Source: Mycobacterium barrassiae
Lineage (GTDB): Bacteria; Actinomycetota; Actinomycetes; Mycobacteriales; Mycobacteriaceae
Assembly (NCBI RefSeq): GCF_025822765.1
Contig: NZ_JACKUK010000023.1
Location: forward strand, 62,001-126,000
Length of the DNA: 64,000 bases
Direction of reading: 5' to 3'
The notes below the pieces were generated by a model. The model was not told the origin of the DNA. It did no database searches and saw only the letters and a list, made by a program, of their open reading frames with translations. Shown one piece after another: positions 1 to 64,000 of this stretch; the first letter of the stretch is position 1, and each line of letters opens with the position of its first letter. A program made the translations under genes and the position numbers.

Positions 1-407
1 TTACCGCTGTGCGGCAACGCCATCACCGCGCCCCGACCGGCGTCGAGCGCCTCCTGCGGCCGGTGCGCGCCGATGCAGACTTCGTCGAGCCGTTGTGCGA
101 CCGCGGACAGGTCCATCGTGGGCAACCGGAACGCCTCCCGCCAGTATCGGGCGTAGGAGGCAAGCGAAGCACGGATGAGCCCGTCCGGCACGCGGGCGGG
201 CTCGACACCGATGACGCGGGCGAGGTTCTTGCGGAGCTGTTCGGGGCCGCCGCCGCGCGCGGCATAGTGTGCGCCGGCGCCGAAAGCGTTGCGCGCCACC
301 ACTTCCGGCATCGCACGCACAAGGCGCCAGCCGGCGGCGTATCCCCAGTCCGCGAACCTGCCGCTCACCGAGAAGCCAGAAGACGGATCGGGAATGGGTG
401 TGGTCAT
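1..407 (-). CDS. patA: Phosphatidylinositol mannoside acyltransferase, N-terminal part (cut by window edge)
   Basis: This is the first 135 codons of an LpxL-like acyltransferase that runs off the left edge. In mycobacteria this enzyme acylates the 6-position of the mannose on PIM1/PIM2 at the cytoplasmic face of the membrane. The start ATG overlaps the stop of the upstream pgsA gene (ATGA). The last visible residues, ALPHSGN, are the start of the HSGNWD-type catalytic histidine motif of this family. Gene order thrS-HIT-pgsA-this gene is that of Rv2614c-Rv2611c, which is why I name it patA. The glutamate catalytic residue lies outside the window. Confidence 0.9.
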   Translation of the reverse strand, partial: MTTPIPDPSSGFSVSGRFADWGYAAGWRLVRAMPEVVARNAFGAGAHYAARGGGPEQLRKNLARVIGVEPARVPDGLIRASLASYARYWREAFRLPTMDLSAVAQRLDEVCIGAHRPQEALDAGRGAVMALPHSG

Positions 408-1105
408 GACTCGTCCGGTTGTTGCGCTGCGGGTGGGCGATTCTCCGACGCTTCCGGCGTCTGACCGCCGGCGTCCGGTTTGATCAGCAGGTCCATCGCG
501 CCGGGTGAGGTGCGCACGCTGTGCACGCGCTGACCCAGGGTGATGAGGCTGGTCAACGCCAGCAGCCACATCGCCACGTGCAGCAGCCACGGCACGCCGA
601 ACAGCCCCGATAACCCCGCGCCGGTCAGCACGATGACCAACCGCTCAGGCCGCTCGATCATGCCGCCTTCAGCAGCCAGGCCGCTGGCCTCGGCGCGCGC
701 CTTGATGTACGAGATCACCTGCGAGCTGACCAGGCAGATCAACGTGGCGACGACCAGCGACGTGCTGCGCATGCCGAAGGCCGCCCACCACAACAGGCCG
801 CAGAAGATCGCACCGTCGCCGATCCGGTCGCAGGTGGCATCGAGGACGGCGCCGAATCGCGTGCCGCCCCCGCGTTGACGGGCCATCGCGCCGTCGAGCA
901 TGTCGGCGAGCACGAACACAAAGACGGCCACACCGCCCCACCACAGCTGGCCGATCGGAAACAGGGTGAGCGCGCCAAGCACGGTGCCCGCAGTGCCCAG
1001 GATCGTGATGCTGTCGGGCGTGAGGCCCGCGCGCAGCGCAGCCTTCGCCACCGGCCGGGACAACTTCTCGTAGGCCGCACGCGTCATCAAATAGAGGTTG
1101 CTCAG
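404..1105 (-). CDS. pgsA: Phosphatidylinositol (phosphate) synthase, CDP-alcohol phosphotransferase
   Basis: This membrane enzyme joins CDP-diacylglycerol to inositol (phosphate), the first committed step to PI, PIMs and lipoarabinomannan. The family signature D-x2-D-G-x2-A-R-x8-G-x3-D-x3-D is complete (D68, D71, D89 and D93 counted from the CTG). Several hydrophobic segments follow. The start is unusual. The residues that align with the M. tuberculosis N-terminus (MSKLPFLSRAAF) read LSNLYLMTRAAY, so the homologous start is a CTG at 1105, with a GGAGG 8 nt upstream (1114-1118). The nearest in-frame ATG is at 1087. An ATG at 1162 would overlap the HIT gene by 40 nt. The gene is translationally packed between the HIT gene and patA. 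The function is secure; the exact start is not. Confidence 0.93.
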   Translation of the reverse strand: MSNLYLMTRAAYEKLSRPVAKAALRAGLTPDSITILGTAGTVLGALTLFPIGQLWWGGVAVFVFVLADMLDGAMARQRGGGTRFGAVLDATCDRIGDGAIFCGLLWWAAFGMRSTSLVVATLICLVSSQVISYIKARAEASGLAAEGGMIERPERLVIVLTGAGLSGLFGVPWLLHVAMWLLALTSLITLGQRVHSVRTSPGAMDLLIKPDAGGQTPEASENRPPAAQQPDES

Positions 1106-1122
1106 TGGTTCATCCTCCGTCG

Positions 1123-1734
1123 CTATCCTCCGCTGTCGCGCCCGTCGGACTGCTTCGCCCACTCCGTCGCCAGCAGTTCACGCGTCTCGCTCAGCAGCTG
1201 CGGGACCACCTTGGCGCCGCCGATGATTGTGATGAAGTTCGCGTCGCCGATCCAGCGCGGCACCACGTGCATGTGCAGATGCTCGGCCAGTGACCCACCG
1301 GACACCCTGCCCAGATTCAGCCCGACGTTGAACCCCATCGGGTTGGACACGCTCTTGATGACGCGAATCGCCTTCTGGGTGAAGGCCATCAGTTCGGCGC
1401 TCTCCGCGTCGGTGAGGTCCTCGAGTTCGGAGACCATGCGGTACGGCACCACCATGAGATGCCCCGGGTTGTACGGGTACAGGTTCAGCACGACGTAGAC
1501 CAACTCGCCACGCGCCACCACCAGACCGTCCTCATCGGACAGCTTGGGGATGTCGGTGAACGGCCGTGACGGCTCCGAACTGTCGCGCCGCGTCGGCGCT
1601 TCGGCGATGTAGGTCATCCGATGCGGTGTCCACAATCGCTGCAAGTGGTCGGGCTCGCCGGCGCCGTGGTCGACGATCGTCTGGTCGTCCTGCGATCCGG
1701 TCAGGTCGTCGCGCAGATGCTCGTCGTGGGTCAC
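1123..1734 (-). CDS. HIT-family protein, Ap4A phosphorylase-like (Rv2613c homologue)
   Basis: A 203-residue histidine-triad protein; the triad HLHMHVV lies at residues 152-158. The close M. tuberculosis relative Rv2613c degrades diadenosine tetraphosphate by phosphorolysis, so the same role is inferred here. Motifs shared with it include [14 protein letters not shown] near residue 35 and [14 protein letters not shown] near residue 86. I chose the GTG start at 1734 because it overlaps the thrS stop (GTGA) and because the sequence from there matches the usual length; an ATG at 1797 lies inside thrS. The gene sits in the thrS-HIT-pgsA-patA operon, and Ap4A is a by-product of aminoacyl-tRNA synthetases such as ThrS. 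Confidence 0.92.
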
Positions 1735-3785
1735 GTCGCGATGCCCACCTTGACCAGTTCGGCTGTCGGAGTGGCATTTTCCCGCCGCGCGATCCACTCG
1801 CCGATAGCCGCCACCGCCACGTCGCGCGGCACGCCGTTGATCTGGGTGCGGTCACCGAAGCGGAAGCTGACCGCGTTGGCCTCGATGTCCCTGTCGCCGG
1901 CGACGAGCATGAACGGCACCTTCTGGTTGGTGTGGTTCACGATCTTCTTCGCCATCCGGTCGTCGCTGGAGTCGACCTCGGCGCGAATCCCCGCCATCTT
2001 CAGTTGCGTGGCAAGGCCGTTGAGATACGGGATGTGGTCGTCGGCGACGGGAATGCCGACCACCTGCACCGGAGCCAGCCACGCCGGAAACGCACCTGCG
2101 TAATGCTCGGTGAGCACACCGAAGAACCGCTCGATCGAGCCGAACAGCGCACGGTGGATCAGCACCGGGCGTTGGCGGGTGCCGTCGGCGGCCGTGTACT
2201 CCAGCTCGAACCGGTCAGGCATGTTGAAGTCCAGCTGGATCGTCGACATCTGCCAGCTGCGGCCCAGCGCGTCCTTGACCTGAACCGAGATCTTGGGACC
2301 GTAGAACGCGGCGCCGCCGGGATCGGGCACCAGGTGGAGACCGGAGGCCTCCGCGACCTCCCGCAGGGTCTCGGTGGCCTCCTCCCACATCTCGTCGGAG
2401 CCGACGTACTTGTCCGGGTCCTTGGTCGACAGCTCCAGGTAGAAGTCGTTGAGGCCGTAGTCGGCGAGCAGGTCGAGCACGAACTGCAGCAGCCGGGTCA
2501 GCTCGTCGCGCATCTCCTCGCGCGTGCAGTAGATGTGCGCGTCGTCCTGCGTCATTCCGCGCACCCGGGTCAGTCCGTGCACCACGCCGGACTTCTCATA
2601 GCGGTACACGCTGCCGAACTCGAAGAGCCGCAACGGAAGTTCGCGATAGGACCGTCCCCGCGACCGGAAGATCAGGTGGTGCATCGGGCAGTTCATCGGT
2701 TTCAGGTAGTAGTCCTGGCCGGGTTTGCGCACCGTGCCGTCATCGTTGAGTTCAGCGTCGATGTGCATCGGCGGGAACATGCCGTCGGCGTACCACTCCA
2801 GGTGCCCGGAGGTGATGTAGAGCTGTTCCTTGGTGATATGCGGGGTGTTGACGAACTCGTAGCCGGCTTCGATGTGCTTGCGCCGGGAGTACTCTTCGAG
2901 CTCGCGACGCACTACGCCGCCCTTGGGGTGGAAAACCGGTAAGCCCGAACCCAATTCGTCCGGGAAACTGAACAGGTCGAGTTCGACGCCGAGCTTGCGG
3001 TGGTCGCGGCGCTGCGCCTCTTCGAGGAACTCCAGATGCTTGTCGAGCGCTTCCTGTGACTCCCACGCGGTGCCGTAGATGCGCTGCAGGCTGGCGTTGT
3101 TCTGGTCGCCGCGCCAGTAGGCCGCCGAACTGCGGGTCAGTTTGAACGCCGGGATGTATTTCGTCGTCGGGATGTGCGGACCGCGGCACAGGTCGCCCCA
3201 TTCCCGTTCGCGGGTGCGGGGATTGAGGTTGTCGTAGGCCGTGAGCTCGTCGCCGCCGACCTCCATCACATCGGGGTCGCCGGATTTGTCGTCGATGAGT
3301 TCCAGCTTGTACGGCTCGTTGGCAAGCTCTTCGCGCGCTTGCTCTTTGGACTCATAGACGCGCCGCGAGAACAGCTGGCCCTCTTTGACGATCTGGCGCA
3401 TGCGCTTCTCGAGCGCCTCGAGATCATCCGGCGTGAAGGCCCGCTCGACGTCGAAGTCGTAGTAGAAGCCATCGGTGATGGGCGGTCCGATGCCGAGCTT
3501 GGCCTGGGGGAAGATCTCCTGCACCGCCTGCGCTAGCACATGCGCGGCGGAGTGGCGGATGACGCTGCGACCGTCCTCGGTGTCCGCGGCGACGGGGATC
3601 ACGTCGACGTCGGCCTCGGGGGCCCACGACAGGTCGCGCAGTCGGCCCTCCGGATCGCGCACGACGACGATGGCCTTCGGATCACCACGTCCCGGCAGTC
3701 CCGCGTCGCGCACCGCCTCACCCGCGGTCGTCCCGGCAGCGACCCGGATAGGGGCTGCTGATGCGGGGCTGACGGCGGCGCTCAT
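1731..3785 (-). CDS. thrS: Threonyl-tRNA synthetase
   Basis: This 684-residue class II synthetase charges tRNA-Thr in the cytoplasm. Visible domains in order are an N-terminal TGS-like region (about 10-75), the editing domain with [10 protein letters not shown] near residue 78, the catalytic core with motif 2/3 regions ([13 protein letters not shown] near 364, and [15 protein letters not shown] near 560), and a C-terminal anticodon-binding domain. Length and domain order are normal for bacteria. It is the first gene of a tightly packed operon with the HIT protein, pgsA and patA. No T-box leader is visible in the short upstream gap. Confidence 0.98.
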
Positions 3786-3810
3786 CGGTCTGTCTCCAAT
3801 GCGTCGGGGC

Positions 3811-3832
3811 TATGTCGGACGTATGTCGGACG
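3811..3832. repeat. Two tandem 11-bp repeats upstream of thrS
   Basis: The unit TATGTCGGACG occurs twice back to back, 26 bp upstream of the thrS start. The 11-bp period is one helical turn, so the repeat could be a direct-repeat protein site or simply a slippage duplication. No function can be assigned from sequence alone. Confidence 0.45.
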
Positions 3833-3856
3833 CGACCATGCTATCGGTGCGCGTCT

Positions 3857-4285
3857 TCATGCCCCGAGGCCAATAGGGCTGTTCAACCACGGCCAGTCGA
3901 TGCCGAACAGCTCGGCGGTCCAGTCAACGGCGCCGAGCAGCCACAGGGTGCCCACCACGACCAGGAACGTGAACAAGACGCCGATGGCCTGGACGGCGAT
4001 GTGCTGATCGCTGAACCAGGCCATCACCTTGTCGTAGCGCTCCTTGGCGTACGCCAGCAGACGTCGTGCCCACTCGAATTCGGTTGCCAGGATGCCGAGC
4101 CCGACGAACACGATCGCCCAGCCCGGACCGGGATACGGGATGGCGACGACACCGACGGCGAAGACCGTGAGTCCAACGACACCGACCCCGATGCGGTAGA
4201 CGAGCTCGGCCATGCGGTGGTCGCGCAGCCGATCGCGCCAGCGCGCCCATCGGCGGAGGCGGCTGGGGTGATCGTCTTTTGTCAC
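3857..4285 (-). CDS. Small membrane protein of the TIGR02611/PGPGW family
   Basis: A 142-residue protein with a basic N-terminus and three hydrophobic segments: about 30-48, just after the motif YPGPGWAIVFVGLGIL at about 51-66, and about 97-115. The PGPGW motif is the family hallmark. The family is common in actinobacteria and has no established biochemical role. Its ATG overlaps the stop of the upstream thioesterase gene (ATGA at 4282-4285), so the two are translationally coupled. Confidence 0.85.
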   Translation of the reverse strand: MTKDDHPSRLRRWARWRDRLRDHRMAELVYRIGVGVVGLTVFAVGVVAIPYPGPGWAIVFVGLGILATEFEWARRLLAYAKERYDKVMAWFSDQHIAVQAIGVLFTFLVVVGTLWLLGAVDWTAELFGIDWPWLNSPIGLGA

Positions 4286-4911
4286 GGCTGGCCGGGGCGC
4301 AGCTTGACGAACAGCGCGTGCGATTCGGCCAGCACGTCCTCGCCGTCCAGCAGGCGTCCCGATACGAAGATCTTGCGGTCCTCGATGCTGTCTATGCCGG
4401 CGTCGACCTGCAGTTCCCTCTCGATCAGCGCGATCTTGCGGTAGTCGACGTGCAGGAATGCGGTGCGCTGGGCCCGGCTGCCGCTGAGGGTGAACGCGGA
4501 GTAGCCGAGCAGCCCGTCGAAGAGCTGCGCCACCGCGCCGCCGTGCGCGGCCCCGTTACGGCCGAGGTGGAAGCGTCGGAACGTCGCCGTGCCGGCGATG
4601 CGACCGTCCGGCGTCTTGTGCAGGTCCAGCGGAATGGACAGGAGATTGCCGCGATTGGGCAGATCCATCCGCCGGCCGGACGGCGAGGACCATTCGTCGG
4701 CGTAGTAGGGCGCCAGTAGCTGGGTGACCTTCTCGACGAGGTCGGCGGCCTCGGTGATGACGTCATCGGGTGCATCCGCGGCGCGGGCGTGGTCCTGCAG
4801 CGTGCGGACGGCCTCGACGAACCGTCCGTAGTCGGGTCCACCCTTGGTGGTCGGGACCGGCGGGTTGAATCCCCCGCCGGGATGCGCACCCGAGGGTTGA
4901 TCGGTGGTCAC
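4282..4911 (-). CDS. PaaI-family (hotdog-fold) thioesterase
   Basis: A 209-residue protein. The C-terminal half holds a hotdog domain with the motif GAAHGGAVAQLFDGLLGYSA (about residues 117-136), which matches the HGG-containing active-site helix of PaaI-type acyl-CoA thioesterases. The N-terminal approximately 75 residues form a proline-rich then helical extension. The substrate cannot be told from sequence. It is coupled to the PGPGW membrane protein by a 4-nt overlap. Confidence 0.85.
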   Translation of the reverse strand: MTTDQPSGAHPGGGFNPPVPTTKGGPDYGRFVEAVRTLQDHARAADAPDDVITEAADLVEKVTQLLAPYYADEWSSPSGRRMDLPNRGNLLSIPLDLHKTPDGRIAGTATFRRFHLGRNGAAHGGAVAQLFDGLLGYSAFTLSGSRAQRTAFLHVDYRKIALIERELQVDAGIDSIEDRKIFVSGRLLDGEDVLAESHALFVKLRPGQP

Positions 4912-4958
4912 CCGACCACCGTATTGCCTAGCTCAGACCGGGGGTGGTACGGCCTTCC

Positions 4959-5807
4959 TCAGGCAGCCGCGGTCCCGGCGGTGCTCAGCGTCTCGAACTC
5001 CTCGTCGGACAGCTCGATACGCGCGGCCGCGACGTTCTCCTCGAGATGGTCGACCTTTGACGTGCCGGGGATCGGCAGCATCACCGGCGATCGCTTCAGC
5101 AGCCACGCCAGCGCCAGTTGCGACGGCGACGCCCCGTGGTCGGCGGCGATGCGTTGCAACGGGCCGTCGGCGGCGGCCAGCGGTCCGGCGGCCAGCGGGA
5201 ACCAGGGAATGAACCCGATGTTCTGGGACTCGCAGGCGTCCAGCACCGGTTCGGCGGTCCGCACCGAGAGGTTGTACATGTTCTGCACCGTCGCGATCGT
5301 CGCGATCTTCTGGGCGGCCTCGAGTTGGTCGACGGTGACCTCGGACAGCCCGATGTGGCGGATCTTGCCCTCCTGCTGCAGTTTCACCAATTCACCGATC
5401 TGGTCCTCGGCGGGGAACTTGTTGTCGATGCGGTGCAGCTGGAACAGGTCGATGGTGTCGACACCGAGGCGGCGCAGACTCATCTCGCATTCCTGACGCA
5501 GGTACGCCGGGAAACCAAGGGGTTCCCACGTGTCAGGCCCGACCCGGAGCAACCCGGCCTTGGTGGCGACGACGAGCCCGTCCGGGTAGGGATGCAACGC
5601 CTCCTTGATCAGTTCCTCGGACACATACGGGCCGTAGGAGTCGGCGGTGTCGATGAAGTTGACGCCGAGCTCGACGAGGCGACGCAGCACGCGGATGCAC
5701 TCGTCGCGGTCGGCAGGCGGGCCCCACACGCCCTTGCCCGTCAGGCGCATCGCGCCGAATCCCAGACGATTGACGGTGAGCTCGCCGCCGATGGTGAACG
5801 TGGTCAT
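4959..5807 (-). CDS. Aldo/keto reductase
   Basis: A 282-residue NADPH-dependent oxidoreductase with the (beta/alpha)8 AKR fold. The catalytic tetrad is visible as D53 and Y58 ([10 protein letters not shown]), K83 (VVATKAG) and H125 (LFQLHRID). The NADPH-binding tail [16 protein letters not shown] is near residue 250. The start [10 protein letters not shown] was chosen over an upstream ATG at 5945, because the latter would extend into the divergent DUF1990 gene and adds non-conserved arginine-rich sequence. Substrate unknown. Confidence 0.93.
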
Positions 5808-5878
5808 GGTTCGCACCGTACGCCGACAACCTTGGCGTCGCCGATCAGCGACTGCAGGTGCGATAGCGTCGGGCGACG

Positions 5879-6376
5879 ATGAAGCTGAGCCACCTTGCCG
5901 GACTGCCGTTGACCTACACCGAGATCGGCGCCACTGCTGGTGCATTGCCCGCCGGTTACCACCATGTGCAGAAGTCGGCGGTGATCGGTCGCGGCCGGCA
6001 GCGGTTCGAGGAGGCGGCCGCGGCGGGCATGCGATGGGGCATGCTGCGCGGCGCGGGGATCAAGGTGGCGGCGACGACGGAGGTCGCCGCGGTCGGGTCG
6101 GAGGTGATCGTGCATCTGGGCCCGGTGCAGGCGCCGTGCCGCGTGGTCTACGTCGTCGACGAACCCGACCGTCGCGGCTTCGCCTACGGCACGTTGCCCG
6201 GCCACGCCGAATCCGGCGAGGAGCTGTTCCTCGTCCGCTACGACCCCGCCACCGAGAATGTGATCGCCGAGGTGACCGCGTTCTCCCGGCACGCCACGTG
6301 GTGGAGCCGACTGGCCTCGCCGGTGACGTCGCTGGTGCAGCGAACTGTCACGAGTCGATATCTGCGGGCCTTGTAG
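5879..6376 (+). CDS. DUF1990 family protein
   Basis: A 165-residue protein. The middle carries the pattern VGRG...F..A...W.M...AGI (here [20 protein letters not shown]), and the C-terminal part carries [14 protein letters not shown]-like sequence ([16 protein letters not shown]). Both are typical of DUF1990, a family that resembles the C-terminal domain of YndJ and has no known reaction. It is divergent from the aldo/keto reductase, with only 71 bp between the starts. Confidence 0.85.
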
Positions 6377-6438
6377 TCGGCCTATTCGCCACGCGGTGAC
6401 GCTCGTCAACGCGTAGCTTTCCCCCTGAGGAGGGGCGA

Positions 6439-7149
6439 GTGGTGAAGAATTCAAGCATGGTCGAGGCCACCCACCTGCGTATTGCCGAGCTGGTACAGGC
6501 GCTGCACAGCCGCACCGACGCCGACTCGGAGACGGTGATCGCCGAGTTGGCCGAGCACGCAGCGGTGGAGGTTCCCGGGGCGCAGTACGCCGGCATCACG
6601 GTGACGCGCAACCGCAAACACATCGACACCCCTGCCGCCACGCATATCTATCCGATGCTGTTGGACAAGGTGCAGCAGCGACACGGCGAGGGGCCGTGCC
6701 TCACCGCGGCGTGGGAGGAGAAGACGATCCATGTCGCGGATCTCGAACACGACGACCGCTTCCCCCGTTACCGGCAAGACGCGCTGGCGGAGACACCGAT
6801 TCGGTCGATCATGGCGTTCCAGTTGTTCATTGCCGGCGAGACGATGGGCGCCCTGAACGTCTACGCCGAGCAACCCCACGCGTTCGACGACGAGTCCAGG
6901 ACCATCGGCTTGATCTTCGCCGCGCACTCATCGGTGGCATGGAATTCGGCGCGGCGCGACGAGCACTTCAAGAAGGCATTGGCCAGCCGCGACACCATCG
7001 GTCAGGCCAAGGGCATGATCATGGAGCGGTACGGCGTCGACGCTGTGCAGGCATTTGAGTTGCTGCGCAAGCTGTCTCAGGACTCCAATGTGCCGCTGAT
7101 CAAGGTCGCCGGCCAGCTCGTCGCCGACTCCCAGACGAGCGTCGACTAG
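6439..7149 (+). CDS. GAF-ANTAR two-domain regulator
   Basis: A 236-residue soluble protein. A GAF sensor domain spans roughly residues 20-165 and an ANTAR RNA-binding domain about 175-230 (RDTIGQAKGMIMERYGVDA then FELLRKLSQ). ANTAR proteins bind paired RNA hairpins and prevent transcription termination, so this is probably a ligand-sensing antiterminator. A strong AGGAGGGG lies at 6430-6437, and GTG codons at 6439 and 6442 both follow it closely; ATG at 6457 is an alternative start. The targets of the regulator cannot be identified here. Confidence 0.88.
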   Translation: MVKNSSMVEATHLRIAELVQALHSRTDADSETVIAELAEHAAVEVPGAQYAGITVTRNRKHIDTPAATHIYPMLLDKVQQRHGEGPCLTAAWEEKTIHVADLEHDDRFPRYRQDALAETPIRSIMAFQLFIAGETMGALNVYAEQPHAFDDESRTIGLIFAAHSSVAWNSARRDEHFKKALASRDTIGQAKGMIMERYGVDAVQAFELLRKLSQDSNVPLIKVAGQLVADSQTSVD

Positions 7150-7370
7150 CCCTGTCGACCGGGCGCATCGAAAGGGTCGGCTTCGATTGCGACACGGCCT
7201 GATCGCGGCCGAGTTTCGAAGCGGGCCACCGCGTTGCGCATTTCGCGGGTCGTTGCCGAAGCGTGACGAACCCTTGATCGAATTGCGAAGGCTCGCCTGG
7301 GCTTCGAATCCCGTTGGCACCCCTACGATCAGATATTGACAAGGTTGTAATTTCAAAGGATTCGGAACCC

Positions 7371-8201
7371 ATGCGTCTGGTTGTTCGGTGTGTCCTCGCA
7401 GCGATCCTGATGGCTGCGAGTGTGGTTACGGGCCCGGCTGGCGCCAGCTCGGCGGCGAGCCAGTCGTATCGCCCTGCCGTCGCATCGGTTCTGCCTGTGC
7501 CGGGTTCGGTCGTTGGCGTGGCGCACCCGGTCGTCGTGACATTCAGAGCCCCTGTCACCGACCGGCGTGCGGCCGAACGTGCCATCGGCATCAAGTCCGT
7601 GCCCGCGATGACCGGCAAGTTCGAGTGGGTGGAAAACAACGTCGTGCAGTGGATTCCCGACGAATTCTGGCCAGCGCACACGACAGTGGCACTTGCGGTG
7701 GGCAACCTGCCCACCACGAACTTCCAGACCGGTCCCGCCGTCGTGGGTGTCGCCAACATCGCGGAGAAAACGTTCACGGTGACCATCGACGGTGTGCCGC
7801 CAACTGATCTGCCCGCACCGCACCACCGGGCCAACTGGGGCAAACCCGGGGTGTTCCCGGCCTCGATGGGCCGCCCCGAGTATCCGACGCCGGTCGGTAC
7901 CTACACCGTGCTGGGCAAGGATCGCGACGTCGTGATGGATTCGAGCAGCGTCGGCATCCCCGTCAACGCCCCGGACGGATACGTACTGGATGTCGAGTAC
8001 GCCGTGCGCTTCACCCAGCGCGGTCTCTTCGTGCACTCCGCACCGTGGTCCGTCAACCAGATGGGCTATGAGAACGTCAGCCACGGCTGTATCGGGCTGA
8101 GCACCGAGGACGCCGAATGGTACTTCAACACCGTCAAGGTGGGTGACCCGATCATTGTGCGAGAGAACGGGATCGAGGTACCCCGAACCGTATCGGGCTA
8201 G
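7371..8201 (+). CDS. Secreted L,D-transpeptidase (YkuD domain)
   Basis: A 276-residue exported enzyme that makes 3-3 crosslinks in mycobacterial peptidoglycan. Residues 1-30 are a Sec signal peptide ending near GASSAAS. An Ig-like domain follows (about 35-135). The YkuD catalytic domain carries the signature SHGCIGLS, with H238 and C240 as catalytic residues. There is no lipobox. The start at 7371 has AAAGGA upstream at 7355-7360; a GTG/ATG further upstream would put extra residues before the signal peptide. A TACGAT -10-like hexamer lies at 7324-7329. Confidence 0.92.
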   Translation: MRLVVRCVLAAILMAASVVTGPAGASSAASQSYRPAVASVLPVPGSVVGVAHPVVVTFRAPVTDRRAAERAIGIKSVPAMTGKFEWVENNVVQWIPDEFWPAHTTVALAVGNLPTTNFQTGPAVVGVANIAEKTFTVTIDGVPPTDLPAPHHRANWGKPGVFPASMGRPEYPTPVGTYTVLGKDRDVVMDSSSVGIPVNAPDGYVLDVEYAVRFTQRGLFVHSAPWSVNQMGYENVSHGCIGLSTEDAEWYFNTVKVGDPIIVRENGIEVPRTVSG

Positions 8202-8203
8202 CT

Positions 8204-8584
8204 CTAGGAGATGAGCAGAAGCGCCGACGTGATGAGCATGACGACGGCGGTGGCGCCGTGGACTCCCCAGGCGATGGACTTGGCGCCGCCGCTGCGGAGC
8301 ACGATCACCGCGTCGGCGATGGGAATGATGGTGGCGGCCAGTATCACCCAGCCGAGCAGGTGTGTGGCGCCCGCGGCCATCAGGATGATGACGAACAGTC
8401 CCGATGCGATATCGCGGATGCCCTTGACCCGCATATAGGCGCCGACGGATGGCTGGGCCAGATCGGGTTGCACGCCGTAGCCCGCGGCGGCGACGCGCGG
8501 CGCGACGATGAAGCGGGTGCCGACGAAGATGATGGCTGCGGCTATGAGTCCGGCGAGCGTATAGGCGACGATCGAAACGGTCAT
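8204..8584 (-). CDS. DUF4267-like small membrane protein
   Basis: A 126-residue protein with four predicted membrane helices (about 5-25, 45-65, 70-90 and 103-125). The sequence fits the DUF4267 family of uncharacterised actinobacterial membrane proteins. The start at 8584 has a GGAG-type ribosome site and removes 23 unconserved residues of a longer reading frame. It is the third gene of a minus-strand operon with a NIPSNAP protein and a DUF1772 protein. It ends 2 bp from the convergent transpeptidase gene. Confidence 0.8.
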   Translation of the reverse strand: MTVSIVAYTLAGLIAAAIIFVGTRFIVAPRVAAAGYGVQPDLAQPSVGAYMRVKGIRDIASGLFVIILMAAGATHLLGWVILAATIIPIADAVIVLRSGGAKSIAWGVHGATAVVMLITSALLLIS

Positions 8585-8603
8585 GTCGAATACTCCTGAA
8601 ATG

Positions 8604-8921
8604 TCATCGAATTGGTGAAAATGCTGTCGGCTCCAACGGCACCGCCTGAACATCGACGATGTCGTTGACGTCGAAGCCGGCCATATCGGCGGCGAATTCC
8701 TGACTCGCCATGACTTGCCGGGTGAGCTGTTCGGGATCGGCCGCCGACGGATAGCGGATGAGCGCGATCAGCCGGTTCGCGCCCCCGTCGTCCTCCGTCC
8801 ACACACCGTGGGTGGAGATCCCAAAGCGGTCGAAGGTTGGCACATGGCGTGCCCAGTGCACCGTCGCATAGCGGTGCAGCGCTTCGGGTGATCGCAGGGT
8901 GTAAATCCTCAGCTGAAACAT
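8604..8921 (-). CDS. NIPSNAP-family protein
   Basis: A 105-residue ferredoxin-like alpha+beta-barrel protein. The N-terminal FQLRIYTLRSPEALHRYA and the central HWARHVPTFDRFGISTHGVW are typical of NIPSNAP domains. Their function is not established, although many sit beside oxidoreductases or degradation genes. It is the middle gene of the TetR-linked operon, 33 bp downstream of the DUF1772 gene and 19 bp upstream of the DUF4267 gene. Confidence 0.85.
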   Translation of the reverse strand: MFQLRIYTLRSPEALHRYATVHWARHVPTFDRFGISTHGVWTEDDGGANRLIALIRYPSAADPEQLTRQVMASQEFAADMAGFDVNDIVDVQAVPLEPTAFSPIR

Positions 8922-8954
8922 GAATGCGGCACTCCTCCGGTTGATTTAGACGAT

Positions 8955-9431
8955 TCAGATCATCATCGCCACGCAGAGGGCAGCCACCGCGATCCCTTGC
9001 AGGGTGGCGCGAATGCCGATGATCTGATCCCACTTCGCTTGGAGGGCACGTCCATTCGGTATCGATTGGCCGGCGTCGGCGGCTGCCGTCAGTTGTCGGT
9101 TGATCGGCGCGCTCACCCGTACGTAGAGCACGACCCAGACCAACAACAGAACCAGGGCGACAGCCGCCGCGATCGCTTGCGCCCACTGCGCGGCGATCGC
9201 GGCGAGCACCGCGCTGGACGCCGCAGCCACGATGCCGAGCACGCCGGGCAGGGGCATGCGCCGGTCGCCATATCTGTGGACGTTTCCCGTCACGGCCACC
9301 AGTGCGGCGTCGTCGACGGACGCCAGCGCGGGTCGCAGCACGATCGCGCAAAACGTGTCGGTGCCGTAGACCACCGCGGTGCCGAGGACTGCGATCAACG
9401 CGGCGGCACGGGCGAGGAGATCCAAAGTCAT
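8955..9431 (-). CDS. DUF1772 (anthrone oxygenase-like) membrane protein
   Basis: A 158-residue protein with four hydrophobic helices. The segment PINRQLTAAAD at about 109-119, followed by WDQIIGIRATLQG near 134-146, is the hallmark of DUF1772. That family includes anthrone oxygenase-like proteins, but the reaction here is unknown. It is the first gene of the three-gene operon and diverges from a TetR regulator. Three copies of a putative operator lie in the shared promoter region (9457-9520). Confidence 0.8.
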   Translation of the reverse strand: MTLDLLARAAALIAVLGTAVVYGTDTFCAIVLRPALASVDDAALVAVTGNVHRYGDRRMPLPGVLGIVAAASSAVLAAIAAQWAQAIAAAVALVLLLVWVVLYVRVSAPINRQLTAAADAGQSIPNGRALQAKWDQIIGIRATLQGIAVAALCVAMMI

Positions 9432-9456
9432 GTCGAGGCCCTTCAGGCGTAGGTGC

Positions 9457-9467
9457 TAGCAACGCTA
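9457..9467. promoter_or_regulatory. Putative TetR operator, copy 1
   Basis: The sequence TAGCAACGCTA is an 11-bp inverted repeat (TAGC-3-GCTA) 25 bp upstream of the DUF1772 start. It matches two further copies at 9492 and 9510 in the same divergent promoter region; the consensus is TAGCANYGCTA. Confidence 0.6.
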
Positions 9468-9491
9468 ACCCCTCGTTGCGCCGCGCGTCAA

Positions 9492-9502
9492 TAGCACCGC
9501 TA
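9492..9502. promoter_or_regulatory. Putative TetR operator, copy 2
   Basis: TAGCACCGCTA is the second copy of the 11-bp inverted repeat, between the divergent DUF1772 and TetR genes. It starts 35 bp after copy 1 and 18 bp before copy 3. Confidence 0.6.
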
Positions 9503-9509
9503 GCTTATG

Positions 9510-9520
9510 TAGCAGTGCTA
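9510..9520. promoter_or_regulatory. Putative TetR operator, copy 3
   Basis: TAGCAGTGCTA is the third copy, with five-base arms (TAGCA/TGCTA). It lies 11 bp upstream of the TetR start and just before its GTGAGG ribosome site, so binding would be expected to repress the regulator itself. Confidence 0.6.
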
Positions 9521-9531
9521 CCATGTGAGGT

Positions 9532-10104
9532 ATGGCCATCGAGGACCGTCGCGAGCGGGAGCGAGCTGCCCGCCGCCAGCTGATCATTACGACGGCGCGC
9601 CAGCTGGCCGAGGCCGAAGGCTGGGATGCCGTGACGACGCGCCGGCTGTCCGCGCAGATCGAGTACAGCCAGCCGGTGTTGTACAAGCACTTCGCCGGCA
9701 TGGACCAACTCGCCGATGCGGTCGCCGTCGACGGTTTCGGTGAGCTCGCGGATGCGATTCGAGACGCTCGGGACGGCGCCGCCGGTGACAGCCTGGCCGC
9801 CGTCGCGCACGCTTATCTGAATTTCGCCCGCGACAACCCGGCGGTCTACGACGCGATGTTCGCCCGTGCGACGGCGTTGCACTTCGCCGCCGAGGACACT
9901 CCCCCTCAGCTGAAGGTCGCCTTCGCCGAGTTACGTTCGGCCGTCGGACTTCTCGGTGGCGTACAGGATGCGGACACGCTCACCGAGGTGTTCTGGGCGG
10001 CACTGCATGGACTGGTCACCCTCGGCCGCACGAAGCGACTACGCGAGGGCTACGAAGCGCAGCGCGTCGACCTGCTCGTCACTCAATTCACCAGCCAACG
10101 CTGA
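9532..10104 (+). CDS. TetR/AcrR-family transcriptional regulator
   Basis: A 190-residue repressor. Residues 15-60 form the TetR helix-turn-helix (ITTARQLAEAEGWDAVTTRR then YSQPVLYKHFAG). The C-terminal half is a ligand-binding domain of the WHG type. It is divergent from the DUF1772-NIPSNAP-DUF4267 operon, and three matching inverted repeats lie between them. The most likely job is local, ligand-responsive repression of that operon and of itself. The ligand is unknown. Confidence 0.92.
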   Translation: MAIEDRRERERAARRQLIITTARQLAEAEGWDAVTTRRLSAQIEYSQPVLYKHFAGMDQLADAVAVDGFGELADAIRDARDGAAGDSLAAVAHAYLNFARDNPAVYDAMFARATALHFAAEDTPPQLKVAFAELRSAVGLLGGVQDADTLTEVFWAALHGLVTLGRTKRLREGYEAQRVDLLVTQFTSQR

Positions 10105-10117
10105 GATCACAACGCAA

Positions 10118-10149
10118 CGACCCGTCCACAGATCATCGGGGACGGGTCG
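10118..10149. terminator. Bidirectional hairpin terminator
   Basis: A perfect 10-bp stem (CGACCCGTCC / GGACGGGTCG) with a 12-nt loop lies between the convergent TetR gene and the proline-rich secreted protein gene. It has no U-tract, which is usual in mycobacteria. Confidence 0.7.
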
Positions 10150-10165
10150 CCGCAGAGGAGCTGAC

Positions 10166-10666
10166 TCAGTGCCCGGAAGGTCCCGGGCCCGGCGCAATGG
10201 GTTGACCGGGCTGGGGTGCTCCGCTCGGCGCCGGTCCGACCGGATCGCCCTTGCCTCCGGCGGCGCCACCCATGGTGGTGAGCGGAAGCCCGCCCGCGAC
10301 CGGAGCGCCGGCGACGATCGGTGCACCCGCGATTGGCGGAACGATCGGCACTGGGGGCACCAACGGTGGAACCGGCGGCACCAGGGGCGGCGGCACGATC
10401 GGTGGGACCAGCGGTGGTGGAACGATCGGAACCGGCCCAGGAAGTGCCATCGGAACGCCGGCCATCTCAGTGATGGGAGCGCATGGGGCTGCTGCAGGAG
10501 CACCTGCTGCCGGCGCCTCACCCGCCTGCGTCTCGACGCACTCGTAGGCACCACCGGTTTTCAGCATCGGTGCCGCCGCGGCACCGGCGCTCATCGCCAA
10601 TGCGACGCCGCATAACCCCGCCCCGACAGCAATCACCTTGATGTTGAGTCGATCAAAGATCGCCAT
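10166..10666 (-). CDS. Secreted proline/valine-rich protein
   Basis: A 166-residue exported protein. Residues 1-33 are a signal peptide ending AGAAAA. The mature part is low complexity, with repeats of the type PPLVPPIVPPP and glycine/alanine/proline stretches; two cysteines (CVETQ and PCAPI) flank an alanine-rich segment. This composition suggests a cell-wall-associated or surface protein, and no enzymatic motif is visible. ATG at 10666 and GTG at 10669 both follow AAGGAG. Function unknown. Confidence 0.75.
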   Translation of the reverse strand: MAIFDRLNIKVIAVGAGLCGVALAMSAGAAAAPMLKTGGAYECVETQAGEAPAAGAPAAAPCAPITEMAGVPMALPGPVPIVPPPLVPPIVPPPLVPPVPPLVPPVPIVPPIAGAPIVAGAPVAGGLPLTTMGGAAGGKGDPVGPAPSGAPQPGQPIAPGPGPSGH

Positions 10667-10935
10667 CACCCACCCGCTCCTTCATTAACGCTCAAAAAAC
10701 ATTCCACTTCGTAGTGGTGCAGCAGAACCGCATGCCGTACCAAAGTCGCCTCTGGACGACGTGGTCAATTTATCGACACCGATCGCGATCGCAGGACACG
10801 CCGCACCGCGCCGTTTCCGAATAGTGACGTTCGATTTTTCCGGACTCTCGTCACAACGGGAGTTCCGTTGTAAATGAGATGATTTCGTCACCGGACTGTG
10901 TTCAAAACGTGCACCGCGCGCCGGTTTCGAGAGGG

Positions 10936-12645
10936 CTATTCCTCGAGGCTCGACAAGGGTTCGGACCGAGCACTGTGCGTCTCGGCCTGTGCGGCGAGGA
11001 TTTGCATCGTCGGCGACGGACTCGGTGTCGCTGTTGACTTGCCCGCAGGCATCACAGCTGGTTTCCGCGGCAGGAACGCCGCAGGGATGAAGGTCAGCGC
11101 AATCAGCACCGCAGCGACCACGAACACCACGGCGTAGGCGAAAGACAGGTCGTCCTGCACGTTGGTCACTAACTCGGGAACAAGGGCGGGTTGCGGTATG
11201 ACGGACGGGTCGATCGGCGAGCCGCTCTCGGCGGCCTCCTGTTGCAGTGCTGCCATTTTCGTTGCAGCGGAGATGTTTTCGCTGCGGTTGAATTGACTGG
11301 TCAGGATCACAGACATCACGGAAGCGCCGATCGAGCTGGCCATGAGCTGATTGACACTGACCAGCGTCGATCCCCGAGCGATCTGACTCTGGGCGAGTGT
11401 CTGCACTGCCGCGCCAGGCAGGGGCAGCATGGTGCAACCCGAGCCCATGCCCATGACTAGTAATGCAACGAGCAAAGTCGGCGAGTAGTCCACTTGGGTG
11501 ATCACCCCGTAAGCCAAGGTGCTCATCCCCGTGACAGCTAAGGAGATACCGACCAGCACGATCCTGCCCGGGCCGAACTTGTCCATGAATATCCCGGCAA
11601 GCGGCATGGTCAGCAGGGCGCCCAGTCCCAGCGGAACTATGTGCAGACCGGCCTGCATCGGAGTGTGGTGCATGAGCTGCTGGAAGAAGCTCGGGAGCAC
11701 CAGGCCGGCGCCGGTGCCAGCGATGACATAGACGAGCATCGCCAGGTTCGCCATGCCCACGGTTCGGTTGGTCAACAGGCGGAAGTCAAGCAGCGGATGC
11801 TTTGCGCGGTACCACGCGTGCCAAACGAACGCGGTGATCAGTACGAGACCGACGATCATCGGTATCAACACGTGACGATCAGCGACCGTGCCGCGCCCCG
11901 GCATCTCAGAGAGCCCTAGCAGGAACGTCGCCACGCCGGGCGTCAGCAGCAACACACCGATGAAGTCGAAGGTCTCCGTTCGGGTGGGTTCATCTCGCGG
12001 AAAGATGAACGCGGCGAGCACGACGGCGACGACACCCACCGGCACGTTGATGAGAAAGATCCACTCCCACCCATACGTTCGGATGATCCAGCCGCCCAAT
12101 ATCGGTCCACAGATCGGGGCGAGCACCAGCGGGATCGCGGCGAGTCCCAAGACGCGGCCGAGGCGCTTCGGCCCCGCCGCACGCGTCACGATGGTGAGCA
12201 TCAGCGGCGTCAGCGTGCCGCCACCGGCGCCCTGCAGTGCGCGAAATATGATGAGCAGCAGAATGTTCGGGGCCATCGCGCAAAGTAGCGAGCCCAGCGT
12301 GAACGCCAATACCGAGCCGATGAACAGTCGTTTGGTGCCGAACCGATCGGCGGCCCAGCCGGTCATCGGGGTAACGGTTGCTAGTCCGAGTATGTAAGCC
12401 GCCATCGTCCACGCCACGACGGCCTGTGTGGACTGAAATTCGACGACAAAGGTGCGTTGGGCGACGGAGACGATCGTGGTGTCGAGGCCGCCCATCACGG
12501 AAACGATCAGGCAGACACTGCCGATCCGCAGCAGCCTGGCGTCGAGCCGATCCGGATGGTCGGCTGCTGCAGACGTGCTCTCACCCGGTTTGTGCGTCGC
12601 GGAATTCCGTGATTCCGGATCGACGGCGTCGTCACCTCTGGCCAT
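10936..12645 (-). CDS. MFS transporter, DHA2 (EmrB/QacA) drug:H+ antiporter family
   Basis: A 569-residue inner-membrane efflux protein with 14 predicted helices. Typical features are the DTTIVSVAQRT region in helix 1 (DHA2 motif D1-like), GWAADRFGTKRLFIGS at about 97-112 (motif A), and RALQGAGGGTLTPL (motif B). The N-terminal 35 residues and the C-terminal 35 residues are cytoplasmic and polar. The substrate cannot be predicted. An 18-bp inverted repeat lies about 50 bp upstream of the start. The adjacent TetR protein is more likely tied to its own divergent operon. Confidence 0.9.
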   Translation of the reverse strand: MARGDDAVDPESRNSATHKPGESTSAAADHPDRLDARLLRIGSVCLIVSVMGGLDTTIVSVAQRTFVVEFQSTQAVVAWTMAAYILGLATVTPMTGWAADRFGTKRLFIGSVLAFTLGSLLCAMAPNILLLIIFRALQGAGGGTLTPLMLTIVTRAAGPKRLGRVLGLAAIPLVLAPICGPILGGWIIRTYGWEWIFLINVPVGVVAVVLAAFIFPRDEPTRTETFDFIGVLLLTPGVATFLLGLSEMPGRGTVADRHVLIPMIVGLVLITAFVWHAWYRAKHPLLDFRLLTNRTVGMANLAMLVYVIAGTGAGLVLPSFFQQLMHHTPMQAGLHIVPLGLGALLTMPLAGIFMDKFGPGRIVLVGISLAVTGMSTLAYGVITQVDYSPTLLVALLVMGMGSGCTMLPLPGAAVQTLAQSQIARGSTLVSVNQLMASSIGASVMSVILTSQFNRSENISAATKMAALQQEAAESGSPIDPSVIPQPALVPELVTNVQDDLSFAYAVVFVVAAVLIALTFIPAAFLPRKPAVMPAGKSTATPSPSPTMQILAAQAETHSARSEPLSSLEE

Positions 12646-12695
12646 CAGCTGTCCTCACGCCGCACTCTATTCGCCGGGGTGCCGCGAATCGGAGA

Positions 12696-12713
12696 CGTAT
12701 TGCCGGAAATACG
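12696..12713. promoter_or_regulatory. Inverted repeat upstream of the DHA2 pump gene
   Basis: CGTATT-GCCGGA-AATACG is an 18-bp inverted repeat that begins 51 bp upstream of the efflux pump start codon. Its position fits an operator, but no cognate regulator is adjacent. The alternative is a chance palindrome. Confidence 0.4.
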
Positions 12714-12747
12714 GCTGGAACCGACTGCCGGGCGCTTTAGATCCTTG

Positions 12748-12819
12748 TGGTCCCGACTGGGATCGAACCAGTGACCTTCCGCGTGTGAGGCGGACGCTCT
12801 CCCCCTGAGCTACGAGACC
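12748..12819 (-). tRNA. tRNA-Val (anticodon CAC)
   Basis: A 72-nt cloverleaf. The acceptor stem is GGTCTCG/CGGGACC with one G-U pair, the anticodon stem CCGC/GCGG carries CAC in the loop CTCACAC, and the T arm is ACTGG-TTCGATC-CCAGT. The discriminator is A and CCA is not encoded. Confidence 0.97.
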
Positions 12820-12960
12820 GGGGAGCTCGACCGAAGGGGTCGAACGACGTCGAAGACTAGCACGGTAGCGGCCCTCGACCCGAATTTGTTTCGCGACCAG
12901 TGCTTCGTCATTTCGGCCGTTCGTGGGCTCGGCCGGCGTTGCCGCGGCTAAGGTCGCGCC

Positions 12961-13491
12961 GTGGCTCGACTCGACCGACGCTTTGCGACCGCGGTTGCCG
13001 GCGTGGCCGGGTTGCTCACCCTCACTGCGTGCGCCAACGCTCCGGGCCCGCAGCCGACGAACGTGTCCTCGACCGCCGACCAGACCATGGCGTCAGCCAC
13101 GGGTTCGGCGCCGACGACGGCCAGTCCCGAGCCACTGGACCGCGAGGTGCTCGGGTACACCGGCTTCATCTCGCCGACCGGCAACGTGAGCTGCGCGATC
13201 GACATCAACCTCGCCCGCTGCGACATCATCGACCGCGATTGGTCACCCCCGCCGCGCCCGGCGGACTGCGAGTTCGACTACGGCCAGGGAATCTCGATCG
13301 TGCCCGGCGAGCCCGCCACCTTTGTATGTGCCGGCGACACCACCTTCGGCGCTGAGGACGTGCTCCCCTACGGCGAGGCGATCACGGCCGGCCCGCTGCG
13401 CTGCGAGAGCGCCGAATCGGGCATCACATGTCGTGACGCCGAAGCGGGAAATGGCTTCACGATTTCGCGTCAGGCGTACCAAATTTTCTGA
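12961..13491 (+). CDS. Lipoprotein with a F-x-S-P-x-G-N-V-x-C domain (DUF6636-like)
   Basis: A 176-residue predicted lipoprotein with a GTG start. The signal peptide ends in the lipobox LTAC (C24). A serine/threonine-rich linker (about 30-57) leads to a cysteine-rich C-terminal domain beginning GFISPTGNVSCAI. Six cysteines in that domain (SCAI, RCDI, DCEF, VCAG, RCES, TCRD) suggest three disulfides outside the membrane. The family has no known function, and the DUF assignment is from memory. Confidence 0.75.
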   Translation: MARLDRRFATAVAGVAGLLTLTACANAPGPQPTNVSSTADQTMASATGSAPTTASPEPLDREVLGYTGFISPTGNVSCAIDINLARCDIIDRDWSPPPRPADCEFDYGQGISIVPGEPATFVCAGDTTFGAEDVLPYGEAITAGPLRCESAESGITCRDAEAGNGFTISRQAYQIF

Positions 13492-13653
13492 CTCTCCGGC
13501 CACGGCGGCGGCGTCCAGCGGACCTCGAGTCTGGGTGTGACGTGACTGCCAACCGAGTTGAGATGATGGACGACGAAGCAAGGGATTTGTGGTGTTTCGC
13601 TCGGGTCGACTATTGTCGTCCTTCGCAACGGACGGCGATCCCGCCCGTGGCGC

Positions 13654-13726
13654 GCGGATGTAGCGCAGTTGGTAGCGCATCACCTTGCCAAGGTGAGGGT
13701 CGCGGGTTCGAATCCCGTCATCCGCT
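13654..13726 (+). tRNA. tRNA-Gly (anticodon GCC)
   Basis: A 73-nt tRNA. The acceptor is GCGGATG/CATCCGC, the anticodon stem CACCT/AGGTG has loop TTGCCAA, and the T loop is TTCGAAT. It is the first of three tightly clustered plus-strand tRNAs. Confidence 0.97.
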
Positions 13727-13753
13727 CGAAGGTGCAGTGGCATCAACCCCAGC

Positions 13754-13824
13754 GGTGGAGTGGCCGAGTGGTGAGGCAACGGCCTGCAAAGCCGTGCACA
13801 CGGGTTCGATTCCCGTCTCCACCT
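13754..13824 (+). tRNA. tRNA-Cys (anticodon GCA)
   Basis: A 71-nt tRNA. The acceptor is GGTGGAG/CTCCACC, the anticodon stem ACGGC/GCCGT has loop CTGCAAA, and the discriminator is T. It lies 27 bp after tRNA-Gly. Confidence 0.97.
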
Positions 13825-13838
13825 CAACGATTTGTTCG

Positions 13839-13913
13839 GCGCGATTAGCTCAGCGGGAGAGCGCTTCCCTGACACGGAAGAGGTCACTGGTTCAATCCCA
13901 GTATCGCGCACCA
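13839..13913 (+). tRNA. tRNA-Val (anticodon GAC), CCA encoded
   Basis: The acceptor is GCGCGAT/ATCGCGC, and the anticodon stem CTTCC/GGAAG has loop CTGACAC. The 3' CCA is encoded at 13911-13913, unlike in the neighbouring tRNAs. It is the last of the three-tRNA cluster. Confidence 0.97.
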
Positions 13914-13928
13914 CAGTTTGACCAGCTC

Positions 13929-13949
13929 AGGCCCGGTTTCGCCGGGCCT
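13929..13949 (+). terminator. Terminator of the tRNA cluster
   Basis: A perfect 8-bp stem AGGCCCGG/CCGGGCCT with loop TTTCG begins 15 bp after tRNA-Val(GAC), followed by a T-rich stretch (TTCGCTGTCTCTTT). Confidence 0.85.
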
Positions 13950-14044
13950 TCGCTGTCTCTTTAGAAACTTCCAAGGTCTGCCGCGAAGACTCGCGCCGAT
14001 ACGGGTGTCGGATGACACCGATCAGCGACAGGAAGCAGTGGACC

Positions 14045-14353
14045 ATGAAGACTTCGAACTTCAAGAGAATCGCCTTCGCAGGCGCCGTTTCAGGGGCAAT
14101 GGGCCTGGCCGCGATCGGACTCGGGGCGGGCACCGCGAGCGCGGACGACGAGTTGGATGCGATCGCACCGTTGGTGCCTGGCGGGCTCAGCGAGGACTGG
14201 CAGTCCTACCTGCCGTTGATCGAGAGCGTCGGCGACCTCGGCAGCATCGCGAACCTCGGAGACCTCGGCAGCCTCGGCGGCCTCGGAGACCTGGGCAGCA
14301 TCGCCAACCTCGGAGACCTGCAGGGACTCATGGGCCTGGCCGGCGGGTTCTAG
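14045..14353 (+). CDS. Small secreted protein with Gly-Asp-Leu-Gly repeats
   Basis: A 102-residue exported protein. Residues 1-33 are a signal peptide (KRIAFAGAVSGAMGLAAIGL core) ending at TASADD. The mature chain ends in a repeated module of the form GDLGSIANL / GDLGSLGGL (residues about 63-95). This is a short, regular Leu-Gly-Asp repeat. AGGAAG lies about 12 bp upstream of the ATG. No known enzyme motif is present; it resembles small mycobacterial secreted antigens in style only. Confidence 0.75.
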   Translation: MKTSNFKRIAFAGAVSGAMGLAAIGLGAGTASADDELDAIAPLVPGGLSEDWQSYLPLIESVGDLGSIANLGDLGSLGGLGDLGSIANLGDLQGLMGLAGGF

Positions 14354-14376
14354 GTCCCGCCTTCCCCGACAAACCC

Positions 14377-14412
14377 CCCGGCCCGTCACGCTCCCCCACG
14401 TGGCGGGCCGGG
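14377..14412 (+). terminator. Hairpin terminator after the small repeat protein
   Basis: A perfect 9-bp GC stem, CCCGGCCCG/CGGGCCGGG, with an 18-nt loop lies 24 bp after the stop codon of the Gly-Asp-Leu-Gly repeat protein. There is no U-tract. Confidence 0.65.
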
Positions 14413-14780
14413 CCAGCGTCGCGGTATCTGACGCTGCAGTGACGTCGAATCCTCGCCGGTGGCAGCCGACGCGGGCTTCCGGGAATGTTTGCCAGGAGGA
14501 TTAGAACGGAGCGCATCTGGCTACCTATGTCAGCAAGCCTGCCGCCCTCATCCGATTCGCACACCCGGCACCGGCGGCCGGCCCAGCGAAGCCCTCGCGC
14601 GGGGGTCGGGGGCTTCGCACCAAACTTCGACCGCCGCGTCGTGACGATGCCGACGTCGGCGGCATCCTGACGTCGACGCTGAATTTCGGTTTGGCCCATC
14701 ACCATCCAGCGCACCGACGCCACACCGAAATCTCTTTGCTGACGGCGGTTCGTATTCGACACGACGGGTACTCCTCACCC

Positions 14781-14921
14781 ATGGCGAATGAAGCGTTGTT
14801 CGCGACTGCCGGGCTCTTCGGCCTCTTTGTCGCGATGTTGACGGGAGCTCTGTGGGATGCCCGCATCTCGGCTCCCATCCGGTACTTCCGGTCACAGGGT
14901 CGGCACACGTTGCCACGTTGA
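14781..14921 (+). CDS. Possible small membrane protein (weak)
   Basis: A 46-residue reading frame with one convincing hydrophobic helix (ALFATAGLFGLFVAMLTGAL) followed by a basic tail. No clear ribosome site precedes the ATG and I recognise no family, so it may be a chance frame. Confidence 0.25.
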   Translation: MANEALFATAGLFGLFVAMLTGALWDARISAPIRYFRSQGRHTLPR

Positions 14922-15028
14922 CGCTCCTCGCCGGCGCAGCCGACATCGGAGCGAAACCACGCGGGCAACTCGAGCCACCCATTAGGCTCTCCGAAGGCCA
15001 ACCCGTCATGACGACCTAGGGGTGGGAC

Positions 15029-15448
15029 ATGATTCGCGAACTCATCGCCGCCGCTGCGATTGCTGGCGCTGCCCTCAGCGCGGCTCCGATCGCGGCCGCC
15101 GACGACCTGATGTACCCCGACACCTCGGCGCGTTACCCCAGCGACGTGCCAGGCATGAACTACGAAGCCCACCTCACCGCGCCCTGCACAAACCTCGACC
15201 GGTTCACGTTCGGCCGCGGGCCTGGTGGCGAGGTACTGCAATGCCGGTGGATCGCCAACCAGTGGCCCCCTGTCTATACGGGCTTCTGGGTCGCGACGTA
15301 TGAGCTGTTCGGCGTTCAGGAGACCGGCGCGCCGTGCCCCAAACCCCAAGCGGCAGCCCAACATCCCGACGGGCGTCCGATGCTGTGCCTGGGTGCTCGC
15401 GGATGGCAGCCCGGGATCTTCACCCGCGAGGGTTTCTTCCCGGTGTAA
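15029..15448 (+). CDS. Small secreted protein of unknown function
   Basis: A 139-residue protein with a clear signal peptide (residues 1-23, ending IAAAD). The mature part has four cysteines (PCTN, QCRW, PCPK, LCLG), consistent with two disulfides, and aromatic motifs such as GFWVATYELFG. GGGGTGGG precedes the ATG by a few bases. I do not recognise a characterised family, although similar short secreted proteins are common in mycobacteria. Confidence 0.75.
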   Translation: MIRELIAAAAIAGAALSAAPIAAADDLMYPDTSARYPSDVPGMNYEAHLTAPCTNLDRFTFGRGPGGEVLQCRWIANQWPPVYTGFWVATYELFGVQETGAPCPKPQAAAQHPDGRPMLCLGARGWQPGIFTREGFFPV

Positions 15449-15469
15449 AGCTCGGGGTAGAACGCGCAG

Positions 15470-15829
15470 CTAGCTACGCAGTGTCCGACTCGGTGACGTT
15501 CCAAAGGTCCGCTTGTAGATCCCGCTGAACCGTCCGGCGTGGCCGAACCCCCACCGCCCGGCGATCGCCATCACGGTGTCCACCGATGGATCCGCGGCCT
15601 GTAGGTCGCGGTGGGCGTGCTTGAGCCGCACGCGTCGCAGATATTCCAGCGGCGTCGTTCCCTTATAGCGGCGGAACATGTACTGCACTGACCGCGGTGT
15701 GACGTTCACCGATGCCGCGATATCGCTCAATGTGATGTCGCGATGCGCATTTTCGTGGATGAACGCGACCGCTCGCCGCAGCAGCACCGGCTGCGAGCTG
15801 TCGATCGGTTCGTGTTCATCGTTCGTCAT
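15470..15829 (-). CDS. AraC-type regulator, DNA-binding domain only
   Basis: A 119-residue protein that is almost entirely an AraC/XylS DNA-binding domain. The first helix-turn-helix is at ITLSDIAASVNVTPRSVQYM, and the second carries the AIAGRWGFGHAGRFSGIYKR signature. The sensing domain found in full-length AraC proteins is absent. The start is uncertain; a longer frame reaches 15877. It is divergent from a SRPBCC-domain gene 73 bp away, its likely target. Confidence 0.85.
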   Translation of the reverse strand: MTNDEHEPIDSSQPVLLRRAVAFIHENAHRDITLSDIAASVNVTPRSVQYMFRRYKGTTPLEYLRRVRLKHAHRDLQAADPSVDTVMAIAGRWGFGHAGRFSGIYKRTFGTSPSRTLRS

Positions 15830-15902
15830 CGAGAACTCGGTTACCCGGTGACGAATCCCTAAAAACGGACGCGGCACAGATCACACCTGACACGATTCCG
15901 CC

Positions 15903-16394
15903 ATGGCCGAACGCATCGAAGTCCCCCGCACCATCGCCGCGCCCGCCGCCGACATCTTCGCTGTGCTCTGCGATCCGCAGGGCCACGTCGCAATCGACGC
16001 CACCGGCATGCTGCAGAGCGCCGATGGGGATCCGGTCACCGCGAAGGGCGACAGCTTCGTCGTGCACATGGATCGCGAAGCGCTCAACGACTATCCGGAG
16101 TTGGGCAAGTACGACGTCACCGTGTCGATCACCGACTTCGAGCAGGACCGGCTGATCGCCTGGACCATCTTCGGCCAGCTCAAGCCGGACATCGGCCACA
16201 TCTACGGCTACCGACTCGAGCCCACCGACGAGGGCACCTTGGTCACCTCGTTCTACGACTGGTCCGACATCCATCCGCAGTGGCGCGACGCCGACATCTT
16301 CCCGATCGTCTCCGAACTCGCGTTGCGGGCCACCCTCGGGATCCTCGATCGCACGGTCCGCCGCGGCTACCCGCGTCCGTCAACCAACGGTTGA
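15903..16394 (+). CDS. SRPBCC (polyketide cyclase/dehydrase-like) family protein
   Basis: A 163-residue START-like hydrophobic-ligand-binding protein. The N-terminus IEVPRTIAAPAADIFAVLCD is the typical first strand and helix of the fold. No catalytic residues can be assigned. It is divergent from a small AraC regulator. Its stop codon lies inside the first of two inverted repeats that overlap the clpC2 promoter. Confidence 0.85.
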   Translation: MAERIEVPRTIAAPAADIFAVLCDPQGHVAIDATGMLQSADGDPVTAKGDSFVVHMDREALNDYPELGKYDVTVSITDFEQDRLIAWTIFGQLKPDIGHIYGYRLEPTDEGTLVTSFYDWSDIHPQWRDADIFPIVSELALRATLGILDRTVRRGYPRPSTNG

Positions 16395-16395
16395 C
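16379..16395. promoter_or_regulatory. Inverted repeat 1 over the clpC2 -35 region
   Basis: GTCAACC-AAC-GGTTGAC is a 17-bp perfect inverted repeat. Its right arm supplies the TTGAC of the predicted -35 box, so a bound protein would block RNA polymerase. Confidence 0.7.
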
Positions 16396-16419
16396 GATCC
16401 TTAGGCGTCAACCTAGAGT
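16391..16419 (+). promoter_or_regulatory. Predicted SigA-type promoter of clpC2 (leaderless)
   Basis: -35 TTGACG (16391-16396), a 17-bp spacer and -10 TAGAGT (16414-16419) place transcription start at about 16426-16427, which is the ATG itself. There is no Shine-Dalgarno sequence, consistent with a leaderless mRNA. Confidence 0.65.
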
Positions 16420-16423
16420 TGAC
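16407..16423. promoter_or_regulatory. Inverted repeat 2 over the clpC2 -10 region
   Basis: GTCAAC-CTAGA-GTTGAC shares its arms with repeat 1 and contains most of the predicted -10 box. The two sites are 28 bp apart centre to centre and end 3 bp before the start codon. Confidence 0.7.
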
Positions 16424-16426
16424 GAT

Positions 16427-17152
16427 ATGACCGGGCCTGCCAAGATCACCAACCCCGTGCGCCTCGACGACCTCATCGATGTCATCAAGAAGGTGCACGA
16501 CGAGCCGCTTGATCAGCTCACCGACGCGGTGCTGGCCGCCGAATCCCTCGGCGAGGTCGCCGACCATCTCATCGGCCACTTCGTCGACCAGGCCCGGCGC
16601 TCCGGCGCCTCGTGGACCGAGATCGGCAAGTGCATGGGCGTCACCAAGCAGGCCGCGCAGAAGCGGTTCGTGCCCAAGACCCCCGGCGACGCCGACGCCA
16701 TGGACCCCAACGCCGGCTTCAGCCGCTTCACCCCGAGGGCGCGCAACGTCGTCGTCGCCGCCCAGAACCAGGCGCACGAGGCCGGCAACGTCGAGATCAC
16801 CCCCGACCACCTCCTGTTGGGGCTCTTCGAGGACCCCGACGGGCTCGCGGTCAAACTGCTCGCCGGCCAGGGCGTCACTGCCGAGGCCGTGACCAACGCC
16901 ATCACACTTCCGCCCCGCACCGAGGGCGAACTGCCCGCGCTGACGCCGTTCAACGGCGCCGCCAAGAAGGTTCTCGAACTGACCTTCCGGCAGGCACTTC
17001 GCTTGGGCCACAACTACATCGGCACCGAACACATCGTGCTTGCGCTCCTTCAGAATGAGAACAGGAACGGAGTCCTACACCGCCTCGGCGTCAACAAGCG
17101 CCGCTTCGAGACCGATCTGGTCAAGACGCTGGAACCATTCACCAAAGGCTGA
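16427..17152 (+). CDS. clpC2: ClpC2: Clp N-domain protein with a helix-turn-helix, no ATPase
   Basis: A 241-residue homologue of Rv2667. Residues 1-95 include a helix-turn-helix (SWTEIGKCMGVTKQAAQKRF). The C-terminal part is a double Clp-N repeat (FSRFTPRARNVVVAAQNQAH and then LGHNYIGTEHIVLALLQNE) like the N-domain of ClpC1. The AAA+ modules are absent, so it is not an unfoldase. Published work on mycobacteria, as I recall it, shows that ClpC2 binds cyclomarin-type antibiotics through the Clp-N domain and represses its own gene until it does so. The two inverted repeats over the promoter fit that model. The ATG start was chosen because it coincides with the predicted transcription start. Confidence 0.9.
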   Translation: MTGPAKITNPVRLDDLIDVIKKVHDEPLDQLTDAVLAAESLGEVADHLIGHFVDQARRSGASWTEIGKCMGVTKQAAQKRFVPKTPGDADAMDPNAGFSRFTPRARNVVVAAQNQAHEAGNVEITPDHLLLGLFEDPDGLAVKLLAGQGVTAEAVTNAITLPPRTEGELPALTPFNGAAKKVLELTFRQALRLGHNYIGTEHIVLALLQNENRNGVLHRLGVNKRRFETDLVKTLEPFTKG

Positions 17153-17187
17153 TCTCACATCGCCCGCCGCCACGGCGTCTACACAAT

Positions 17188-17670
17188 GTGAAGGTGCGCC
17201 CGTTCGAAGATGTCGTCGCCGAGCACGGCGCGACCGTGCTGCGGGTGTGTCGCGCTGTCGTCGGGCCGCTGGACGCCGAGGACGCCTGGTCCGAGACTTT
17301 TCTGTCGGCGCTGCGGGCCTATCCGCAACTGCCTGAGGATGCCAACGTCGAGGCGTGGCTGGTCACCATCGCGCACCGCCGCGCCCTGGACGTCGGCCGC
17401 GCGCGATCCCGCCGACCCGTGCCCACGGACACCCTGCCCGAACGGCCGAGCCCGCACGCCGACCCCGCTGCGCGCGACCCGGACCTGTGGGCAGCGCTGC
17501 AACGCCTACCCACCAAGCAACGTCAGGCAGTGGCCTACCACCACATCGCCGGTCTGCCGTTCGCCGAGATCGCTGAACTGCTCGACAACTCCCCCGACGC
17601 TGCCCGCCGCGCCGCCGCCGACGGCATCAAGTCTTTGCGCAAGGCCTACCAGAAGGACGAAACATCATGA
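17188..17670 (+). CDS. ECF-type RNA polymerase sigma factor
   Basis: A 160-residue sigma-70 family protein with regions 2 and 4 only. Region 2 includes VGPLDAEDAWSETFLSALRA (about 25-44) and VEAWLVTIAHRRALD. Region 4 includes LPTKQRQAVAYHHIAGLPFA (about 112-131) and a helix-turn-helix at about 130-150. The start is GTG. It overlaps the downstream ogt gene by 4 nt (ATGA), so sigma factor and repair protein are made together. No anti-sigma gene is adjacent; region 2.4 and promoter preference cannot be read by eye. Confidence 0.88.
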   Translation: MKVRPFEDVVAEHGATVLRVCRAVVGPLDAEDAWSETFLSALRAYPQLPEDANVEAWLVTIAHRRALDVGRARSRRPVPTDTLPERPSPHADPAARDPDLWAALQRLPTKQRQAVAYHHIAGLPFAEIAELLDNSPDAARRAAADGIKSLRKAYQKDETS

Positions 17671-18260
17671 CCGCCAATATTTTCGACGAACTGCACCCCG
17701 ACGACGAGACGTTGTCGAGGTTGCACACACGGCTCGAACAAGCCGCCGAAGCCAACCACGTCCTCGACATCGCCTACCGCACGATCGACACCCCGGTCGG
17801 CACCCTGCTGTTGGCCGCCACCACCGTCGGCGTGGTGCGGGTCGCCTACGACATCGAGGATCACGACACCGTACTGACTCGACTCGGCGACGCCGTCAGC
17901 CCCCGCATCCTCCGCTCGCCGCGCCGGTTGGACACGGTGGCGCGGCAGATCGACGAGTATTTCGCCAAGCGCCGCACCACTTTTGACGTGCCAGTCGACC
18001 TGCGACTGGCCAAGGGCTTCCGGCGCAGCGTCGTCGAGCACCTGCGCGACATCGGCTACGGCCACCGCGAGAGCTATGCCACCGTCGCCGCCGCGATCGG
18101 CCATCCGCGCGCGGTGCGGGCCGTCGGCACCGCCTGCGCGCACAACCCCCTCCCGGTGGTGGTGCCATGCCACCGCGTGGTGCGGTCCGACGGGTCTGCG
18201 GGCCAGTACGTCGGCGGCGTGCTCGCCAAGTCGACACTGCTGGAACTCGAGGCCGGCTGA
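17667..18260 (+). CDS. ogt: Methylated-DNA--protein-cysteine methyltransferase
   Basis: A 197-residue suicide DNA-repair protein that removes alkyl groups from O6 of guanine. The active site PCHRVVRSDG is present with acceptor C168, and the DNA-binding helix with the conserved arginine (ESYATVAAAIGHPRAVRAVG) lies just before it. The first 33 residues (FDELHPDDETLSRLHTRLEQ) are an acidic helical extension not needed for the fold. Overlap with the sigma-factor gene suggests that repair and a transcriptional response are linked. Confidence 0.93.
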   Translation: MTANIFDELHPDDETLSRLHTRLEQAAEANHVLDIAYRTIDTPVGTLLLAATTVGVVRVAYDIEDHDTVLTRLGDAVSPRILRSPRRLDTVARQIDEYFAKRRTTFDVPVDLRLAKGFRRSVVEHLRDIGYGHRESYATVAAAIGHPRAVRAVGTACAHNPLPVVVPCHRVVRSDGSAGQYVGGVLAKSTLLELEAG

Positions 18261-18296
18261 GGGAATGAAACGGCGCGCGTATCGGTAGAACAACGC

Positions 18297-18719
18297 ATGA
18301 AACTCAACGATGCGGCCCGTGATCTCATCGGAGCGGGCACCGATGCCGTGTTGGTCACTCTGAACCCGGACGGCAGCCCGCAGGTCTCCACGATCTGGAT
18401 GGCGCTGGAATCCACGCCGGACGGCGACGAGCTCGTCGCCGCACACCTCAGCGAGTACCGAAAGACCCGCAATGTGCGCCGCGACCCCCGCGTGGCCGTC
18501 ACGATCCTGGCCAAAGAACGCCCCGGTCAGCTCCGCGACTACCTGTCGATCACAGGCACCGCGCGGATCGAAGAAGGCGGTGCACCCGAACTGCTCAAGC
18601 GGCTCGCCAGGGCCATGCTGGGCAGCGACGAGCACTTTCCGCCGCCGAACGCACCCGCGGGACTGCTGACCCGCGTGCGTATCGAGAAGGTCGGCGGCTC
18701 CGGGCCGTGGGTGTCGTGA
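18297..18719 (+). CDS. PPOX-class F420-dependent oxidoreductase
   Basis: A 140-residue split-barrel flavin/deazaflavin-binding protein. The pattern AVLVTLNPDGSPQVSTIWM (about residues 17-35), followed by YRKTRNVRRDPRVAVTI, is typical of Rv1155-like F420-binding reductases. Coenzyme F420 is abundant in mycobacteria. The physiological substrate is unknown. It follows ogt by 36 bp and may belong to the same transcription unit. Confidence 0.88.
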   Translation: MKLNDAARDLIGAGTDAVLVTLNPDGSPQVSTIWMALESTPDGDELVAAHLSEYRKTRNVRRDPRVAVTILAKERPGQLRDYLSITGTARIEEGGAPELLKRLARAMLGSDEHFPPPNAPAGLLTRVRIEKVGGSGPWVS

Positions 18720-18760
18720 AGCGCCTGTAACACGTTTCAGTTTGTGGAATCATTCCCCGC

Positions 18761-19255
18761 ATGCGCCGATGGTTCGTGCTCCTGATGGCCCTGATCGCGA
18801 CGGCCGCCGGTCTGACGGCTGCCCCCGCTCAGGCCGCGCCCTCACCCATCGGCCGCCTCGGGGAGACGCTGCAGGTCAACTTCGAGGGCCTGGTCGCCGA
18901 CATCACCGTGAACAGCCTCGCTCCGTCCCCGATCCCGCCCGGTTTCGGCTACCCGCCGCGGGCGCCCCGGTACCAGGTCTGGCGCGCGCAGATCACCGTC
19001 CACCCAATTAAGGTGCCCACGCCCTATGCGCAGGCCATCACCTACCAGTTCCGCGGGGTCACGGCGACCGGCGACTCGTACGAACCGCGCAATACCGACG
19101 CACCCGATGCGCTGTCGCTCGCGTTGACCAACGCCCCGGCCGGGTCGACGGTCAGCGGTGGGGTGTGGTGGGACTGCTACCGCGATCTGATCGCGAACGT
19201 CGTCCTACTCGACAAGGTCACCGGTCAACATCTCGCGCAGTGGAACGTGGCCTGA
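18761..19255 (+). CDS. Secreted MPT63-like (DUF1942) protein, Rv2668 position
   Basis: A 164-residue exported protein. Residues 1-26 are a signal peptide ending AQAA. The mature part has the beta-sandwich pattern of MPT63: PIGRLGETLQV at the start, then YQVWRAQITVHPIKV, and the C-terminal GQHLAQWNV. MPT63 is a secreted immunoglobulin-like antigen of unknown function. The position between clpC2 and a GNAT gene matches Rv2668. Confidence 0.75.
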   Translation: MRRWFVLLMALIATAAGLTAAPAQAAPSPIGRLGETLQVNFEGLVADITVNSLAPSPIPPGFGYPPRAPRYQVWRAQITVHPIKVPTPYAQAITYQFRGVTATGDSYEPRNTDAPDALSLALTNAPAGSTVSGGVWWDCYRDLIANVVLLDKVTGQHLAQWNVA

Positions 19256-19268
19256 TGGCAGGTTGACC

Positions 19269-19294
19269 TTGCGGATTGACGTTGCGGATTGACG
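19269..19294. repeat. 13-bp tandem duplication at the start of the GNAT gene
   Basis: TTGCGGATTGACG is repeated exactly, back to back. Because 13 is not a multiple of three, only the second copy is in frame with the acetyltransferase. The first puts a TTG in a frame that soon stops. Confidence 0.8.
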
Positions 19295-19812
19295 TGGCCG
19301 AGGCCGGCGCCGATGACATTCGCGAACTCGCCGACGTCGCCGCACGAACGTTTCCGCTGGCGTGCCCGCCGTCGGTCACCGCCGACAACATCGCCGCGTT
19401 CATCGACGAGAACCTGTCCGAGCAACGTTTCCGCGACTACCTCGCCGATCCCGATCGCATGGTGCTCGCGGGGCGTGAGGACGGACGAATGGTCGGTTAC
19501 GCGATGCTGATTCGCGGCGTTCCCGACGACGACGACGTCCAACGGGCCGTCACGCTTCGCCCGGCGATCGAACTCTCGAAGTTGTACGTGCTGCCCGACA
19601 GCCACGGCGCCGGGGTCTCCGCGGCGTTGATGAACGCCGCGGTCGACTGGGCACGAGAGCAGAATGTCCGAGCCGTGTGGCTGGGCGTCAACCAGCAGAA
19701 CCGTCGCGCCCAACGCTTCTATGGCAAGCACGGCTTTACGATCAGCGGCACCAAGACTTTTCGGGTCGGCGCAGGCGTCGAGGACGACTACGTGATGGTG
19801 CGGCCGATCTGA
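19276..19812 (+). CDS. GNAT-family N-acetyltransferase (Rv2669 position)
   Basis: A protein of about 178 residues with the GNAT fold. Motif A is at LSKLYVLPDSHGAGVSAALM (about residues 100-119), the acetyl-CoA pyrophosphate loop, followed by NQQNRRAQRFYGKHGFTISG (motif B). The substrate is unknown. Starts are TTG at 19276 or TTG at 19282. The 5' end sits in a 13-bp tandem duplication, which makes the true start uncertain. It is convergent with zapE. Confidence 0.85.
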   Translation: MTLRIDVAEAGADDIRELADVAARTFPLACPPSVTADNIAAFIDENLSEQRFRDYLADPDRMVLAGREDGRMVGYAMLIRGVPDDDDVQRAVTLRPAIELSKLYVLPDSHGAGVSAALMNAAVDWAREQNVRAVWLGVNQQNRRAQRFYGKHGFTISGTKTFRVGAGVEDDYVMVRPI

Positions 19813-19825
19813 AACGCACCGGGGG

Positions 19826-20842
19826 CTACGACGCCGCCGTCAGTGCCAGCAGCCGCGATGTCGCCCGCAGGTACTTCTTGCGGAAGCCTCCCGCGAGCAT
19901 CTCGTCGCTGAAGATGGTGTCCATCTTTGCGCCGGAGGCCGTGACGGGAATGCCTGCGTCGTACAGCCGGTCGGTCAGCGACACCAGCCGCAGCGCCACA
20001 TTCTGGTCGTCGATCGCATGCACCCCGGTGATGAACACCGAGGAGACGCCCTCGATGAGGGTCAGATACCGCGACGGATGCATGGTCGCCAAGTGCGCGC
20101 ACAGCGCGTCGAAGTCGTCGAGTGTCGCGCCCGGCGTCTGTGCCGCGCGGGCGGCCACCTCCTCATCGCTCAACGGCTCCGGCGCCGCGGGCAGATCGCG
20201 GTGCCGGTAGTCGGGACCATCGATGCGCACGGTCGTGAAAATCGATGCCAGCGTGTGAATCTCACGCAGGAAGTCCTGGGCGGCGAACCGGCCCTCCCCG
20301 AGTTGCTCGGGCAGTGTGTTCGACGTCGCCGCCACCGACACTCCGCGCTCGACGAGTTGCGACAGCAGTCGCGAGATCAGCGTCGTGTTCCCGGGGTCGT
20401 CGAGTTCGAACTCGTCGATGCACACCACCACATAGTCGGCCAGCAGCTCGATGCATTCGACGAACCCGAAAACACTTGCCAGTTGCGTTAATTCGCCGAA
20501 CGTCGCGAACGCCTTGGGCTCGGGGAACCGGTAGTACGACGACGCCAACAGGTGCGTCTTACCGACGCCGAATCCGCCGTCGAGGTAGATCCCGACGCCG
20601 GGTAGCACCTCGCGGCGGCCGAACAGCTTCTTCTTGCCGGCTCGCCGCTCGATCGCCTCCTCGCAGAACTGTTGGCAGGACTGCACCGCCGCGGCCTGCG
20701 ACGGTTCGGCCGGATCAGGGAGATACGTGTCGAAGCTGACGTCGGCGAAGGTCGGCGGCGGGATGAGCTGAGCGATCAATCGCTCCGGCGTGACCTTGGG
20801 ATGGCGATCGACCAAATGTCCGACACCGGTGGGCCCATGCAT
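19826..20842 (-). CDS. zapE: ZapE/AFG1-family ATPase
   Basis: A 338-residue P-loop ATPase. Walker A is GGFGVGKTHLL (residues 89-99) and Walker B VVVCIDEFELDD (138-149). The length and the YLDGGFGVGKT context are those of ZapE/AFG1. In proteobacteria ZapE acts at the Z-ring; the role in mycobacteria is not established. The M. tuberculosis counterpart is Rv2670c. It is divergent from the RibD-like gene with only 25 bp between the starts. Confidence 0.93.
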   Translation of the reverse strand: MHGPTGVGHLVDRHPKVTPERLIAQLIPPPTFADVSFDTYLPDPAEPSQAAAVQSCQQFCEEAIERRAGKKKLFGRREVLPGVGIYLDGGFGVGKTHLLASSYYRFPEPKAFATFGELTQLASVFGFVECIELLADYVVVCIDEFELDDPGNTTLISRLLSQLVERGVSVAATSNTLPEQLGEGRFAAQDFLREIHTLASIFTTVRIDGPDYRHRDLPAAPEPLSDEEVAARAAQTPGATLDDFDALCAHLATMHPSRYLTLIEGVSSVFITGVHAIDDQNVALRLVSLTDRLYDAGIPVTASGAKMDTIFSDEMLAGGFRKKYLRATSRLLALTAAS

Positions 20843-20867
20843 GCAGGCACCTTATCGACGTGTTGCA

Positions 20868-21641
20868 ATGCTGTTCATGGTGCAGTTCACCGTGTTGGGG
20901 TCCGACGGTCCTCCGATAGACGGTGGCGATGGCCGCCTTGCGGAGTTCTACACCTATCCCGAGGGGCTGCAGACCTGCTGGGTCCGCGGCAACATGATCG
21001 CCAGCCTCGACGGCGCCGCCACCGCCGACGGCAAAGCCGGCGGTCTGGCCGGGCCGGGCGACCGCAGCCTGTTCGGCGTCATGCGGCACGCCGCGGACGT
21101 CATCCTCGTCGGCGCCGCCACCGTGCGGGTCGAGAACTACTCCGGTGCGCAGGTACCGCTTGCGGCGCGCAACGAACGGCAGCGCCGCGGACAGTCCGAA
21201 GTGCCGCCCATCGCCGTCGTCACGCGTACTGGGAACCTCGATCCCGACGCCCTGTTCTTCACCCGCACCGAGGTCACGCCGCTGATCCTGACGTGCGCCG
21301 ATTCCGTCGACGAGACCCGCAGACGACTCGGAGCGGTGGCTGAGGTGCTGAACGCGTCCGGACCGCGACCCGACTCCGTCGACAACGCCACCGCGCTGAA
21401 GATCCTCGCCGAACGGCGGCTGTTCCGCGTGCTCAGCGAGGGCGGCCCGCTGTTGCTGAGCCAGCTGATCGAAGACGATCTGCTCGACGAACTCTGCCTG
21501 ACGGTGGCGCCCATCCTGGTCGGCGGCGTCGGACGACGCATCGCCGCGGGCACCGGCGAGGTGCACAACAAGATGCGGGTCGCGCACCTGCTGTCCGACG
21601 ACGAGGGCTACCTCTACACGCGGTATGTCCGGGCCCGCTGA
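20868..21641 (+). CDS. RibD C-terminal domain reductase (Rv2671-like)
   Basis: A 257-residue pyrimidine/dihydrofolate reductase-fold protein. Signatures are NMIASLDGAATADGKAGGLA (near 43-62), ADVILVGAATVRVE and LSEGGPLLLSQLIEDDLLDE. There is no deaminase domain. The M. tuberculosis homologue Rv2671 has weak dihydrofolate reductase activity and, when overproduced, protects from para-aminosalicylate. ATG codons at 20868 and 20877 are both possible, and no ribosome site is visible, which suggests a leaderless message. Confidence 0.9.
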   Translation: MLFMVQFTVLGSDGPPIDGGDGRLAEFYTYPEGLQTCWVRGNMIASLDGAATADGKAGGLAGPGDRSLFGVMRHAADVILVGAATVRVENYSGAQVPLAARNERQRRGQSEVPPIAVVTRTGNLDPDALFFTRTEVTPLILTCADSVDETRRRLGAVAEVLNASGPRPDSVDNATALKILAERRLFRVLSEGGPLLLSQLIEDDLLDELCLTVAPILVGGVGRRIAAGTGEVHNKMRVAHLLSDDEGYLYTRYVRAR

Positions 21642-21699
21642 CACGGGAGCACGCCCAGCGCGACGAGGATTTCCCACGAGAATCAGTACTGTGGTCGGC

Positions 21700-23268
21700 A
21701 TGCAACGGCGTCGCCCGATACGGATGTTGGGCATTTCAGCAGTCGCGCTGTCGGTGTTGCTGGCCGGTTGTGCGCCCGGTCTGGCCGCCAATCCACGGTT
21801 CGCCACCGATTCCGACGCCCAACCCCAGGGCCAGCCGCAGACCACTAAGGCGCCGGAAGGCCCGCCGCCGATCGAGTCCCCGAAGAACGACCTGTCCTGG
21901 CGTGAGTGCACGTCGCAGGTCTTTTCCGACGCCGCTGTGACGCCCGTTCCCGGAGTGAAGCTCGACTGCGCGACCTACGACGCGGACCTCGACCCGATCA
22001 AGGGCGCGGCGGGGTCGATCAGCATCGGCGTGGTCCGCGCGACGACTCAGGAGACGCCTGCGGACGCCGGACCGCTGGTGATGACCACCGGATCGGACCT
22101 ACCGACGTCGCTGCAGCTGCCGGTGTGGCTGTCCCGGTCCGGCTCCGATGTCCTCAAGACGCGTCCGGTCGTGGCGGTGGACCGACGCGGTATCGGCATG
22201 TCTGGTGCGCTTGATTGTCGCGACCTGTACGACCGGCAGTCGATGCTCGACCAGGCCCAGTTCCAACCCGGTGACGACCCGGTCGCCAACCTCGGCGAGA
22301 TCGCTCAGACGGCGACGACGAGCTGCACCGACACCATCGCCCCAGGGGATTCGGCGTACGACAACTCGCACGCCGCCGAGGACATCGAGCGGCTGCGCAG
22401 CACCTGGGATGTGCCGGCGCTGGCGCTGTACGGCATCGGTAACGGCGCCCAGGTGGCCCTGGCGTATGCGGGCAGCCACCCCAACAAGGTGGCGCGGCTG
22501 GTGCTTGATTCCCCGTTGCCGCTCGGCATCGCCGCCGAGGCCGCGATGGAACAGCGCGTCAAGGGCGAACAGTCCGCACTCGAGGCCTGGGCAGCGCAGT
22601 GCGTGGCCATCAACTGCCCGCTGGGTCCCGACCCCAAGGGCGCCGTCGATGCGGTGCTCAACCAGGCGCGGGGCTACAACACGACCAGCCCGCACTCGGT
22701 GGCCACCGTCGCTGACGCGATCGCCACCGCGCTCGCGTACCCCCGCGGCGATCGCGTCGCCGCCACCAACAGACTGGCGTCCGCCGTCGCCGCCGCCCGC
22801 TCCGGCGACTGGAACCCGATGACCACGCTGATCAACGAGGCCGATGCGTTGCGCGGCACCGACGGCCAGTTCGTCAACAGCTGCAGCGACTCCTTGAACC
22901 GGCCCACCCCCGACCGGGTCCGCGAGCTGGTGGTGGCGTGGGGGAAGTTGTACCCGCAGTTCGGCCAGGTGGGCGCGCTCGAGCTGGTGAATTGCCTGAG
23001 CTGGCCTAGTGGTTCCGCCCCCGAAGAGCCGCAGAACCTCAAGACGCCCGTCCTGCTGCTCGGTACCCAGCACGACCCGATCGTCGGCAACGAGGGCGTG
23101 GCGGCCGTCGCGGCGACGGTGATCAACGCCGGCGCGGCCAACCGCCGCGTGATGTGGCAGGGCATCGGCCACGGGGCCTCCATCTACTCCCCGTGCGCGC
23201 TGCCGCCGGTGATCGGCTATCTCGACAGCGGCAAACTTCCCGACACCGACACGTTCTGCCCGGCCTGA
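21700..23268 (+). CDS. TAP-like alpha/beta-hydrolase lipoprotein (Rv2672 homologue), nucleophile Ser replaced
   Basis: A 522-residue exported lipoprotein with lipobox LLAGC near residue 24. It has an alpha/beta-hydrolase core and a C-terminal TAP-like region, so it looks like the secreted tripeptidyl/prolyl aminopeptidase-type proteases. The nucleophile elbow reads YGIGNGAQ, with glycine at 247 where G-x-S-x-G would have serine. The acid (GTQHDPI) and histidine (GIGHGAS) positions are kept. Either the nucleophile lies elsewhere or the protein is non-catalytic. It sits between the RibD-like gene and aftC as in M. tuberculosis. Confidence 0.85.
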   Translation: MQRRRPIRMLGISAVALSVLLAGCAPGLAANPRFATDSDAQPQGQPQTTKAPEGPPPIESPKNDLSWRECTSQVFSDAAVTPVPGVKLDCATYDADLDPIKGAAGSISIGVVRATTQETPADAGPLVMTTGSDLPTSLQLPVWLSRSGSDVLKTRPVVAVDRRGIGMSGALDCRDLYDRQSMLDQAQFQPGDDPVANLGEIAQTATTSCTDTIAPGDSAYDNSHAAEDIERLRSTWDVPALALYGIGNGAQVALAYAGSHPNKVARLVLDSPLPLGIAAEAAMEQRVKGEQSALEAWAAQCVAINCPLGPDPKGAVDAVLNQARGYNTTSPHSVATVADAIATALAYPRGDRVAATNRLASAVAAARSGDWNPMTTLINEADALRGTDGQFVNSCSDSLNRPTPDRVRELVVAWGKLYPQFGQVGALELVNCLSWPSGSAPEEPQNLKTPVLLLGTQHDPIVGNEGVAAVAATVINAGAANRRVMWQGIGHGASIYSPCALPPVIGYLDSGKLPDTDTFCPA

Positions 23269-23303
23269 TACGCCGCCCTCACGGGGTCCGGTACGGTTCG
23301 CCT

Positions 23304-24575
23304 GTGCGCGATCTTGTCCTGGCCGCCTTCCGGCCCCGCACCTCCCCACCCGGCGTGGCCACGGTGTTGCGGTCGATTCTGTGGCCGCTGGCCATCCTGT
23401 TCATCATTCATCGCAGCTATGTCCTGGCCACGAACGGCTACATCACCGACGACTTCGGACCGGTGTACCGCGCCGTCGTGAACTTCAAGATGGGCTGGGA
23501 CATCTACAACGAGCACTTCGACCACGTCGACCCGCACTATCTCTACCCGCCCGGCGGCACCCTGATCATGGCGCCGTTCGGCTACCTCCCCGTCGAGGCG
23601 TCGCGGTACTGGTTCATCACGTTCAACACGATCGCGATCGTGCTCGCCGCCTACTTCCTCATCCGGCTGTTCGGATTCAAGTTCGATTCGGTCGCGCTGC
23701 CCGCCCTCCTGTGCGCGATGTTCGTCAGCGAGAGCGTCGTCAACACACTGGTTTTCGGCAACATCAACGGCTGCATCCTGCTGCTCGAGGTGCTGTTCTT
23801 CCGGTGGTTGCTGGACGGTAACCGCAACCACGAATGGCTGGCCGGGACGGCCATCGGTCTCACGCTGGTGGTCAAACCGCTGCTGGCGCCACTGCTGTTA
23901 CTTCCGCTGCTGAATCGACAGTGGCGAGCGCTGATTCCCGCGTTCGTGATACCGGTCGTGTTCAATCTCGCGGCGTGGCCATTGGTCAAGGATCCGATGA
24001 ACTTCGTCACCCGGACCGCGGCCTACATCTTCACCACCCGCGACTATTTCAACAGTTCGATCGCGGGCAACGGACTGTATTACGGGCTGCCGTTCTGGCT
24101 GATCATCTTGCTGCGGTTGGCCTTTGGCGTGCTCGCGGTGTTGTCGCTGTGGCTGCTCTACAAGTACTACCGGACCCGCGACCCGCTGTTCTGGATGCTG
24201 ACCTCGTCGGGCGTGCTGCTGATCGCGTCGTTCCTGGTGCTCTCGCTGGGCCAGGGCTACTACTCGATGATGCTGTTCCCGTTCCTGATGACGGTCGTTC
24301 GGCCCAACTCGGTGCTGCGCAACTGGCCCGCGTGGCTGGCGATCTACGGGTTCATGAGCGCCGATCGCTGGCTTCTCGGGCACTGGCCAACGACCGGACG
24401 GTTCCTGGAGTACATGAAGTTCACTTACGGCTGGTGCCTCATGCTGATCGTGGTGTTCTGCGTGCTGTATTTCCGGTACCTGGACGCCAAGGCCGAGAAT
24501 CGGCTGGAGGACGGCATCGACCCGCCGTGGATGCATGAGGCGGCAAAAACGCCCGCCCCTGCGCAAAGCGGATGA
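23304..24575 (+). CDS. aftC: Arabinofuranosyltransferase AftC
   Basis: A 423-residue polytopic GT-C glycosyltransferase that adds alpha-1,3 branches to arabinan of arabinogalactan and lipoarabinomannan, using decaprenyl-phosphoryl-arabinose at the outer face of the membrane. About ten hydrophobic helices are visible. The acidic loop after helix 1 (NGYITDDFGPVYRAV, about residues 43-57) is the expected catalytic motif. The GTG start was chosen because upstream frame sequence is shared with the preceding gene. Length and position match Rv2673. Confidence 0.92.
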   Translation: MRDLVLAAFRPRTSPPGVATVLRSILWPLAILFIIHRSYVLATNGYITDDFGPVYRAVVNFKMGWDIYNEHFDHVDPHYLYPPGGTLIMAPFGYLPVEASRYWFITFNTIAIVLAAYFLIRLFGFKFDSVALPALLCAMFVSESVVNTLVFGNINGCILLLEVLFFRWLLDGNRNHEWLAGTAIGLTLVVKPLLAPLLLLPLLNRQWRALIPAFVIPVVFNLAAWPLVKDPMNFVTRTAAYIFTTRDYFNSSIAGNGLYYGLPFWLIILLRLAFGVLAVLSLWLLYKYYRTRDPLFWMLTSSGVLLIASFLVLSLGQGYYSMMLFPFLMTVVRPNSVLRNWPAWLAIYGFMSADRWLLGHWPTTGRFLEYMKFTYGWCLMLIVVFCVLYFRYLDAKAENRLEDGIDPPWMHEAAKTPAPAQSG

Positions 24576-24660
24576 CAGCCCGGTAAATCCGCTGCGGTAG
24601 CCCGCTGATCGTGAATACGATTGGCTCGCACGCAGGCAGGACACGGGGAGGCGGTGCGGA

Positions 24661-25728
24661 ATGCCGATCATCCCTCGCGATCCATCGGCGATCACCGCCG
24701 GTTGGCTCAGCGAAGTGCTTAATGCGGACGTGCAGGCCTGCAAGGTCGAACAGATCGCTGTCGGAGTGGGGCTGCTCGGCCGACTGTTTCGCGTCCATCT
24801 CGAGGGCGGGCCCGACCTGCCTGCGACGGTGGTCGTGAAACTCCCCACCCTCGACACTACGGCGCGAGTGAACCTGTGCGAAGAGCTTGACTTCTACCTA
24901 CACGAGGTCCAGTTCTACCAAGACGTCGGCACCGCCAACCCCCTTCCTCCGGCACGACACTACTTCGCCGCCATCGATGGTGACACGCACGACTTCGTGC
25001 TGGTGCTCGAGGATTTGAGGAGGCTGCGCCTCGCAGACCAGCTCGTCGGATGCACCCCCGAGGACGCAGCGACGGTCATCGACGCCATCGCCCGGCACCA
25101 CGCCCATTGGTGGGACAACGACCGGCTCGCCGCGCTGCACTGGTTGCAGCCCTTCACCACACCGCCGTTCATCGAGGTCCTCGTGGCGAACTATCGCGCC
25201 GCATGGCCCAGATTCCTCGACCTCGTGGGATCCGACCTGTCCCCCGCGATGCGTGACTTCGGCGACCGGTTTGCATCGTTGATGCCATGGTTCATCGCGG
25301 AGTTCGCCCGTGAACCCCATACTTTCCTGCACGGCGACTTGAGGCTTGACCAGCTCTTCTTCGCTGTGGAGGACGATGACCCACCGGTGACCGCACTCGA
25401 CTGGCAAATCGCCTCCAGAGGCCGGGGCGCTTGGGATGTCGGCTACTTCATCTGCCAGAGCTTGACTCCCGAAACGCGACGCAACGTCGAGGAAGAGCTT
25501 GTCGAGCGGTACGCAACACGGCTCGCACAGCACGGAATCGCTTACCGCCGTGACGATTTGCGGCGTGACTACCGGACGACCGCGGCGTGGTGCTTCATCT
25601 ACCCGGTCATGGCCGGCGGCCGGATTGAGGTCGCCAACGAACGAAACCTGCAGTTGGCCCACACCATGCTGACTCGGTGTGTGGCGGCGATCGAGGACCA
25701 TGACGGCTTGTCATTGAGACCCGACTGA
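24661..25728 (+). CDS. APH/ecdysteroid-kinase-like phosphotransferase
   Basis: A 355-residue protein-kinase-like phosphotransferase. Visible motifs are TVVVKLP (beta-3 lysine, near 58-64), the Brenner-type motif HGDLRLDQLFF with H224 and D226, and LDWQIASRGRGAWDVGYF with D247. The metal-binding asparagine usually found five residues after D226 is glutamine (Q231). Its stop lies 2 bp before the giant cyclase gene, so the two are surely co-transcribed. It follows a good GGGGAGG site. Substrate unknown. The pair interrupts the aftC-msrB adjacency of M. tuberculosis. Confidence 0.88.
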   Translation: MPIIPRDPSAITAGWLSEVLNADVQACKVEQIAVGVGLLGRLFRVHLEGGPDLPATVVVKLPTLDTTARVNLCEELDFYLHEVQFYQDVGTANPLPPARHYFAAIDGDTHDFVLVLEDLRRLRLADQLVGCTPEDAATVIDAIARHHAHWWDNDRLAALHWLQPFTTPPFIEVLVANYRAAWPRFLDLVGSDLSPAMRDFGDRFASLMPWFIAEFAREPHTFLHGDLRLDQLFFAVEDDDPPVTALDWQIASRGRGAWDVGYFICQSLTPETRRNVEEELVERYATRLAQHGIAYRRDDLRRDYRTTAAWCFIYPVMAGGRIEVANERNLQLAHTMLTRCVAAIEDHDGLSLRPD

Positions 25729-25730
25729 CA

Positions 25731-28700
25731 ATGGCCGAGAACCACCGCCCCTGCGCCACCTGCGGCACGCCGAACGAAGAGGACGCCCGCTTCTGCGAGG
25801 GCTGCGGCGCATCGCTGGCCCGCGTCTGTGCGACGTGCGGCGTCGAAGCGCGTGCGACAGCGCGCTTCTGCCGAGGCTGTGGTGCGCCCCTCGACACGGA
25901 GTCCGCTCGGGTGCCCGGCACCCCCGATGCGGGGCCGGTGCGCAAGACCGTGACGGTCATGTTTGCCGACCTCGCAGGTTCGACGAGTTTCGAGGAACGT
26001 GTCGACGCCGAGACGGCTCGGGAGGTCATCGGCGGCTATCACGACCTTCTGCGTTCGGTGGCTCAGCACCATCGCGCCGGTGTGACCAAATACATCGGTG
26101 ACGGTTTCATGGCCGTCTGGGGGGTGCCCGAGATCCTGCCCGACGACGCGGTGCACGCCGTCGACGCCGCAGTCGAGCTGCAGGAACGCTTCGTGGACCT
26201 GGCGGGCCGGGTCGCCGAAACCCACGGGGTGGAGCTCGCGCTGCGGGTGGCCGTGAACACCGGCGAGGTGGTGGTCGGGGCCGGTGACGCCGACCTCGTC
26301 GGTGATGCGTTGAACGTCGGCGCGCGGCTCGAATCCGAATGTCCGCGCGGCCGCGTCGTCGTCGGCGAGGAGACCTGGCGGGCCACGCGCGGCCACTACG
26401 GGTTCGAGTCTCTAGGCGATGTTCAGGTGAAGGGCCGGACCGCTCCGGTCGCGGTGTACCAATGGGTGGCCCGCCAGGCCGAGGCCGCAGATGCCGCCCC
26501 CTTCGTCGGCCGCGGCGACGAGCTGCGCCGGCTTCAGTCCGCGATGGACGATGCGCTGTCCACTCGGACCGCCCGGTTGGTCACTGTGATCGGCGACCCC
26601 GGGGTGGGCAAGAGCCGATTGGCCGCTGAATACGCGTCAGGTCAGCGCGATGCACGGGTGGTCGAAGCACGGTGTGTGCTCGAAGGCACCGTGGCGCTTG
26701 GCCCACTCGTCGAGGTGCTCCGTGCCAGCGATCTCGAAACCGATGTTCCCCCAGGTATTCCCGAACGTGACCGACTGCTGCGCGACCTCGATGGGTTGGC
26801 AAGCGGGGTGCCTGGATCCGTCGAGGAGAACTTCTGGGCACTGCGCCGGTTCATCGAGGTGCTGGCGACGAGCCAGCCCGTCGTTTTAGTGCTCGACGAC
26901 ATCCAGTGGGCGGACACCCTGTTACTCGACTTCATCGAGCATCTCGTGGAGTGGGTGAAGGACGTTTCGGTCCTGGTGTTGGCGCTCGCCCGGCCGGAAC
27001 TGCGCGACATCCGGCCCGAACTGGTCGCTGTAAGCAGGTGGGCATCCGAAGCTGTTCACCTCGGCGGTCTCGACGCAGGCGCGACCGCAGAACTCGCCGC
27101 CAAGGTACTGGGCACCACCCGGCTGCCGGACGAATTGCTGAACCGCCTCCCGTCATCGACGGGCGGCAATCCCCTGTTCGTACGTGAGCTGATCGGAATG
27201 CTGGCGCACGACGGGGTTCTCGTCGAGGAGCCCCACGGCTGGCGGCTCACCATCGACGTGGACGCCATCTCCATCCCGCCGACGATCCATGCGCTGCTGG
27301 CATCGCGCCTGGAACGACTGGAGGCCGCCGATCGGCGCGTACTCGAGATCGCCTCGGTGGTCGGTAGCGACTTCTCGGTGGGCGCCGTGCGCGCACTCAC
27401 CAATCGGAGTGCAGAGGGAATCAAGTTGTCACTCAACCGGCTTCGTCGACTGGAGCTGGCTCAGCCAAGCGGGGCCTATGTCGGCGACGAACCGGTATGG
27501 CGATTTCACCACGTGCTGATTCGCGACGTGGCGTACCGCCGCCTGTTGAAGTCCGACCGCGCGGATCTGCATGAGCGACTTGCCGACTGGGTAGCTGAGG
27601 GTGGTCAAAGTGTGGCGGTTGACCCCGACGAGATGGTCGCCAGGCATCTCGAAGCCGCCTACACTTACCGAAGCCAGCTCGGCCCCCGCGATGACCAATC
27701 CCGCGACCTGGCCGTCCGATCCGCGCGCCGTTACGCAGCATCCGCGCGTCGTGCCCTCGATCGCGACGAGTTGGTCTCCGCCGGGACGCAAGCGGCCCGC
27801 GGGGCGGCCTTGGCAGCATCCGACGAAGCGCTGCACGCCGATCTGCTCTTGATCGGATGCGAGGCGTTCTTGTCGGCCGGTGACGTGACGGCCGGCGCCC
27901 CGCTCGTCGACGAACTCGAAAGTATCGCCGACGACAACCTGGCGCCATGGGCGACGTGCTACCGCTGCCAGTTCGTCATCTACACCGACCCAGAACGTCT
28001 GCTCGAAGTCGAGGCCCGCCTGCACGACGCCATCGCCGAATTCAGCCGTCGCAAAGACCCTGCGGGACTTGCCAAAGCGCACCGGGTCCGTGCCGGCGCG
28101 CGAGGACGTCTCGGCCGCATCGGCGACAGCGAGATCGACCTTTTCGAGGCACTCATCGCAGCCCGAGAGAGCGGCGACCACCGGCAGATCACCGCTGCAC
28201 TCGGTGCGGCACCCGGTGCCGCGCTGTGGGGACCGAGCCCCGTGCCGAAGGCGGGCGGCCGATGCCTTGACGTGGTGCGCATGCAGCGGATGACCACCGC
28301 GGCACCGTCGCTGGAGGCCACGTCACTACGGCACCTGGCCGTACTCGAACTATTGCGGGGTCGACCGGACAAAGCGCGCACGATGCTGGCCGACGCTCAC
28401 CAGGTGGTCGCCGACCTCGGCCTGCGACACGGTGTGATGGAAACCGAACTCTTCGCGGGAATCATCGAAATGATGGAGGGCGACGCCGTCGCCGCCGAAC
28501 CGCACTTCCGCACGGCGCTGGAAGGTTTGGATGCTCTCGGCGTGGGTGCCGATGCGGGACAAGCCGCCGCATTTCTCGCGCGTTCGGTGCTCGCCCAGGG
28601 GCGGATCGATGAAGCTGACCGGTACGCCACCGAAAGTGAACGTCTGGCCGGTCGCAACCTCAAGACTGCAATCGCCTGGCGCGCCGTGAGGGCCGAAATT

Positions 28701-31700
28701 CTGGCAGCGCAGAGTCGCCATGCTGACGCGGCAGCGATGGCGCGGGAAGCGGTGGCGGTCGCCGCGGGAACCGACCTGGTGCTCGACCACGCTGAGGCCT
28801 GTCTGGCGCTCAGCAGGGTGCTCGCAAGCGTAGGAGACACCAAGGGTGCCGGCGTTGCACGCTCCGATGCCGAGGCTTTATATGTCGCAAAGGAAGTGAC
28901 GGCGCGGGTCGACCGGATCGCAACATCCGACATGCCCTCCCCGCCTGGTGGTGCGGAAGCTGAGTCGTCGCGGCTGGCCCTCGCCAACCGAGCAAGTCGA
29001 AAGATTGATACTGCGTGGCGTGCCTTTCAATCGCACGACATCGACGGTGCGTTGACCGACTTCTCCGACCAGATCGGCTACGACGATCACCGACGATTCA
29101 GTGGTGTTCCGGTCAAGGACATCGCGGAGTTGCACACTGCGACGGCGCGTGCCCGCGAACAATTTCCGTACACTGAGTGGGTAACTCTCGCCGTACGAGG
29201 CGAGCGACTGGAACTGCGCTCGATACGCATGTGGGATGACGCCGGCAACGAATCAACCACCTTCAACGTATTCGAACTCGATGAGCGAGAACACATTCAG
29301 TACTGGGGCCGCTTCGATGACGACGACTTCGAAAGCGCGTATCGCGAACTCGACGAGCGCTACTACGCTGGCGAAGGCGCGCCGTTCGCCGAATCCGGCA
29401 CCGTGGCGACGAACTGGACGCTCGCCGTAAATCGAGCCGACTTCGACACGCTGTTCGGCGAACTCACCGCCAAAGACTTCCACCTCGAAAATCGATCGCG
29501 CTCGGCGTTTCCGGACCGCTCGGCACCGGAGTATCGCACCACCTTGGAAGATCTCGCGGCCATGGTGGTTTCGGCGCGGGCTTGGCCGTCGGTGATGTCA
29601 TGGGTGTCTCCGAATTGGTGCGTAGCTCGTTGCGAGCGAGACGCCGTCGGAAAGGACGGCGAGAAGTACGCGTGGCACTTTCTCATTGCGTTCGAGTTTC
29701 GTGACGGGCGCGTTGCGTCCATGTGCGAGTTCGAGCTTGACGACGAGCACGCGGCCTTCGCCTATGTCGCCGACCGCCTACGTAAGAGCACCAGCAGACT
29801 TCGGATCAATAATCGCGCCAGTGAACTCGCCCAAGCGGCTTCGCAGGCGCTGCAGGCGCATGACGTCGACGCACTTCGTGTCGAACCCGCCGCTCATTTC
29901 GTCTACGACGACAGACGGAGAATTACCGGTGACCCGATTCGTGACGCCGCCGATTTGCATGCCGCGACCGAGCGGATCCTCGACAGTTACCCACACACCG
30001 AGTGGCGCACGATCGCGGTACGCGGCGACCGTCTCGAAATGCACTGGAGTCGCCTATGGGACGACGACGGTAACGAGGCGCGAACTCTCAATGTGATGGA
30101 GTTCGACGGCGCCGGGCGCCTCGAATACTTCGGGCGTTTCGAGGAAGACGATTTCGGCGGCGCTTACCGCGAACTCGATCGGCGCTATTACGCGGGAGAG
30201 GGGGCAGCTTTCGCCGAAGCCGGCGCGGTGGGGACCGAATGGGCAATCGCGGTGAACGACGGCGACTACGTCAAGGCGTTCGGCGAACTCATTGGTCCCG
30301 ACGCCAGCTTCGAGAATCGCTCTCGCTCGGCATTTCCAGATCCCTCGATAATTGCCTTGGGTACCACTTACCAAGATTTGAACACCGTGGACGGGCGGAC
30401 GCGAACATGGCCGTCGGTGCTCTGTCCCTTATCGCCGACCGTGGGCGTCGCCCGCCTCGAGCAGGAAACCACCGGACGCGATGGTGAGCGGTATACGTGG
30501 ACCTGGATCTCCGTGACCGAGATCCAGGGCGGACGGTTTGCATCCGCTTGCCTCTTCGAACTCGACGATGAAGAGGCCGCATTCGCCTATGCCGAAGAGC
30601 GGATGCGGGCGAGCCTAGGCCGACTGTCCGTGACGAACGCGTCATGCGACATCTTGCCCGGTTTCTTCAATGCGCTACGGGCCCACGATGTCGACAGCGC
30701 CCTCGGCCATTACGCAGATGAATACGAGTACGACGATCACCGACGCCTCGGGGGTGCTCCGGTCGTCGGCCGTGACGCGATGCGCGCAGCAATGAAGCGA
30801 CTGCTCGAGGACTATTCACACTTTGAATTCCGGGTGCTCGCGGTCCGCGGTCAGCGCCTGCATCTCGTCTGGAGTCGCCTTTCCGACGACGAGGGGAACG
30901 AGTCCATCACGTACTACGTGGACGAGGTAGACGACAACGGGAAGATCACGTATCACGGCCGCTTCGATGAGGGTGACTTCGAAGCCGCCTACCGCGAACT
31001 CGAACGGCGCTATTACACCGGAGAGGGCGCGGCGTTCGCCGAAAACGGGCTTCCGGCGAGCGATGCGCCGAGGGCGATCAGCCAGGATGACCTCGACACC
31101 CTGTTCGGCAATATCATGTCGGCGGATGCGCGTGTCGAAACCCGCTCCCGCAGAGCCTTTCCCGATCGATCAGCCAGCGAACTTCGCGCCGGCTTCGAAG
31201 CACTCAACACGCTGGTGACCTCGAAGCGCGTGTGGAATTCGGCGGTGGCATGGATTTCTCCGACATGCAGCATCACCCGGCTGGAGCGAGAGGCGATCGG
31301 CATCGACGGTGAGACATATCGATGGTCGATGATTCTCGTCACCGAGCATCGAGGTGGGCTGGTCACTTCGATTTGCGAGTTCGACCCCGACGACGAAGAC
31401 GGCGCGTTCGCCTATGTCGAACAGCGAGTACAGGCTCAGTCCAGCCGGCTTGCGGTCACGAATCAGGCATCGGAAACGGCGGGGCGGTTCTTCGATGCAC
31501 TCCGAGCCCGGGACAGCGAACGCGCCGCCGCCTGCTACTCGGAACAGTTCGTCTACGCCGATCGTCGAAGCCTCAGCGGTGACCCCATTGCGGGCCGTGA
31601 CGGGATGCGTCTGGGAGTCGAGCGCATGCTCGCACAGTTCACCCAGTACGACTTCCGTGTCTTGGCGGTCCGCGGTCAGAATCTGCTCCTCGCGTGGAAT

Positions 31701-33926
31701 TGCGAGTCAGATGCTGACGGAAACACGACTGGCGGGCTCACGGTGTTCGAAGCGGAAAACGGACTGATCACGTATCACGGACGCTTCGACGAGGATGACT
31801 TCAACGGCGCGTACCGCGAACTCGACCGTCGCTACTTCGCAGGTGAGGGCGCCGCGTTCGCACAATCCGGTGCCACTGCCACCGACGCGATAATGGCGTT
31901 GAACACAAGTGATTTCGATCGGCTGCTCGGGGAGCTGTGCACTCCCGACATGCGCGTTGAGAACCGCACGCGGTCAGCGTTCCCGGACCGCTCGATCACC
32001 GACTTGCGCGCCAGCTTCGGACAGCTGGATTCGATGGTCACGTCGACCCGCAGCTGGCTATCATCGCAATACTGGATCACGCCGAACCGTGCCGTGGGCC
32101 GCCTGGAGCGCGACGCCACAGGAGACAGCGGAGAGCAGTACGCGTGGTCCAGAGTTCTGACCATCGAGTTCCGCGACGGCCTGATGGCGTCGATGTGCGA
32201 GTTCGAGGTCGACGACGAGGCTGCCGCCTTCGCGTATATCGACGAAAAAGCACGGCAGCCCCGTAGCCGACTGGCGCTCACTAACCGAAGCGTTGAGTCA
32301 GCTGACAAGCTCTACACCGCGATGAACGCTCGCGACATCGACGCGACGATGGAGACCATCTCGGGCGAGTTCGTGTACGACGACCGCCGGCGGCTCAGCG
32401 GTGATCCCGTCAACAGCAGGGCCGAAGTTCGAGCGGCGTTCAAACGAGTACTGGATCACTACTGCCGATTTGAGAGCCGTATCTTGGCGGTTCGCGGTGA
32501 CCGCCTGCATCTGCACTGGGCGCGCTGGTCAGACGATTCCGGCAACGAAGCGGTCCACCTCCACGTTTTCGGCGTCGACAACGACGGACTGCAGGATTAC
32601 GAGGGCCGCTTCGACGAAGACGATTTCGAAGGTGCCTACCGTGAATTCGAGCACCGCTACTATTCCGGCGAAGGTGCTGCGTTTGCACTCGCCGGCGCAG
32701 TGGCGGCCGACTACGTACTTGCACTCCACCGCATGGACCTCGACACCCTGTTTGGCGAGTTGACCTCGCCCGACTTTCGTCTCGAGAATCGGTCGGGCTC
32801 CGCTTTCAATGACCGCTCGGCGGCCGAATTGCGGGCCAGCTTCGAGGATCTGGACGCGATGATGGCCTCGCAGCAGTTGCGGCATTCTGTGGTGCGTTGG
32901 GTTTCACCGACGGTGATGGTCGCACGCTTCGATCGCGAGGGCGTAGGGCACGGTGGCGAGCGTTACGCATGGAGTCAGATCGACGTCGGCGAAATTCGAG
33001 ACGGATGGTGCACCCGCGCATGCCAATTCGATCTTGAGCAGGAAGAGGCCGCGTTCGCCTACGCCGAAGAATGGGCAGCACAGACAACTAATAGTCGATT
33101 GGCGGTCACTAACCGGTCGTGTGAGCTGACGGTCGCCTTGAACTCGGCCCTGCACGAAACGGATATTGACGCCGTGATGCGGTGCTTTTCGAACTCCCTT
33201 GTGTATGACGACCGCAGACGACTCAGCGGCGATCCAATCCACGACCACGCCGGGTTCCGGACCGCATTCGAGCGAATCTGCGATCAGTACAACCAATTCG
33301 AATACCGCTTCCTCGCCGTTCGTGGCGACCGATTGAACCTGAGCTGGAGCCGGTGGTCGGACAATCCGGGGAACGAGACTGCCTACCTGCATGTGTGCGA
33401 GATCGGCGACGACGGACTAATAGCCTACGAAGGCCGCTTCGACGAGGACGCCTTCGAAGGTGCGTACCGAGAGCTCGAAAGGCGCTTTTACGCCGGCGAG
33501 GGCGCCTCGTTCGCCGAAGCCGGCGCGATAGCGACCGAAGTCGTGACTGCACTCAACCGCGGCGACTTCGACAAGGTATTCGGCGAACTCACCGACCCCG
33601 ACGCCCCTATCGAGAATCGGTCCCGGTTGCCCTTCCCGAACCGCTCGACCAACATGCTCCGCGCCAGCTTCGAGGACTTGGACACCATGGTCGCGTCGAC
33701 GCGGATATGGTTCTCCGCCCTGTGTTGGGTGTCGAACTCGTGGGGCATCGTCCGTTTCGAGAGGGAAGCCGTCGGCAAGGACGGCGAGCAGTACAGGTGG
33801 ACGCATCTCGTCGCGGCCGAGATCCGCAACGGCCGGATCGCGTCGATGTGCGAGTTCGAGGTCGATGACGAGGCTGCGGCCTTCGCCTACGCCGAGGAAC
33901 GGGTGCGTCCGGCGGAAAATCGTTAA
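25731..33926 (+). CDS. Giant class III adenylate cyclase / STAND ATPase with six tandem double-NTF2-like units
   Basis: A 2731-residue protein. In order: two zinc ribbons (Cys 8/11/22/25 and 33/36/47/50); a class III cyclase domain (about 70-250) with metal aspartates D80 and D124, ATP-selecting K120, and the N...R pair in GDALNVGARLE; a STAND/AAA module with Walker A GDPGVGKS (288-295) and Walker B VVLVLDD (384-390); a helical TPR-like region (about 560-1075); and six tandem units at residues 1081, 1356, 1631, 1906, 2180 and 2456. Each unit seems to be two SnoaL/NTF2-like modules. The catalytic set is complete, so cAMP production is likely. The repeats may sense ligands or scaffold partners. 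It is coupled to the upstream kinase gene. Confidence 0.9.
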   Translation: MAENHRPCATCGTPNEEDARFCEGCGASLARVCATCGVEARATARFCRGCGAPLDTESARVPGTPDAGPVRKTVTVMFADLAGSTSFEERVDAETAREVIGGYHDLLRSVAQHHRAGVTKYIGDGFMAVWGVPEILPDDAVHAVDAAVELQERFVDLAGRVAETHGVELALRVAVNTGEVVVGAGDADLVGDALNVGARLESECPRGRVVVGEETWRATRGHYGFESLGDVQVKGRTAPVAVYQWVARQAEAADAAPFVGRGDELRRLQSAMDDALSTRTARLVTVIGDPGVGKSRLAAEYASGQRDARVVEARCVLEGTVALGPLVEVLRASDLETDVPPGIPERDRLLRDLDGLASGVPGSVEENFWALRRFIEVLATSQPVVLVLDDIQWADTLLLDFIEHLVEWVKDVSVLVLALARPELRDIRPELVAVSRWASEAVHLGGLDAGATAELAAKVLGTTRLPDELLNRLPSSTGGNPLFVRELIGMLAHDGVLVEEPHGWRLTIDVDAISIPPTIHALLASRLERLEAADRRVLEIASVVGSDFSVGAVRALTNRSAEGIKLSLNRLRRLELAQPSGAYVGDEPVWRFHHVLIRDVAYRRLLKSDRADLHERLADWVAEGGQSVAVDPDEMVARHLEAAYTYRSQLGPRDDQSRDLAVRSARRYAASARRALDRDELVSAGTQAARGAALAASDEALHADLLLIGCEAFLSAGDVTAGAPLVDELESIADDNLAPWATCYRCQFVIYTDPERLLEVEARLHDAIAEFSRRKDPAGLAKAHRVRAGARGRLGRIGDSEIDLFEALIAARESGDHRQITAALGAAPGAALWGPSPVPKAGGRCLDVVRMQRMTTAAPSLEATSLRHLAVLELLRGRPDKARTMLADAHQVVADLGLRHGVMETELFAGIIEMMEGDAVAAEPHFRTALEGLDALGVGADAGQAAAFLARSVLAQGRIDEADRYATESERLAGRNLKTAIAWRAVRAEILAAQSRHADAAAMAREAVAVAAGTDLVLDHAEACLALSRVLASVGDTKGAGVARSDAEALYVAKEVTARVDRIATSDMPSPPGGAEAESSRLALANRASRKIDTAWRAFQSHDIDGALTDFSDQIGYDDHRRFSGVPVKDIAELHTATARAREQFPYTEWVTLAVRGERLELRSIRMWDDAGNESTTFNVFELDEREHIQYWGRFDDDDFESAYRELDERYYAGEGAPFAESGTVATNWTLAVNRADFDTLFGELTAKDFHLENRSRSAFPDRSAPEYRTTLEDLAAMVVSARAWPSVMSWVSPNWCVARCERDAVGKDGEKYAWHFLIAFEFRDGRVASMCEFELDDEHAAFAYVADRLRKSTSRLRINNRASELAQAASQALQAHDVDALRVEPAAHFVYDDRRRITGDPIRDAADLHAATERILDSYPHTEWRTIAVRGDRLEMHWSRLWDDDGNEARTLNVMEFDGAGRLEYFGRFEEDDFGGAYRELDRRYYAGEGAAFAEAGAVGTEWAIAVNDGDYVKAFGELIGPDASFENRSRSAFPDPSIIALGTTYQDLNTVDGRTRTWPSVLCPLSPTVGVARLEQETTGRDGERYTWTWISVTEIQGGRFASACLFELDDEEAAFAYAEERMRASLGRLSVTNASCDILPGFFNALRAHDVDSALGHYADEYEYDDHRRLGGAPVVGRDAMRAAMKRLLEDYSHFEFRVLAVRGQRLHLVWSRLSDDEGNESITYYVDEVDDNGKITYHGRFDEGDFEAAYRELERRYYTGEGAAFAENGLPASDAPRAISQDDLDTLFGNIMSADARVETRSRRAFPDRSASELRAGFEALNTLVTSKRVWNSAVAWISPTCSITRLEREAIGIDGETYRWSMILVTEHRGGLVTSICEFDPDDEDGAFAYVEQRVQAQSSRLAVTNQASETAGRFFDALRARDSERAAACYSEQFVYADRRSLSGDPIAGRDGMRLGVERMLAQFTQYDFRVLAVRGQNLLLAWNCESDADGNTTGGLTVFEAENGLITYHGRFDEDDFNGAYRELDRRYFAGEGAAFAQSGATATDAIMALNTSDFDRLLGELCTPDMRVENRTRSAFPDRSITDLRASFGQLDSMVTSTRSWLSSQYWITPNRAVGRLERDATGDSGEQYAWSRVLTIEFRDGLMASMCEFEVDDEAAAFAYIDEKARQPRSRLALTNRSVESADKLYTAMNARDIDATMETISGEFVYDDRRRLSGDPVNSRAEVRAAFKRVLDHYCRFESRILAVRGDRLHLHWARWSDDSGNEAVHLHVFGVDNDGLQDYEGRFDEDDFEGAYREFEHRYYSGEGAAFALAGAVAADYVLALHRMDLDTLFGELTSPDFRLENRSGSAFNDRSAAELRASFEDLDAMMASQQLRHSVVRWVSPTVMVARFDREGVGHGGERYAWSQIDVGEIRDGWCTRACQFDLEQEEAAFAYAEEWAAQTTNSRLAVTNRSCELTVALNSALHETDIDAVMRCFSNSLVYDDRRRLSGDPIHDHAGFRTAFERICDQYNQFEYRFLAVRGDRLNLSWSRWSDNPGNETAYLHVCEIGDDGLIAYEGRFDEDAFEGAYRELERRFYAGEGASFAEAGAIATEVVTALNRGDFDKVFGELTDPDAPIENRSRLPFPNRSTNMLRASFEDLDTMVASTRIWFSALCWVSNSWGIVRFEREAVGKDGEQYRWTHLVAAEIRNGRIASMCEFEVDDEAAAFAYAEERVRPAENR
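28971..29795 (+). repeat. Tandem unit 1 of the giant cyclase (275 codons)
   Basis: Codes for residues 1081-1355. Contains the recurring landmarks YDDHRRFSG, GRFDDDDFESAYREL, NRSRSAFPDRS and CEFELDDE in the order shared by all six units. Confidence 0.85.
29796..30620 (+). repeat. Tandem unit 2 (275 codons)
   Basis: Codes for residues 1356-1630. Landmarks are YDDRRRITGDPI, GRFEEDDFGGAYREL, NRSRSAFPDPS and CLFELDDEEAAFAYAEER. Confidence 0.85.
30621..31445 (+). repeat. Tandem unit 3 (275 codons)
   Basis: Codes for residues 1631-1905. Landmarks are YDDHRRLGGAPV, GRFDEGDFEAAYREL, TRSRRAFPDRS and CEFDPDDEDGAFAYVEQR. Confidence 0.85.
31446..32267 (+). repeat. Tandem unit 4 (274 codons)
   Basis: Codes for residues 1906-2179. 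Landmarks are YADRRSLSGDPI, GRFDEDDFNGAYREL, NRTRSAFPDRS and CEFEVDDEAAAFAYIDEK. Confidence 0.85.
32268..33095 (+). repeat. Tandem unit 5 (276 codons)
   Basis: Codes for residues 2180-2455. Landmarks are YDDRRRLSGDPV, GRFDEDDFEGAYREF, NRSGSAFNDRS and CQFDLEQEEAAFAYAEEW. Confidence 0.85.
33096..33923 (+). repeat. Tandem unit 6 (276 codons)
   Basis: Codes for residues 2456-2731, the C-terminus. Landmarks are YDDRRRLSGDPI, GRFDEDAFEGAYREL, NRSRLPFPNRS and CEFEVDDEAAAFAYAEER. Confidence 0.85.
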
Positions 33927-33935
33927 CGTGGAGGC

Positions 33936-34352
33936 ATGACGACCCCTGCTCCCAAACTGCAGCTGACCGACGACGAGTGGCGCAAGAAGCTCACCCCGGA
34001 GGAGTTCCACGTGCTGCGTCAGGCAGGCACCGAGCGCCCCTTCACCGGCGAGTACACCGACACCAAGACCGAGGGTGTCTACGAGTGCCGGGCCTGTGGC
34101 GCCGAACTGTTCCGCAGCAGCGAGAAGTTCGAATCGCACTGCGGCTGGCCGTCGTTCTTCGATCCGGCCAGCTCCGATGCGGTGATCCTGCGCGTCGACG
34201 ACTCGCTGGGCATGCACCGTGTCGAGGTCATCTGCGCGAACTGCCACAGTCACCTCGGCCACGTCTTCGAGGGCGAGGGCTACCCCACGCCGACAGATCA
34301 GCGCTACTGCATCAACTCGATCTCGCTGCGCCTGGCACCCTCAAAGTCGTAG
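33936..34352 (+). CDS. msrB: Peptide-methionine (R)-S-oxide reductase MsrB
   Basis: A 138-residue cytosolic repair enzyme reducing methionine-R-sulfoxide in proteins. The resolving/zinc cysteines (CRACG and CANCH), the HCGWPSF motif and the catalytic C125 in RYCINSISL are all present. It starts 9 bp after the giant cyclase stop, but in M. tuberculosis (Rv2674) it follows aftC, so it may keep its own promoter or now be read through from the inserted pair. Confidence 0.96.
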   Translation: MTTPAPKLQLTDDEWRKKLTPEEFHVLRQAGTERPFTGEYTDTKTEGVYECRACGAELFRSSEKFESHCGWPSFFDPASSDAVILRVDDSLGMHRVEVICANCHSHLGHVFEGEGYPTPTDQRYCINSISLRLAPSKS

Positions 34353-34369
34353 CGCCGAACGCGCGGCTG

Positions 34370-34398
34370 CTGCGAAATTCTGCGGGTGGATTTCGCAG
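34370..34398. terminator. Hairpin between msrB and the convergent secreted-protein gene
   Basis: A perfect 9-bp stem CTGCGAAAT/ATTTCGCAG with an 11-nt loop begins 17 bp after msrB and lies just beyond the convergent gene at 34422. It is a probable bidirectional terminator. Confidence 0.65.
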
Positions 34399-34421
34399 TG
34401 GCGTCACACTCGGCGACGGGG

Positions 34422-34733
34422 TTACCCCGGGTATACCGCGAACTCGGCCTGGTCCTCGGTGTTCGCGACGCACGTGAACAGCAGCGGCGCCGTCATCGCG
34501 TTGCCGGAATAGCAGGTGAACGGCCCGATCTCCTGATATTTGTCGCCGTTGAGGTCGTATTTGGCGGCGTAGTCCGCCGCGGTGACACAGTCGATGTCGC
34601 CGGCGGTGATCTGGACGGCCTGCCCGTTGCGCGGGGGGCACTGCTCACCCGTCGACGGTTGCGCGGCCGCACTCGGCGCCGCCGCGAGCGCGACCAACGG
34701 CAGCGCCGCGGCCACCAATGCCTTGATGCTCAT
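34422..34733 (-). CDS. Small secreted protein with paired cysteines
   Basis: A 103-residue exported protein with a signal peptide (residues 1-24, ending SAAAQ). The mature part contains four cysteines (QCPP, DCVT, TCYS, TCVA) and YDLNGDKYQEIGPF. Many mycobacteria encode similar small secreted proteins of unknown role. The ATG at 34733 begins exactly at the signal peptide; a longer frame to 34811 adds unconserved sequence. No ribosome site is evident. Confidence 0.75.
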   Translation of the reverse strand: MSIKALVAAALPLVALAAAPSAAAQPSTGEQCPPRNGQAVQITAGDIDCVTAADYAAKYDLNGDKYQEIGPFTCYSGNAMTAPLLFTCVANTEDQAEFAVYPG

Positions 34734-35064
34734 GGCCCAATGATGCTCGGCAGCCCTCGAACCTGTCCCCGGATTCACGAGGACCCAGACAGATCGCGAT
34801 TTCGGCAACATTCGCGATCTGCCCGCAGTCTCGGCGAGATGACGGTCCTGGCTCGACGACGTCGGTGATACCGAGTCGGACTACATCCGGTTGTAACCGT
34901 ACGGCGAGAATTCGGCCGCGATCGCACCATAGCGTTACGTCCGTCGCGGTGTCGGCACTCGGATGCAGAATCCGGGTATAGATCCACCCTTTCGGGGCAG
35001 AGAAACGATCGCGAGTGAGGAACTGACGCGGCACACGACGAGGTCTCTAGGCCCGCGTGCCCGC
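34734..35064. other. 331-bp gene-free stretch with a hairpin repeat
   Basis: Apart from the inverted repeat at 34790-34821 and its GCAGTCTCG tail, I see no gene. Frames through this region are arginine-rich and lack ribosome sites. It separates the secreted-protein gene start from the malic enzyme stop. Confidence 0.5.
34790..34821. repeat. Hairpin CAGATCGCGA/TCGCGATCTG with dispersed tail
   Basis: A perfect 10-bp inverted repeat with a 12-nt loop. The right arm plus the following CCCGCAGTCTCGGCG recurs with three mismatches at 41997-42020 (TCGCGATCTG-TGC-GCAGTCTCG-A-CG), which indicates a dispersed intergenic repeat. Confidence 0.6.
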
Positions 35065-36720
35065 TCAGGTCGGCGAGTACTCCGGAAGCCAACGCACCTC
35101 GTCGATGCGAGCCGCCAATTCCTCATCGCTGCGCTTCGGCGCGACACCGTCGGCCACAGCCTGACGACCGACTGCGAGCGCGATACGCACCGCAATATCC
35201 GGAACCTCCGTCCACGACGGAAGCAGCGGCGCGTCCGGGTCCGTGAGCGCGGGCGACGCATCGCCGAGACTGGCCGCGGCGGCCCGCATCATCTCGTCCG
35301 TGACCCGCGTTGCCTGCGCCGCGGTCACGGCCAACCCCATCGCCGGGAAGATGTATGCGTTGTTGCACTGCGCGACCGGCCGCTCCACGCCGTTGCGCCG
35401 CAGCGGTGCAAACGGTGAACCTGTCGCAATGAGCGCCCTCCCTCCGGTCCACTCGTCCAGCTCCGCCGGGTGCGCCTCGGCCCGGCTGGTCGGGTTCGAC
35501 AACGGGAAGATGATCGGCCGCTCCGTCTTGGCCGCCATCTCGCGCACGATCTCCTCGGTGAACGCACCCGTCGCCGTCGAAAGACCCAGCAGCACACCGA
35601 CGTCGACGTGATGCACCACATCGGCCAGCTGGGCGGGTCCGGACAGGCCCCAGTCCCCCACGATGTCCGCAGGCTTGGCGAACACCCGCTGCCCGTCCGA
35701 CAGATCGGTGCGGTCGTCCGTCAGCAGCCCATTGACGTCGACGACCCAGATCCGCGACAGGGCTTCGGCTTCGGACAGTCCCTGCGCGACCATCTCGCGC
35801 TTCACCATGTTCAGCACGCCGATGCCCGCCGAGCCCGCACCCAGCATCACCACCTGCTGCTGCGACAGCGGGCGCCCCGCGATGTTCGCCGCACCGTGCA
35901 GGGCGCCGAGCGCCACGGCCGCGGTGCCCTGGATGTCGTCGTTGAAGGTCAGCAGCTTGTCGCGATAACGCTCCAGAATCGGCTCGGCGTGCGCGGTCGC
36001 GAAATCCTCCCACTGCAATAGGACGTCGGGCAGTTCCTCGTGAACGGCGGTCACGAACTCGTCGATGAACGCGTAGTACTCGTCGTCCCCGATCCGGCGG
36101 TGGCGCCACCCGAGGTAGTGCGGGTTCTCCAGCAGCTCGACGTTGTCGGTGCCCACGTCGAGCACGATCGGCAGCGTGCGCGCCGGGTCGATGCCGCCGA
36201 TGAGCGTGTACAGCGAGAGCTTGCCGATGGGGATGCCCATTCCGCCGATCCCCTGATCGCCGAGTCCGAGGATCCGTTGACCGTCGGTCACGACGATGAC
36301 GTCGACATCGCGTCGCCCCGTGGGGCGGTTGCGCAGCACTTCTCGGATGCACTCCCGATCGGGATACGACACAAAAAGCCCGCGGGGCCTGCGGTAGATC
36401 TCGCTGAACCGCTGACAGGCCTCCCCGACGGTCGGGGTGTACACGATCGGCATGGTTTCGGCGATGTGATCGCGCAGCACCCGATAGAACAGCGTCTCGT
36501 TGCGGTCTTGCAGGCCGCGCAGATAGATGTGTTGATCCAGACCCTCACGGCGAGTACTGAATTCGTGCCAGCTGTGCTCGGCCTGCTCGCCGAGAGTCTT
36601 CTCCGCGGTGGGCAGCAGTCCCAGCAGACCGAACTTTCGACGCTCGGCGTGGGTGAAGGCGGTGCCCTTGGTGGTCAACGCATCGAACAGCAAGTCCTGT
36701 CCGGTTTTCTGTTCTGCCAC
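35065..36720 (-). CDS. mez: NAD-dependent malic enzyme
   Basis: A 551-residue enzyme converting malate to pyruvate and CO2 with NAD. Signatures are the tyrosine region IVYTPTVGEACQ (near 92-103), ILGLGDQGIGGMGIPIGKL (near 151-169), the metal site FNDDIQGTAAVALGAL (near 249-264) and the Rossmann GAGSAGIG (near 287). Length matches the large (ScfA/MaeA-type) subfamily. It is not next to hemQ in M. tuberculosis, so it is an insertion or rearrangement relative to that genome. Confidence 0.95.
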   Translation of the reverse strand: MAEQKTGQDLLFDALTTKGTAFTHAERRKFGLLGLLPTAEKTLGEQAEHSWHEFSTRREGLDQHIYLRGLQDRNETLFYRVLRDHIAETMPIVYTPTVGEACQRFSEIYRRPRGLFVSYPDRECIREVLRNRPTGRRDVDVIVVTDGQRILGLGDQGIGGMGIPIGKLSLYTLIGGIDPARTLPIVLDVGTDNVELLENPHYLGWRHRRIGDDEYYAFIDEFVTAVHEELPDVLLQWEDFATAHAEPILERYRDKLLTFNDDIQGTAAVALGALHGAANIAGRPLSQQQVVMLGAGSAGIGVLNMVKREMVAQGLSEAEALSRIWVVDVNGLLTDDRTDLSDGQRVFAKPADIVGDWGLSGPAQLADVVHHVDVGVLLGLSTATGAFTEEIVREMAAKTERPIIFPLSNPTSRAEAHPAELDEWTGGRALIATGSPFAPLRRNGVERPVAQCNNAYIFPAMGLAVTAAQATRVTDEMMRAAAASLGDASPALTDPDAPLLPSWTEVPDIAVRIALAVGRQAVADGVAPKRSDEELAARIDEVRWLPEYSPT

Positions 36721-36790
36721 GGGTACACGCTATCGGGTGGACACCTTCTACGAGATAGCACTGAAGGTCGATTCGACGACCGACGGGACA

Positions 36791-37486
36791 CTACGGGAGT
36801 TTGGTGACCAACTCTTCCACCCCGACGCGGGGACCGGTGAAGAACGGCGTCTCCTCACGAACGTGTCGGCGCGCATCCGTGGCGCGCAGATCACGCATCA
36901 GGTCGACGATGCGGTGCAACTCCGGTGCCTCGAACGCCAGGATCCACTCGTAGTCACCGAGCGCGAACGCGGGCACGGTGTTGGCCCGCACGTCCTTGTA
37001 GCCGCGAGCCGCCATGCCGTGCTCGGCGAGCATCTGGCGGCGCTCGTCGTCGGGCAGCAGGTACCAGTCCAGCGACCGGACGAAGGGGTACACGCAGATG
37101 TAGTTGCCGGGCTCCTCGCCCGCCAGAAACGCCGGGATATGGCTCTTGTTGAACTCGGCCGGCCGGTGCAGGGCGACGCTGCTCCACGTCGGCGTGCTCG
37201 CCCGCCCCAGGGTGGTGGTGCGGCGGAAGTCGGAATAGGTGGCCTGCAGCGCCTCGACGGTCTCCGCGTGCGTCCAGATCATGAAGTCGGCGTCGGCGCG
37301 CATGCCCGCGATGTCGTACAGGCCGCGCACCACCACACCCTTGTCTTCCTGCTGTTTCAGGAATGTCGCGGTCTCGTCGATGACGGTGGCACGCTCGTCC
37401 CCCAGCGCGCCCGGCTGCACCGAGAACACCGAAAACATCAGGTACCGAATGGTGGCGTTGAGGGAGTCGAAGTCGAGCTTGGCCAT
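36791..37486 (-). CDS. hemQ: Coproheme decarboxylase HemQ (chlorite dismutase-like)
   Basis: A 231-residue enzyme of the last step of the coproporphyrin-dependent heme pathway, decarboxylating coproheme III to heme b. Y133 in VYPFVRS (catalytic radical tyrosine position) and the proximal histidine H156 in [10 protein letters not shown] are visible. The arginine found in true chlorite dismutases is not apparent, fitting HemQ. It is 4 bp downstream of cgoX and close to hemE, as in Rv2676c-Rv2678c. Confidence 0.95.
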
Positions 37487-37490
37487 ATCC

Positions 37491-38858
37491 CTATCGTGCC
37501 ACGCGCGCTGTCATCAACGACGCCGCCGCCTTGGTGGCCGCCGCCACACACGCCGGGACCCCGATGCCGTCCAGAAAGCCGCCCGCGACGGCCAATGTCG
37601 GCGGCAGGCCCGCCCGCAGCTCGGCGACGAGCGCACCGTGGCCCGGCCCGTACTGCGGCATCGCGTCGATCCAGCGCTGAACGCGACAGTCGACCGCGTC
37701 CACAGTCACCCCGAAGAGCGTGTTGAGATCCTGCGACGCCCACTCCAGGAGGTCCTCGTCGCCCGCGCTGCGCGCCAGCGTGTCCCCGAAGCGACCGTAT
37801 GAAAGCCGGAGCAACTCGACATTGCCGCGCTGTCCCCACTTGCGCGTCGTCAACGTAACGGCCTTGGCGTGCAAGCGTTCTCCGGCAGCGACCAGCACCC
37901 CGGACTGCTCCGGCAGCGGTGTACCTCCTGGGAGCGCCAACGCCACTACCGCGCTCGAGGCGACCGCAATGCGTTCGGCCGCCGCCGCGGTGCGCGGAGC
38001 CACGCTGTTGACGAGGCGGGCGAGCAGGGGCGCCGGTACGGCCAACACCGCCGCGTCGGCGTGGTGGCGCCCGCCCTCGTCGTCGACGATCTCCCAGCCG
38101 CGCTGCGTACGACTGACTTCTTCGACGGTGACCTGGAGCCAGCGGATACCCGCCCGCCGGACCAGCTCGTCGACCAGCACCGTGTATCCGCCCTCGACCG
38201 CCCCGAACACCGACCCGGTGGCCACCGGCGGCCCCGACGCCGACAGCGCGTCGCGCACGGCCTCGGTCAGGTTGCGGGCGCCGCGGTCCAGCGCCGCGGC
38301 CAGCGTCGGAACGGCTGAGCGCACCCCGATATTGGCCGATGAGCCCGCATAGACGCCGGTCAGCAGCGGATCCACCGAGCGCGCCACGACCTGCTCGCCG
38401 AAGCGCTGCCCCACCAGTTCCGCGACCGCTGGATCGTCGCCAGGGCGCCAGCTGAACGGCCGGGTGGGCTCGTCGCGAATCCAGGCCAGTGTGGCGTCGT
38501 CAACGAGGCCGGCCAGCGCGTCAGCGCGCGCCGGAATGCCCTGCAGGGTGTCGGTCGGCAACGCGTGCAGGTGGGCCTGGCTGTAGATCAGCGGCCGCGC
38601 ACCCGTCGTACCGATCTGCTTGCCGGCCAGACCCAACTCGGCCAGCAGCGCGGGCACCTCGGGGCGCCGGGCGATGAACGCCTCCGCACCGACGTCCATC
38701 GGCTGGCCGCCGATCCACTCGGTGCGCAGGATGCCACCCAGTCGGTCTGCCGGGTCGAACAGCGTGATCGATGCGTCCGGGCCAGCGGACACCCGCAGCC
38801 GGTATGCCGCGACGAGACCTGAAATGCCGCCGCCGACAACGCAATACGACGCGCTCAC
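37491..38858 (-). CDS. cgoX: Coproporphyrinogen III oxidase (HemY/CgoX)
   Basis: A 455-residue FAD enzyme of the protoporphyrinogen-oxidase family, in Gram-positives oxidising coproporphyrinogen III to coproporphyrin III. The N-terminal dinucleotide fold [15 protein letters not shown] (residues 7-21) and the C-terminal FAD motif ([16 protein letters not shown], near 424-439) are present. The start overlaps the stop of hemE (ATGA). It is older literature's hemY/hemG (Rv2677c). Confidence 0.94.
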
Positions 38859-39904
38859 AGCGAATGCACCAAGGCCACCAGATCCGTGATGATGCCAGGA
38901 TCGGTGGCGGGCAGCACACCGTGGCCGAGATTGAAGATGTGGCCGCTTACCCCGGCGTCGATGGCGCGGCGGCCGTCCTCGACGACGGCGCGGGCCGCCC
39001 GCTCGACGACCGGCCAGCCGGCAAGCAGCACCACTGGATCGAGGTTGCCTTGCAGCGCCGTACCGGGTGCGACCCGGGCTGCGGCGTCAGTGAGTGCGGT
39101 GCGCCAATCCACCCCGACGACCGTCGCCCCCGCCTCACCCATGGCGCCCAGCAGTTCAGCAGTGCCCACTCCGAAATGCGTCATCGGCACACCGACGTCC
39201 TTCAACGTCGCGAACACCCGCGTGCTGTGCGGCAGCACGTACGTGCGGTAGTCGGCCAGCGAAAGCGTCCCGGCCCAGGAATCGAACAGTTGGATCGCGT
39301 CCGCACCCGCGCTGACCTGCGTCTGCAGGAAGGCGATCGTCACGTCGGTGAGCTTGGCCATCAGCGCATGCCAGGTGTCTGCATCGCCGAGCATCATCGC
39401 CTTGGTGTGCTCGTGGTTGCGGCTCGGACCGCCCTCCACGAGGTAGGAGGCCAGAGTGAACGGCGCCCCCGCGAACCCGATGAGCGGCACGTCGCCCAAC
39501 TCGGACACCAGCTGTCCGACGGCTTTCGCGACGGGTGCAACCTGCTGCGGCTCAAGCGGTTTGATCGCGTTGACGTCGGCGAGGGTGCGCACCGGGTGAT
39601 CGATGACCGGTCCGACGTCGGGCACGATGTCGAGCTCGATGCCCGCGGCCCGCAGGGGTACGACGATGTCGGAGAACAGAATCGCTGCATCCACGCCGTG
39701 TCTGCGAACCGGCTGCAGCGTGATCTCGGTGATCAGGTCGGCGTCGAAGCACGCCTGCATCATCGTGTTCTTGGCCCGCAGCTCCCGGTACTCGGGCAGC
39801 GAACGTCCGGCCTGACGCATCAACCACACCGGCACGCGGCTCGGCTTGTGGCCGCGAGCCGCGGCGAGATAGGGCGAGTCGGGCAGGTCACGGCGGGTAG
39901 TCAT
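38855..39904 (-). CDS. hemE: Uroporphyrinogen decarboxylase
   Basis: A 349-residue cytosolic enzyme converting uroporphyrinogen III to coproporphyrinogen III. Signatures are [17 protein letters not shown] (near 25-41) and [13 protein letters not shown] (near 75-87). The ATG at 39904 gives [18 protein letters not shown], which aligns with the M. tuberculosis start; a longer frame to 40006 is unlikely. It is the first gene of the hemE-cgoX-hemQ cluster, divergent from the DUF3000 gene with a 190-bp gap. Confidence 0.97.
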
Positions 39905-40094
39905 CGTGTCCAATGCTGCCATGCGCCCCCGGTGGCGCCCTAAATCGCCATGTGAAGCGACCGGCGATTGACCTCCGACAGATGGGGCCTGCGACGGGTC
40001 CAGCAAACATCCTCAGGACCACCGGCGACCCCCTCACCCGCAGAAATCGGCGCGCCTGCCCGCACAGCCGACGGAATGGGGCTAGCGTCGAACG

Positions 40095-40679
40095 GTGACC
40101 ACCGCCGCCGAACCGGCTCAGTTTCGCGAAGCGGTGGCGGCGATGAATGCCACCACCGTCCGAGCGGAGATCGAACTCGGTCCCATTCGGCCGCCGCAAC
40201 GGCTCGCGCCCTACAGCTACGCGCTGGGCGCGGAGGTCCGCCATCCCGAGACTGCCATCGTGCCCGAGCGCTCGGAGGGCGATGCGTTCGGCCGGCTGAT
40301 CCTGCTGCACGACCCCGAGGGCGCCGACGCGTGGGACGGCACGATGCGGCTCGTGGCGTACATCCAGGCTGACCTGGACTCCAGCGAGGCCGTCGACCCC
40401 CTGCTGCCCGAAGTGGCGTGGAGTTGGCTCGTCGAGGCTCTGGAGTCGCGGGCCGAACACGTCACCGCTCTCGGCGGCACCGTCACCGCCACCACGTCGG
40501 TGCGCTACGGCGACATCTCCGGCCCGCCACGCGCCCACCAGCTGGAACTGCGAGCGTCATGGACGGCGACCTCACTGCAACTGGGGCCGCATGTCGAGGC
40601 GTTCTGCGAGGTGCTGGAGCACGCCGCTGGTCTGCCCCCGTCGGGGGTCACCGACCTGAGCTCCCGCACGCGCGCCTGA
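40095..40679 (+). CDS. DUF3000 family protein (Rv2680 homologue)
   Basis: A 194-residue actinobacterial protein. The start AEPAQFREAVAAMNATTVRA and the WSWLVEALESRAEHVTALGG segment fit DUF3000. The family has no known activity, but it is almost always found directly upstream of an RNase D gene, as here (3 bp gap). GTG start. Confidence 0.88.
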   Translation: MTTAAEPAQFREAVAAMNATTVRAEIELGPIRPPQRLAPYSYALGAEVRHPETAIVPERSEGDAFGRLILLHDPEGADAWDGTMRLVAYIQADLDSSEAVDPLLPEVAWSWLVEALESRAEHVTALGGTVTATTSVRYGDISGPPRAHQLELRASWTATSLQLGPHVEAFCEVLEHAAGLPPSGVTDLSSRTRA

Positions 40680-40682
40680 ACC

Positions 40683-41984
40683 ATGGCCGAACCCGATCAG
40701 TCGGGCTCGGAAGACGAGCCGGAAGCCACCCCTCTGCTTGCGCCGCACGACGGCGTCCCTGACCTGGCTGTCAGCCCCCGCGAGATCGAAGATGCCGCCG
40801 AGCTCCTGGCGTCAGGATCCGGGCCGTTCGCGGTGGACGCCGAACGTGCCTCGGGCTTCCGGTACTCCAATCGCGCGTACCTGATTCAGATCCGACGCGC
40901 AGGGGCGGGCACCGTGCTGATCGACCCGGTCAATCACGGCGAAGACCCGGTCGCCACGCTGGCTCCGGTCGCGGAAGTGCTGGCCAGCGACGAGTGGGTG
41001 TTACACGCCGCCGATCAGGACCTGCCCTGCCTGGCCGAGATCGGCATGCGGCCGACGAAGCTGTACGACACCGAACTCGCCGGACGGCTGGCCGGCTACG
41101 ACAAGGTGAACCTCGCCGCGATGGTGCAGCGGCTGCTGGGCCTGCAGTTGATGAAGGGGCACGGTGCCGCGGACTGGTCCCAGCGGCCGCTGCCGCCCGA
41201 GTGGCTGAACTACGCCGCGCTGGACGTCGAAGTGCTGCTCGATCTGCGTCACGCCGTCGCGTCAGTTCTCGAGGAGCAACATAAATCCGACTGGGCCGCA
41301 CAGGAATTCGAGCATCTGCGGAATTACGAGGGCGCGCCGACGCGACGGGATCGCTGGCGGCGCACGTCCGGCATTCACAAGGTTCGCGACGCCCGCGCAC
41401 TGGCGGCGGTGCGGGAACTGTGGATCACCCGCGATCACATCGCCCAGCGCCGGGATATCGCACCGGGCCGCATTCTCCCCGACTCGGCGATCATCAATGC
41501 GGCGACCTCCGATCCCGATACCGTCGAAAAGCTCACCGCCCTACCCATTTTCGGCGGCGCCAGGCAGCGTCGCATGGCGAACGTGTGGCTTGAGGCGCTT
41601 GCCCGCGCCCGCACCACCGACGATCCGCCGACGTCGGCGGAGCCGTCGACCGGACCTCCGCCCGCATCGCGGTGGGCACGTCGCAAGCCGGAGGCAGCGG
41701 TGCGACTGGAGGCGGCGCGGTCGCGTATCGCCGATCTCGCGCAACGGGTTTCGGTGCCGACGGAGAACGTCGTCACCCCGGAGATCGTGCGCCGGTTGTG
41801 CTGGGACTGGCAGCCGCTGTCGACTGCCGAGGAAACCGAAGCGGTGATCGACAAGTTCCTGCGCGAGGCCGGGGTGCGGCCGTGGCAGCGTCAGCTCGCC
41901 GATCCGGTGCTGACGGAGGCGCTGTTCCCCGACCCCACCGCCGAAACTGTCCCCGGCTCACGCGTGGGCCCAGAGAGATCCTGA
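40683..41984 (+). CDS. RNase D-like 3'-5' exonuclease with HRDC domain
   Basis: A 433-residue DEDD-type nuclease (Rv2681 homologue). Exo I is FAVDAERASGFRY (near 49-61; DxE), Exo II contains VLHAADQDLPCL (near 105) and Exo III WLNYAALDVEVLLDLR (near 174, YAALD). An HRDC domain follows (about 220-300). It probably trims tRNA or structured RNA 3' ends. It is tightly coupled to the DUF3000 gene. Confidence 0.92.
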   Translation: MAEPDQSGSEDEPEATPLLAPHDGVPDLAVSPREIEDAAELLASGSGPFAVDAERASGFRYSNRAYLIQIRRAGAGTVLIDPVNHGEDPVATLAPVAEVLASDEWVLHAADQDLPCLAEIGMRPTKLYDTELAGRLAGYDKVNLAAMVQRLLGLQLMKGHGAADWSQRPLPPEWLNYAALDVEVLLDLRHAVASVLEEQHKSDWAAQEFEHLRNYEGAPTRRDRWRRTSGIHKVRDARALAAVRELWITRDHIAQRRDIAPGRILPDSAIINAATSDPDTVEKLTALPIFGGARQRRMANVWLEALARARTTDDPPTSAEPSTGPPPASRWARRKPEAAVRLEAARSRIADLAQRVSVPTENVVTPEIVRRLCWDWQPLSTAEETEAVIDKFLREAGVRPWQRQLADPVLTEALFPDPTAETVPGSRVGPERS

Positions 41985-41996
41985 AAATCCGCGAAA

Positions 41997-42020
41997 TCGC
42001 GATCTGTGCGCAGTCTCGAC
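41997..42020. repeat. Second copy of the TCGCGATCTG-n3-GCAGTCTCG element
   Basis: Lies between the convergent RNase D and hydrolase genes. It matches the tail of the hairpin at 34812, and a small CGCGA-AA-TCGCG hairpin sits at 41990-42001. It probably serves as a terminator here. Confidence 0.5.
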
Positions 42021-42027
42021 GGGTGGG

Positions 42028-42936
42028 TCAGCTCACCCGGTCGACGTGGGCGAAGAAGTGCTTCAGCACCTCGTCGGGGGCTTCGATCTGCGGCCAGTGC
42101 GCGATGTCGTCGGCCAGCATCACCACGTCAGCGTCGGGAATGACCTCGGCGTACCGACGCGCCATGTGAGCTCCGGAATTGGGGTCGAGGGGCCCGTCGA
42201 TGAGCCGCATCGGCACCGTCGTCTCGCGCATGGCGCGGACCCAACGGTTGCGGTGCGTCAAGCGATCGCCCAGGAACCGTCCGACCTTGTGCAGCACCCG
42301 TTTGCCGTCGTTGTACTCGAGGACCTCGTGGAAGCGACTCATGAGCTCGCGTGAGGGCTTGGTGTTCGGGCCGAACATCTCGTTGATCGTCGGCTCCAGG
42401 ATCCGGCGCGACAGCGTGTGGCCCTGCAGCGGGCTCATGAGGTCTCCCAGCGGCGTTCCTGACATCAGCTTCTGCATGGTGCGCGGGGTGTAGGCCTCGT
42501 TGAACAGCCCGCCATTGAGCCAGGTGATCGACTGATAGCTCGGCGATCCGTAGACGTGCTCGCCGAATACGCTGCGCGCCAACACTTCCTGGCCCACGGA
42601 ATCGCCGATGTCATGCGCGAGGATGTGGCAACGGTCGACGTTGAGGTCGGCGAGCAGCGCCTCGTGCATGTCGGCGTGATCGTGCACCGAGTAGCCGTAG
42701 CTGACGGGTTTGGCCGAGAACCCCATGCCCATCATGTCGGGCGCGATGACGGTGAACCGTTCGACCAGCGCGGGCCAGATCAGCGACCAGTCCCACGAGT
42801 TGAACGGATAACCGTGGATCGCCAGCAGGACGGGCGCTTCGCCGATCGGCGGGCCGTCGACGCGGTAGAAGATCTCGAAACCCAGGTAGTCGAAGTAGCG
42901 ACCGGCGGACTTCCAGCGTTCGAGTTCAGCATCCAT
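42028..42936 (-). CDS. Alpha/beta hydrolase, epoxide hydrolase/haloalkane dehalogenase type
   Basis: A 302-residue hydrolase. The oxyanion motif HGYPFNSWDW (near residues 40-49) and the nucleophile elbow AHDIGDSV (aspartate rather than serine, near 107-114) mark the epoxide hydrolase/dehalogenase branch. The cap domain and the late histidine (IAHWPQIEAPD) are present. The substrate is open. It is divergent from an HxlR regulator 51 bp away, which probably controls it. Confidence 0.88.
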   Translation of the reverse strand: MDAELERWKSAGRYFDYLGFEIFYRVDGPPIGEAPVLLAIHGYPFNSWDWSLIWPALVERFTVIAPDMMGMGFSAKPVSYGYSVHDHADMHEALLADLNVDRCHILAHDIGDSVGQEVLARSVFGEHVYGSPSYQSITWLNGGLFNEAYTPRTMQKLMSGTPLGDLMSPLQGHTLSRRILEPTINEMFGPNTKPSRELMSRFHEVLEYNDGKRVLHKVGRFLGDRLTHRNRWVRAMRETTVPMRLIDGPLDPNSGAHMARRYAEVIPDADVVMLADDIAHWPQIEAPDEVLKHFFAHVDRVS

Positions 42937-42987
42937 GTCAGCAGCCTAGCTGGATTCATTTTTTGAACGCAACTGTTAAGCTGAGGC

Positions 42988-43455
42988 ATGCGCCACGACG
43001 ACCTCGCCGCAGAGCCCTGCTCGATCCTGCGGCCGCTGTCCCTGCTCGGCGACCGGTGGACCCTGGTCGTCCTTCGCCAGGCGTTCGCCGGCGTTCGTCG
43101 TTTCGAAGACTTCCAAGCCAGCCTGGGCGTCAGCCGGGCGGTGTTGGCCGAGCGGCTGCGCAGGCTCGTCGAATGCGGTGTGCTGGAGCGACGGGCGTAT
43201 CGGGATGCGCAGCGCACCCGCCACGAATATCGGCTCACAACAAAGGGTTTGGACCTCTATCCGGTGCTGATGGCGCTGCGGGCCTGGGGCGACAAATACC
43301 TGGCTCCTGACGGCGAGTTCATCATCTACCGCCACCGCCAATGCGGTGGGCGGACCGACGTGCACTTGCTGTGCGATGAGTGCGGCGCCGATGTCACGGC
43401 TCACGACATCGAGCCGGCACCCGGCCCAGGACTCGAGGCCGCGAGCAGACACTAA
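42988..43455 (+). CDS. HxlR-family transcriptional regulator
   Basis: A 155-residue winged-helix regulator. LSLLGDRWTLVVLRQAFAGV (near 17-36) and FQASLGVSRAVLAERLRRLV (near 44-63) are the HxlR core. The C-terminal tail has a C-x3-R-x-DVHLLCDEC pattern that could bind a metal. A TAAGCT -10-like box at 42977-42982 would put the transcript start at the ATG (leaderless). It is divergent from the epoxide-hydrolase-like gene. Confidence 0.9.
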   Translation: MRHDDLAAEPCSILRPLSLLGDRWTLVVLRQAFAGVRRFEDFQASLGVSRAVLAERLRRLVECGVLERRAYRDAQRTRHEYRLTTKGLDLYPVLMALRAWGDKYLAPDGEFIIYRHRQCGGRTDVHLLCDECGADVTAHDIEPAPGPGLEAASRH

Positions 43456-43532
43456 AGTCAGCGACGCGCCGCGGTGTGCGGGCAGTTTGCGTCTGCTCGC
43501 GATCCGGGCGCGCGTTGCCCTAGTGTCGAAAG

Positions 43533-45200
43533 GTGAGCTTGCTCCTCGGGCCGGCGCTGCGCCACGTTTCCGACACCACGGCATTGGTGTGGGTGCAGAC
43601 CGAAAGCGCGGGCACTGTCGAGGTTCTCGGCTGTTCGGCGCCGACGTTCGAGGTGCAGGGAAACCATTTCGCACTCGTCACCGTCACCGGGCTCGAACCC
43701 GACAGCGTGACCGAGTACCAGGTCAGGTTCAACGGGGCGACGGTGTGGCCGCTCACCGACCCGCCGTTCTCGGATTTTCCGCCCAGCGTGATCCGGACCC
43801 GAGGGCCGGACACCGCGCACCGGCTGCGGGCGATCTTCGGGTCCTGTCGATATCCCAAGACCGAGGTGAAGAAGCTTGAGGCGAAGCTCAAGTACGACGC
43901 GCTTGACTGCTATGCGTCGCGAATGGCCAAGCGCCCGATCCAGCAGTGGCCCGACGCGCTGATCCTGCTCGGCGATCAGCTGTACGCCGACGAACTTCCG
44001 CCCGACGAACAGCGGCGGGTCCAAAAGCGCCGATCCAGGCGCAACCGGCACGGCAGCCGCCCGCCGGACGAGGTCGTCACCTTCGCGGAGTACGAGCGCC
44101 TGTACCGCCACTCGTGGGGCGACCCCGAGATCAGGTGGCTGATGTCCACCGTTCCCACGGCGATGATCTTCGACGATCACGACATCCGCGACGATTGGAA
44201 CACCTCGCGGTCCTGGCGCGTGCGCATGGCCCAGGAGCCGTGGTGGCCGGACCGAATCAGGGCCGGCCTGGGGTCGTACTGGATTTACCAGCACCTGGGC
44301 AATTTGAGCCCGGACGAATTGGCCGGCAACGAGGACTACCAACGCCTGCTGGCGACAGAAGGCGACACATGGCCGCAGCTCGCCGAGCTCGCCGACCGGG
44401 CGGACCGCGAAGTCGACGCCCACAAGGGCATTCGGTTCAGCTACCGATGGGACCTCGGCCGCACCAGGCTGATCATGATCGACTCGCGCAACGGCCGCAT
44501 TCTGGAGTCCGGCGACCGCATGATGATCGGCGAAGACGAATTCCGATGGGTGGAGGCCAAGTCGGAGGAGCATCCCGAACAGCTGGATCATCTGATGCTC
44601 GCCACATCGGTGCCATGGTTGATGCCACCCGCGATCGGCGACCTCGAAGCACTCAACGAAAGGGCGGCCGACCGTACTGATTGGCGGGGTCGGCTCGCTG
44701 AGAAGCTGCGCAGGGCAGCTGATTTCGAGCATTGGCCGGCGTTCTACAAGTCACTCGTGCGGCTGGCGGAAATGATCAACAGGATCGCCAACCATCCCGA
44801 CGGACCCGCCACCATCAGCGTGCTGTCGGGCGACGTGCACCACAGCTACGCCGCTCGAGCCCGCCTCGACGAAGTTTCACCCACCGGTTCGGTCGTCTAT
44901 CAGCTGGTCTGCTCGCCGGTACACAACTACGTGCCGCTGTTCGTCAAACCTGCGTTCTCACTGGGCTGGACCCGGCCCGCTGCCGCCATCATGCGGTGGT
45001 GGGTACGTCGACGCGGCGTCCCGTCACCACCGCTGACATGGACCAACGTGTGCGGACCGCTGTTCGGAAATACGATCGCGACGCTCGAGGTCGACGGCCG
45101 CAACGCGGACGTGTTCTTCGAACAGCCGCGCCGGACAACGTCTTTGGAAGAAGTCGGCCGCGTGTCGCTGACGTACAGCGCTAGTCGAAGCGCTGGCTGA
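43533..45200 (+). CDS. PhoD-like metallophosphatase family protein
   Basis: A 555-residue protein. An N-terminal fibronectin-like beta domain (about 1-85) precedes the metallophosphatase domain with motifs [18 protein letters not shown] (metal-binding D), [11 protein letters not shown] (near 211) and LSGDVHHSY (near 430). There is no obvious signal peptide, unlike secreted PhoD, so a cytosolic enzyme is likely. The GTG start follows AAAGG. Its 3' end overlaps the convergent dxs gene by 20 bp. Confidence 0.88.
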
Positions 45201-47094
45201 CTTCGCGCTCGGCGTTGGTGGCACCTTGCGCGGCCACCCAGCCGGTGATCTGGCGGGCGATGTTGCGGTCGGTCAGCCCGACGTCGGCGAGCACCTCACC
45301 GCGCGATGCGTGCGCGAAGAACTCCTGCGGCAGCCCGACGTCGCGGCACGGCACGTCGATCTCGGCTCGCCGCAGCGCCGCCGACACCGCCGACCCGACG
45401 CCACCGGCCACGCCGTTGTCCTCGATGGTCACGACCAGCTTGTGTCCGGCAGCCAGCTCCGCGATGGCCGAAGGCACCGGAAGCACCCACCGCGGGTCAA
45501 CCACCGTGACGCCGATGCCCTGGTTACGCAACCGCTCGGCGACGGCCAGCGCCATTGACGCGAAGGGCCCGACCGCGACCACGAGGACATCGTCGGACAA
45601 GCCGTCGGCCGGGATGGCCAGCACGTCAACTTCGCCCCGCCGTTCGATCGCCGGAATATCCTCGCCGACATCGCCTTTCGGGAAGCGAATAGCGGTCGGC
45701 CCGTCCTTGACGTTGAGCGCCTCGCCGAGTTCGTCGCGCAGGCGGGTGCCATCGCGCGGCGCAGCCACCCGCATGCCGGGGACGATGCCCAGGATCGACA
45801 GGTCCCACATGCCGTTGTGGCTGGCGCCGTCCGGTCCCGTCACGCCCGAGCGGTCCAGCACCATCGTGACGGGCAGCTTGTGCAGCGCGACGTCCATCAT
45901 GATCTGGTCGAAGGCCCGGTTCAGGAACGTCGAGTAGATGGCGACCACCGGATGCAGGCCGCCCATCGCCAAACCAGCGGCCGACGTCATCGCATGCTGC
46001 TCGGCGATACCCACGTCGAAGAACCTGTCGGGGAACCGCTTGCGGAAGTCGGACAGCCCCGTCGGTCCGGGCATCGCAGCGGTGATGGCGACGACGTCGC
46101 GGCGGCGGGCCGCATAGGAAATCAGTGCATCGGAGAACGCGGACGTCCACCCCGGGCCGGGCACCGACGTCGCCAGCCCCGTCTCGGGGTCGATGACGCC
46201 GCACGAGTGCATCTGGTCGGCTTCGTCGTTTTCGGCAGGCGCGTAACCCATGCCCTTGCGGGTGACGACGTGCACGATCACGGGTGCGTTGAAGCCCCGC
46301 GCGTTGCGCAGAGCGCTCTCGACAGCATGCTCATCGTGGCCGTCGATCGGTCCGACGTACTTCAGGCCGAGATCGGTGAACATCACCTGCGGCGAGAGCG
46401 CGTCCTTGATGCCGGCCTTGATGCTGTGCATGCACTGGTAGCAGAGCTCACCGATGATCGGCACCTTCTGGACGGCCTTGCGGCCCTCCTCGAGCACCTT
46501 CTCGTAGCCCGGCTGCAGACGGAGGCCAGCCAGGTGCTCGGCGAAGCCGCCGATGGTGGGCGCGTAGCTGCGGCCGTTGTCGTTGACGACGATGACGACC
46601 GGGCGCCTGGCCGCGGCGATGTTGTTCAGCGCCTCCCAGCACATACCGCCGGTCAGGGCGCCGTCGCCGACGACCGCGACCACGTGGCGGTTGCGGTGCC
46701 CGGACAGTTCGAAGGCCTTGGCGAGCCCGTCGGCATAGGACAGCGCGGAGCTGGCGTGGCTGGACTCGACCCAGTCGTGGTCGCTCTCACTGCGGGACGG
46801 ATATCCCGACAGCCCGTCCTTCTTGCGCAGCGTGTCGAAGTCGTGGCTGCGACCCGTCAGCATCTTGTGCACGTAGGACTGGTGCCCGGTGTCGAAGATG
46901 ATCGGGTCGTGCGGCGAGTCGAACACTCGATGCAGGGCCAGTGTGAGTTCGACCACGCCGAGGTTGGGGCCGAGGTGTCCACCCGTCGCAGCAACCTTGT
47001 GAATCAGGAACTCGCGGATTTCCTGCGCCAGGTCACTCATCTGTGACTGGGTCAAGTGCTGCAGATCTGCGGGACCGCGGATCTGTTCAAGCAT
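45181..47094 (-). CDS. dxs: 1-deoxy-D-xylulose-5-phosphate synthase
   Basis: A 637-residue thiamine-diphosphate enzyme joining pyruvate and glyceraldehyde-3-phosphate at the entry of the MEP isoprenoid pathway. Signatures are [16 protein letters not shown] (near 67-82), the TPP/metal motif [16 protein letters not shown] (near 143-158), the catalytic glutamate in [16 protein letters not shown], and the transketolase C-terminal domain. It corresponds to Rv2682c and lies 9 bp after nhaA on the same strand. Confidence 0.98.
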
Positions 47095-47103
47095 CCCGTC
47101 AGT

Positions 47104-48405
47104 CTACGCACCAGGTTCTCGTGAGTCCTGCCGAGCGATGTAGATGTCGGGCACACCGTCATGATCATCGTCCGCGGTCTCGAGTTCGTAGATACGTCGG
47201 TATGCCGCATTTCGGCTCAGCAAAACCACGGATGCCAGCGCACCTGCGACAACGGACCCGACGAGTACTCCGATCTTGACGTCGTCGCCGGCCGGGGTGC
47301 CGTGCCCGAAGGCCAGTTCCCCGATCAATAACGAAACTGTGAACCCTATGCCGGCCAGCAGCGACACCCCGAGGACGTCACGCCAGGCGAGGTCGTCGTC
47401 GAGGCTGGCGTGGGTGAACTTGGCCAGCAGAAACGCGGTGACGAACACCCCGAGGGGCTTGCCGATGACCAGGCCGGCGATGACGCCGTCGGTGACGGGG
47501 TGACGCAGCGAATCCCCGAGTCCCGACCAGCCGCCGACCGTCACGCCTGAGGCGAAGAAGGCGAAGACCGGCACCGTGAGACCGGCCGACAGCGGGCGCA
47601 TGGCGTGTTCGAACCGCTCGGCAGTGGGTTGCCCGTGCCGCCCCGCCACCGGCACTGTGAAACCGAGCACGACCCCCGCCACAGTGGCATGTACTCCGCT
47701 GGCGTGTACCAGCGCCCACGCGGCGACGGCGAGCGGCACCAGTAGCCACCAATGGTGCACGCCGCGCTGCACGGCGATCCCGAACAGGGCAATCGGCAGC
47801 ACCGCCAATGCCAGCGGACCCAGAGCGAGATGGTCGGTGTAGAACACCGCGATGACGGTGATGGCGAGAAGATCGTCGACGACGGCGAGCGTCAGCAGGA
47901 AGGTTCGCAAGGCGGTCGGCAGGTGCGTGGACAGCACGGCCAGCACCGCCAAAGCGAACGCAATGTCCGTGGCGATCGGTACCGCCCAGCCATCGAGGTG
48001 CTCCGGCCGGCCTGCCGCAAGGTTGACTCCGATGTAAATCGCGGCCGGTGCGACCATGCCGCCGATGGCCGCTGCGATCGGCAGCGCGGCGCGACGCGGA
48101 TCACGCAAGTCGCCCGCGACGAATTCGCGTTTGAGTTCCAGTCCGACCACGAAGAAGAAGATGGCCAGCAGTCCGTCGGCGGCCCAGGCCGATACGGACA
48201 GGTCGAGGTGCAACGCCTGCGGGCCGATCGTGTACTCCGATACGGCGCGGTAGGCGCCGGACCACGGCGAGTTCGCCCAACCCAGCGCGAGCCCTGCGGC
48301 GGCCAGAAGCAGCAGTCCCCCGATGGTTTCTTTTCGCAGGATCTCGGAAAAACGTTGTGTCTCCGACCAGGATCCGCGCGCCAGCAATCGCAAAGGGGAT
48401 GTCAT
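47104..48405 (-). CDS. nhaA: Na+/H+ antiporter NhaA
   Basis: A 433-residue inner-membrane antiporter with about twelve helices that exchanges Na+ or Li+ for H+. The ion-binding aspartate pair is D177-D178 ([14 protein letters not shown]). [20 protein letters not shown] is the conserved loop before helix 3, and [18 protein letters not shown] (helix 4 unwound region) is also typical. The C-terminal 40 residues are hydrophilic. It has a 39-nt leader motif nearly identical to one upstream of the divergent CBS-transporter unit. Stop and dxs start are 9 bp apart. Confidence 0.95.
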
Positions 48406-48440
48406 GGGAACCTCGGGCTCGTCGTTGCGTCAGGTACTAC

Positions 48441-48479
48441 GCCGACCAGGCTTCCCGGCACTCCGATGCTGAACCTACC
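48441..48479 (-). promoter_or_regulatory. Structured leader motif of nhaA (candidate riboswitch)
   Basis: Read on the nhaA strand, the element begins GGTAGG, has a variable 14-nt middle and ends in GCCGGGAAGCCTGGTCGGC, which can fold with GCCG/CGGC ends. It ends exactly 35 nt before the nhaA ATG. The plus-strand copy upstream of the CBS gene has the same order and spacing. A Li+/Na+-sensing (nhaA-I or DUF1646-like) riboswitch is one reading; a DNA operator used twice is the other. Confidence 0.55.
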
Positions 48480-48518
48480 AGCCCGGGGCAGTTGGCAAAG
48501 ACGAGCGACCGTCCTCGG

Positions 48519-48558
48519 GGTAGGGTCCGTAGCTGGTGCGCCGGGAAGTCTGGTCGGC
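48519..48558 (+). promoter_or_regulatory. Structured leader motif of the CBS/ArsB-like unit (candidate riboswitch)
   Basis: GGTAGG, a 15-nt variable part, then GCCGGGAAGTCTGGTCGGC. The 19-mer differs from the nhaA copy at one base and also ends exactly 35 nt before its start codon. The conserved blocks are on the sense strand of each gene, as expected for an RNA element. Confidence 0.55.
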
Positions 48559-48593
48559 AGTCGGTGATTCGATTCGCGATCGGAGGACGCTGT

Positions 48594-49037
48594 ATGCACG
48601 CTGGGCAATTCGTCGAGGAATTTCCGGTCGTGACGGTCGATTCAACGGCACTGGACGCCGCGCGCACCCTCGCCGAGCATCGCCTGCCCGGCATCGTCGT
48701 CACTGACACATCGGGTCACCCGTACGCGGTACTGCCAGCGTCACAGGTGGTGCGCTTCATCGTGCCCACCTATGTCCAGGATGATCCGTCGCTCGCCGGT
48801 GTGATCGACGAAACGTGGGCGGACAAAGCCGCCGAGAAGCTCGCAGGTAAGTCCGTGAAGGATGTGCTACCCGAACATCTCGAAGACATTCCCGCGGCCA
48901 ACGCCGACGACACGATCATCGAGGTGGCCGCGTTGATGGCCCGGTTACGCAGCCCGCTGGTGGCTGTCGTCAAGGACGGCGAACTGCAGGGCGTGATCAC
49001 CGCGTCGAGGCTCCTCGCCGCTGCGATGGGAGTCTGA
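48594..49037 (+). CDS. CBS-domain protein (Rv2683 position)
   Basis: A 147-residue protein made of a CBS pair (first [20 protein letters not shown], near 13-32; second [20 protein letters not shown], near 104-123). CBS pairs bind adenine nucleotides and often gate transporters. GGAGGA at 48582-48587 fixes the ATG at 48594. It is followed after 7 bp by the ArsB/NhaD-like transporter, so it is probably the regulatory subunit of that transporter. Confidence 0.88.
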
Positions 49038-49044
49038 CTGCGCG

Positions 49045-50334
49045 ATGGCCATTCTCGCGGTCTCCATCTTCGTTGTCGCCTACGTGCTGATCGCCAGCGA
49101 CAAAATCAACAAGACTCTCGTCGCGCTCGTCGGCGCAGGCGTCGTTCTGGCGCTCGGCATCGTCGACGCCGATGGTGCGTTCTACAGCCACGAAACAGGG
49201 ATCGACTGGAACGTCATCTTCCTGCTGTTCGGAATGATGATCATCGTCGGCGTGCTGCGGCAGACCGGCGTGTTCGAGTACGTCGCGATCTGGGCGGCCA
49301 AGCGGGCCGGCGGGTCTCCGCTGCGGATCATGATCCTGCTGGCGATCGTCACCGCGGTCGCATCGGCCTTCCTGGACAACGTCACGACGGTGCTGCTGAT
49401 CGCTCCGGTCACGTTGTTGGTGTGTGACCGACTTCAGATCAACCCGGTGCCCTTCCTGATCGCCGAGGTGCTCGCGTCGAACATCGGCGGGGCGGCCACT
49501 CTCGTCGGCGACCCACCCAACATCATCATCGCCAGTCGAGCGGGACTGAGCTTCAACGACTTCCTGATTCACATGACGCCGATCGTCGTCATCGTGATGG
49601 CCGTGTTCGTGGCGCTGATACCGCTCATCTTCCGCGGTTCGTTCGATGTGGACCGCGATCGAGTGGCCGACGTGATGTCGCTGAACGAGCGTGAGGCCAT
49701 TCGTGATCCGCGCCTGCTCATCAAGTGCGGTGTCGTACTGGTGCTGGTTTTCGCGGGGTTCATCCTGCATTCGTTGATTCACGTGGAGCCGTCCATCGTG
49801 GCTCTGATCGGCGCGGGCGTCCTCGTCGTCATCTCGCGGCTCGACCGTGAGGATTACCTGGCGAGCGTCGAGTGGGAGACACTGCTGTTCTTCGCAGGCC
49901 TGTTCATCATGGTTGGCGCGCTGGTGAAAACCGGTGTCGTCGAGCAACTCGCGCGGTCGGCGATCGAGGTCACCGGTGGAGATCCGTTGGCGACCGTGAT
50001 GCTGATTCTCGGGGTGTCCGCGCCGGTCTCCGGCATCATCGACAACATTCCCTACGCGGCGACGATGACCCCCATCGTCGCCGAGCTTTCCAACAACTTG
50101 ACCGATTTCGCCCATCCGAATGCACTGTGGTGGGCGCTCGCGCTGGGCGCGGATTTTGGCGGCAATCTGACCGCGGTCGGTGCCAGCGCCAACGTCGTCA
50201 TGCTCGGAATCGCCCGTCGGGCAGGCAATCCGATCTCGTTCTGGGAGTTCACCCGTAAGGGATTCCTGATCACCGTCGTCTCGGTTGCACTCTCGGCGCT
50301 CTATTTGTGGCTGCGGTACTTCGTGTTCGGCTAG
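49045..50334 (+). CDS. ArsB/NhaD-type ion transporter (Rv2684-like)
   Basis: A 429-residue membrane protein of the ion transporter superfamily with about 11 helices. It shows the two inverted repeat motifs of the family: [18 protein letters not shown] with [20 protein letters not shown], and later [15 protein letters not shown] with [21 protein letters not shown]. tuberculosis homologues are called ArsA/ArsB1, but arsenite transport is unproven. Pairing with a CBS protein and sharing a leader motif with nhaA favour a role in cation/H+ exchange. Confidence 0.88.
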
Positions 50335-50377
50335 TACGCCACTATCGGGCACCGAGTTCGGATACCGTCGAACCGCG

Positions 50378-50839
50378 ATGATCATCGAACGGCAGAACCT
50401 CATCGAGGCACCCGTCGACCAGGTGTGGGCCCGTGTGGTCACACCTGAAGGCATCAACCACGAACTACGGCCGTGGATGACGATGTCGATGCCGCGCGGC
50501 GCGAAGGATCTGACCGTGGACACCGCGCCGGTCGGCACGCCGATCGGCCGCTGCTGGATGCGGCTGTTCGGAGTGCTGCCGTTCGACTACGACAACTTGA
50601 TGATCGCCGAGCTCTGGCCTGGCCACGGATTCGACGAGCAGTCCACGATGCTGTCCATGCGCAGCTGGCGCCACGTGCGCACCCTCGACGCCAGCGGCGA
50701 AGGCGAAACGCTTGTGCGCGATCGCCTCAGCTTCGAGCTGCGACTCCCCCTGCGTATCCTGGCACCCCTTGTCGCGGTGGGGATTCGGGCGCTTTTCGGG
50801 CATCGCCAACGGCGGCTGCAGCGCTACTTCGCTAGCTGA
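50378..50839 (+). CDS. SRPBCC family protein
   Basis: A 153-residue START-like protein beginning MIIERQNLIEAPVDQVWARV, the usual first strand and helix. LRPWMTMSMPRG follows (near 29-40). It has no enzyme motif. The ATG at 50378 was chosen because upstream frame residues are unconserved. It follows the transporter by 43 bp and overlaps the convergent MSMEG_6728-like gene by 8 bp. Confidence 0.8.
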   Translation: MIIERQNLIEAPVDQVWARVVTPEGINHELRPWMTMSMPRGAKDLTVDTAPVGTPIGRCWMRLFGVLPFDYDNLMIAELWPGHGFDEQSTMLSMRSWRHVRTLDASGEGETLVRDRLSFELRLPLRILAPLVAVGIRALFGHRQRRLQRYFAS

Positions 50840-51314
50840 CCGGCACGCGACGCTCACGATCCGAAGCGGGCCAGATGTAGGGCAGATCGTCGGGCACACC
50901 GCGAAAGTGGCGGCGGTAGTGCTCCGGATCCTTTCGCAACAGCGCCGACTGATGGCTGCGGTGGAACTGCTCATCGCCCAGCCACGACGGCAACTCCCCC
51001 GCTTTGTCCAGTTCGTCCTGTCGGCGCGGTGTGCCCAGCCCGGTGTGCGACGTCAGGTCCGCGACGAGCGTGCCCGCGCAGGTGTCCGCCCTGCCGGAGG
51101 CACACCACGCCGCGCAGATGTCCAGGCCGTAGCGCACCAGCGCCTCCTCGTATCCTGCCCACATCGCGGCGGCTGGGTGATGACGCCAGCCGTATCCGGG
51201 GACCGTGAGCGCGCGCAGAACCTGAATGGTCTCGACGCGCTGCTTACCGAGGCGACGAGCATCCAGCATGTCGGCCGTTCGCGTGAAGTCGGCGTAGGGC
51301 AGGAAAGTCTGCAT
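50832..51314 (-). CDS. MSMEG_6728-like protein (pyrimidine-dimer glycosylase-like family)
   Basis: A 160-residue protein starting MQTFLPYADFTRTADMLDAR and continuing LGKQRVETIQVLRAL. The end FHRSHQSALLRKDPEHYRRH and PYIWP is typical of a family annotated in mycobacteria as MSMEG_6728-like and related to T4 endonuclease V-type pyrimidine dimer glycosylases. The biochemical role is not proven. The start at 51314 excludes part of a longer frame that overlaps an intergenic palindromic repeat. Confidence 0.75.
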   Translation of the reverse strand: MQTFLPYADFTRTADMLDARRLGKQRVETIQVLRALTVPGYGWRHHPAAAMWAGYEEALVRYGLDICAAWCASGRADTCAGTLVADLTSHTGLGTPRRQDELDKAGELPSWLGDEQFHRSHQSALLRKDPEHYRRHFRGVPDDLPYIWPASDRERRVPVS

Positions 51315-51340
51315 CGCGGCGGGATACCCGCGTCCGGCCC

Positions 51341-51400
51341 GTTGACACTGCGCCCAGGCCGGGATTCGCGCGCTATGACGGCGCGAGCGCAGAATCAACG
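51341..51400. repeat. Palindromic intergenic repeat, copy 1
   Basis: A 60-bp element between the LuxR-type gene stop and the MSMEG_6728-like gene start, almost the same as one at 54435-54495 (three substitutions and one deleted base). Its ends GTTGACACTGCGCCCA and CGAGCGCAGAATCAAC are imperfect inverted repeats. Confidence 0.8.
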
Positions 51401-51407
51401 GGCGCCG

Positions 51408-53990
51408 CTACGTCAGCAGGCCCAACTCGCGTGCCTTGCGCACCGCATCGCGACGCTTGCTGACGTCCAGCTTCCCCAGGATCGCCGAGACGTGATGATC
51501 GACGGTCTTCACCGAGAGGTACAGCCGGTCCGCCAGTTCCACGTTGGTGAGGCCGTCGTCGAGCAGGCGCAGCACCTCGACCTGGCGTGCGGTCAGACCC
51601 GCCGGGTTGGCCAACGTCGCCGCGCGTCGGCGTGCGGGTACGACCGACTGGCCGTGGGATCGCAGGTCACGCCGCACCTTGGTGGCGACGGCGTCCGCGC
51701 CGAGCCGATCGAGGATGTCGAGGCCGCGGGCCACGTGTGCGGCGTCGCCGCTGTCGACGAGCGCGAGCGCCGCGTCATACGGCATCGACCGGCAATGGAA
51801 GTCGTCAGCGGCGGCCTCGTACGCGCCGTCGAGCATCAACCGATACGGCTCGGCCACACCCACCGCGTCGACACTCTCACCGAGCCGACGCAGCCAGACC
51901 GCCAACTCCCCGCGCGACCACTCCAATCCAGCGATGAGACCGCCGTCCAACAATGCCCGGCATTCGGCTAGCCGAGCGTCGAGTTCACCTGTGATCCAGG
52001 ATAATTCGACGATCGCTGCGGCGACGGGCAGCATGCGGATCGGCTCGCCGAACTGGCGGGCCAGCTTCCAGGCATCGTCGAGGCGGGTGCTTGCCTTGCC
52101 CTGTTTGCGCATCTCCACGACGGCGCCGATCAGCGACGGCCACGTCCTGGCCAACGGCGCTGTCGGCATCTCCAGCAGGCGGTCCGCGTCGGCGACTGCG
52201 TCGTCCCACTCGCCGACCATCAACTGAAGCCTCGCGCGCGAACCCATCTGCCACACCCGGCAGATCGGGAGGTCGTGTTCGTGCATGAGCGGGATGCTGA
52301 CGTCGAGCAACTCGGCGGCGCCATCGAGCCTGCGCTGTTCGACGTCGAAGTAGGTGATGTTGCTCCACCCGCCGGAATACAGCTCGTTGATGTGCTCGGG
52401 CCCCGAGTTGAGGATCGCGAGAATCTCGTCACGCCCGGCGTCGTCACCGTTGAGCACGACACTGTAGTTCTCGATCAGGCGAACGCGGATCATCAGATCG
52501 GAATCGCCACTCTTCTCGGCGATCTCCCTGGCGCGGGCGATCAACGGCGTGGCGCGGTCGAAGTCGGTCGCCTGGACGGCGAGATATGCCTGCATGGCGA
52601 ACGCATGACCGAGCTGGACGAACTGATCGGTATCGCCCGCCTCCGCGTCGAGTACCGACATCGCATGGGCCGCATGACTTTCGGCTTGTCCGCGGTCGGC
52701 GTTGTACCACTGGTAGACCGACAGCGAGTGATGGTTCGCGCTGACGGCGGCGGGCTGGCCCAGCGCCTGCCGGATACGCATGGCGCGTCGGCATGCCGCG
52801 ATGGCGTCGGTCAACTGGTCCGTCAGGTAGAACTCCCACGCCATCTGCTCGAGCAGGTCGGCCTCGTCGGCCTGATCCAGCGTTCCGCCCTCCTGCAGAG
52901 CGATGGTGAAGAACTGGGTGGCTTGCGTGTGCGCACCCGAGTGGGCGGCGGCGATACCGGCCTCGCGGGCGTAGCGGCGGACCCGCTCGACGTCGCCCGC
53001 GCCCTGCGCATGGTGCGTCAGCACGGCCGGGTCGACCTGGCCGCACGCCTCGTAGGCGTCGATGAGTCGACGGTGCAGGCGTGGTTCTGCCCCAGGCGGG
53101 ATCACGCTTCGCACTGCGAGTCGGCACAGATCATGGCGGAAGGCGACGCCGCGGGCGCTGCGCCGGATCAGTCCAGCCTCCGCGAGCGCACGCGACGCGG
53201 GCAACGTCACGCCGAGGTCGGCGAGCAGGTAGTCGGGGATCACGCCGGGCGAGCAGGTCAACAGGTTCAACAGATCCCATGCGGCGGGATCTAGTCCGGA
53301 TGTGCGGCCCAGCACCGCATTCCGCACGGTCGTCGGGAGATCCTCGCCGTCGTGGTCCAACATCTCGCAGACGAAGAACGCGTTGCCCCCGGTGACCTCG
53401 TGCAGCCATCCAGGGTCGACGGAGCGCTCACCGACCAGCGTCTCGACCGCAGCCACACTCAGCGGCGGTATCGAAAGGGATTCGGCGCGCGGCGATCGCG
53501 CCACATCGCCGAGCAGTTCACGGATTCGGTGGTTGGCGCCCACCTCGTCGTCGCGGATGATCCCGATGATCAGCGACCGGGTCTGCGAGATCCTCCGCAG
53601 GACGAAACGCAGCAGATCGATGGTGCCCTGGTCGGCCCACTGCAGATCGTCGAGCACGAAAACCGAAGGTGCAGCGCATAAGTCGTCGTGCACAGCGGTG
53701 AAGATGTCGTACGGCACGTCGCTGTGTTCGAGTAACTCGCGGCTGCCGGGCGCCAGCCGCGGTGCGAGGTCGCGGATCGGCCCCAGTGGCCGCGGTGTCG
53801 GTAGCGGATCGCAGACGCCCCACAGCAGCCGCTCGTCGCGCACCCACTCCTCGACGAAAGATTCGACGAACGAGGTCTTGCCCGCTCCCGACTCACCGCT
53901 GACGATCAGCATCCCGCCGCGTCCAGCGCGCGCCTTGTCGGCGCGGTCGCGGAGCCGGCCGAGTTGCTCGGACCGCTCGATGAGCGTCAC
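51408..53990 (-). CDS. LuxR-family STAND regulator with AAA ATPase domain
   Basis: An 860-residue MalT/LAL-type regulator. Walker A GESGAGKT is at residues 32-39 and Walker B FVLDDLQWAD at 111-120. A long helical TPR-like region follows (about 300-780), and the C-terminus is a LuxR helix-turn-helix (LTARQVEVLRLLDDGLTNVE and then LYLSVKTVDHHVSAILGKLD). Such proteins are ATP-dependent activators responding to small inducers. Target genes are not evident. It stands alone, with the divergent DUF4242 gene 159 bp away. Confidence 0.92.
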   Translation of the reverse strand: MTLIERSEQLGRLRDRADKARAGRGGMLIVSGESGAGKTSFVESFVEEWVRDERLLWGVCDPLPTPRPLGPIRDLAPRLAPGSRELLEHSDVPYDIFTAVHDDLCAAPSVFVLDDLQWADQGTIDLLRFVLRRISQTRSLIIGIIRDDEVGANHRIRELLGDVARSPRAESLSIPPLSVAAVETLVGERSVDPGWLHEVTGGNAFFVCEMLDHDGEDLPTTVRNAVLGRTSGLDPAAWDLLNLLTCSPGVIPDYLLADLGVTLPASRALAEAGLIRRSARGVAFRHDLCRLAVRSVIPPGAEPRLHRRLIDAYEACGQVDPAVLTHHAQGAGDVERVRRYAREAGIAAAHSGAHTQATQFFTIALQEGGTLDQADEADLLEQMAWEFYLTDQLTDAIAACRRAMRIRQALGQPAAVSANHHSLSVYQWYNADRGQAESHAAHAMSVLDAEAGDTDQFVQLGHAFAMQAYLAVQATDFDRATPLIARAREIAEKSGDSDLMIRVRLIENYSVVLNGDDAGRDEILAILNSGPEHINELYSGGWSNITYFDVEQRRLDGAAELLDVSIPLMHEHDLPICRVWQMGSRARLQLMVGEWDDAVADADRLLEMPTAPLARTWPSLIGAVVEMRKQGKASTRLDDAWKLARQFGEPIRMLPVAAAIVELSWITGELDARLAECRALLDGGLIAGLEWSRGELAVWLRRLGESVDAVGVAEPYRLMLDGAYEAAADDFHCRSMPYDAALALVDSGDAAHVARGLDILDRLGADAVATKVRRDLRSHGQSVVPARRRAATLANPAGLTARQVEVLRLLDDGLTNVELADRLYLSVKTVDHHVSAILGKLDVSKRRDAVRKARELGLLT

Positions 53991-54149
53991 AGCGACCGAT
54001 ACTAGTGCGCGATGAACCCCCTGAGCAGCGAATATCGCGCGTCACGCAAGATGGGTAACTTCCCCCGATGTCCGTACGACCCGGTTGACCGAACGTTGTC
54101 TTCAGCCGCGGCACCCCGCCGCGGAACGTCTACCAGACAGGAGATGACG

Positions 54150-54428
54150 ATGAAGCGGTATGTGATCGAACGCGAGATCCCCGGCGCGAGCGAACTGACC
54201 CAGGACGAGTTGGCCGAAATCGTCGGCAAGTCCAACGGTGTGGTCGAGTCGCTGGGAGTGCCGTACCGGTGGATCACCAGCTACGTCGCCGGCGACAAGA
54301 TCTACTGCATCCACGAGGCCGACGACGAGGACGCGATCCGCGAGCACGCGCGGCGCGGCGGCTTTCCCGCCAACTCCGTCGCGGTCATCGCCAACGAGTT
54401 CGGCCCGCGCGGCGTCGTCACGGGCTGA
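54150..54428 (+). CDS. DUF4242 family small protein
   Basis: A 92-residue protein. MKRYVIEREIPGASELTQDE and YCIHEADDEDAIREHARRGG fit DUF4242, a ferredoxin-like family sometimes called SCO4226-like nickel-binding. ACAGGAG at 54137-54143 is 6 nt before the ATG at 54150; ATG at 54144 is too close to it. Divergent from the LuxR-type gene. Confidence 0.85.
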   Translation: MKRYVIEREIPGASELTQDELAEIVGKSNGVVESLGVPYRWITSYVAGDKIYCIHEADDEDAIREHARRGGFPANSVAVIANEFGPRGVVTG

Positions 54429-54434
54429 GGACGC

Positions 54435-54495
54435 GTTGACTCTGCGCTCAGGCCGGGATTTCGCGCGCTATGACGGCGTGAGCGCAGAATCAACG
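54435..54495. repeat. Palindromic intergenic repeat, copy 2
   Basis: A 61-bp element between the convergent DUF4242 and TrmA-like genes. The 16-nt arms GTTGACTCTGCGCTCA and TGAGCGCAGAATCAAC pair with one mismatch. It is nearly identical to 51341-51400, so it is a mobile or duplicated hairpin, probably acting as a terminator here. Confidence 0.8.
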
Positions 54496-54504
54496 TCGGC
54501 GAGC

Positions 54505-55725
54505 TCAGCGGGTCAGTACGGCGACGCACTCGACATGGTGCGTCAACGGAAACGAGTCGAACACGCGCAGCTCCTCGACCGCATACCCGTGGCCTCGGTA
54601 CAGCCCGACATCACGGGCGAACGACGCTGCCTCACAACCGATGTGAATCACCCGCGGCACCTCGGCGTCCGCCAGCAGGTCGATCACCTCGCGGCCTGCG
54701 CCGGTCCGCGGCGGATCCAGCACCGCGACGTTGGGCCGGTGCCGCTGCGCGCTCAGCGCCCGTCGCACGGAATCGGTGACCACCGACACCCAGCCCAGGT
54801 CCGCCAGTGCCGTGCGCGCCGACCGCGACGCGCCGCGTGACGTGTCGACCGTGACGACCTTCCCCGTCTCACCGACGGCCTGCGCCAGCACCGCGGCGAA
54901 AACTCCTGCACCACCGTACAAATCCCATGCGGTCATCCCTGGCTGCAGCTGCGCCCAGTCGGCCACCAGATCGCTGTACATCTGCGGGGCGTCGCGGTGC
55001 GCCTGCCAGAACGCCGTCACCGGCACCCGCCACACCCGATCGCCGACGCGCTGCACCGCCTCGTACTCCCCCTCGATCACATGCGTGGTGGTTTTGCGGC
55101 CCACCCGGGGCCCCGCCTGCACGACATGCCGTTCGCCGTCGTCGTCGATCGCGACGTGGACGTGGGCGCCGTGCGGCCAGACCCAGTCGTGGATGCCGTC
55201 GAGCATGCCGGACGGCAGCTGCGCGCAGCCGAGATCGGTGACCAGCTCAGCGCTGTGATAGCGATGGAATCCCGCACGCCCCTGCGGCGAGGTGTCCAGC
55301 CGCACGCGGGTCCGCCAACCGGTGACCCCGCCATCGCCGACCGGTTCGGCCGTCGCGTCCTCCTCGGCTCGCCATTCGTAGCCGCCCAGCCGGACCAGCT
55401 GGTTGGCGACCACCGCACCCTTCAGCCGCCGCGCCGCCGCCGGCTCGGCGAACGCCAGATCGCAGCAGCCCGCGCCGTCCACACCGGCGATCGGGCAGAT
55501 CGAGTCGACGCGGTCCGCGGACGGCTCGATGACCTCGACCACGTCGGCGTGCCGGTATGACCCGTGATCGGACACCACGCGGGCACGGACCGTCTCGCCG
55601 GGCAACGCATACCGAACGAACACCACCCGACCGTCATGGCGCGCGACACAGCTGCCGCCGTTCGCAGGCGGTCCCACGGTCAGGGTGAGTTCCGATGGTT
55701 CGTCGGTCGTCCCGTCGACGGTCAA
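54505..55725 (-). CDS. TrmA/RumA-family 5-methyluridine RNA methyltransferase (Rv2689c homologue)
   Basis: A 406-residue SAM-dependent enzyme. An N-terminal TRAM-like beta domain (near 5-60) is followed by cysteines of a possible Fe-S site (CPIAGVDGAGCCDL, near 70), the SAM motif WDLYGGAGVFAAVLAQ (near 264), the catalytic DPPRTGAGREV (near 339) and HIGCEAASFARDVG with the nucleophile cysteine (near 362). The start is TTG at 55725, which overlaps the APC permease stop (TTGA). Whether the target is tRNA or rRNA is not known. Confidence 0.88.
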   Translation of the reverse strand: MTVDGTTDEPSELTLTVGPPANGGSCVARHDGRVVFVRYALPGETVRARVVSDHGSYRHADVVEVIEPSADRVDSICPIAGVDGAGCCDLAFAEPAAARRLKGAVVANQLVRLGGYEWRAEEDATAEPVGDGGVTGWRTRVRLDTSPQGRAGFHRYHSAELVTDLGCAQLPSGMLDGIHDWVWPHGAHVHVAIDDDGERHVVQAGPRVGRKTTTHVIEGEYEAVQRVGDRVWRVPVTAFWQAHRDAPQMYSDLVADWAQLQPGMTAWDLYGGAGVFAAVLAQAVGETGKVVTVDTSRGASRSARTALADLGWVSVVTDSVRRALSAQRHRPNVAVLDPPRTGAGREVIDLLADAEVPRVIHIGCEAASFARDVGLYRGHGYAVEELRVFDSFPLTHHVECVAVLTR

Positions 55726-57719
55726 TCCAGAAAGCCCCTGCGCGCGTCGCCGGGAGCGGACTGTGGCTGCAGCGTCTTGAGACGCTCCGACGAACTCAAC
55801 TGCCACGGCACCGATGTCACCATCACATTCGGCTCGAACAGCAGCCTGCCCTTGAGCCGAAGCGCGCTCTGGTTGTGCAGCACCTGCTCCCACCAGTGAC
55901 CGACGACGTATTCGGGAATGAACACGGTCACGACGGTGCGCGGCGACTCCTTGGTGACACGTTTGACGTAATCGAGCACGGGGCGCGTGATCTCCCGGTA
56001 GGGCGAGGCGATCACCTTCAGCGGCACACTGATGTCGCTGTTCTCCCATTTGTGCACGAGCGCGCGGGTTTCCGCGTCATCGACGCTGACCGTGATCGCC
56101 TCCAGCACGTCCGGCCTGGTCGCCCTGGCGTAAGCCAATGCCCGCATCGTCGGCAGGTGCAACTTCGACACCAGCACGATCGCGTGGTTGCGGCTCGGCA
56201 GCACCATGCCGTCGACTTCGGCGGCGGCCTGCTCCTCCAGTTCGCGCGCCACGGTGTCGTAGTGCTTCTGGATCAACTTCATGATGACGAAGAGGGCGAC
56301 CATCGCCAGGATCGCGATCCATGCACCGACTACGAACTTCGTCACCACCACGATGATCAAAACGGTTCCGGTGCAGAGGAATCCGACGGTGTTGATCACC
56401 CGGGAGCGCTGCATCTTGGCGCGCACGGCGGGCTCGGTCTCGGTGCGCAACAGTCGTGTCCAGTGCCGAACCATGCCGATCTGGCTCAGCGTGAACGACA
56501 CGAAAACCCCGACGATGTACAGCTGGATCAGCGCGGTCACCTCCGCGCGGAACGCCATGACGAAGGCGACGGCGGCCAGCGCCAGGAACAGGATGCCGTT
56601 GGAGAACGCCAACCGGTCGCCGCGCGTGTGCAGCTGCCGCGGCAGGTAGCGGTCCTGCGCCAGAATCGATGCCAGCACGGGGAACCCGTTGAAGGCCGTG
56701 TTGGCGGCGAGTATCAGGATCAGGGCCGTGACGCCGGCGATCAGATAGAGACCGATCGGAAAGTCATGGAAGACCGCGTCGGCAAGCTGGGCGATCAGGG
56801 TCTTCTGGTGGTAATCAGGCGGAGCACCGGACAACTGCGTCGCTGGATGCTCGACGATCTGCACGCCGGTCTCCTTGGCCAGCATGATGATTCCCATGAA
56901 CAACGTCACCGAGATCGCGCCAAGCAGGGCCAGCGTCGTCGCCGCGTTGCGCGACTTCGGTTTCCGGAACGCGGGCACACCGTTGCTGATGGCCTCGACC
57001 CCGGTCAGCGCCGCACTGCCGGACGAGAAGGCCCGCGCGACAAGGAATACCAACGCGAACCCCAGGATTTCGCCGTGGTCGGGGTGCATCTCGAAATCGG
57101 CCGACTCGGCCCTCAGTTCGTTGCCGAGAACCACGATCTGGAAGAAGCCCCAGCCGAGCATGACGAAGATGCCGATCATGAACGCATAGGTGGGAATGGC
57201 GAATGCCGTTCCGGACTCGCGAATTCCGCGGAGGTTGATCGACGCCAGGATCATGATCGCGATGACGGCGAACAACACTTTGTGCTGGTTGATGAACGGC
57301 ACCGCCGATCCGATGTTCGACATCGCCGAGGACATCGACACCGCGACGGTCAACACGTAGTCGACCAGCAGCGCGCTCGCGACCGTCAGTCCCGCGGTCG
57401 GGCCGAGGTTAGTGGTGACCACCTCGTAGTCGCCGCCGCCCGACGGGTACGCGTGCACGTTCTGCCGGTAGCTGGCGATCACCACCAGCATGACCCCCGC
57501 GACAGCCAGCCCGATCCACGGCGTCATCGCATAGGCGCTCAGCCCCGCCACCGACAGCACCAGGAAGATCTCCTCCGGCGCGTAGGCCACCGAGGACAAG
57601 GCGTCGGAGGCGAACACCGGGAGCGCGATCCGCTTGGGCAGAAGGGTGTGCGACAGCCTGTCGCTGCGGAACGGCCTGCCGAGAACCAACCGCCGCGTGA
57701 CGGTCGAAAGCTTGGACAC
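55722..57719 (-). CDS. APC-superfamily permease (Rv2690c homologue)
   Basis: A 665-residue membrane protein with about 12 helices followed by a 165-residue cytoplasmic domain. The start MSKLSTVTRRLVLGRPFRSD (GTG) matches the M. tuberculosis protein. ASDALSSVAYAPEEI and GGDYEVVTTNLGPTAGLTVA are typical of the KUP/KimA-like APC branch. KimA-type proteins import K+, and the divergent neighbours are the TrkA-type K+ regulators CeoB/CeoC, so K+ transport is a good guess but not shown. Confidence 0.88.
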   Translation of the reverse strand: MSKLSTVTRRLVLGRPFRSDRLSHTLLPKRIALPVFASDALSSVAYAPEEIFLVLSVAGLSAYAMTPWIGLAVAGVMLVVIASYRQNVHAYPSGGGDYEVVTTNLGPTAGLTVASALLVDYVLTVAVSMSSAMSNIGSAVPFINQHKVLFAVIAIMILASINLRGIRESGTAFAIPTYAFMIGIFVMLGWGFFQIVVLGNELRAESADFEMHPDHGEILGFALVFLVARAFSSGSAALTGVEAISNGVPAFRKPKSRNAATTLALLGAISVTLFMGIIMLAKETGVQIVEHPATQLSGAPPDYHQKTLIAQLADAVFHDFPIGLYLIAGVTALILILAANTAFNGFPVLASILAQDRYLPRQLHTRGDRLAFSNGILFLALAAVAFVMAFRAEVTALIQLYIVGVFVSFTLSQIGMVRHWTRLLRTETEPAVRAKMQRSRVINTVGFLCTGTVLIIVVVTKFVVGAWIAILAMVALFVIMKLIQKHYDTVARELEEQAAAEVDGMVLPSRNHAIVLVSKLHLPTMRALAYARATRPDVLEAITVSVDDAETRALVHKWENSDISVPLKVIASPYREITRPVLDYVKRVTKESPRTVVTVFIPEYVVGHWWEQVLHNQSALRLKGRLLFEPNVMVTSVPWQLSSSERLKTLQPQSAPGDARRGFLD

Positions 57720-57794
57720 GAGTGCCAAGAGTAAGCCCAGCGGAGAATGGTTGTAGCGTTCCGTGTGCGCAGGGTCGACGGAAAGGACCTTCAG

Positions 57795-58469
57795 GTGCGA
57801 GTAGTGGTGATGGGATGCGGCCGTGTCGGCGCGTCGCTGTCGGACAGTCTGGCCCGCATCGGCCACGACGTCGCGGTCATCGACCGGGACAGCACCGCAT
57901 TTCACCGCCTGTCACCCGAGTTTCCCGGCGAGCGGGTACTCGGCATGGGCTTCGACCGCGACGTGCTGCTGCGGGCGGGAATCGAAGAGGCGGGCGCGTT
58001 CGCGGCGGTGTCCTCTGGCGACAACTCCAACATCATCTCGGCCCGGGTAGCGCGGGAGACGTTCGGCGTCGAGCGGGTGGTGGCCCGTATCTACGACGCC
58101 AAACGCGCCGCGGTCTACGAACGGCTGGGCATCCCGACCGTGGCCACCGTGCCGTGGACCACCGACCGCCTGCTCAACGTGCTGACCCGCGAGACCGAGA
58201 CCACCAAGTGGCGCGACCCGACGGGAAATGTCGGGGTCACCGAATTGGCCCTGCATGAGGGCTGGGTCGGCCGTCGGCTCACCGAGCTGGAGACCGCGAC
58301 CGGTGGCCGGGTGGCGTTCCTGATCCGGTTCGGCGCGGGCCTGCTGCCCGACGCGAAAACCGTGATCCAGGCCAGTGATCAGGTGTACATGGCAGCGATC
58401 GCCGGGCATATCGCCGAGGCGCTGGCCATCGCGGCGCTGCCACCGAGCGAGGACATCGAAGCGCAATGA
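57795..58469 (+). CDS. ceoB: TrkA-family potassium uptake protein CeoB
   Basis: A 224-residue cytosolic RCK protein. The NAD-binding motif VVVMGCGRVGASLSD is at residues 3-17 and a C-terminal TrkA-C domain at about 140-215. Such proteins gate K+ channels or transporters in response to nucleotides. The GTG at 57795 follows GAAAGGA. It overlaps ceoC (ATGA) and is divergent from the APC permease. Homologue of Rv2691. Confidence 0.94.
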   Translation: MRVVVMGCGRVGASLSDSLARIGHDVAVIDRDSTAFHRLSPEFPGERVLGMGFDRDVLLRAGIEEAGAFAAVSSGDNSNIISARVARETFGVERVVARIYDAKRAAVYERLGIPTVATVPWTTDRLLNVLTRETETTKWRDPTGNVGVTELALHEGWVGRRLTELETATGGRVAFLIRFGAGLLPDAKTVIQASDQVYMAAIAGHIAEALAIAALPPSEDIEAQ

Positions 58470-59131
58470 GGGTCGCCATCGCCGGGGCCGGCGCGGTTGG
58501 CCGCTCCATCGCCCGCGAGCTCGTCGAAAGCCATGAGGTGACGCTGCTCGAACGCAATCCCGACCACATCGACGTCGACGCGATCCCTGCCGCGCAGTGG
58601 CGCCTCGGCGACGCGTGTGAGCTCACCATGCTGGAGTCGGTGAAGCTCGAGGAGTTCGACGTCGTGATCGCCGCGACGGGCGACGACAAGGTCAACGTGG
58701 TGGTCAGCCTGCTGGCCAAGACCGAGTTCGCCGTCCCGCGCGTGGTGGCCCGCGTCAACGACCCCCGCAACGAATGGCTGTTCGACGAGAACTGGGGTGT
58801 CGACGTGGCCGTGTCCACCCCGCGCATGCTGGCCTCACTGGTCGAGGAAGCCGTCGCCGTCGGCGATCTGGTGCGGCTGATGGAGTTCCGCAAGGGCCAG
58901 GCGAATCTGGTGGAGATCACGCTTCCCGACGACACGCCGTGGGGCGGTAAGCCCGTCAAACGCCTCGATCTCCCCCGCGACGCGACGCTGGTGACGATTC
59001 TGCGTGGCCCACGGGTGATCGTGCCCGAGGGCGACGAACCGCTCGAGGGCGGCGACGAGCTGCTCTTCGTGGCGGTCACCGAGGTCGAGGAACGTCTGCA
59101 GCAACTGCTGCTCAACCCCGAGGCGCGCTGA
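58466..59131 (+). CDS. ceoC: TrkA-family potassium uptake protein CeoC
   Basis: A 221-residue second RCK protein. MRVAIAGAGAVGRSIARELV begins the NAD-binding fold and the C-terminal TrkA-C domain ends with LLFVAVTEVEERL. With CeoB it presumably forms the regulatory ring of a K+ transporter, plausibly the neighbouring APC permease. Homologue of Rv2692. No Trk membrane subunit is nearby. Confidence 0.94.
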   Translation: MRVAIAGAGAVGRSIARELVESHEVTLLERNPDHIDVDAIPAAQWRLGDACELTMLESVKLEEFDVVIAATGDDKVNVVVSLLAKTEFAVPRVVARVNDPRNEWLFDENWGVDVAVSTPRMLASLVEEAVAVGDLVRLMEFRKGQANLVEITLPDDTPWGGKPVKRLDLPRDATLVTILRGPRVIVPEGDEPLEGGDELLFVAVTEVEERLQQLLLNPEAR

Positions 59132-59134
59132 CAC

Positions 59135-60613
59135 TCAACGCTGGGTGTAGACCGGCGGCGGCGTGGCCCGGTCGTGACACTGCGCCGTCGACTCCACGGA
59201 GACGCGCCCGACTTCGTATTGCTGGTTGCGGATGCCCACCGCCGAGATCACCCCGGCGACCGCGAACAGCCCCGCCGTCACCAGCATGGCCTGTCTGAAG
59301 CCGTCGAAATCCACTGTGCCACCGATGATTACGCCGGTGAATGCGATCGCGATCAGACCCGCGATCCGTGACAGCGCGTTGTTGACCGCCGAACCGACTC
59401 CGCTCTGCGCGGGCTCCACCGCCGCAAGGATCGCCGCGGTGAGCGGCGACACCGTCACCGTCAGCCCCAGACCGAATATCACCAGCCCGGGCAGCATCTG
59501 CGTCCAGAAGTCGAACGGTTCGGCCGCCCCGGCCATCAGCAGGTACCCCACCGCCGCGATCAGCGGCCCGGCCGCCATGAACAGTCGAGGACCGTGCGCA
59601 CCCGCCAGCACGCCGAACCGGCGGGCCAGCAGGAACGACAACACCGGGACCGGCAGGCTGGCCAGCCCCGCCTCCGTCGCCGACAATCCGGCCGTCTCCT
59701 GGAGGAACAGCCCCACCACGAGCATGCCGAGTGACACCCCGGCGTAGAGGAACACCGTCGACAGGTTCCCGACGGCGAAATTGCGGGCCGCGAAGATCCG
59801 CAACGGCATCATCGGCTCGGGGCTGCGCCACTCCCACAACGGGAACGCGATCAGGCACGCGGTGCCGACCGCGAGACCAACCACCACCGCTGGATGCGCA
59901 AAGCCAAGGCGCTGACTTTCGATCAGGGCGTAGACCACACCGGTGAGGCCGACGGCGTTCAACGCCGCCCCCACCACGTCGACGCGGGCGGGCCGACCCG
60001 CGATGGCGAACTCACCCGCGGGCAGCCTCGTGGTGAGGTAGAGCGTGATCGCCAGCGGGACGAGGTTGACCGCGAAGATCCACCGCCAATTCAGCGCGTC
60101 GACCAGAACCCCGCCCAGCAGTGGGCCGACCACGAAAGCCGTTCCAGTCCAAGCGGTCCAGGTCCCGATCGCGCGGGCCTGCGCGGCGCCGGAGAAGCGG
60201 GCGTTGATCATCGCAAGCGAACTGGGCACCAGGAACGCTGCACCGACGCCCTGCAGACAACGTGCGGCGACGAGCACCCAACCCGTCGGCGCGATCGCGC
60301 ACAACACCGACGACACCGCGAAAACGGCCAGCCCCATGCGCAGCACCGCGAGCCGGCCGAACTGGTCGGAGATGGCGCCCGCGACGAGGATCAGCGCGCC
60401 GAGGGTGAGGAGATAGCCGTCCACCACCCACTGTTGTAGCGCCAGGCCGGCGAGTCCCTGGTGCGCGAAGTCTCGCCCGATGGCGGGTAACGCCAAGTTG
60501 ACCACTGATCCGTCGAGGAACGCGACGAACGAGGCCAGCACGGCGACCGCGACGAGCGTGGTGTCGGTGCCGCGGGCGCGACGAGAGTTTGGGTCGTCGT
60601 TGTCAGCGGGCAT
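59135..60613 (-). CDS. MFS transporter, DHA2 family
   Basis: A 492-residue 14-helix drug:H+ antiporter. Signatures are FLDGSVVNLALPAIG (near 33-47), VAGAISDQFGRLAVLRMGLA (motif A, near 77-96) and RCLQGVGAAFLVPSS (near 118-132). It overlaps the upstream DUF3159 gene by 11 nt, so it is co-transcribed with the OB-fold and DUF3159 genes. In M. tuberculosis no such gene lies between ceoC and Rv2693c, which marks an insertion. It is convergent with ceoC. Confidence 0.9.
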   Translation of the reverse strand: MPADNDDPNSRRARGTDTTLVAVAVLASFVAFLDGSVVNLALPAIGRDFAHQGLAGLALQQWVVDGYLLTLGALILVAGAISDQFGRLAVLRMGLAVFAVSSVLCAIAPTGWVLVAARCLQGVGAAFLVPSSLAMINARFSGAAQARAIGTWTAWTGTAFVVGPLLGGVLVDALNWRWIFAVNLVPLAITLYLTTRLPAGEFAIAGRPARVDVVGAALNAVGLTGVVYALIESQRLGFAHPAVVVGLAVGTACLIAFPLWEWRSPEPMMPLRIFAARNFAVGNLSTVFLYAGVSLGMLVVGLFLQETAGLSATEAGLASLPVPVLSFLLARRFGVLAGAHGPRLFMAAGPLIAAVGYLLMAGAAEPFDFWTQMLPGLVIFGLGLTVTVSPLTAAILAAVEPAQSGVGSAVNNALSRIAGLIAIAFTGVIIGGTVDFDGFRQAMLVTAGLFAVAGVISAVGIRNQQYEVGRVSVESTAQCHDRATPPPVYTQR

Positions 60614-61325
60614 CGGGCTGCGTCACGCCCGGATTCTCACGCGGTGCGTCATCCGCGAGAGCCTCGCCCTCCTCGGCGTCTTTTCCGTGGTGATCCCCGT
60701 GGATCGCGCGCTGCGCCGACCGGATGGCCAGATAGGTCACCAGCGCGGCCGCCGCCGTGAGCGGCCAGCCCATCGAAATGCGGGCCACACCAAGCCAGCC
60801 CGTCTGGTCGGCGTCGTAGAGATGGTGCTGCACGACGAACCGGGAGGCGAAGACGAGCACCCACACCAGGGTCGCGATGTCGAACGCCAGCACCGCCTTG
60901 CGCACCGTGCGCCAGTCGCGGTCGTGGTCGTTGACCCAGCCCCAGATGTAGCCGACGATCGGGCGGCGGATCAGCACCGAAAGCGTGAACACCGACGCCC
61001 ACACCAACGACGACCAGATGCCCAGCAGGAAGTAACCCTTGGATTCGCCCATGAAATAGGCGATCAGTGCACATACTCCGACGCCGATGAAGCCCGAGAT
61101 GGCCGGCTGGGTGGATTCGCGGCGCACCAGCCGCCAGACCAGGATGACGGCAGCGACGCCCAGTGCCGCGGCGACCGCCGCAGTGAGCCCGAACAACTGC
61201 GATGCCGGAACGAACGCCACCACCGGCAGCGACGAATAGATCAGACCGCTGATGCCGCCCATTTGCTCGAGGACGGCGTGTGCCTTGCTGGAACGCTTCC
61301 CCGGGTCAGCTCCGGGGTCACTCAC
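60603..61325 (-). CDS. DUF3159 family membrane protein (Rv2693c homologue)
   Basis: A 240-residue protein with about six helices. LEQMGGISGLIYSSLPVVAF near residue 20 and the repeated aromatic segment FLLGIWSSLVWASVF, followed by GYIWGWVNDHDRDWR, are typical. The C-terminal tail is acidic. The GTG start overlaps the OB-fold gene stop (GTGA). Function unknown. Confidence 0.88.
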   Translation of the reverse strand: MSDPGADPGKRSSKAHAVLEQMGGISGLIYSSLPVVAFVPASQLFGLTAAVAAALGVAAVILVWRLVRRESTQPAISGFIGVGVCALIAYFMGESKGYFLLGIWSSLVWASVFTLSVLIRRPIVGYIWGWVNDHDRDWRTVRKAVLAFDIATLVWVLVFASRFVVQHHLYDADQTGWLGVARISMGWPLTAAAALVTYLAIRSAQRAIHGDHHGKDAEEGEALADDAPRENPGVTQPDAR

Positions 61326-61693
61326 TTTTGAATCTCGTAGTGCGGGTTGTAGATCGCCTTCGAGCCGTTGTCCAGTTTGCCGACCCGGCCGTGCACCTTG
61401 AGGGTGCGACCCGATTCGATGCCCGGGATGCGGCGCTGGCCGAGCCACACCAGCATCACCGTGTCGGTGCCGTCGAACAATTCGGCCTTGACGCCGCCCG
61501 CGCAGCCCTTGCCGTTGCACTCGACGCTGCGCAGGGTGCCGACCATGGTCACCTCCTGGCCGCGCTGGCAATCGATCGCCTTCGAGGCGCCGGTGTTGGC
61601 GGCTTCGTCGCTGAGTTCTTCGACATCGAGCTGTTCTGGGGCTTCCGTCAGCCTTCGTGTCAGCCGGCGCAAATATCCTTCGGCCGTACCCAT
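61322..61693 (-). CDS. OB-fold nucleic-acid-binding domain protein (Rv2694c homologue)
   Basis: A 123-residue protein with an OB fold in residues 40-115 (VTMVGTLRSVECNGKGCAGG then LKVHGRVGKLDNGSK). The first 35 residues are helical and charged. The ATG at 61693 was chosen because the longer frame to 62395 runs antisense through the adjacent hydrolase gene. It is the first gene of an operon with the DUF3159 and MFS genes. Its role is unknown. Confidence 0.85.
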   Translation of the reverse strand: MGTAEGYLRRLTRRLTEAPEQLDVEELSDEAANTGASKAIDCQRGQEVTMVGTLRSVECNGKGCAGGVKAELFDGTDTVMLVWLGQRRIPGIESGRTLKVHGRVGKLDNGSKAIYNPHYEIQK

Positions 61694-61828
61694 GGCCTCT
61701 CCTGACCGTCGCAGATCAATCGTTGATCTATACCCCGAACAACGCCACGTTAGACCTCTTGGTTCCGTTCTGCCACGTGGGGTGGGGTCGACGCGCCGAA
61801 CGATCTGTGAGCAGGGCACCATCATGTG

Positions 61829-62527
61829 ATGGCGGTCAATCTGCAGGGTGTCACGACGGTGCTGCTGCCCGGCACCGGCTCCGACGATGACTACGTCTAC
61901 CGGGCGTTTTCCGACGCCCTGCACGGCGAAGGAGCGGTGGTCGTCACCCCGAAGCCCTACCCGGAGCGTCTGGTCGACAGTTACCGCGAGGCGCTGGACA
62001 ACGCGGCCCGCACGGCGCCGATCGCCGTCGGCGGGGTGTCCATCGGCGCGGCGGTGGCCACCGCATGGGCGATTGCTCATCCGGACCGCGCCGTCGCGGT
62101 TCTCGCGGCGCTGCCGGCGTGGACGGGCGAGCCGGACAACGCGCCCGCGGCGATAGCTGCCCGCCACTCGGCGAGTGTGCTGCGAAACGAAGGGTTGGCC
62201 TCCGCCGCCGCGCAGATGCGGGCGAACAGCCCACGCTGGCTGGGTGATGAGTTGGCGCGGTCGTGGGCGGGACAGTGGCCGTCGCTGCCCGATGCGATGG
62301 AAGCCGCGGCCGTCTACGTCGCACCGACGTGCATCGAGCTCGAGCGGCTCGAGGCTCCGATGGGGATCGCCGCGGCGACCGACGATCCGGTGCACCCCGT
62401 CGAGGTCGGCATCGAGTGGATGACGGCGGCGCCGCGCGCGTCATTGCGCACGATCACGCTCGACGAGTTGGGCGCCGATCCGGCGGTGCTGGGCGCCGCG
62501 TGTGTCGCCGCGCTCGCAGAATTGTGA
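61829..62527 (+). CDS. Alpha/beta-hydrolase fold protein (Rv2695 homologue)
   Basis: A protein of about 232 residues with serine elbow GGVSIGAAVATAWA (near residues 68-81; G-x-S-x-G) and an N-terminal LLPGTGSDDDYVYRAF oxyanion-type loop. The late histidine is probably HPVEVG near 190. GTG at 61826 and ATG at 61829 are both possible. Substrate unknown. It is divergent from the OB-fold operon and convergent with the DUF3710 gene. Confidence 0.82.
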   Translation: MAVNLQGVTTVLLPGTGSDDDYVYRAFSDALHGEGAVVVTPKPYPERLVDSYREALDNAARTAPIAVGGVSIGAAVATAWAIAHPDRAVAVLAALPAWTGEPDNAPAAIAARHSASVLRNEGLASAAAQMRANSPRWLGDELARSWAGQWPSLPDAMEAAAVYVAPTCIELERLEAPMGIAAATDDPVHPVEVGIEWMTAAPRASLRTITLDELGADPAVLGAACVAALAEL

Positions 62528-62528
62528 G

Positions 62529-62571
62529 TTGTGTGCGTTCGGTTGCGCTGAGCGCTCGCGAACGCACACAA
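62529..62571. terminator. Bidirectional hairpin terminator
   Basis: A perfect 13-bp stem TTGTGTGCGTTCG/CGAACGCACACAA with a 17-nt loop fills the gap between the convergent hydrolase and DUF3710 genes. The stem ends in A/T on both sides, giving a short U-run in each direction. Confidence 0.85.
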
Positions 62572-62575
62572 ACCG

Positions 62576-63337
62576 CTAGCCGCCGGTGATGGTCCGCAGC
62601 TGTTGCATCGCCGACCCCTGCTCGCTGCGGCGCGCGGCGGGCGTCGGCGGTGGCGCTTCACCCGACTGCTGCGCCTGCTGATTGGCGGCCTGTTCGGCGG
62701 CGGCTCGCAGCTGGTTGGCCATCGCTTCGGGCAGCTCGACCGGTAGCGGGGTGCGCACCGGCAGCGGGGTATCACCACGGCGAACGACCGTGTCGGCCAA
62801 CGCATCTCGCGCCTCTTTCGCCAGCGCGTCGGCCTTGTCCTCGGGGCCGTTGACGACGCAGCGGATCATCCAGCGATAGCCGTCGACGCCGATGAAGCGG
62901 ACCAAACCCTGACCTTGTGGGCCGGGCGCCGCGCCGACGACCTCGCGGCCCCACCGGCCGTCCTTGATCGACACCTGGCCGACGTCTTTACGCAGCGACT
63001 CCGCCAGTTCGGTGGCCACCTCGCGCCACAGGCCCGCGGACTTGGGCGCGGCGTAGGCGGCGATGGTGAACCGTCCGTTGGGCGTGACGACCCACACCGC
63101 GCTTGGCACACCCTGCTGGGTGAGCTCCACCTGAACCTGTCCGGCCTCGGGTAGCGGGATCAGCACCGAGCCCAGGTCGAGGCGTCCGACGGTCGCGGTC
63201 GCCGGGTCGTCGAAGTCCTCGATGTCGAACGGGCCGTCAAGGTCGTCGTCTTCCTGGAGGTCCTGGATCTCTGATGCCGACACGACCTCATCGCCCTTGT
63301 CGCCGCCCGCATCGTCTTTCTGCTTACTGAATGCCAT
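62576..63337 (-). CDS. DUF3710 family protein (Rv2696c homologue)
   Basis: A 253-residue protein. An acidic N-terminus (about 10-55) precedes a conserved core (DLGSVLIPLPEAGQVQVELT, WREVATELAESLRKD, RFIGVDGYRWMIRCVVNGPE) and a low-complexity proline/glutamine tail. It is an actinobacterial family of unknown function next to dut. The ATG at 63337 overlaps the dut stop (TGATG). Confidence 0.88.
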   Translation of the reverse strand: MAFSKQKDDAGGDKGDEVVSASEIQDLQEDDDLDGPFDIEDFDDPATATVGRLDLGSVLIPLPEAGQVQVELTQQGVPSAVWVVTPNGRFTIAAYAAPKSAGLWREVATELAESLRKDVGQVSIKDGRWGREVVGAAPGPQGQGLVRFIGVDGYRWMIRCVVNGPEDKADALAKEARDALADTVVRRGDTPLPVRTPLPVELPEAMANQLRAAAEQAANQQAQQSGEAPPPTPAARRSEQGSAMQQLRTITGG

Positions 63338-63801
63338 CACAAACTCGCATGTCCGCCGGAGGAACCGTGACCGCCGTCGCCACGGGAGGTTTCTGCCAGG
63401 CCGGCCTCGTCGAACGATGTCACTTCGACCAGCTCGGGCAGCTCGACCCGCTGAACCAGAAGTTGTGCGACCCGGTCTCCCCGGTTCACGACAATCGGCT
63501 CACGCGGGTCGAGGTTGATCAGTGCCACCTTTACCTCGCCACGGTATCCGGCGTCGATCGTGCCGGGACTGTTGACGATCGAAAGTCCCACGCGCGCAGC
63601 CAAACCCGAACGGGGATGGACCAGCCCGACCATTCCGTGCGGAATGGCGACCGCGATGCCGGTCGGCACCAGCGCGCGCTCACCGGGCGCCAGTTGGACG
63701 TCGACGGCGCTGTAGAGATCGACTCCAGCGTCACCGTCATGGGCGCGACTCGGCATGGGGAGATCAGGGTCCAGGCGCACGACCGCGAGAGTGGTGGACA
63801 C
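63337..63801 (-). CDS. dut: dUTP diphosphatase
   Basis: A 154-residue enzyme hydrolysing dUTP to dUMP and pyrophosphate. The trimeric dUTPase motifs [12 protein letters not shown] (1), HPRSGLA (2), [14 protein letters not shown] (3), RVAQLLVQR (4) and the C-terminal [15 protein letters not shown] (5 plus tail) are all visible. The GTG start at 63801 gives [15 protein letters not shown], which matches the M. tuberculosis protein. It is upstream of and coupled to the DUF3710 gene. Confidence 0.97.
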
Positions 63802-63826
63802 GACGACAGAGATTACTCTTGGCCGC

Positions 63827-64000
63827 GTGTCCGATACGCGCGCCACGTCCCAAACCGTGCGCTACCGCGAACGGCTGACGGTGCCGTGGTGGTGGTGGCT
63901 GCTCGGGCTCGGGTTGGCCGCGCTGATCGCCTTCGAGGTGAACCAGGGCGTGCCCGCGCTGCCCGTCTGGCTGCCTTACGCCTTGTTGATGCCGGTCGCG
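63827..64000 (+). CDS. DUF3093-like membrane protein, N-terminal part (cut by window edge)
   Basis: The first 58 codons of a gene that runs off the right edge. The sequence is [20 protein letters not shown], then WWWW and two hydrophobic segments. It is divergent from dut with 25 bp between the starts, as for Rv2698 in M. tuberculosis, whose family is DUF3093. GTG start. Confidence 0.75.

Follow-up and report, generated by a model that had tools for sequence, protein, structure and literature searches.

A mycobacterial nucleotide cyclase with a STAND-type ATPase carries six tandem pairs of NTF2-like modules and lies with a kinase-like partner gene in a hypervariable island

A 64,000-nucleotide stretch of the Mycobacterium barrassiae genome, here called the window, contains one open frame, P0001, in which a nucleotide cyclase domain and a P-loop ATPase are followed by six long tandem repeats. 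What are these repeats, and what could so large an array do on a signalling enzyme? A sequence-only reading of the window had proposed that they represent twelve NTF2-like modules, joined to cAMP synthesis and a STAND switch. The features on which the following analysis rests are:

24661..33926, no strand assigned: hypervariable island, equal to a two-gene cassette, from the first part of the EcKL gene to the cyclase stop codon
24661..25728, forward strand: EcKL gene (ecdysteroid-kinase-like, phosphotransferase fold), 355 residues; Pfam EcKL, E 5e-14
25731..33926, forward strand: whole cyclase-STAND-array gene P0001, an open frame of 2,731 codons (2,731 residues)
25752..25883, forward strand: double zinc ribbon, residues 8-51; Pfam DZR, E 2.6e-9, and Zn_Ribbon_1, E 7e-10
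25944..26444, forward strand: class III nucleotide cyclase domain, residues 72-238; Pfam, E 2.5e-21
26499..26960, forward strand: STAND-type AAA_16 ATPase, residues 257-410; Pfam AAA_16, E 3.5e-23
27681..28889, forward strand: TPR-like helical superhelix, residues about 651-1053; AF2 helices
28971..29795, forward strand: unit 1 (modules A and B), residues 1081-1355, 275 residues; profile and identity
29796..30620, forward strand: unit 2, residues 1356-1630, 275 residues; profile and identity
30621..31445, forward strand: unit 3, residues 1631-1905, 275 residues; profile and identity
31446..32267, forward strand: unit 4, residues 1906-2179, 274 residues; profile and identity
32268..33095, forward strand: unit 5, residues 2180-2455, 276 residues; profile, identity and AF2 model
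33096..33923, forward strand: unit 6, residues 2456-2731, 276 residues; profile, identity and AF2 model

The cyclase domain of P0001 retains all six catalytic residues, D80, K120, D124, D188, N195 and R199. In class III cyclases two Asp residues bind metal, a Lys/Asp pair contacts the adenine and an Asn/Arg pair acts on the transition state. Judged by sequence, P0001 has the residues expected of a class III adenylyl cyclase catalytic domain, and its product is probably cAMP. The AAA_16 domain displays Walker A (GDPGVGKS) and Walker B (LVLDDIQWAD) motifs, and the succession of a Walker A/B P-loop ATPase and helical repeats is the layout of STAND NTPases. The top Foldseek match of a model of residues 1-1080 is the STAND protein 6mfv (E 2.7e-13), and the STAND part of P0001 may undergo ligand-gated oligomerisation. 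The superhelix block, which has matches to TPR proteins, is modelled with a pLDDT mostly of 77-96 that falls to 50-61 at residues 831-860, and Pfam TPR_12 matches it weakly, at E 6e-4 and under its cut-off. The N-terminal model as a whole is modest (pLDDT 78, pTM 0.52) and thus does not fix the geometry between ATPase and array. The presence of a cyclase and a STAND switch on the array protein, as proposed from the sequence, is borne out by Pfam, by the catalytic and Walker residues, by AF2 and by Foldseek.

The array forms the final 1,651 residues of P0001, from residue 1081 through the last codon. Six units of 275, 275, 275, 274, 276 and 276 residues follow each other without linkers at nucleotides 28971-33923, exactly as they had been delimited from the sequence. 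They are pairwise 44.2-54.7% identical over 274-276 columns, and the identity of P0001 with itself at increasing offsets reaches maxima at 275 (31%) and at multiples of 275. Small peaks at offsets 134 and 141 (10-11%, against 6-9% at the other offsets between 130 and 145) sum to 275 and reflect a half-repeat. A profile made from the same six units recovers every one of them in its own genome at E 6e-137 to 1e-145, which excludes a chance repeat. Pfam SnoaL_2 matches P0001 at E 9.5e-47, in eight stretches at E 1 or better. The SnoaL_2 family is well represented elsewhere in this genome (G000), where 37 of the 48 matches at E 0.001 or better lie outside both of its array proteins.

AlphaFold modelled units 5-6 as four complete alpha+beta cones of the NTF2/ketosteroid-isomerase type with a pLDDT of 94, and the other four units are assigned to this fold through their 44-55% identity. 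Profiles of first and second halves (each with 8 rows, six being window units) match at E 0.0005 with 20% identity and a probability of just 31%, and BLASTP of one first-half/second-half pair gave no significant match (E 0.069). As MAFFT placed gaps wrongly in an alignment of the twelve halves, they were compared by fold and profile instead. A single unit found no match in the PDB by sequence at E up to 1; with a 103-row profile of two units, five chains were obtained at E up to 0.01, the top ones being SnoaL-like and epoxide-hydrolase proteins. The structural neighbours of the modules are mostly proteins with small-molecule pockets. The claim of an NTF2-like fold is upheld by the SnoaL_2 match, the modelled cones and these neighbours, and that of two half-modules per unit by the four cones, the offset peaks and the SnoaL_2 stretches, so that twelve NTF2-like modules, as predicted by the models, are a sound reading of the array.

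Conservation was computed for each unit column over 125 units of the window type and 141 units of a second, distant family described below. In module A of both families, D39, R41 and A74-x-R76-G77 hardly vary, D39 being conserved at 98% and 99%. D39 aligns with an Asp of 6p3l, annotated as 'SnoaL-like domain protein', and the same site reads Asn in its near-twin 6p44; we take both proteins to be ketosteroid isomerases and this Asp to be the catalytic one. In an alignment to 5aif, weak over the rest of its length, the Asp of the epoxide-hydrolase WRDYFD stretch, presumably the catalytic Asp, faces non-Asp residues of the units. Limonene epoxide hydrolase operates with an Arg-Asp-Asp triad. The ketosteroid isomerase active site comprises Tyr16, located in the first helix, the general base Asp40 and Asp103 (PMC3500292). 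In neither family does the first helix of module A (unit positions 7-20) hold a conserved Tyr, nor strand 94-103 a conserved Asp; position 102 is mostly Glu instead (91% and 87% in the two families), in a mapping that could be off. The maintenance of a base-like acid together with the lack of a maintained Tyr fits binding better than isomerase chemistry, although conserved D39, R41 and the acid at 102 could mean catalysis instead.

The most variable site of window-type units is position 101 (entropy 3.75), flanked by conserved positions 100 and 102. Conserved and variable residues alternate clearly in module A strands 80-88 and 94-103; across all ten strands the alternation is not significant, being reached by 390 and 294 of 5,000 permutations. 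By alignment mapping, the variable residues of strand 94-103 lie on the presumed pocket side and those of strand 80-88 on the opposite side. Both results weaken the idea of a simple variable pocket face. NTF2-like domains have a tendency to bind small molecules in a shared pocket, whether they are catalytic or not (PMC3924330), and NTF2 is named as a ligand-binding domain in other conflict systems (PMC7159879).

The cyclase gene does not stand alone. EcKL is the first gene of a two-gene cassette and its stop codon lies 2 nt before the cyclase ATG. An EcKL gene was found directly upstream, on the same strand, in 25/25 related loci (21/21 named loci with the core, and four further ones). The distance from its stop to the projected cyclase start is 2 nt in 17 of them, and in the other 8 an ATG, taken by position irrespective of frame, overlaps the EcKL stop or starts no more than 3 nt after it. 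The association persists in nine loci (L034, L040, L042, L043 and L045-L049) in whose stretches none of the five other window neighbours tested was found. The stretches HGDLRLDQ and LDWQ are invariant in 22/22 alignment rows of EcKL. Kinases of the EcKL/APH type have an HGD catalytic loop with a Mg-binding Asn, and a D-W/F-x stretch with a metal Asp. The final Gln of HGDLRLDQ presumably occupies the position of the Mg-binding Asn, and this replacement renders the activity of EcKL uncertain.

EcKL and the cyclase gene form a hypervariable island among conserved flanks. The reference for this comparison was genome G039, the nearest relative found by its best GT87 and AmOx matches, with the window and its flanking genes as control for dS. 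G039 is collinear with the window at an identity of 0.85-0.95 per kb, which drops to 0.63-0.79 at about 24.7-34 kb. Five flanking genes are 94-97% identical and have a dS of 0.20-0.31 (for one gene the comparison covers just 149 codons), compared with a dS of 0.90 for EcKL (68% identity), 1.02 for the cyclase core (84%) and 0.89-2.62 for the units at their best match (51-68%). Bins of 150 bp place the left edge of the island in the first part of EcKL, and at the cyclase stop codon identity has recovered to 0.91. Further right it drops once more in the intergenic bins at 34350 and 34650-35099, so that low bins reach about 35.1 kb. At its far end, from 54438 to 64000, the window is 92.0% identical to G039. 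Elsewhere in the collinear region, window positions 42390-45178 and 50601-54437 have no counterpart in G039, and G039 holds about 1.1 kb extra near window position 15452.

The contrast with the flanks extends beyond this one relative. Among 16 loci, GT87 dS is below 0.6 in 92 of 120 pairs, and in these 92 pairs, which are not independent, dS exceeds that of GT87 in 92/92 cases for EcKL, in 92/92 for the units (median best match) and in 89/92 for the core. The downstream control AmOx also lies above GT87 in 54/58 pairs, but at just 0.58 versus 0.40. GT87 is thus a low-dS baseline, and AmOx was taken as a second one. Against AmOx (13 loci, 78 pairs, again not independent) EcKL is higher in 78 pairs and the core in 75, with medians of 1.10 and 1.11 versus 0.63. 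Among L032, L033 and L035 the core lies under the flank level (ratios 0.72-0.81), EcKL is raised at least 1.26-fold and most units are raised as well, so the island is not explained by a core whose synonymous rate is high in general.

Within single genes the units differ from each other in divergence. When L032 is compared with L035, the proportion of synonymous differences ranges from 0.09 to 0.55 among orthologous units, with 0.24 in the core (chi-square p 1e-35), over seven of nine units, the remaining two having no clear partner. L033 and L037 display 0.25-0.51 over five of eight units (p 1e-16), and the second-family pair L051 and L091 0.05-0.39 over all nine whole units (p 1e-27); all three tests assume codon independence. 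Such strong differences between units of one gene point to exchange at the level of the unit. In eight locus pairs, best-matching units have pairwise dN/dS values of 0.11-0.36, and positive selection at the amino-acid level is unsupported as the main driver. Taken together, the mosaic synonymous divergence and these ratios suggest recombination of units and cassettes between diverged alleles as the probable cause of the mosaic, rather than protein-level positive selection alone. Concerted evolution of the units is ruled out, since the best match lies in another protein for 117 of 125 units and in the same protein for 8.

The number of units varies as well. A scan of species genomes returned 23 loci, all from Mycobacterium or Mycolicibacterium, and a search for homologues with other unit numbers, as suggested from the sequence alone, yielded window-type arrays of 3 to 11 unit matches. 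This count includes partial matches and covers the 19 loci with core and units in one frame, leaving out L031 and L043, whose core is divided between frames, and L044 and L050, whose stretches contain no core. L030 stops at a contig end with its first and last matches partial, and the last match of L040 is partial. L048 and L049 hold one half-module plus three units, and four further loci contain 5, 5, 6 and 9 whole units. The nine-unit locus, L110, carries a 29-residue tail scrap between its seventh and eighth whole unit (ORF residues 3081-3109), such as a lost unit might leave. In a family that ranges from 3 to 11 units, six is just one of several states and not special. In L031, L041, L043 and L044 core or array is spread over more than one reading frame, by decay or sequencing error.

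A second, distant array family is present in the same genome (L051:2446-15285, reverse strand, contig C12, 4,280 codons), where Trans_reg_C, BTAD, a cyclase domain and AAA_16 precede nine whole units and three half-unit matches. This family was studied in L051 plus 20 stretches from 19 other genomes, picked from 52 genomes with matches. In the two proteins scanned, its SARP-like DNA-binding head consists of Trans_reg_C and BTAD before the cyclase domain and AAA_16, with weak TPR matches. The cyclase Lys is replaced by Arg in all 19 rows that cover the site, among them L051 (L097 and L092 fall outside the coverage), and cAMP may therefore not be the output. The 21 stretches hold 4 to 13 whole units of 265 residues, preceded by a lone half-module in 20 of them, and include the longest open frame seen, 5,260 codons on contig 14 of G103 (L082). 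No EcKL gene adjoining the second family was detected at E 1e-15.

Any match to the arrays was obtained in 52 of 118 genomes of the genus sample, and window-type matches at E below 1e-90 in 9 of 118. The order sample gave 22/298 genomes, of which 20 belong to the same genus and the other two each have a single weak match to one module, and the phylum sample 7/396 at E 1e-4, six from the genus and G434; up to 21, 8 and 6 candidates per genome were scored in the three samples, respectively. Within the samples searched, strong sequence matches are confined to one genus, bar one outgroup with five unpaired modules. In this outgroup actinobacterium, G434 (L115:6551-12181, 1,877 codons), a core scoring 917 bits over residues 7-1064 is followed by five modules, for each of which the A profile gives a higher score than the B profile; they do not form A-B pairs, and no EcKL gene lies in the 17-kb stretch around it. 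The STAND/TPR part of the core alone (491 residues searched) is far more widespread, with matches at E 1e-20 in 42/396 phylum genomes, 36 of them outside the genus, at 27-38% identity and 48% in G434. The frames of these 36 span 463 to 1,566 codons, many of them 1,050-1,180 and some possibly ending at contig ends, with only G434 (1,877) longer. A widespread core of ~1,070 residues would have gained A-type modules, and the fixed A-B unit would have arisen and expanded in the mycobacterial line. Whether a six-unit layout might prove already described and common, a doubt raised with the original proposal, has a divided answer: it was not found described, but the units are frequent within one genus (52/118 genomes).

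The family resembles a rapidly changing device for molecular recognition that is coupled to a switch of the cAMP type. We consider the chances evenly balanced that a recombining multi-pocket array of ligand sensors gates the STAND switch and the cyclase, with EcKL as a ligand-modifying partner. P0001 would then be a soluble multi-pocket receptor. In each of its 275-residue units two cones of the ketosteroid-isomerase type, module A and module B, would form a constant pair, and their ligands are most likely small molecules of hydrophobic or polycyclic nature, which they would bind but not convert. A ligand bound by the C-terminal array would signal by way of the TPR superhelix to the STAND ATPase. 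Driven by ATP, this ATPase would rearrange or oligomerise, so that two class III cyclase domains meet and begin to make cAMP. The kinase-like EcKL would modify the ligand or serve as co-receptor, and the arrays would become diverse as whole units are gained, lost or exchanged and as lineages replace the EcKL-cyclase cassette by that of another lineage. Provided that its pockets bind ligands, a single protein could sense many molecules simultaneously and convert them into cAMP signalling or transcription.

What the array recognises could instead be protein, and it is mainly in this respect that a conflict or immune function differs from ligand sensing. In the manner of NLR-like STAND immune proteins, the array would act as a bait or adhesion surface towards phage, competitor or self, and the alarm would come from the cyclase or the DNA-binding head. 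The combination of STAND, TPR and variable C-terminal repeats with swappable N-terminal heads suits this proposal, as does a hypervariable cassette amid conserved flanks. In the Pycsar antiphage system a PycC-type cyclase has an adjoining Pyc effector gene, and PADLOC PycC models, run on P0001 and EcKL, match P0001 at E 7e-13, but they span the generic cyclase domain alone. Against Pfam, none of the ten neighbouring ORFs matches a recognised defence effector (four have no match at all), the modules resemble small-molecule pockets and EcKL has a fold of the small-molecule-kinase type, all of which leave protein recognition rather improbable.

Scaffold and enzyme functions explain less than either ligand sensing or conflict. 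NTF2 folds often act as oligomerisation domains, the fixed tandem A-B unit resembles a built-in dimer and the tandem-cone proteins Lsd19 and MonBI are the top Foldseek matches, so the modules might dimerise via their sheets into a filament or cluster that concentrates cyclase domains, leaving the pockets unused. Yet both proteins are enzymes that superpose poorly, and neither the hypervariable mosaic array nor the acid kept at D39 in both families is predicted by a pure scaffold, which we regard as unlikely. An array of active SnoaL-, KSI- or epoxide-hydrolase-type enzymes would account for D39, with its alignment to the Asp of 6p3l, and for the mostly Glu at 102. The first helix of module A has no conserved Tyr where the isomerase has its Tyr16, and the WRDYFD Asp aligns with non-Asp residues, so that we hold catalysis to be very improbable.

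Returning to ligand sensing, a broader and doubtful proposal is that of a mycobacterial NLR-like system of chemical recognition. Its arrays, with as many as a dozen two-pocket units or more, would vary through the shuffling of units and through lineages swapping the EcKL-receptor cassette. They would be served by a kinase partner that processes ligands and would feed two outputs, cAMP or direct DNA binding. The repertoire would evolve by recombining ligand-pocket modules and would serve in chemical conflict, immunity or self-recognition. New beyond the sequence-only reading are the constant EcKL neighbour, the hypervariable island and the DNA-binding sister family. A large mycobacterial signalling gene diverges between relatives far beyond its neighbours, with turnover of whole units.

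No description of the layout was recognised among the papers listed on such cyclases, STAND proteins and arrays, taken from open-licence sources mostly at title and abstract level, and within these bounds the claim that no described cyclase is built in this way holds. SnoaL or NTF2 was likewise not found in the searched part of a survey of actinobacterial cyclases (PMC2447327). P0001 resembles STAND NTPases with C-terminal repeat sensors (TPR-STAND 6mfv, MalT 8bob and NLR-like proteins) in its AAA_16 Walker A/B motifs, helical repeats and N-terminal effector. In contrast to them, it displays a long tandem of paired KSI-type cones after the TPR part, a sensor repeat described in none of the papers listed and of a class new to STAND receptors. 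Among other Actinomycetota, proteins of the STAND-cyclase type share the STAND/TPR core but have no array, and many of their frames stop about where the array of P0001 begins. The best NCBIfam match of P0001 is the TOMM kinase/cyclase fusion TIGR03903 (residues 64-1013, E 2.9e-50); with 171.2 bits against a cut-off of 705.75 P0001 is not a member, and the match is without the array. SnoaL_2 proteins, ketosteroid isomerase and Rv0760c are single-domain proteins, whereas the P0001 modules form tandem A-B pairs and lack a conserved helix-1 Tyr. The tandem epoxide hydrolases Lsd19 and MonBI, found with the two-unit model, have two cones per chain. They are two-domain enzymes with about 14% identity, and their rmsd of 11.7-13.2 over both cones indicates a different cone arrangement. 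SARP/BTAD regulators, which include AfsR-like proteins, share Trans_reg_C, BTAD, AAA_16 and weak TPR matches with the two scanned proteins of the second family, which adds to them a cyclase domain with the Lys-to-Arg change and a long array of cones.
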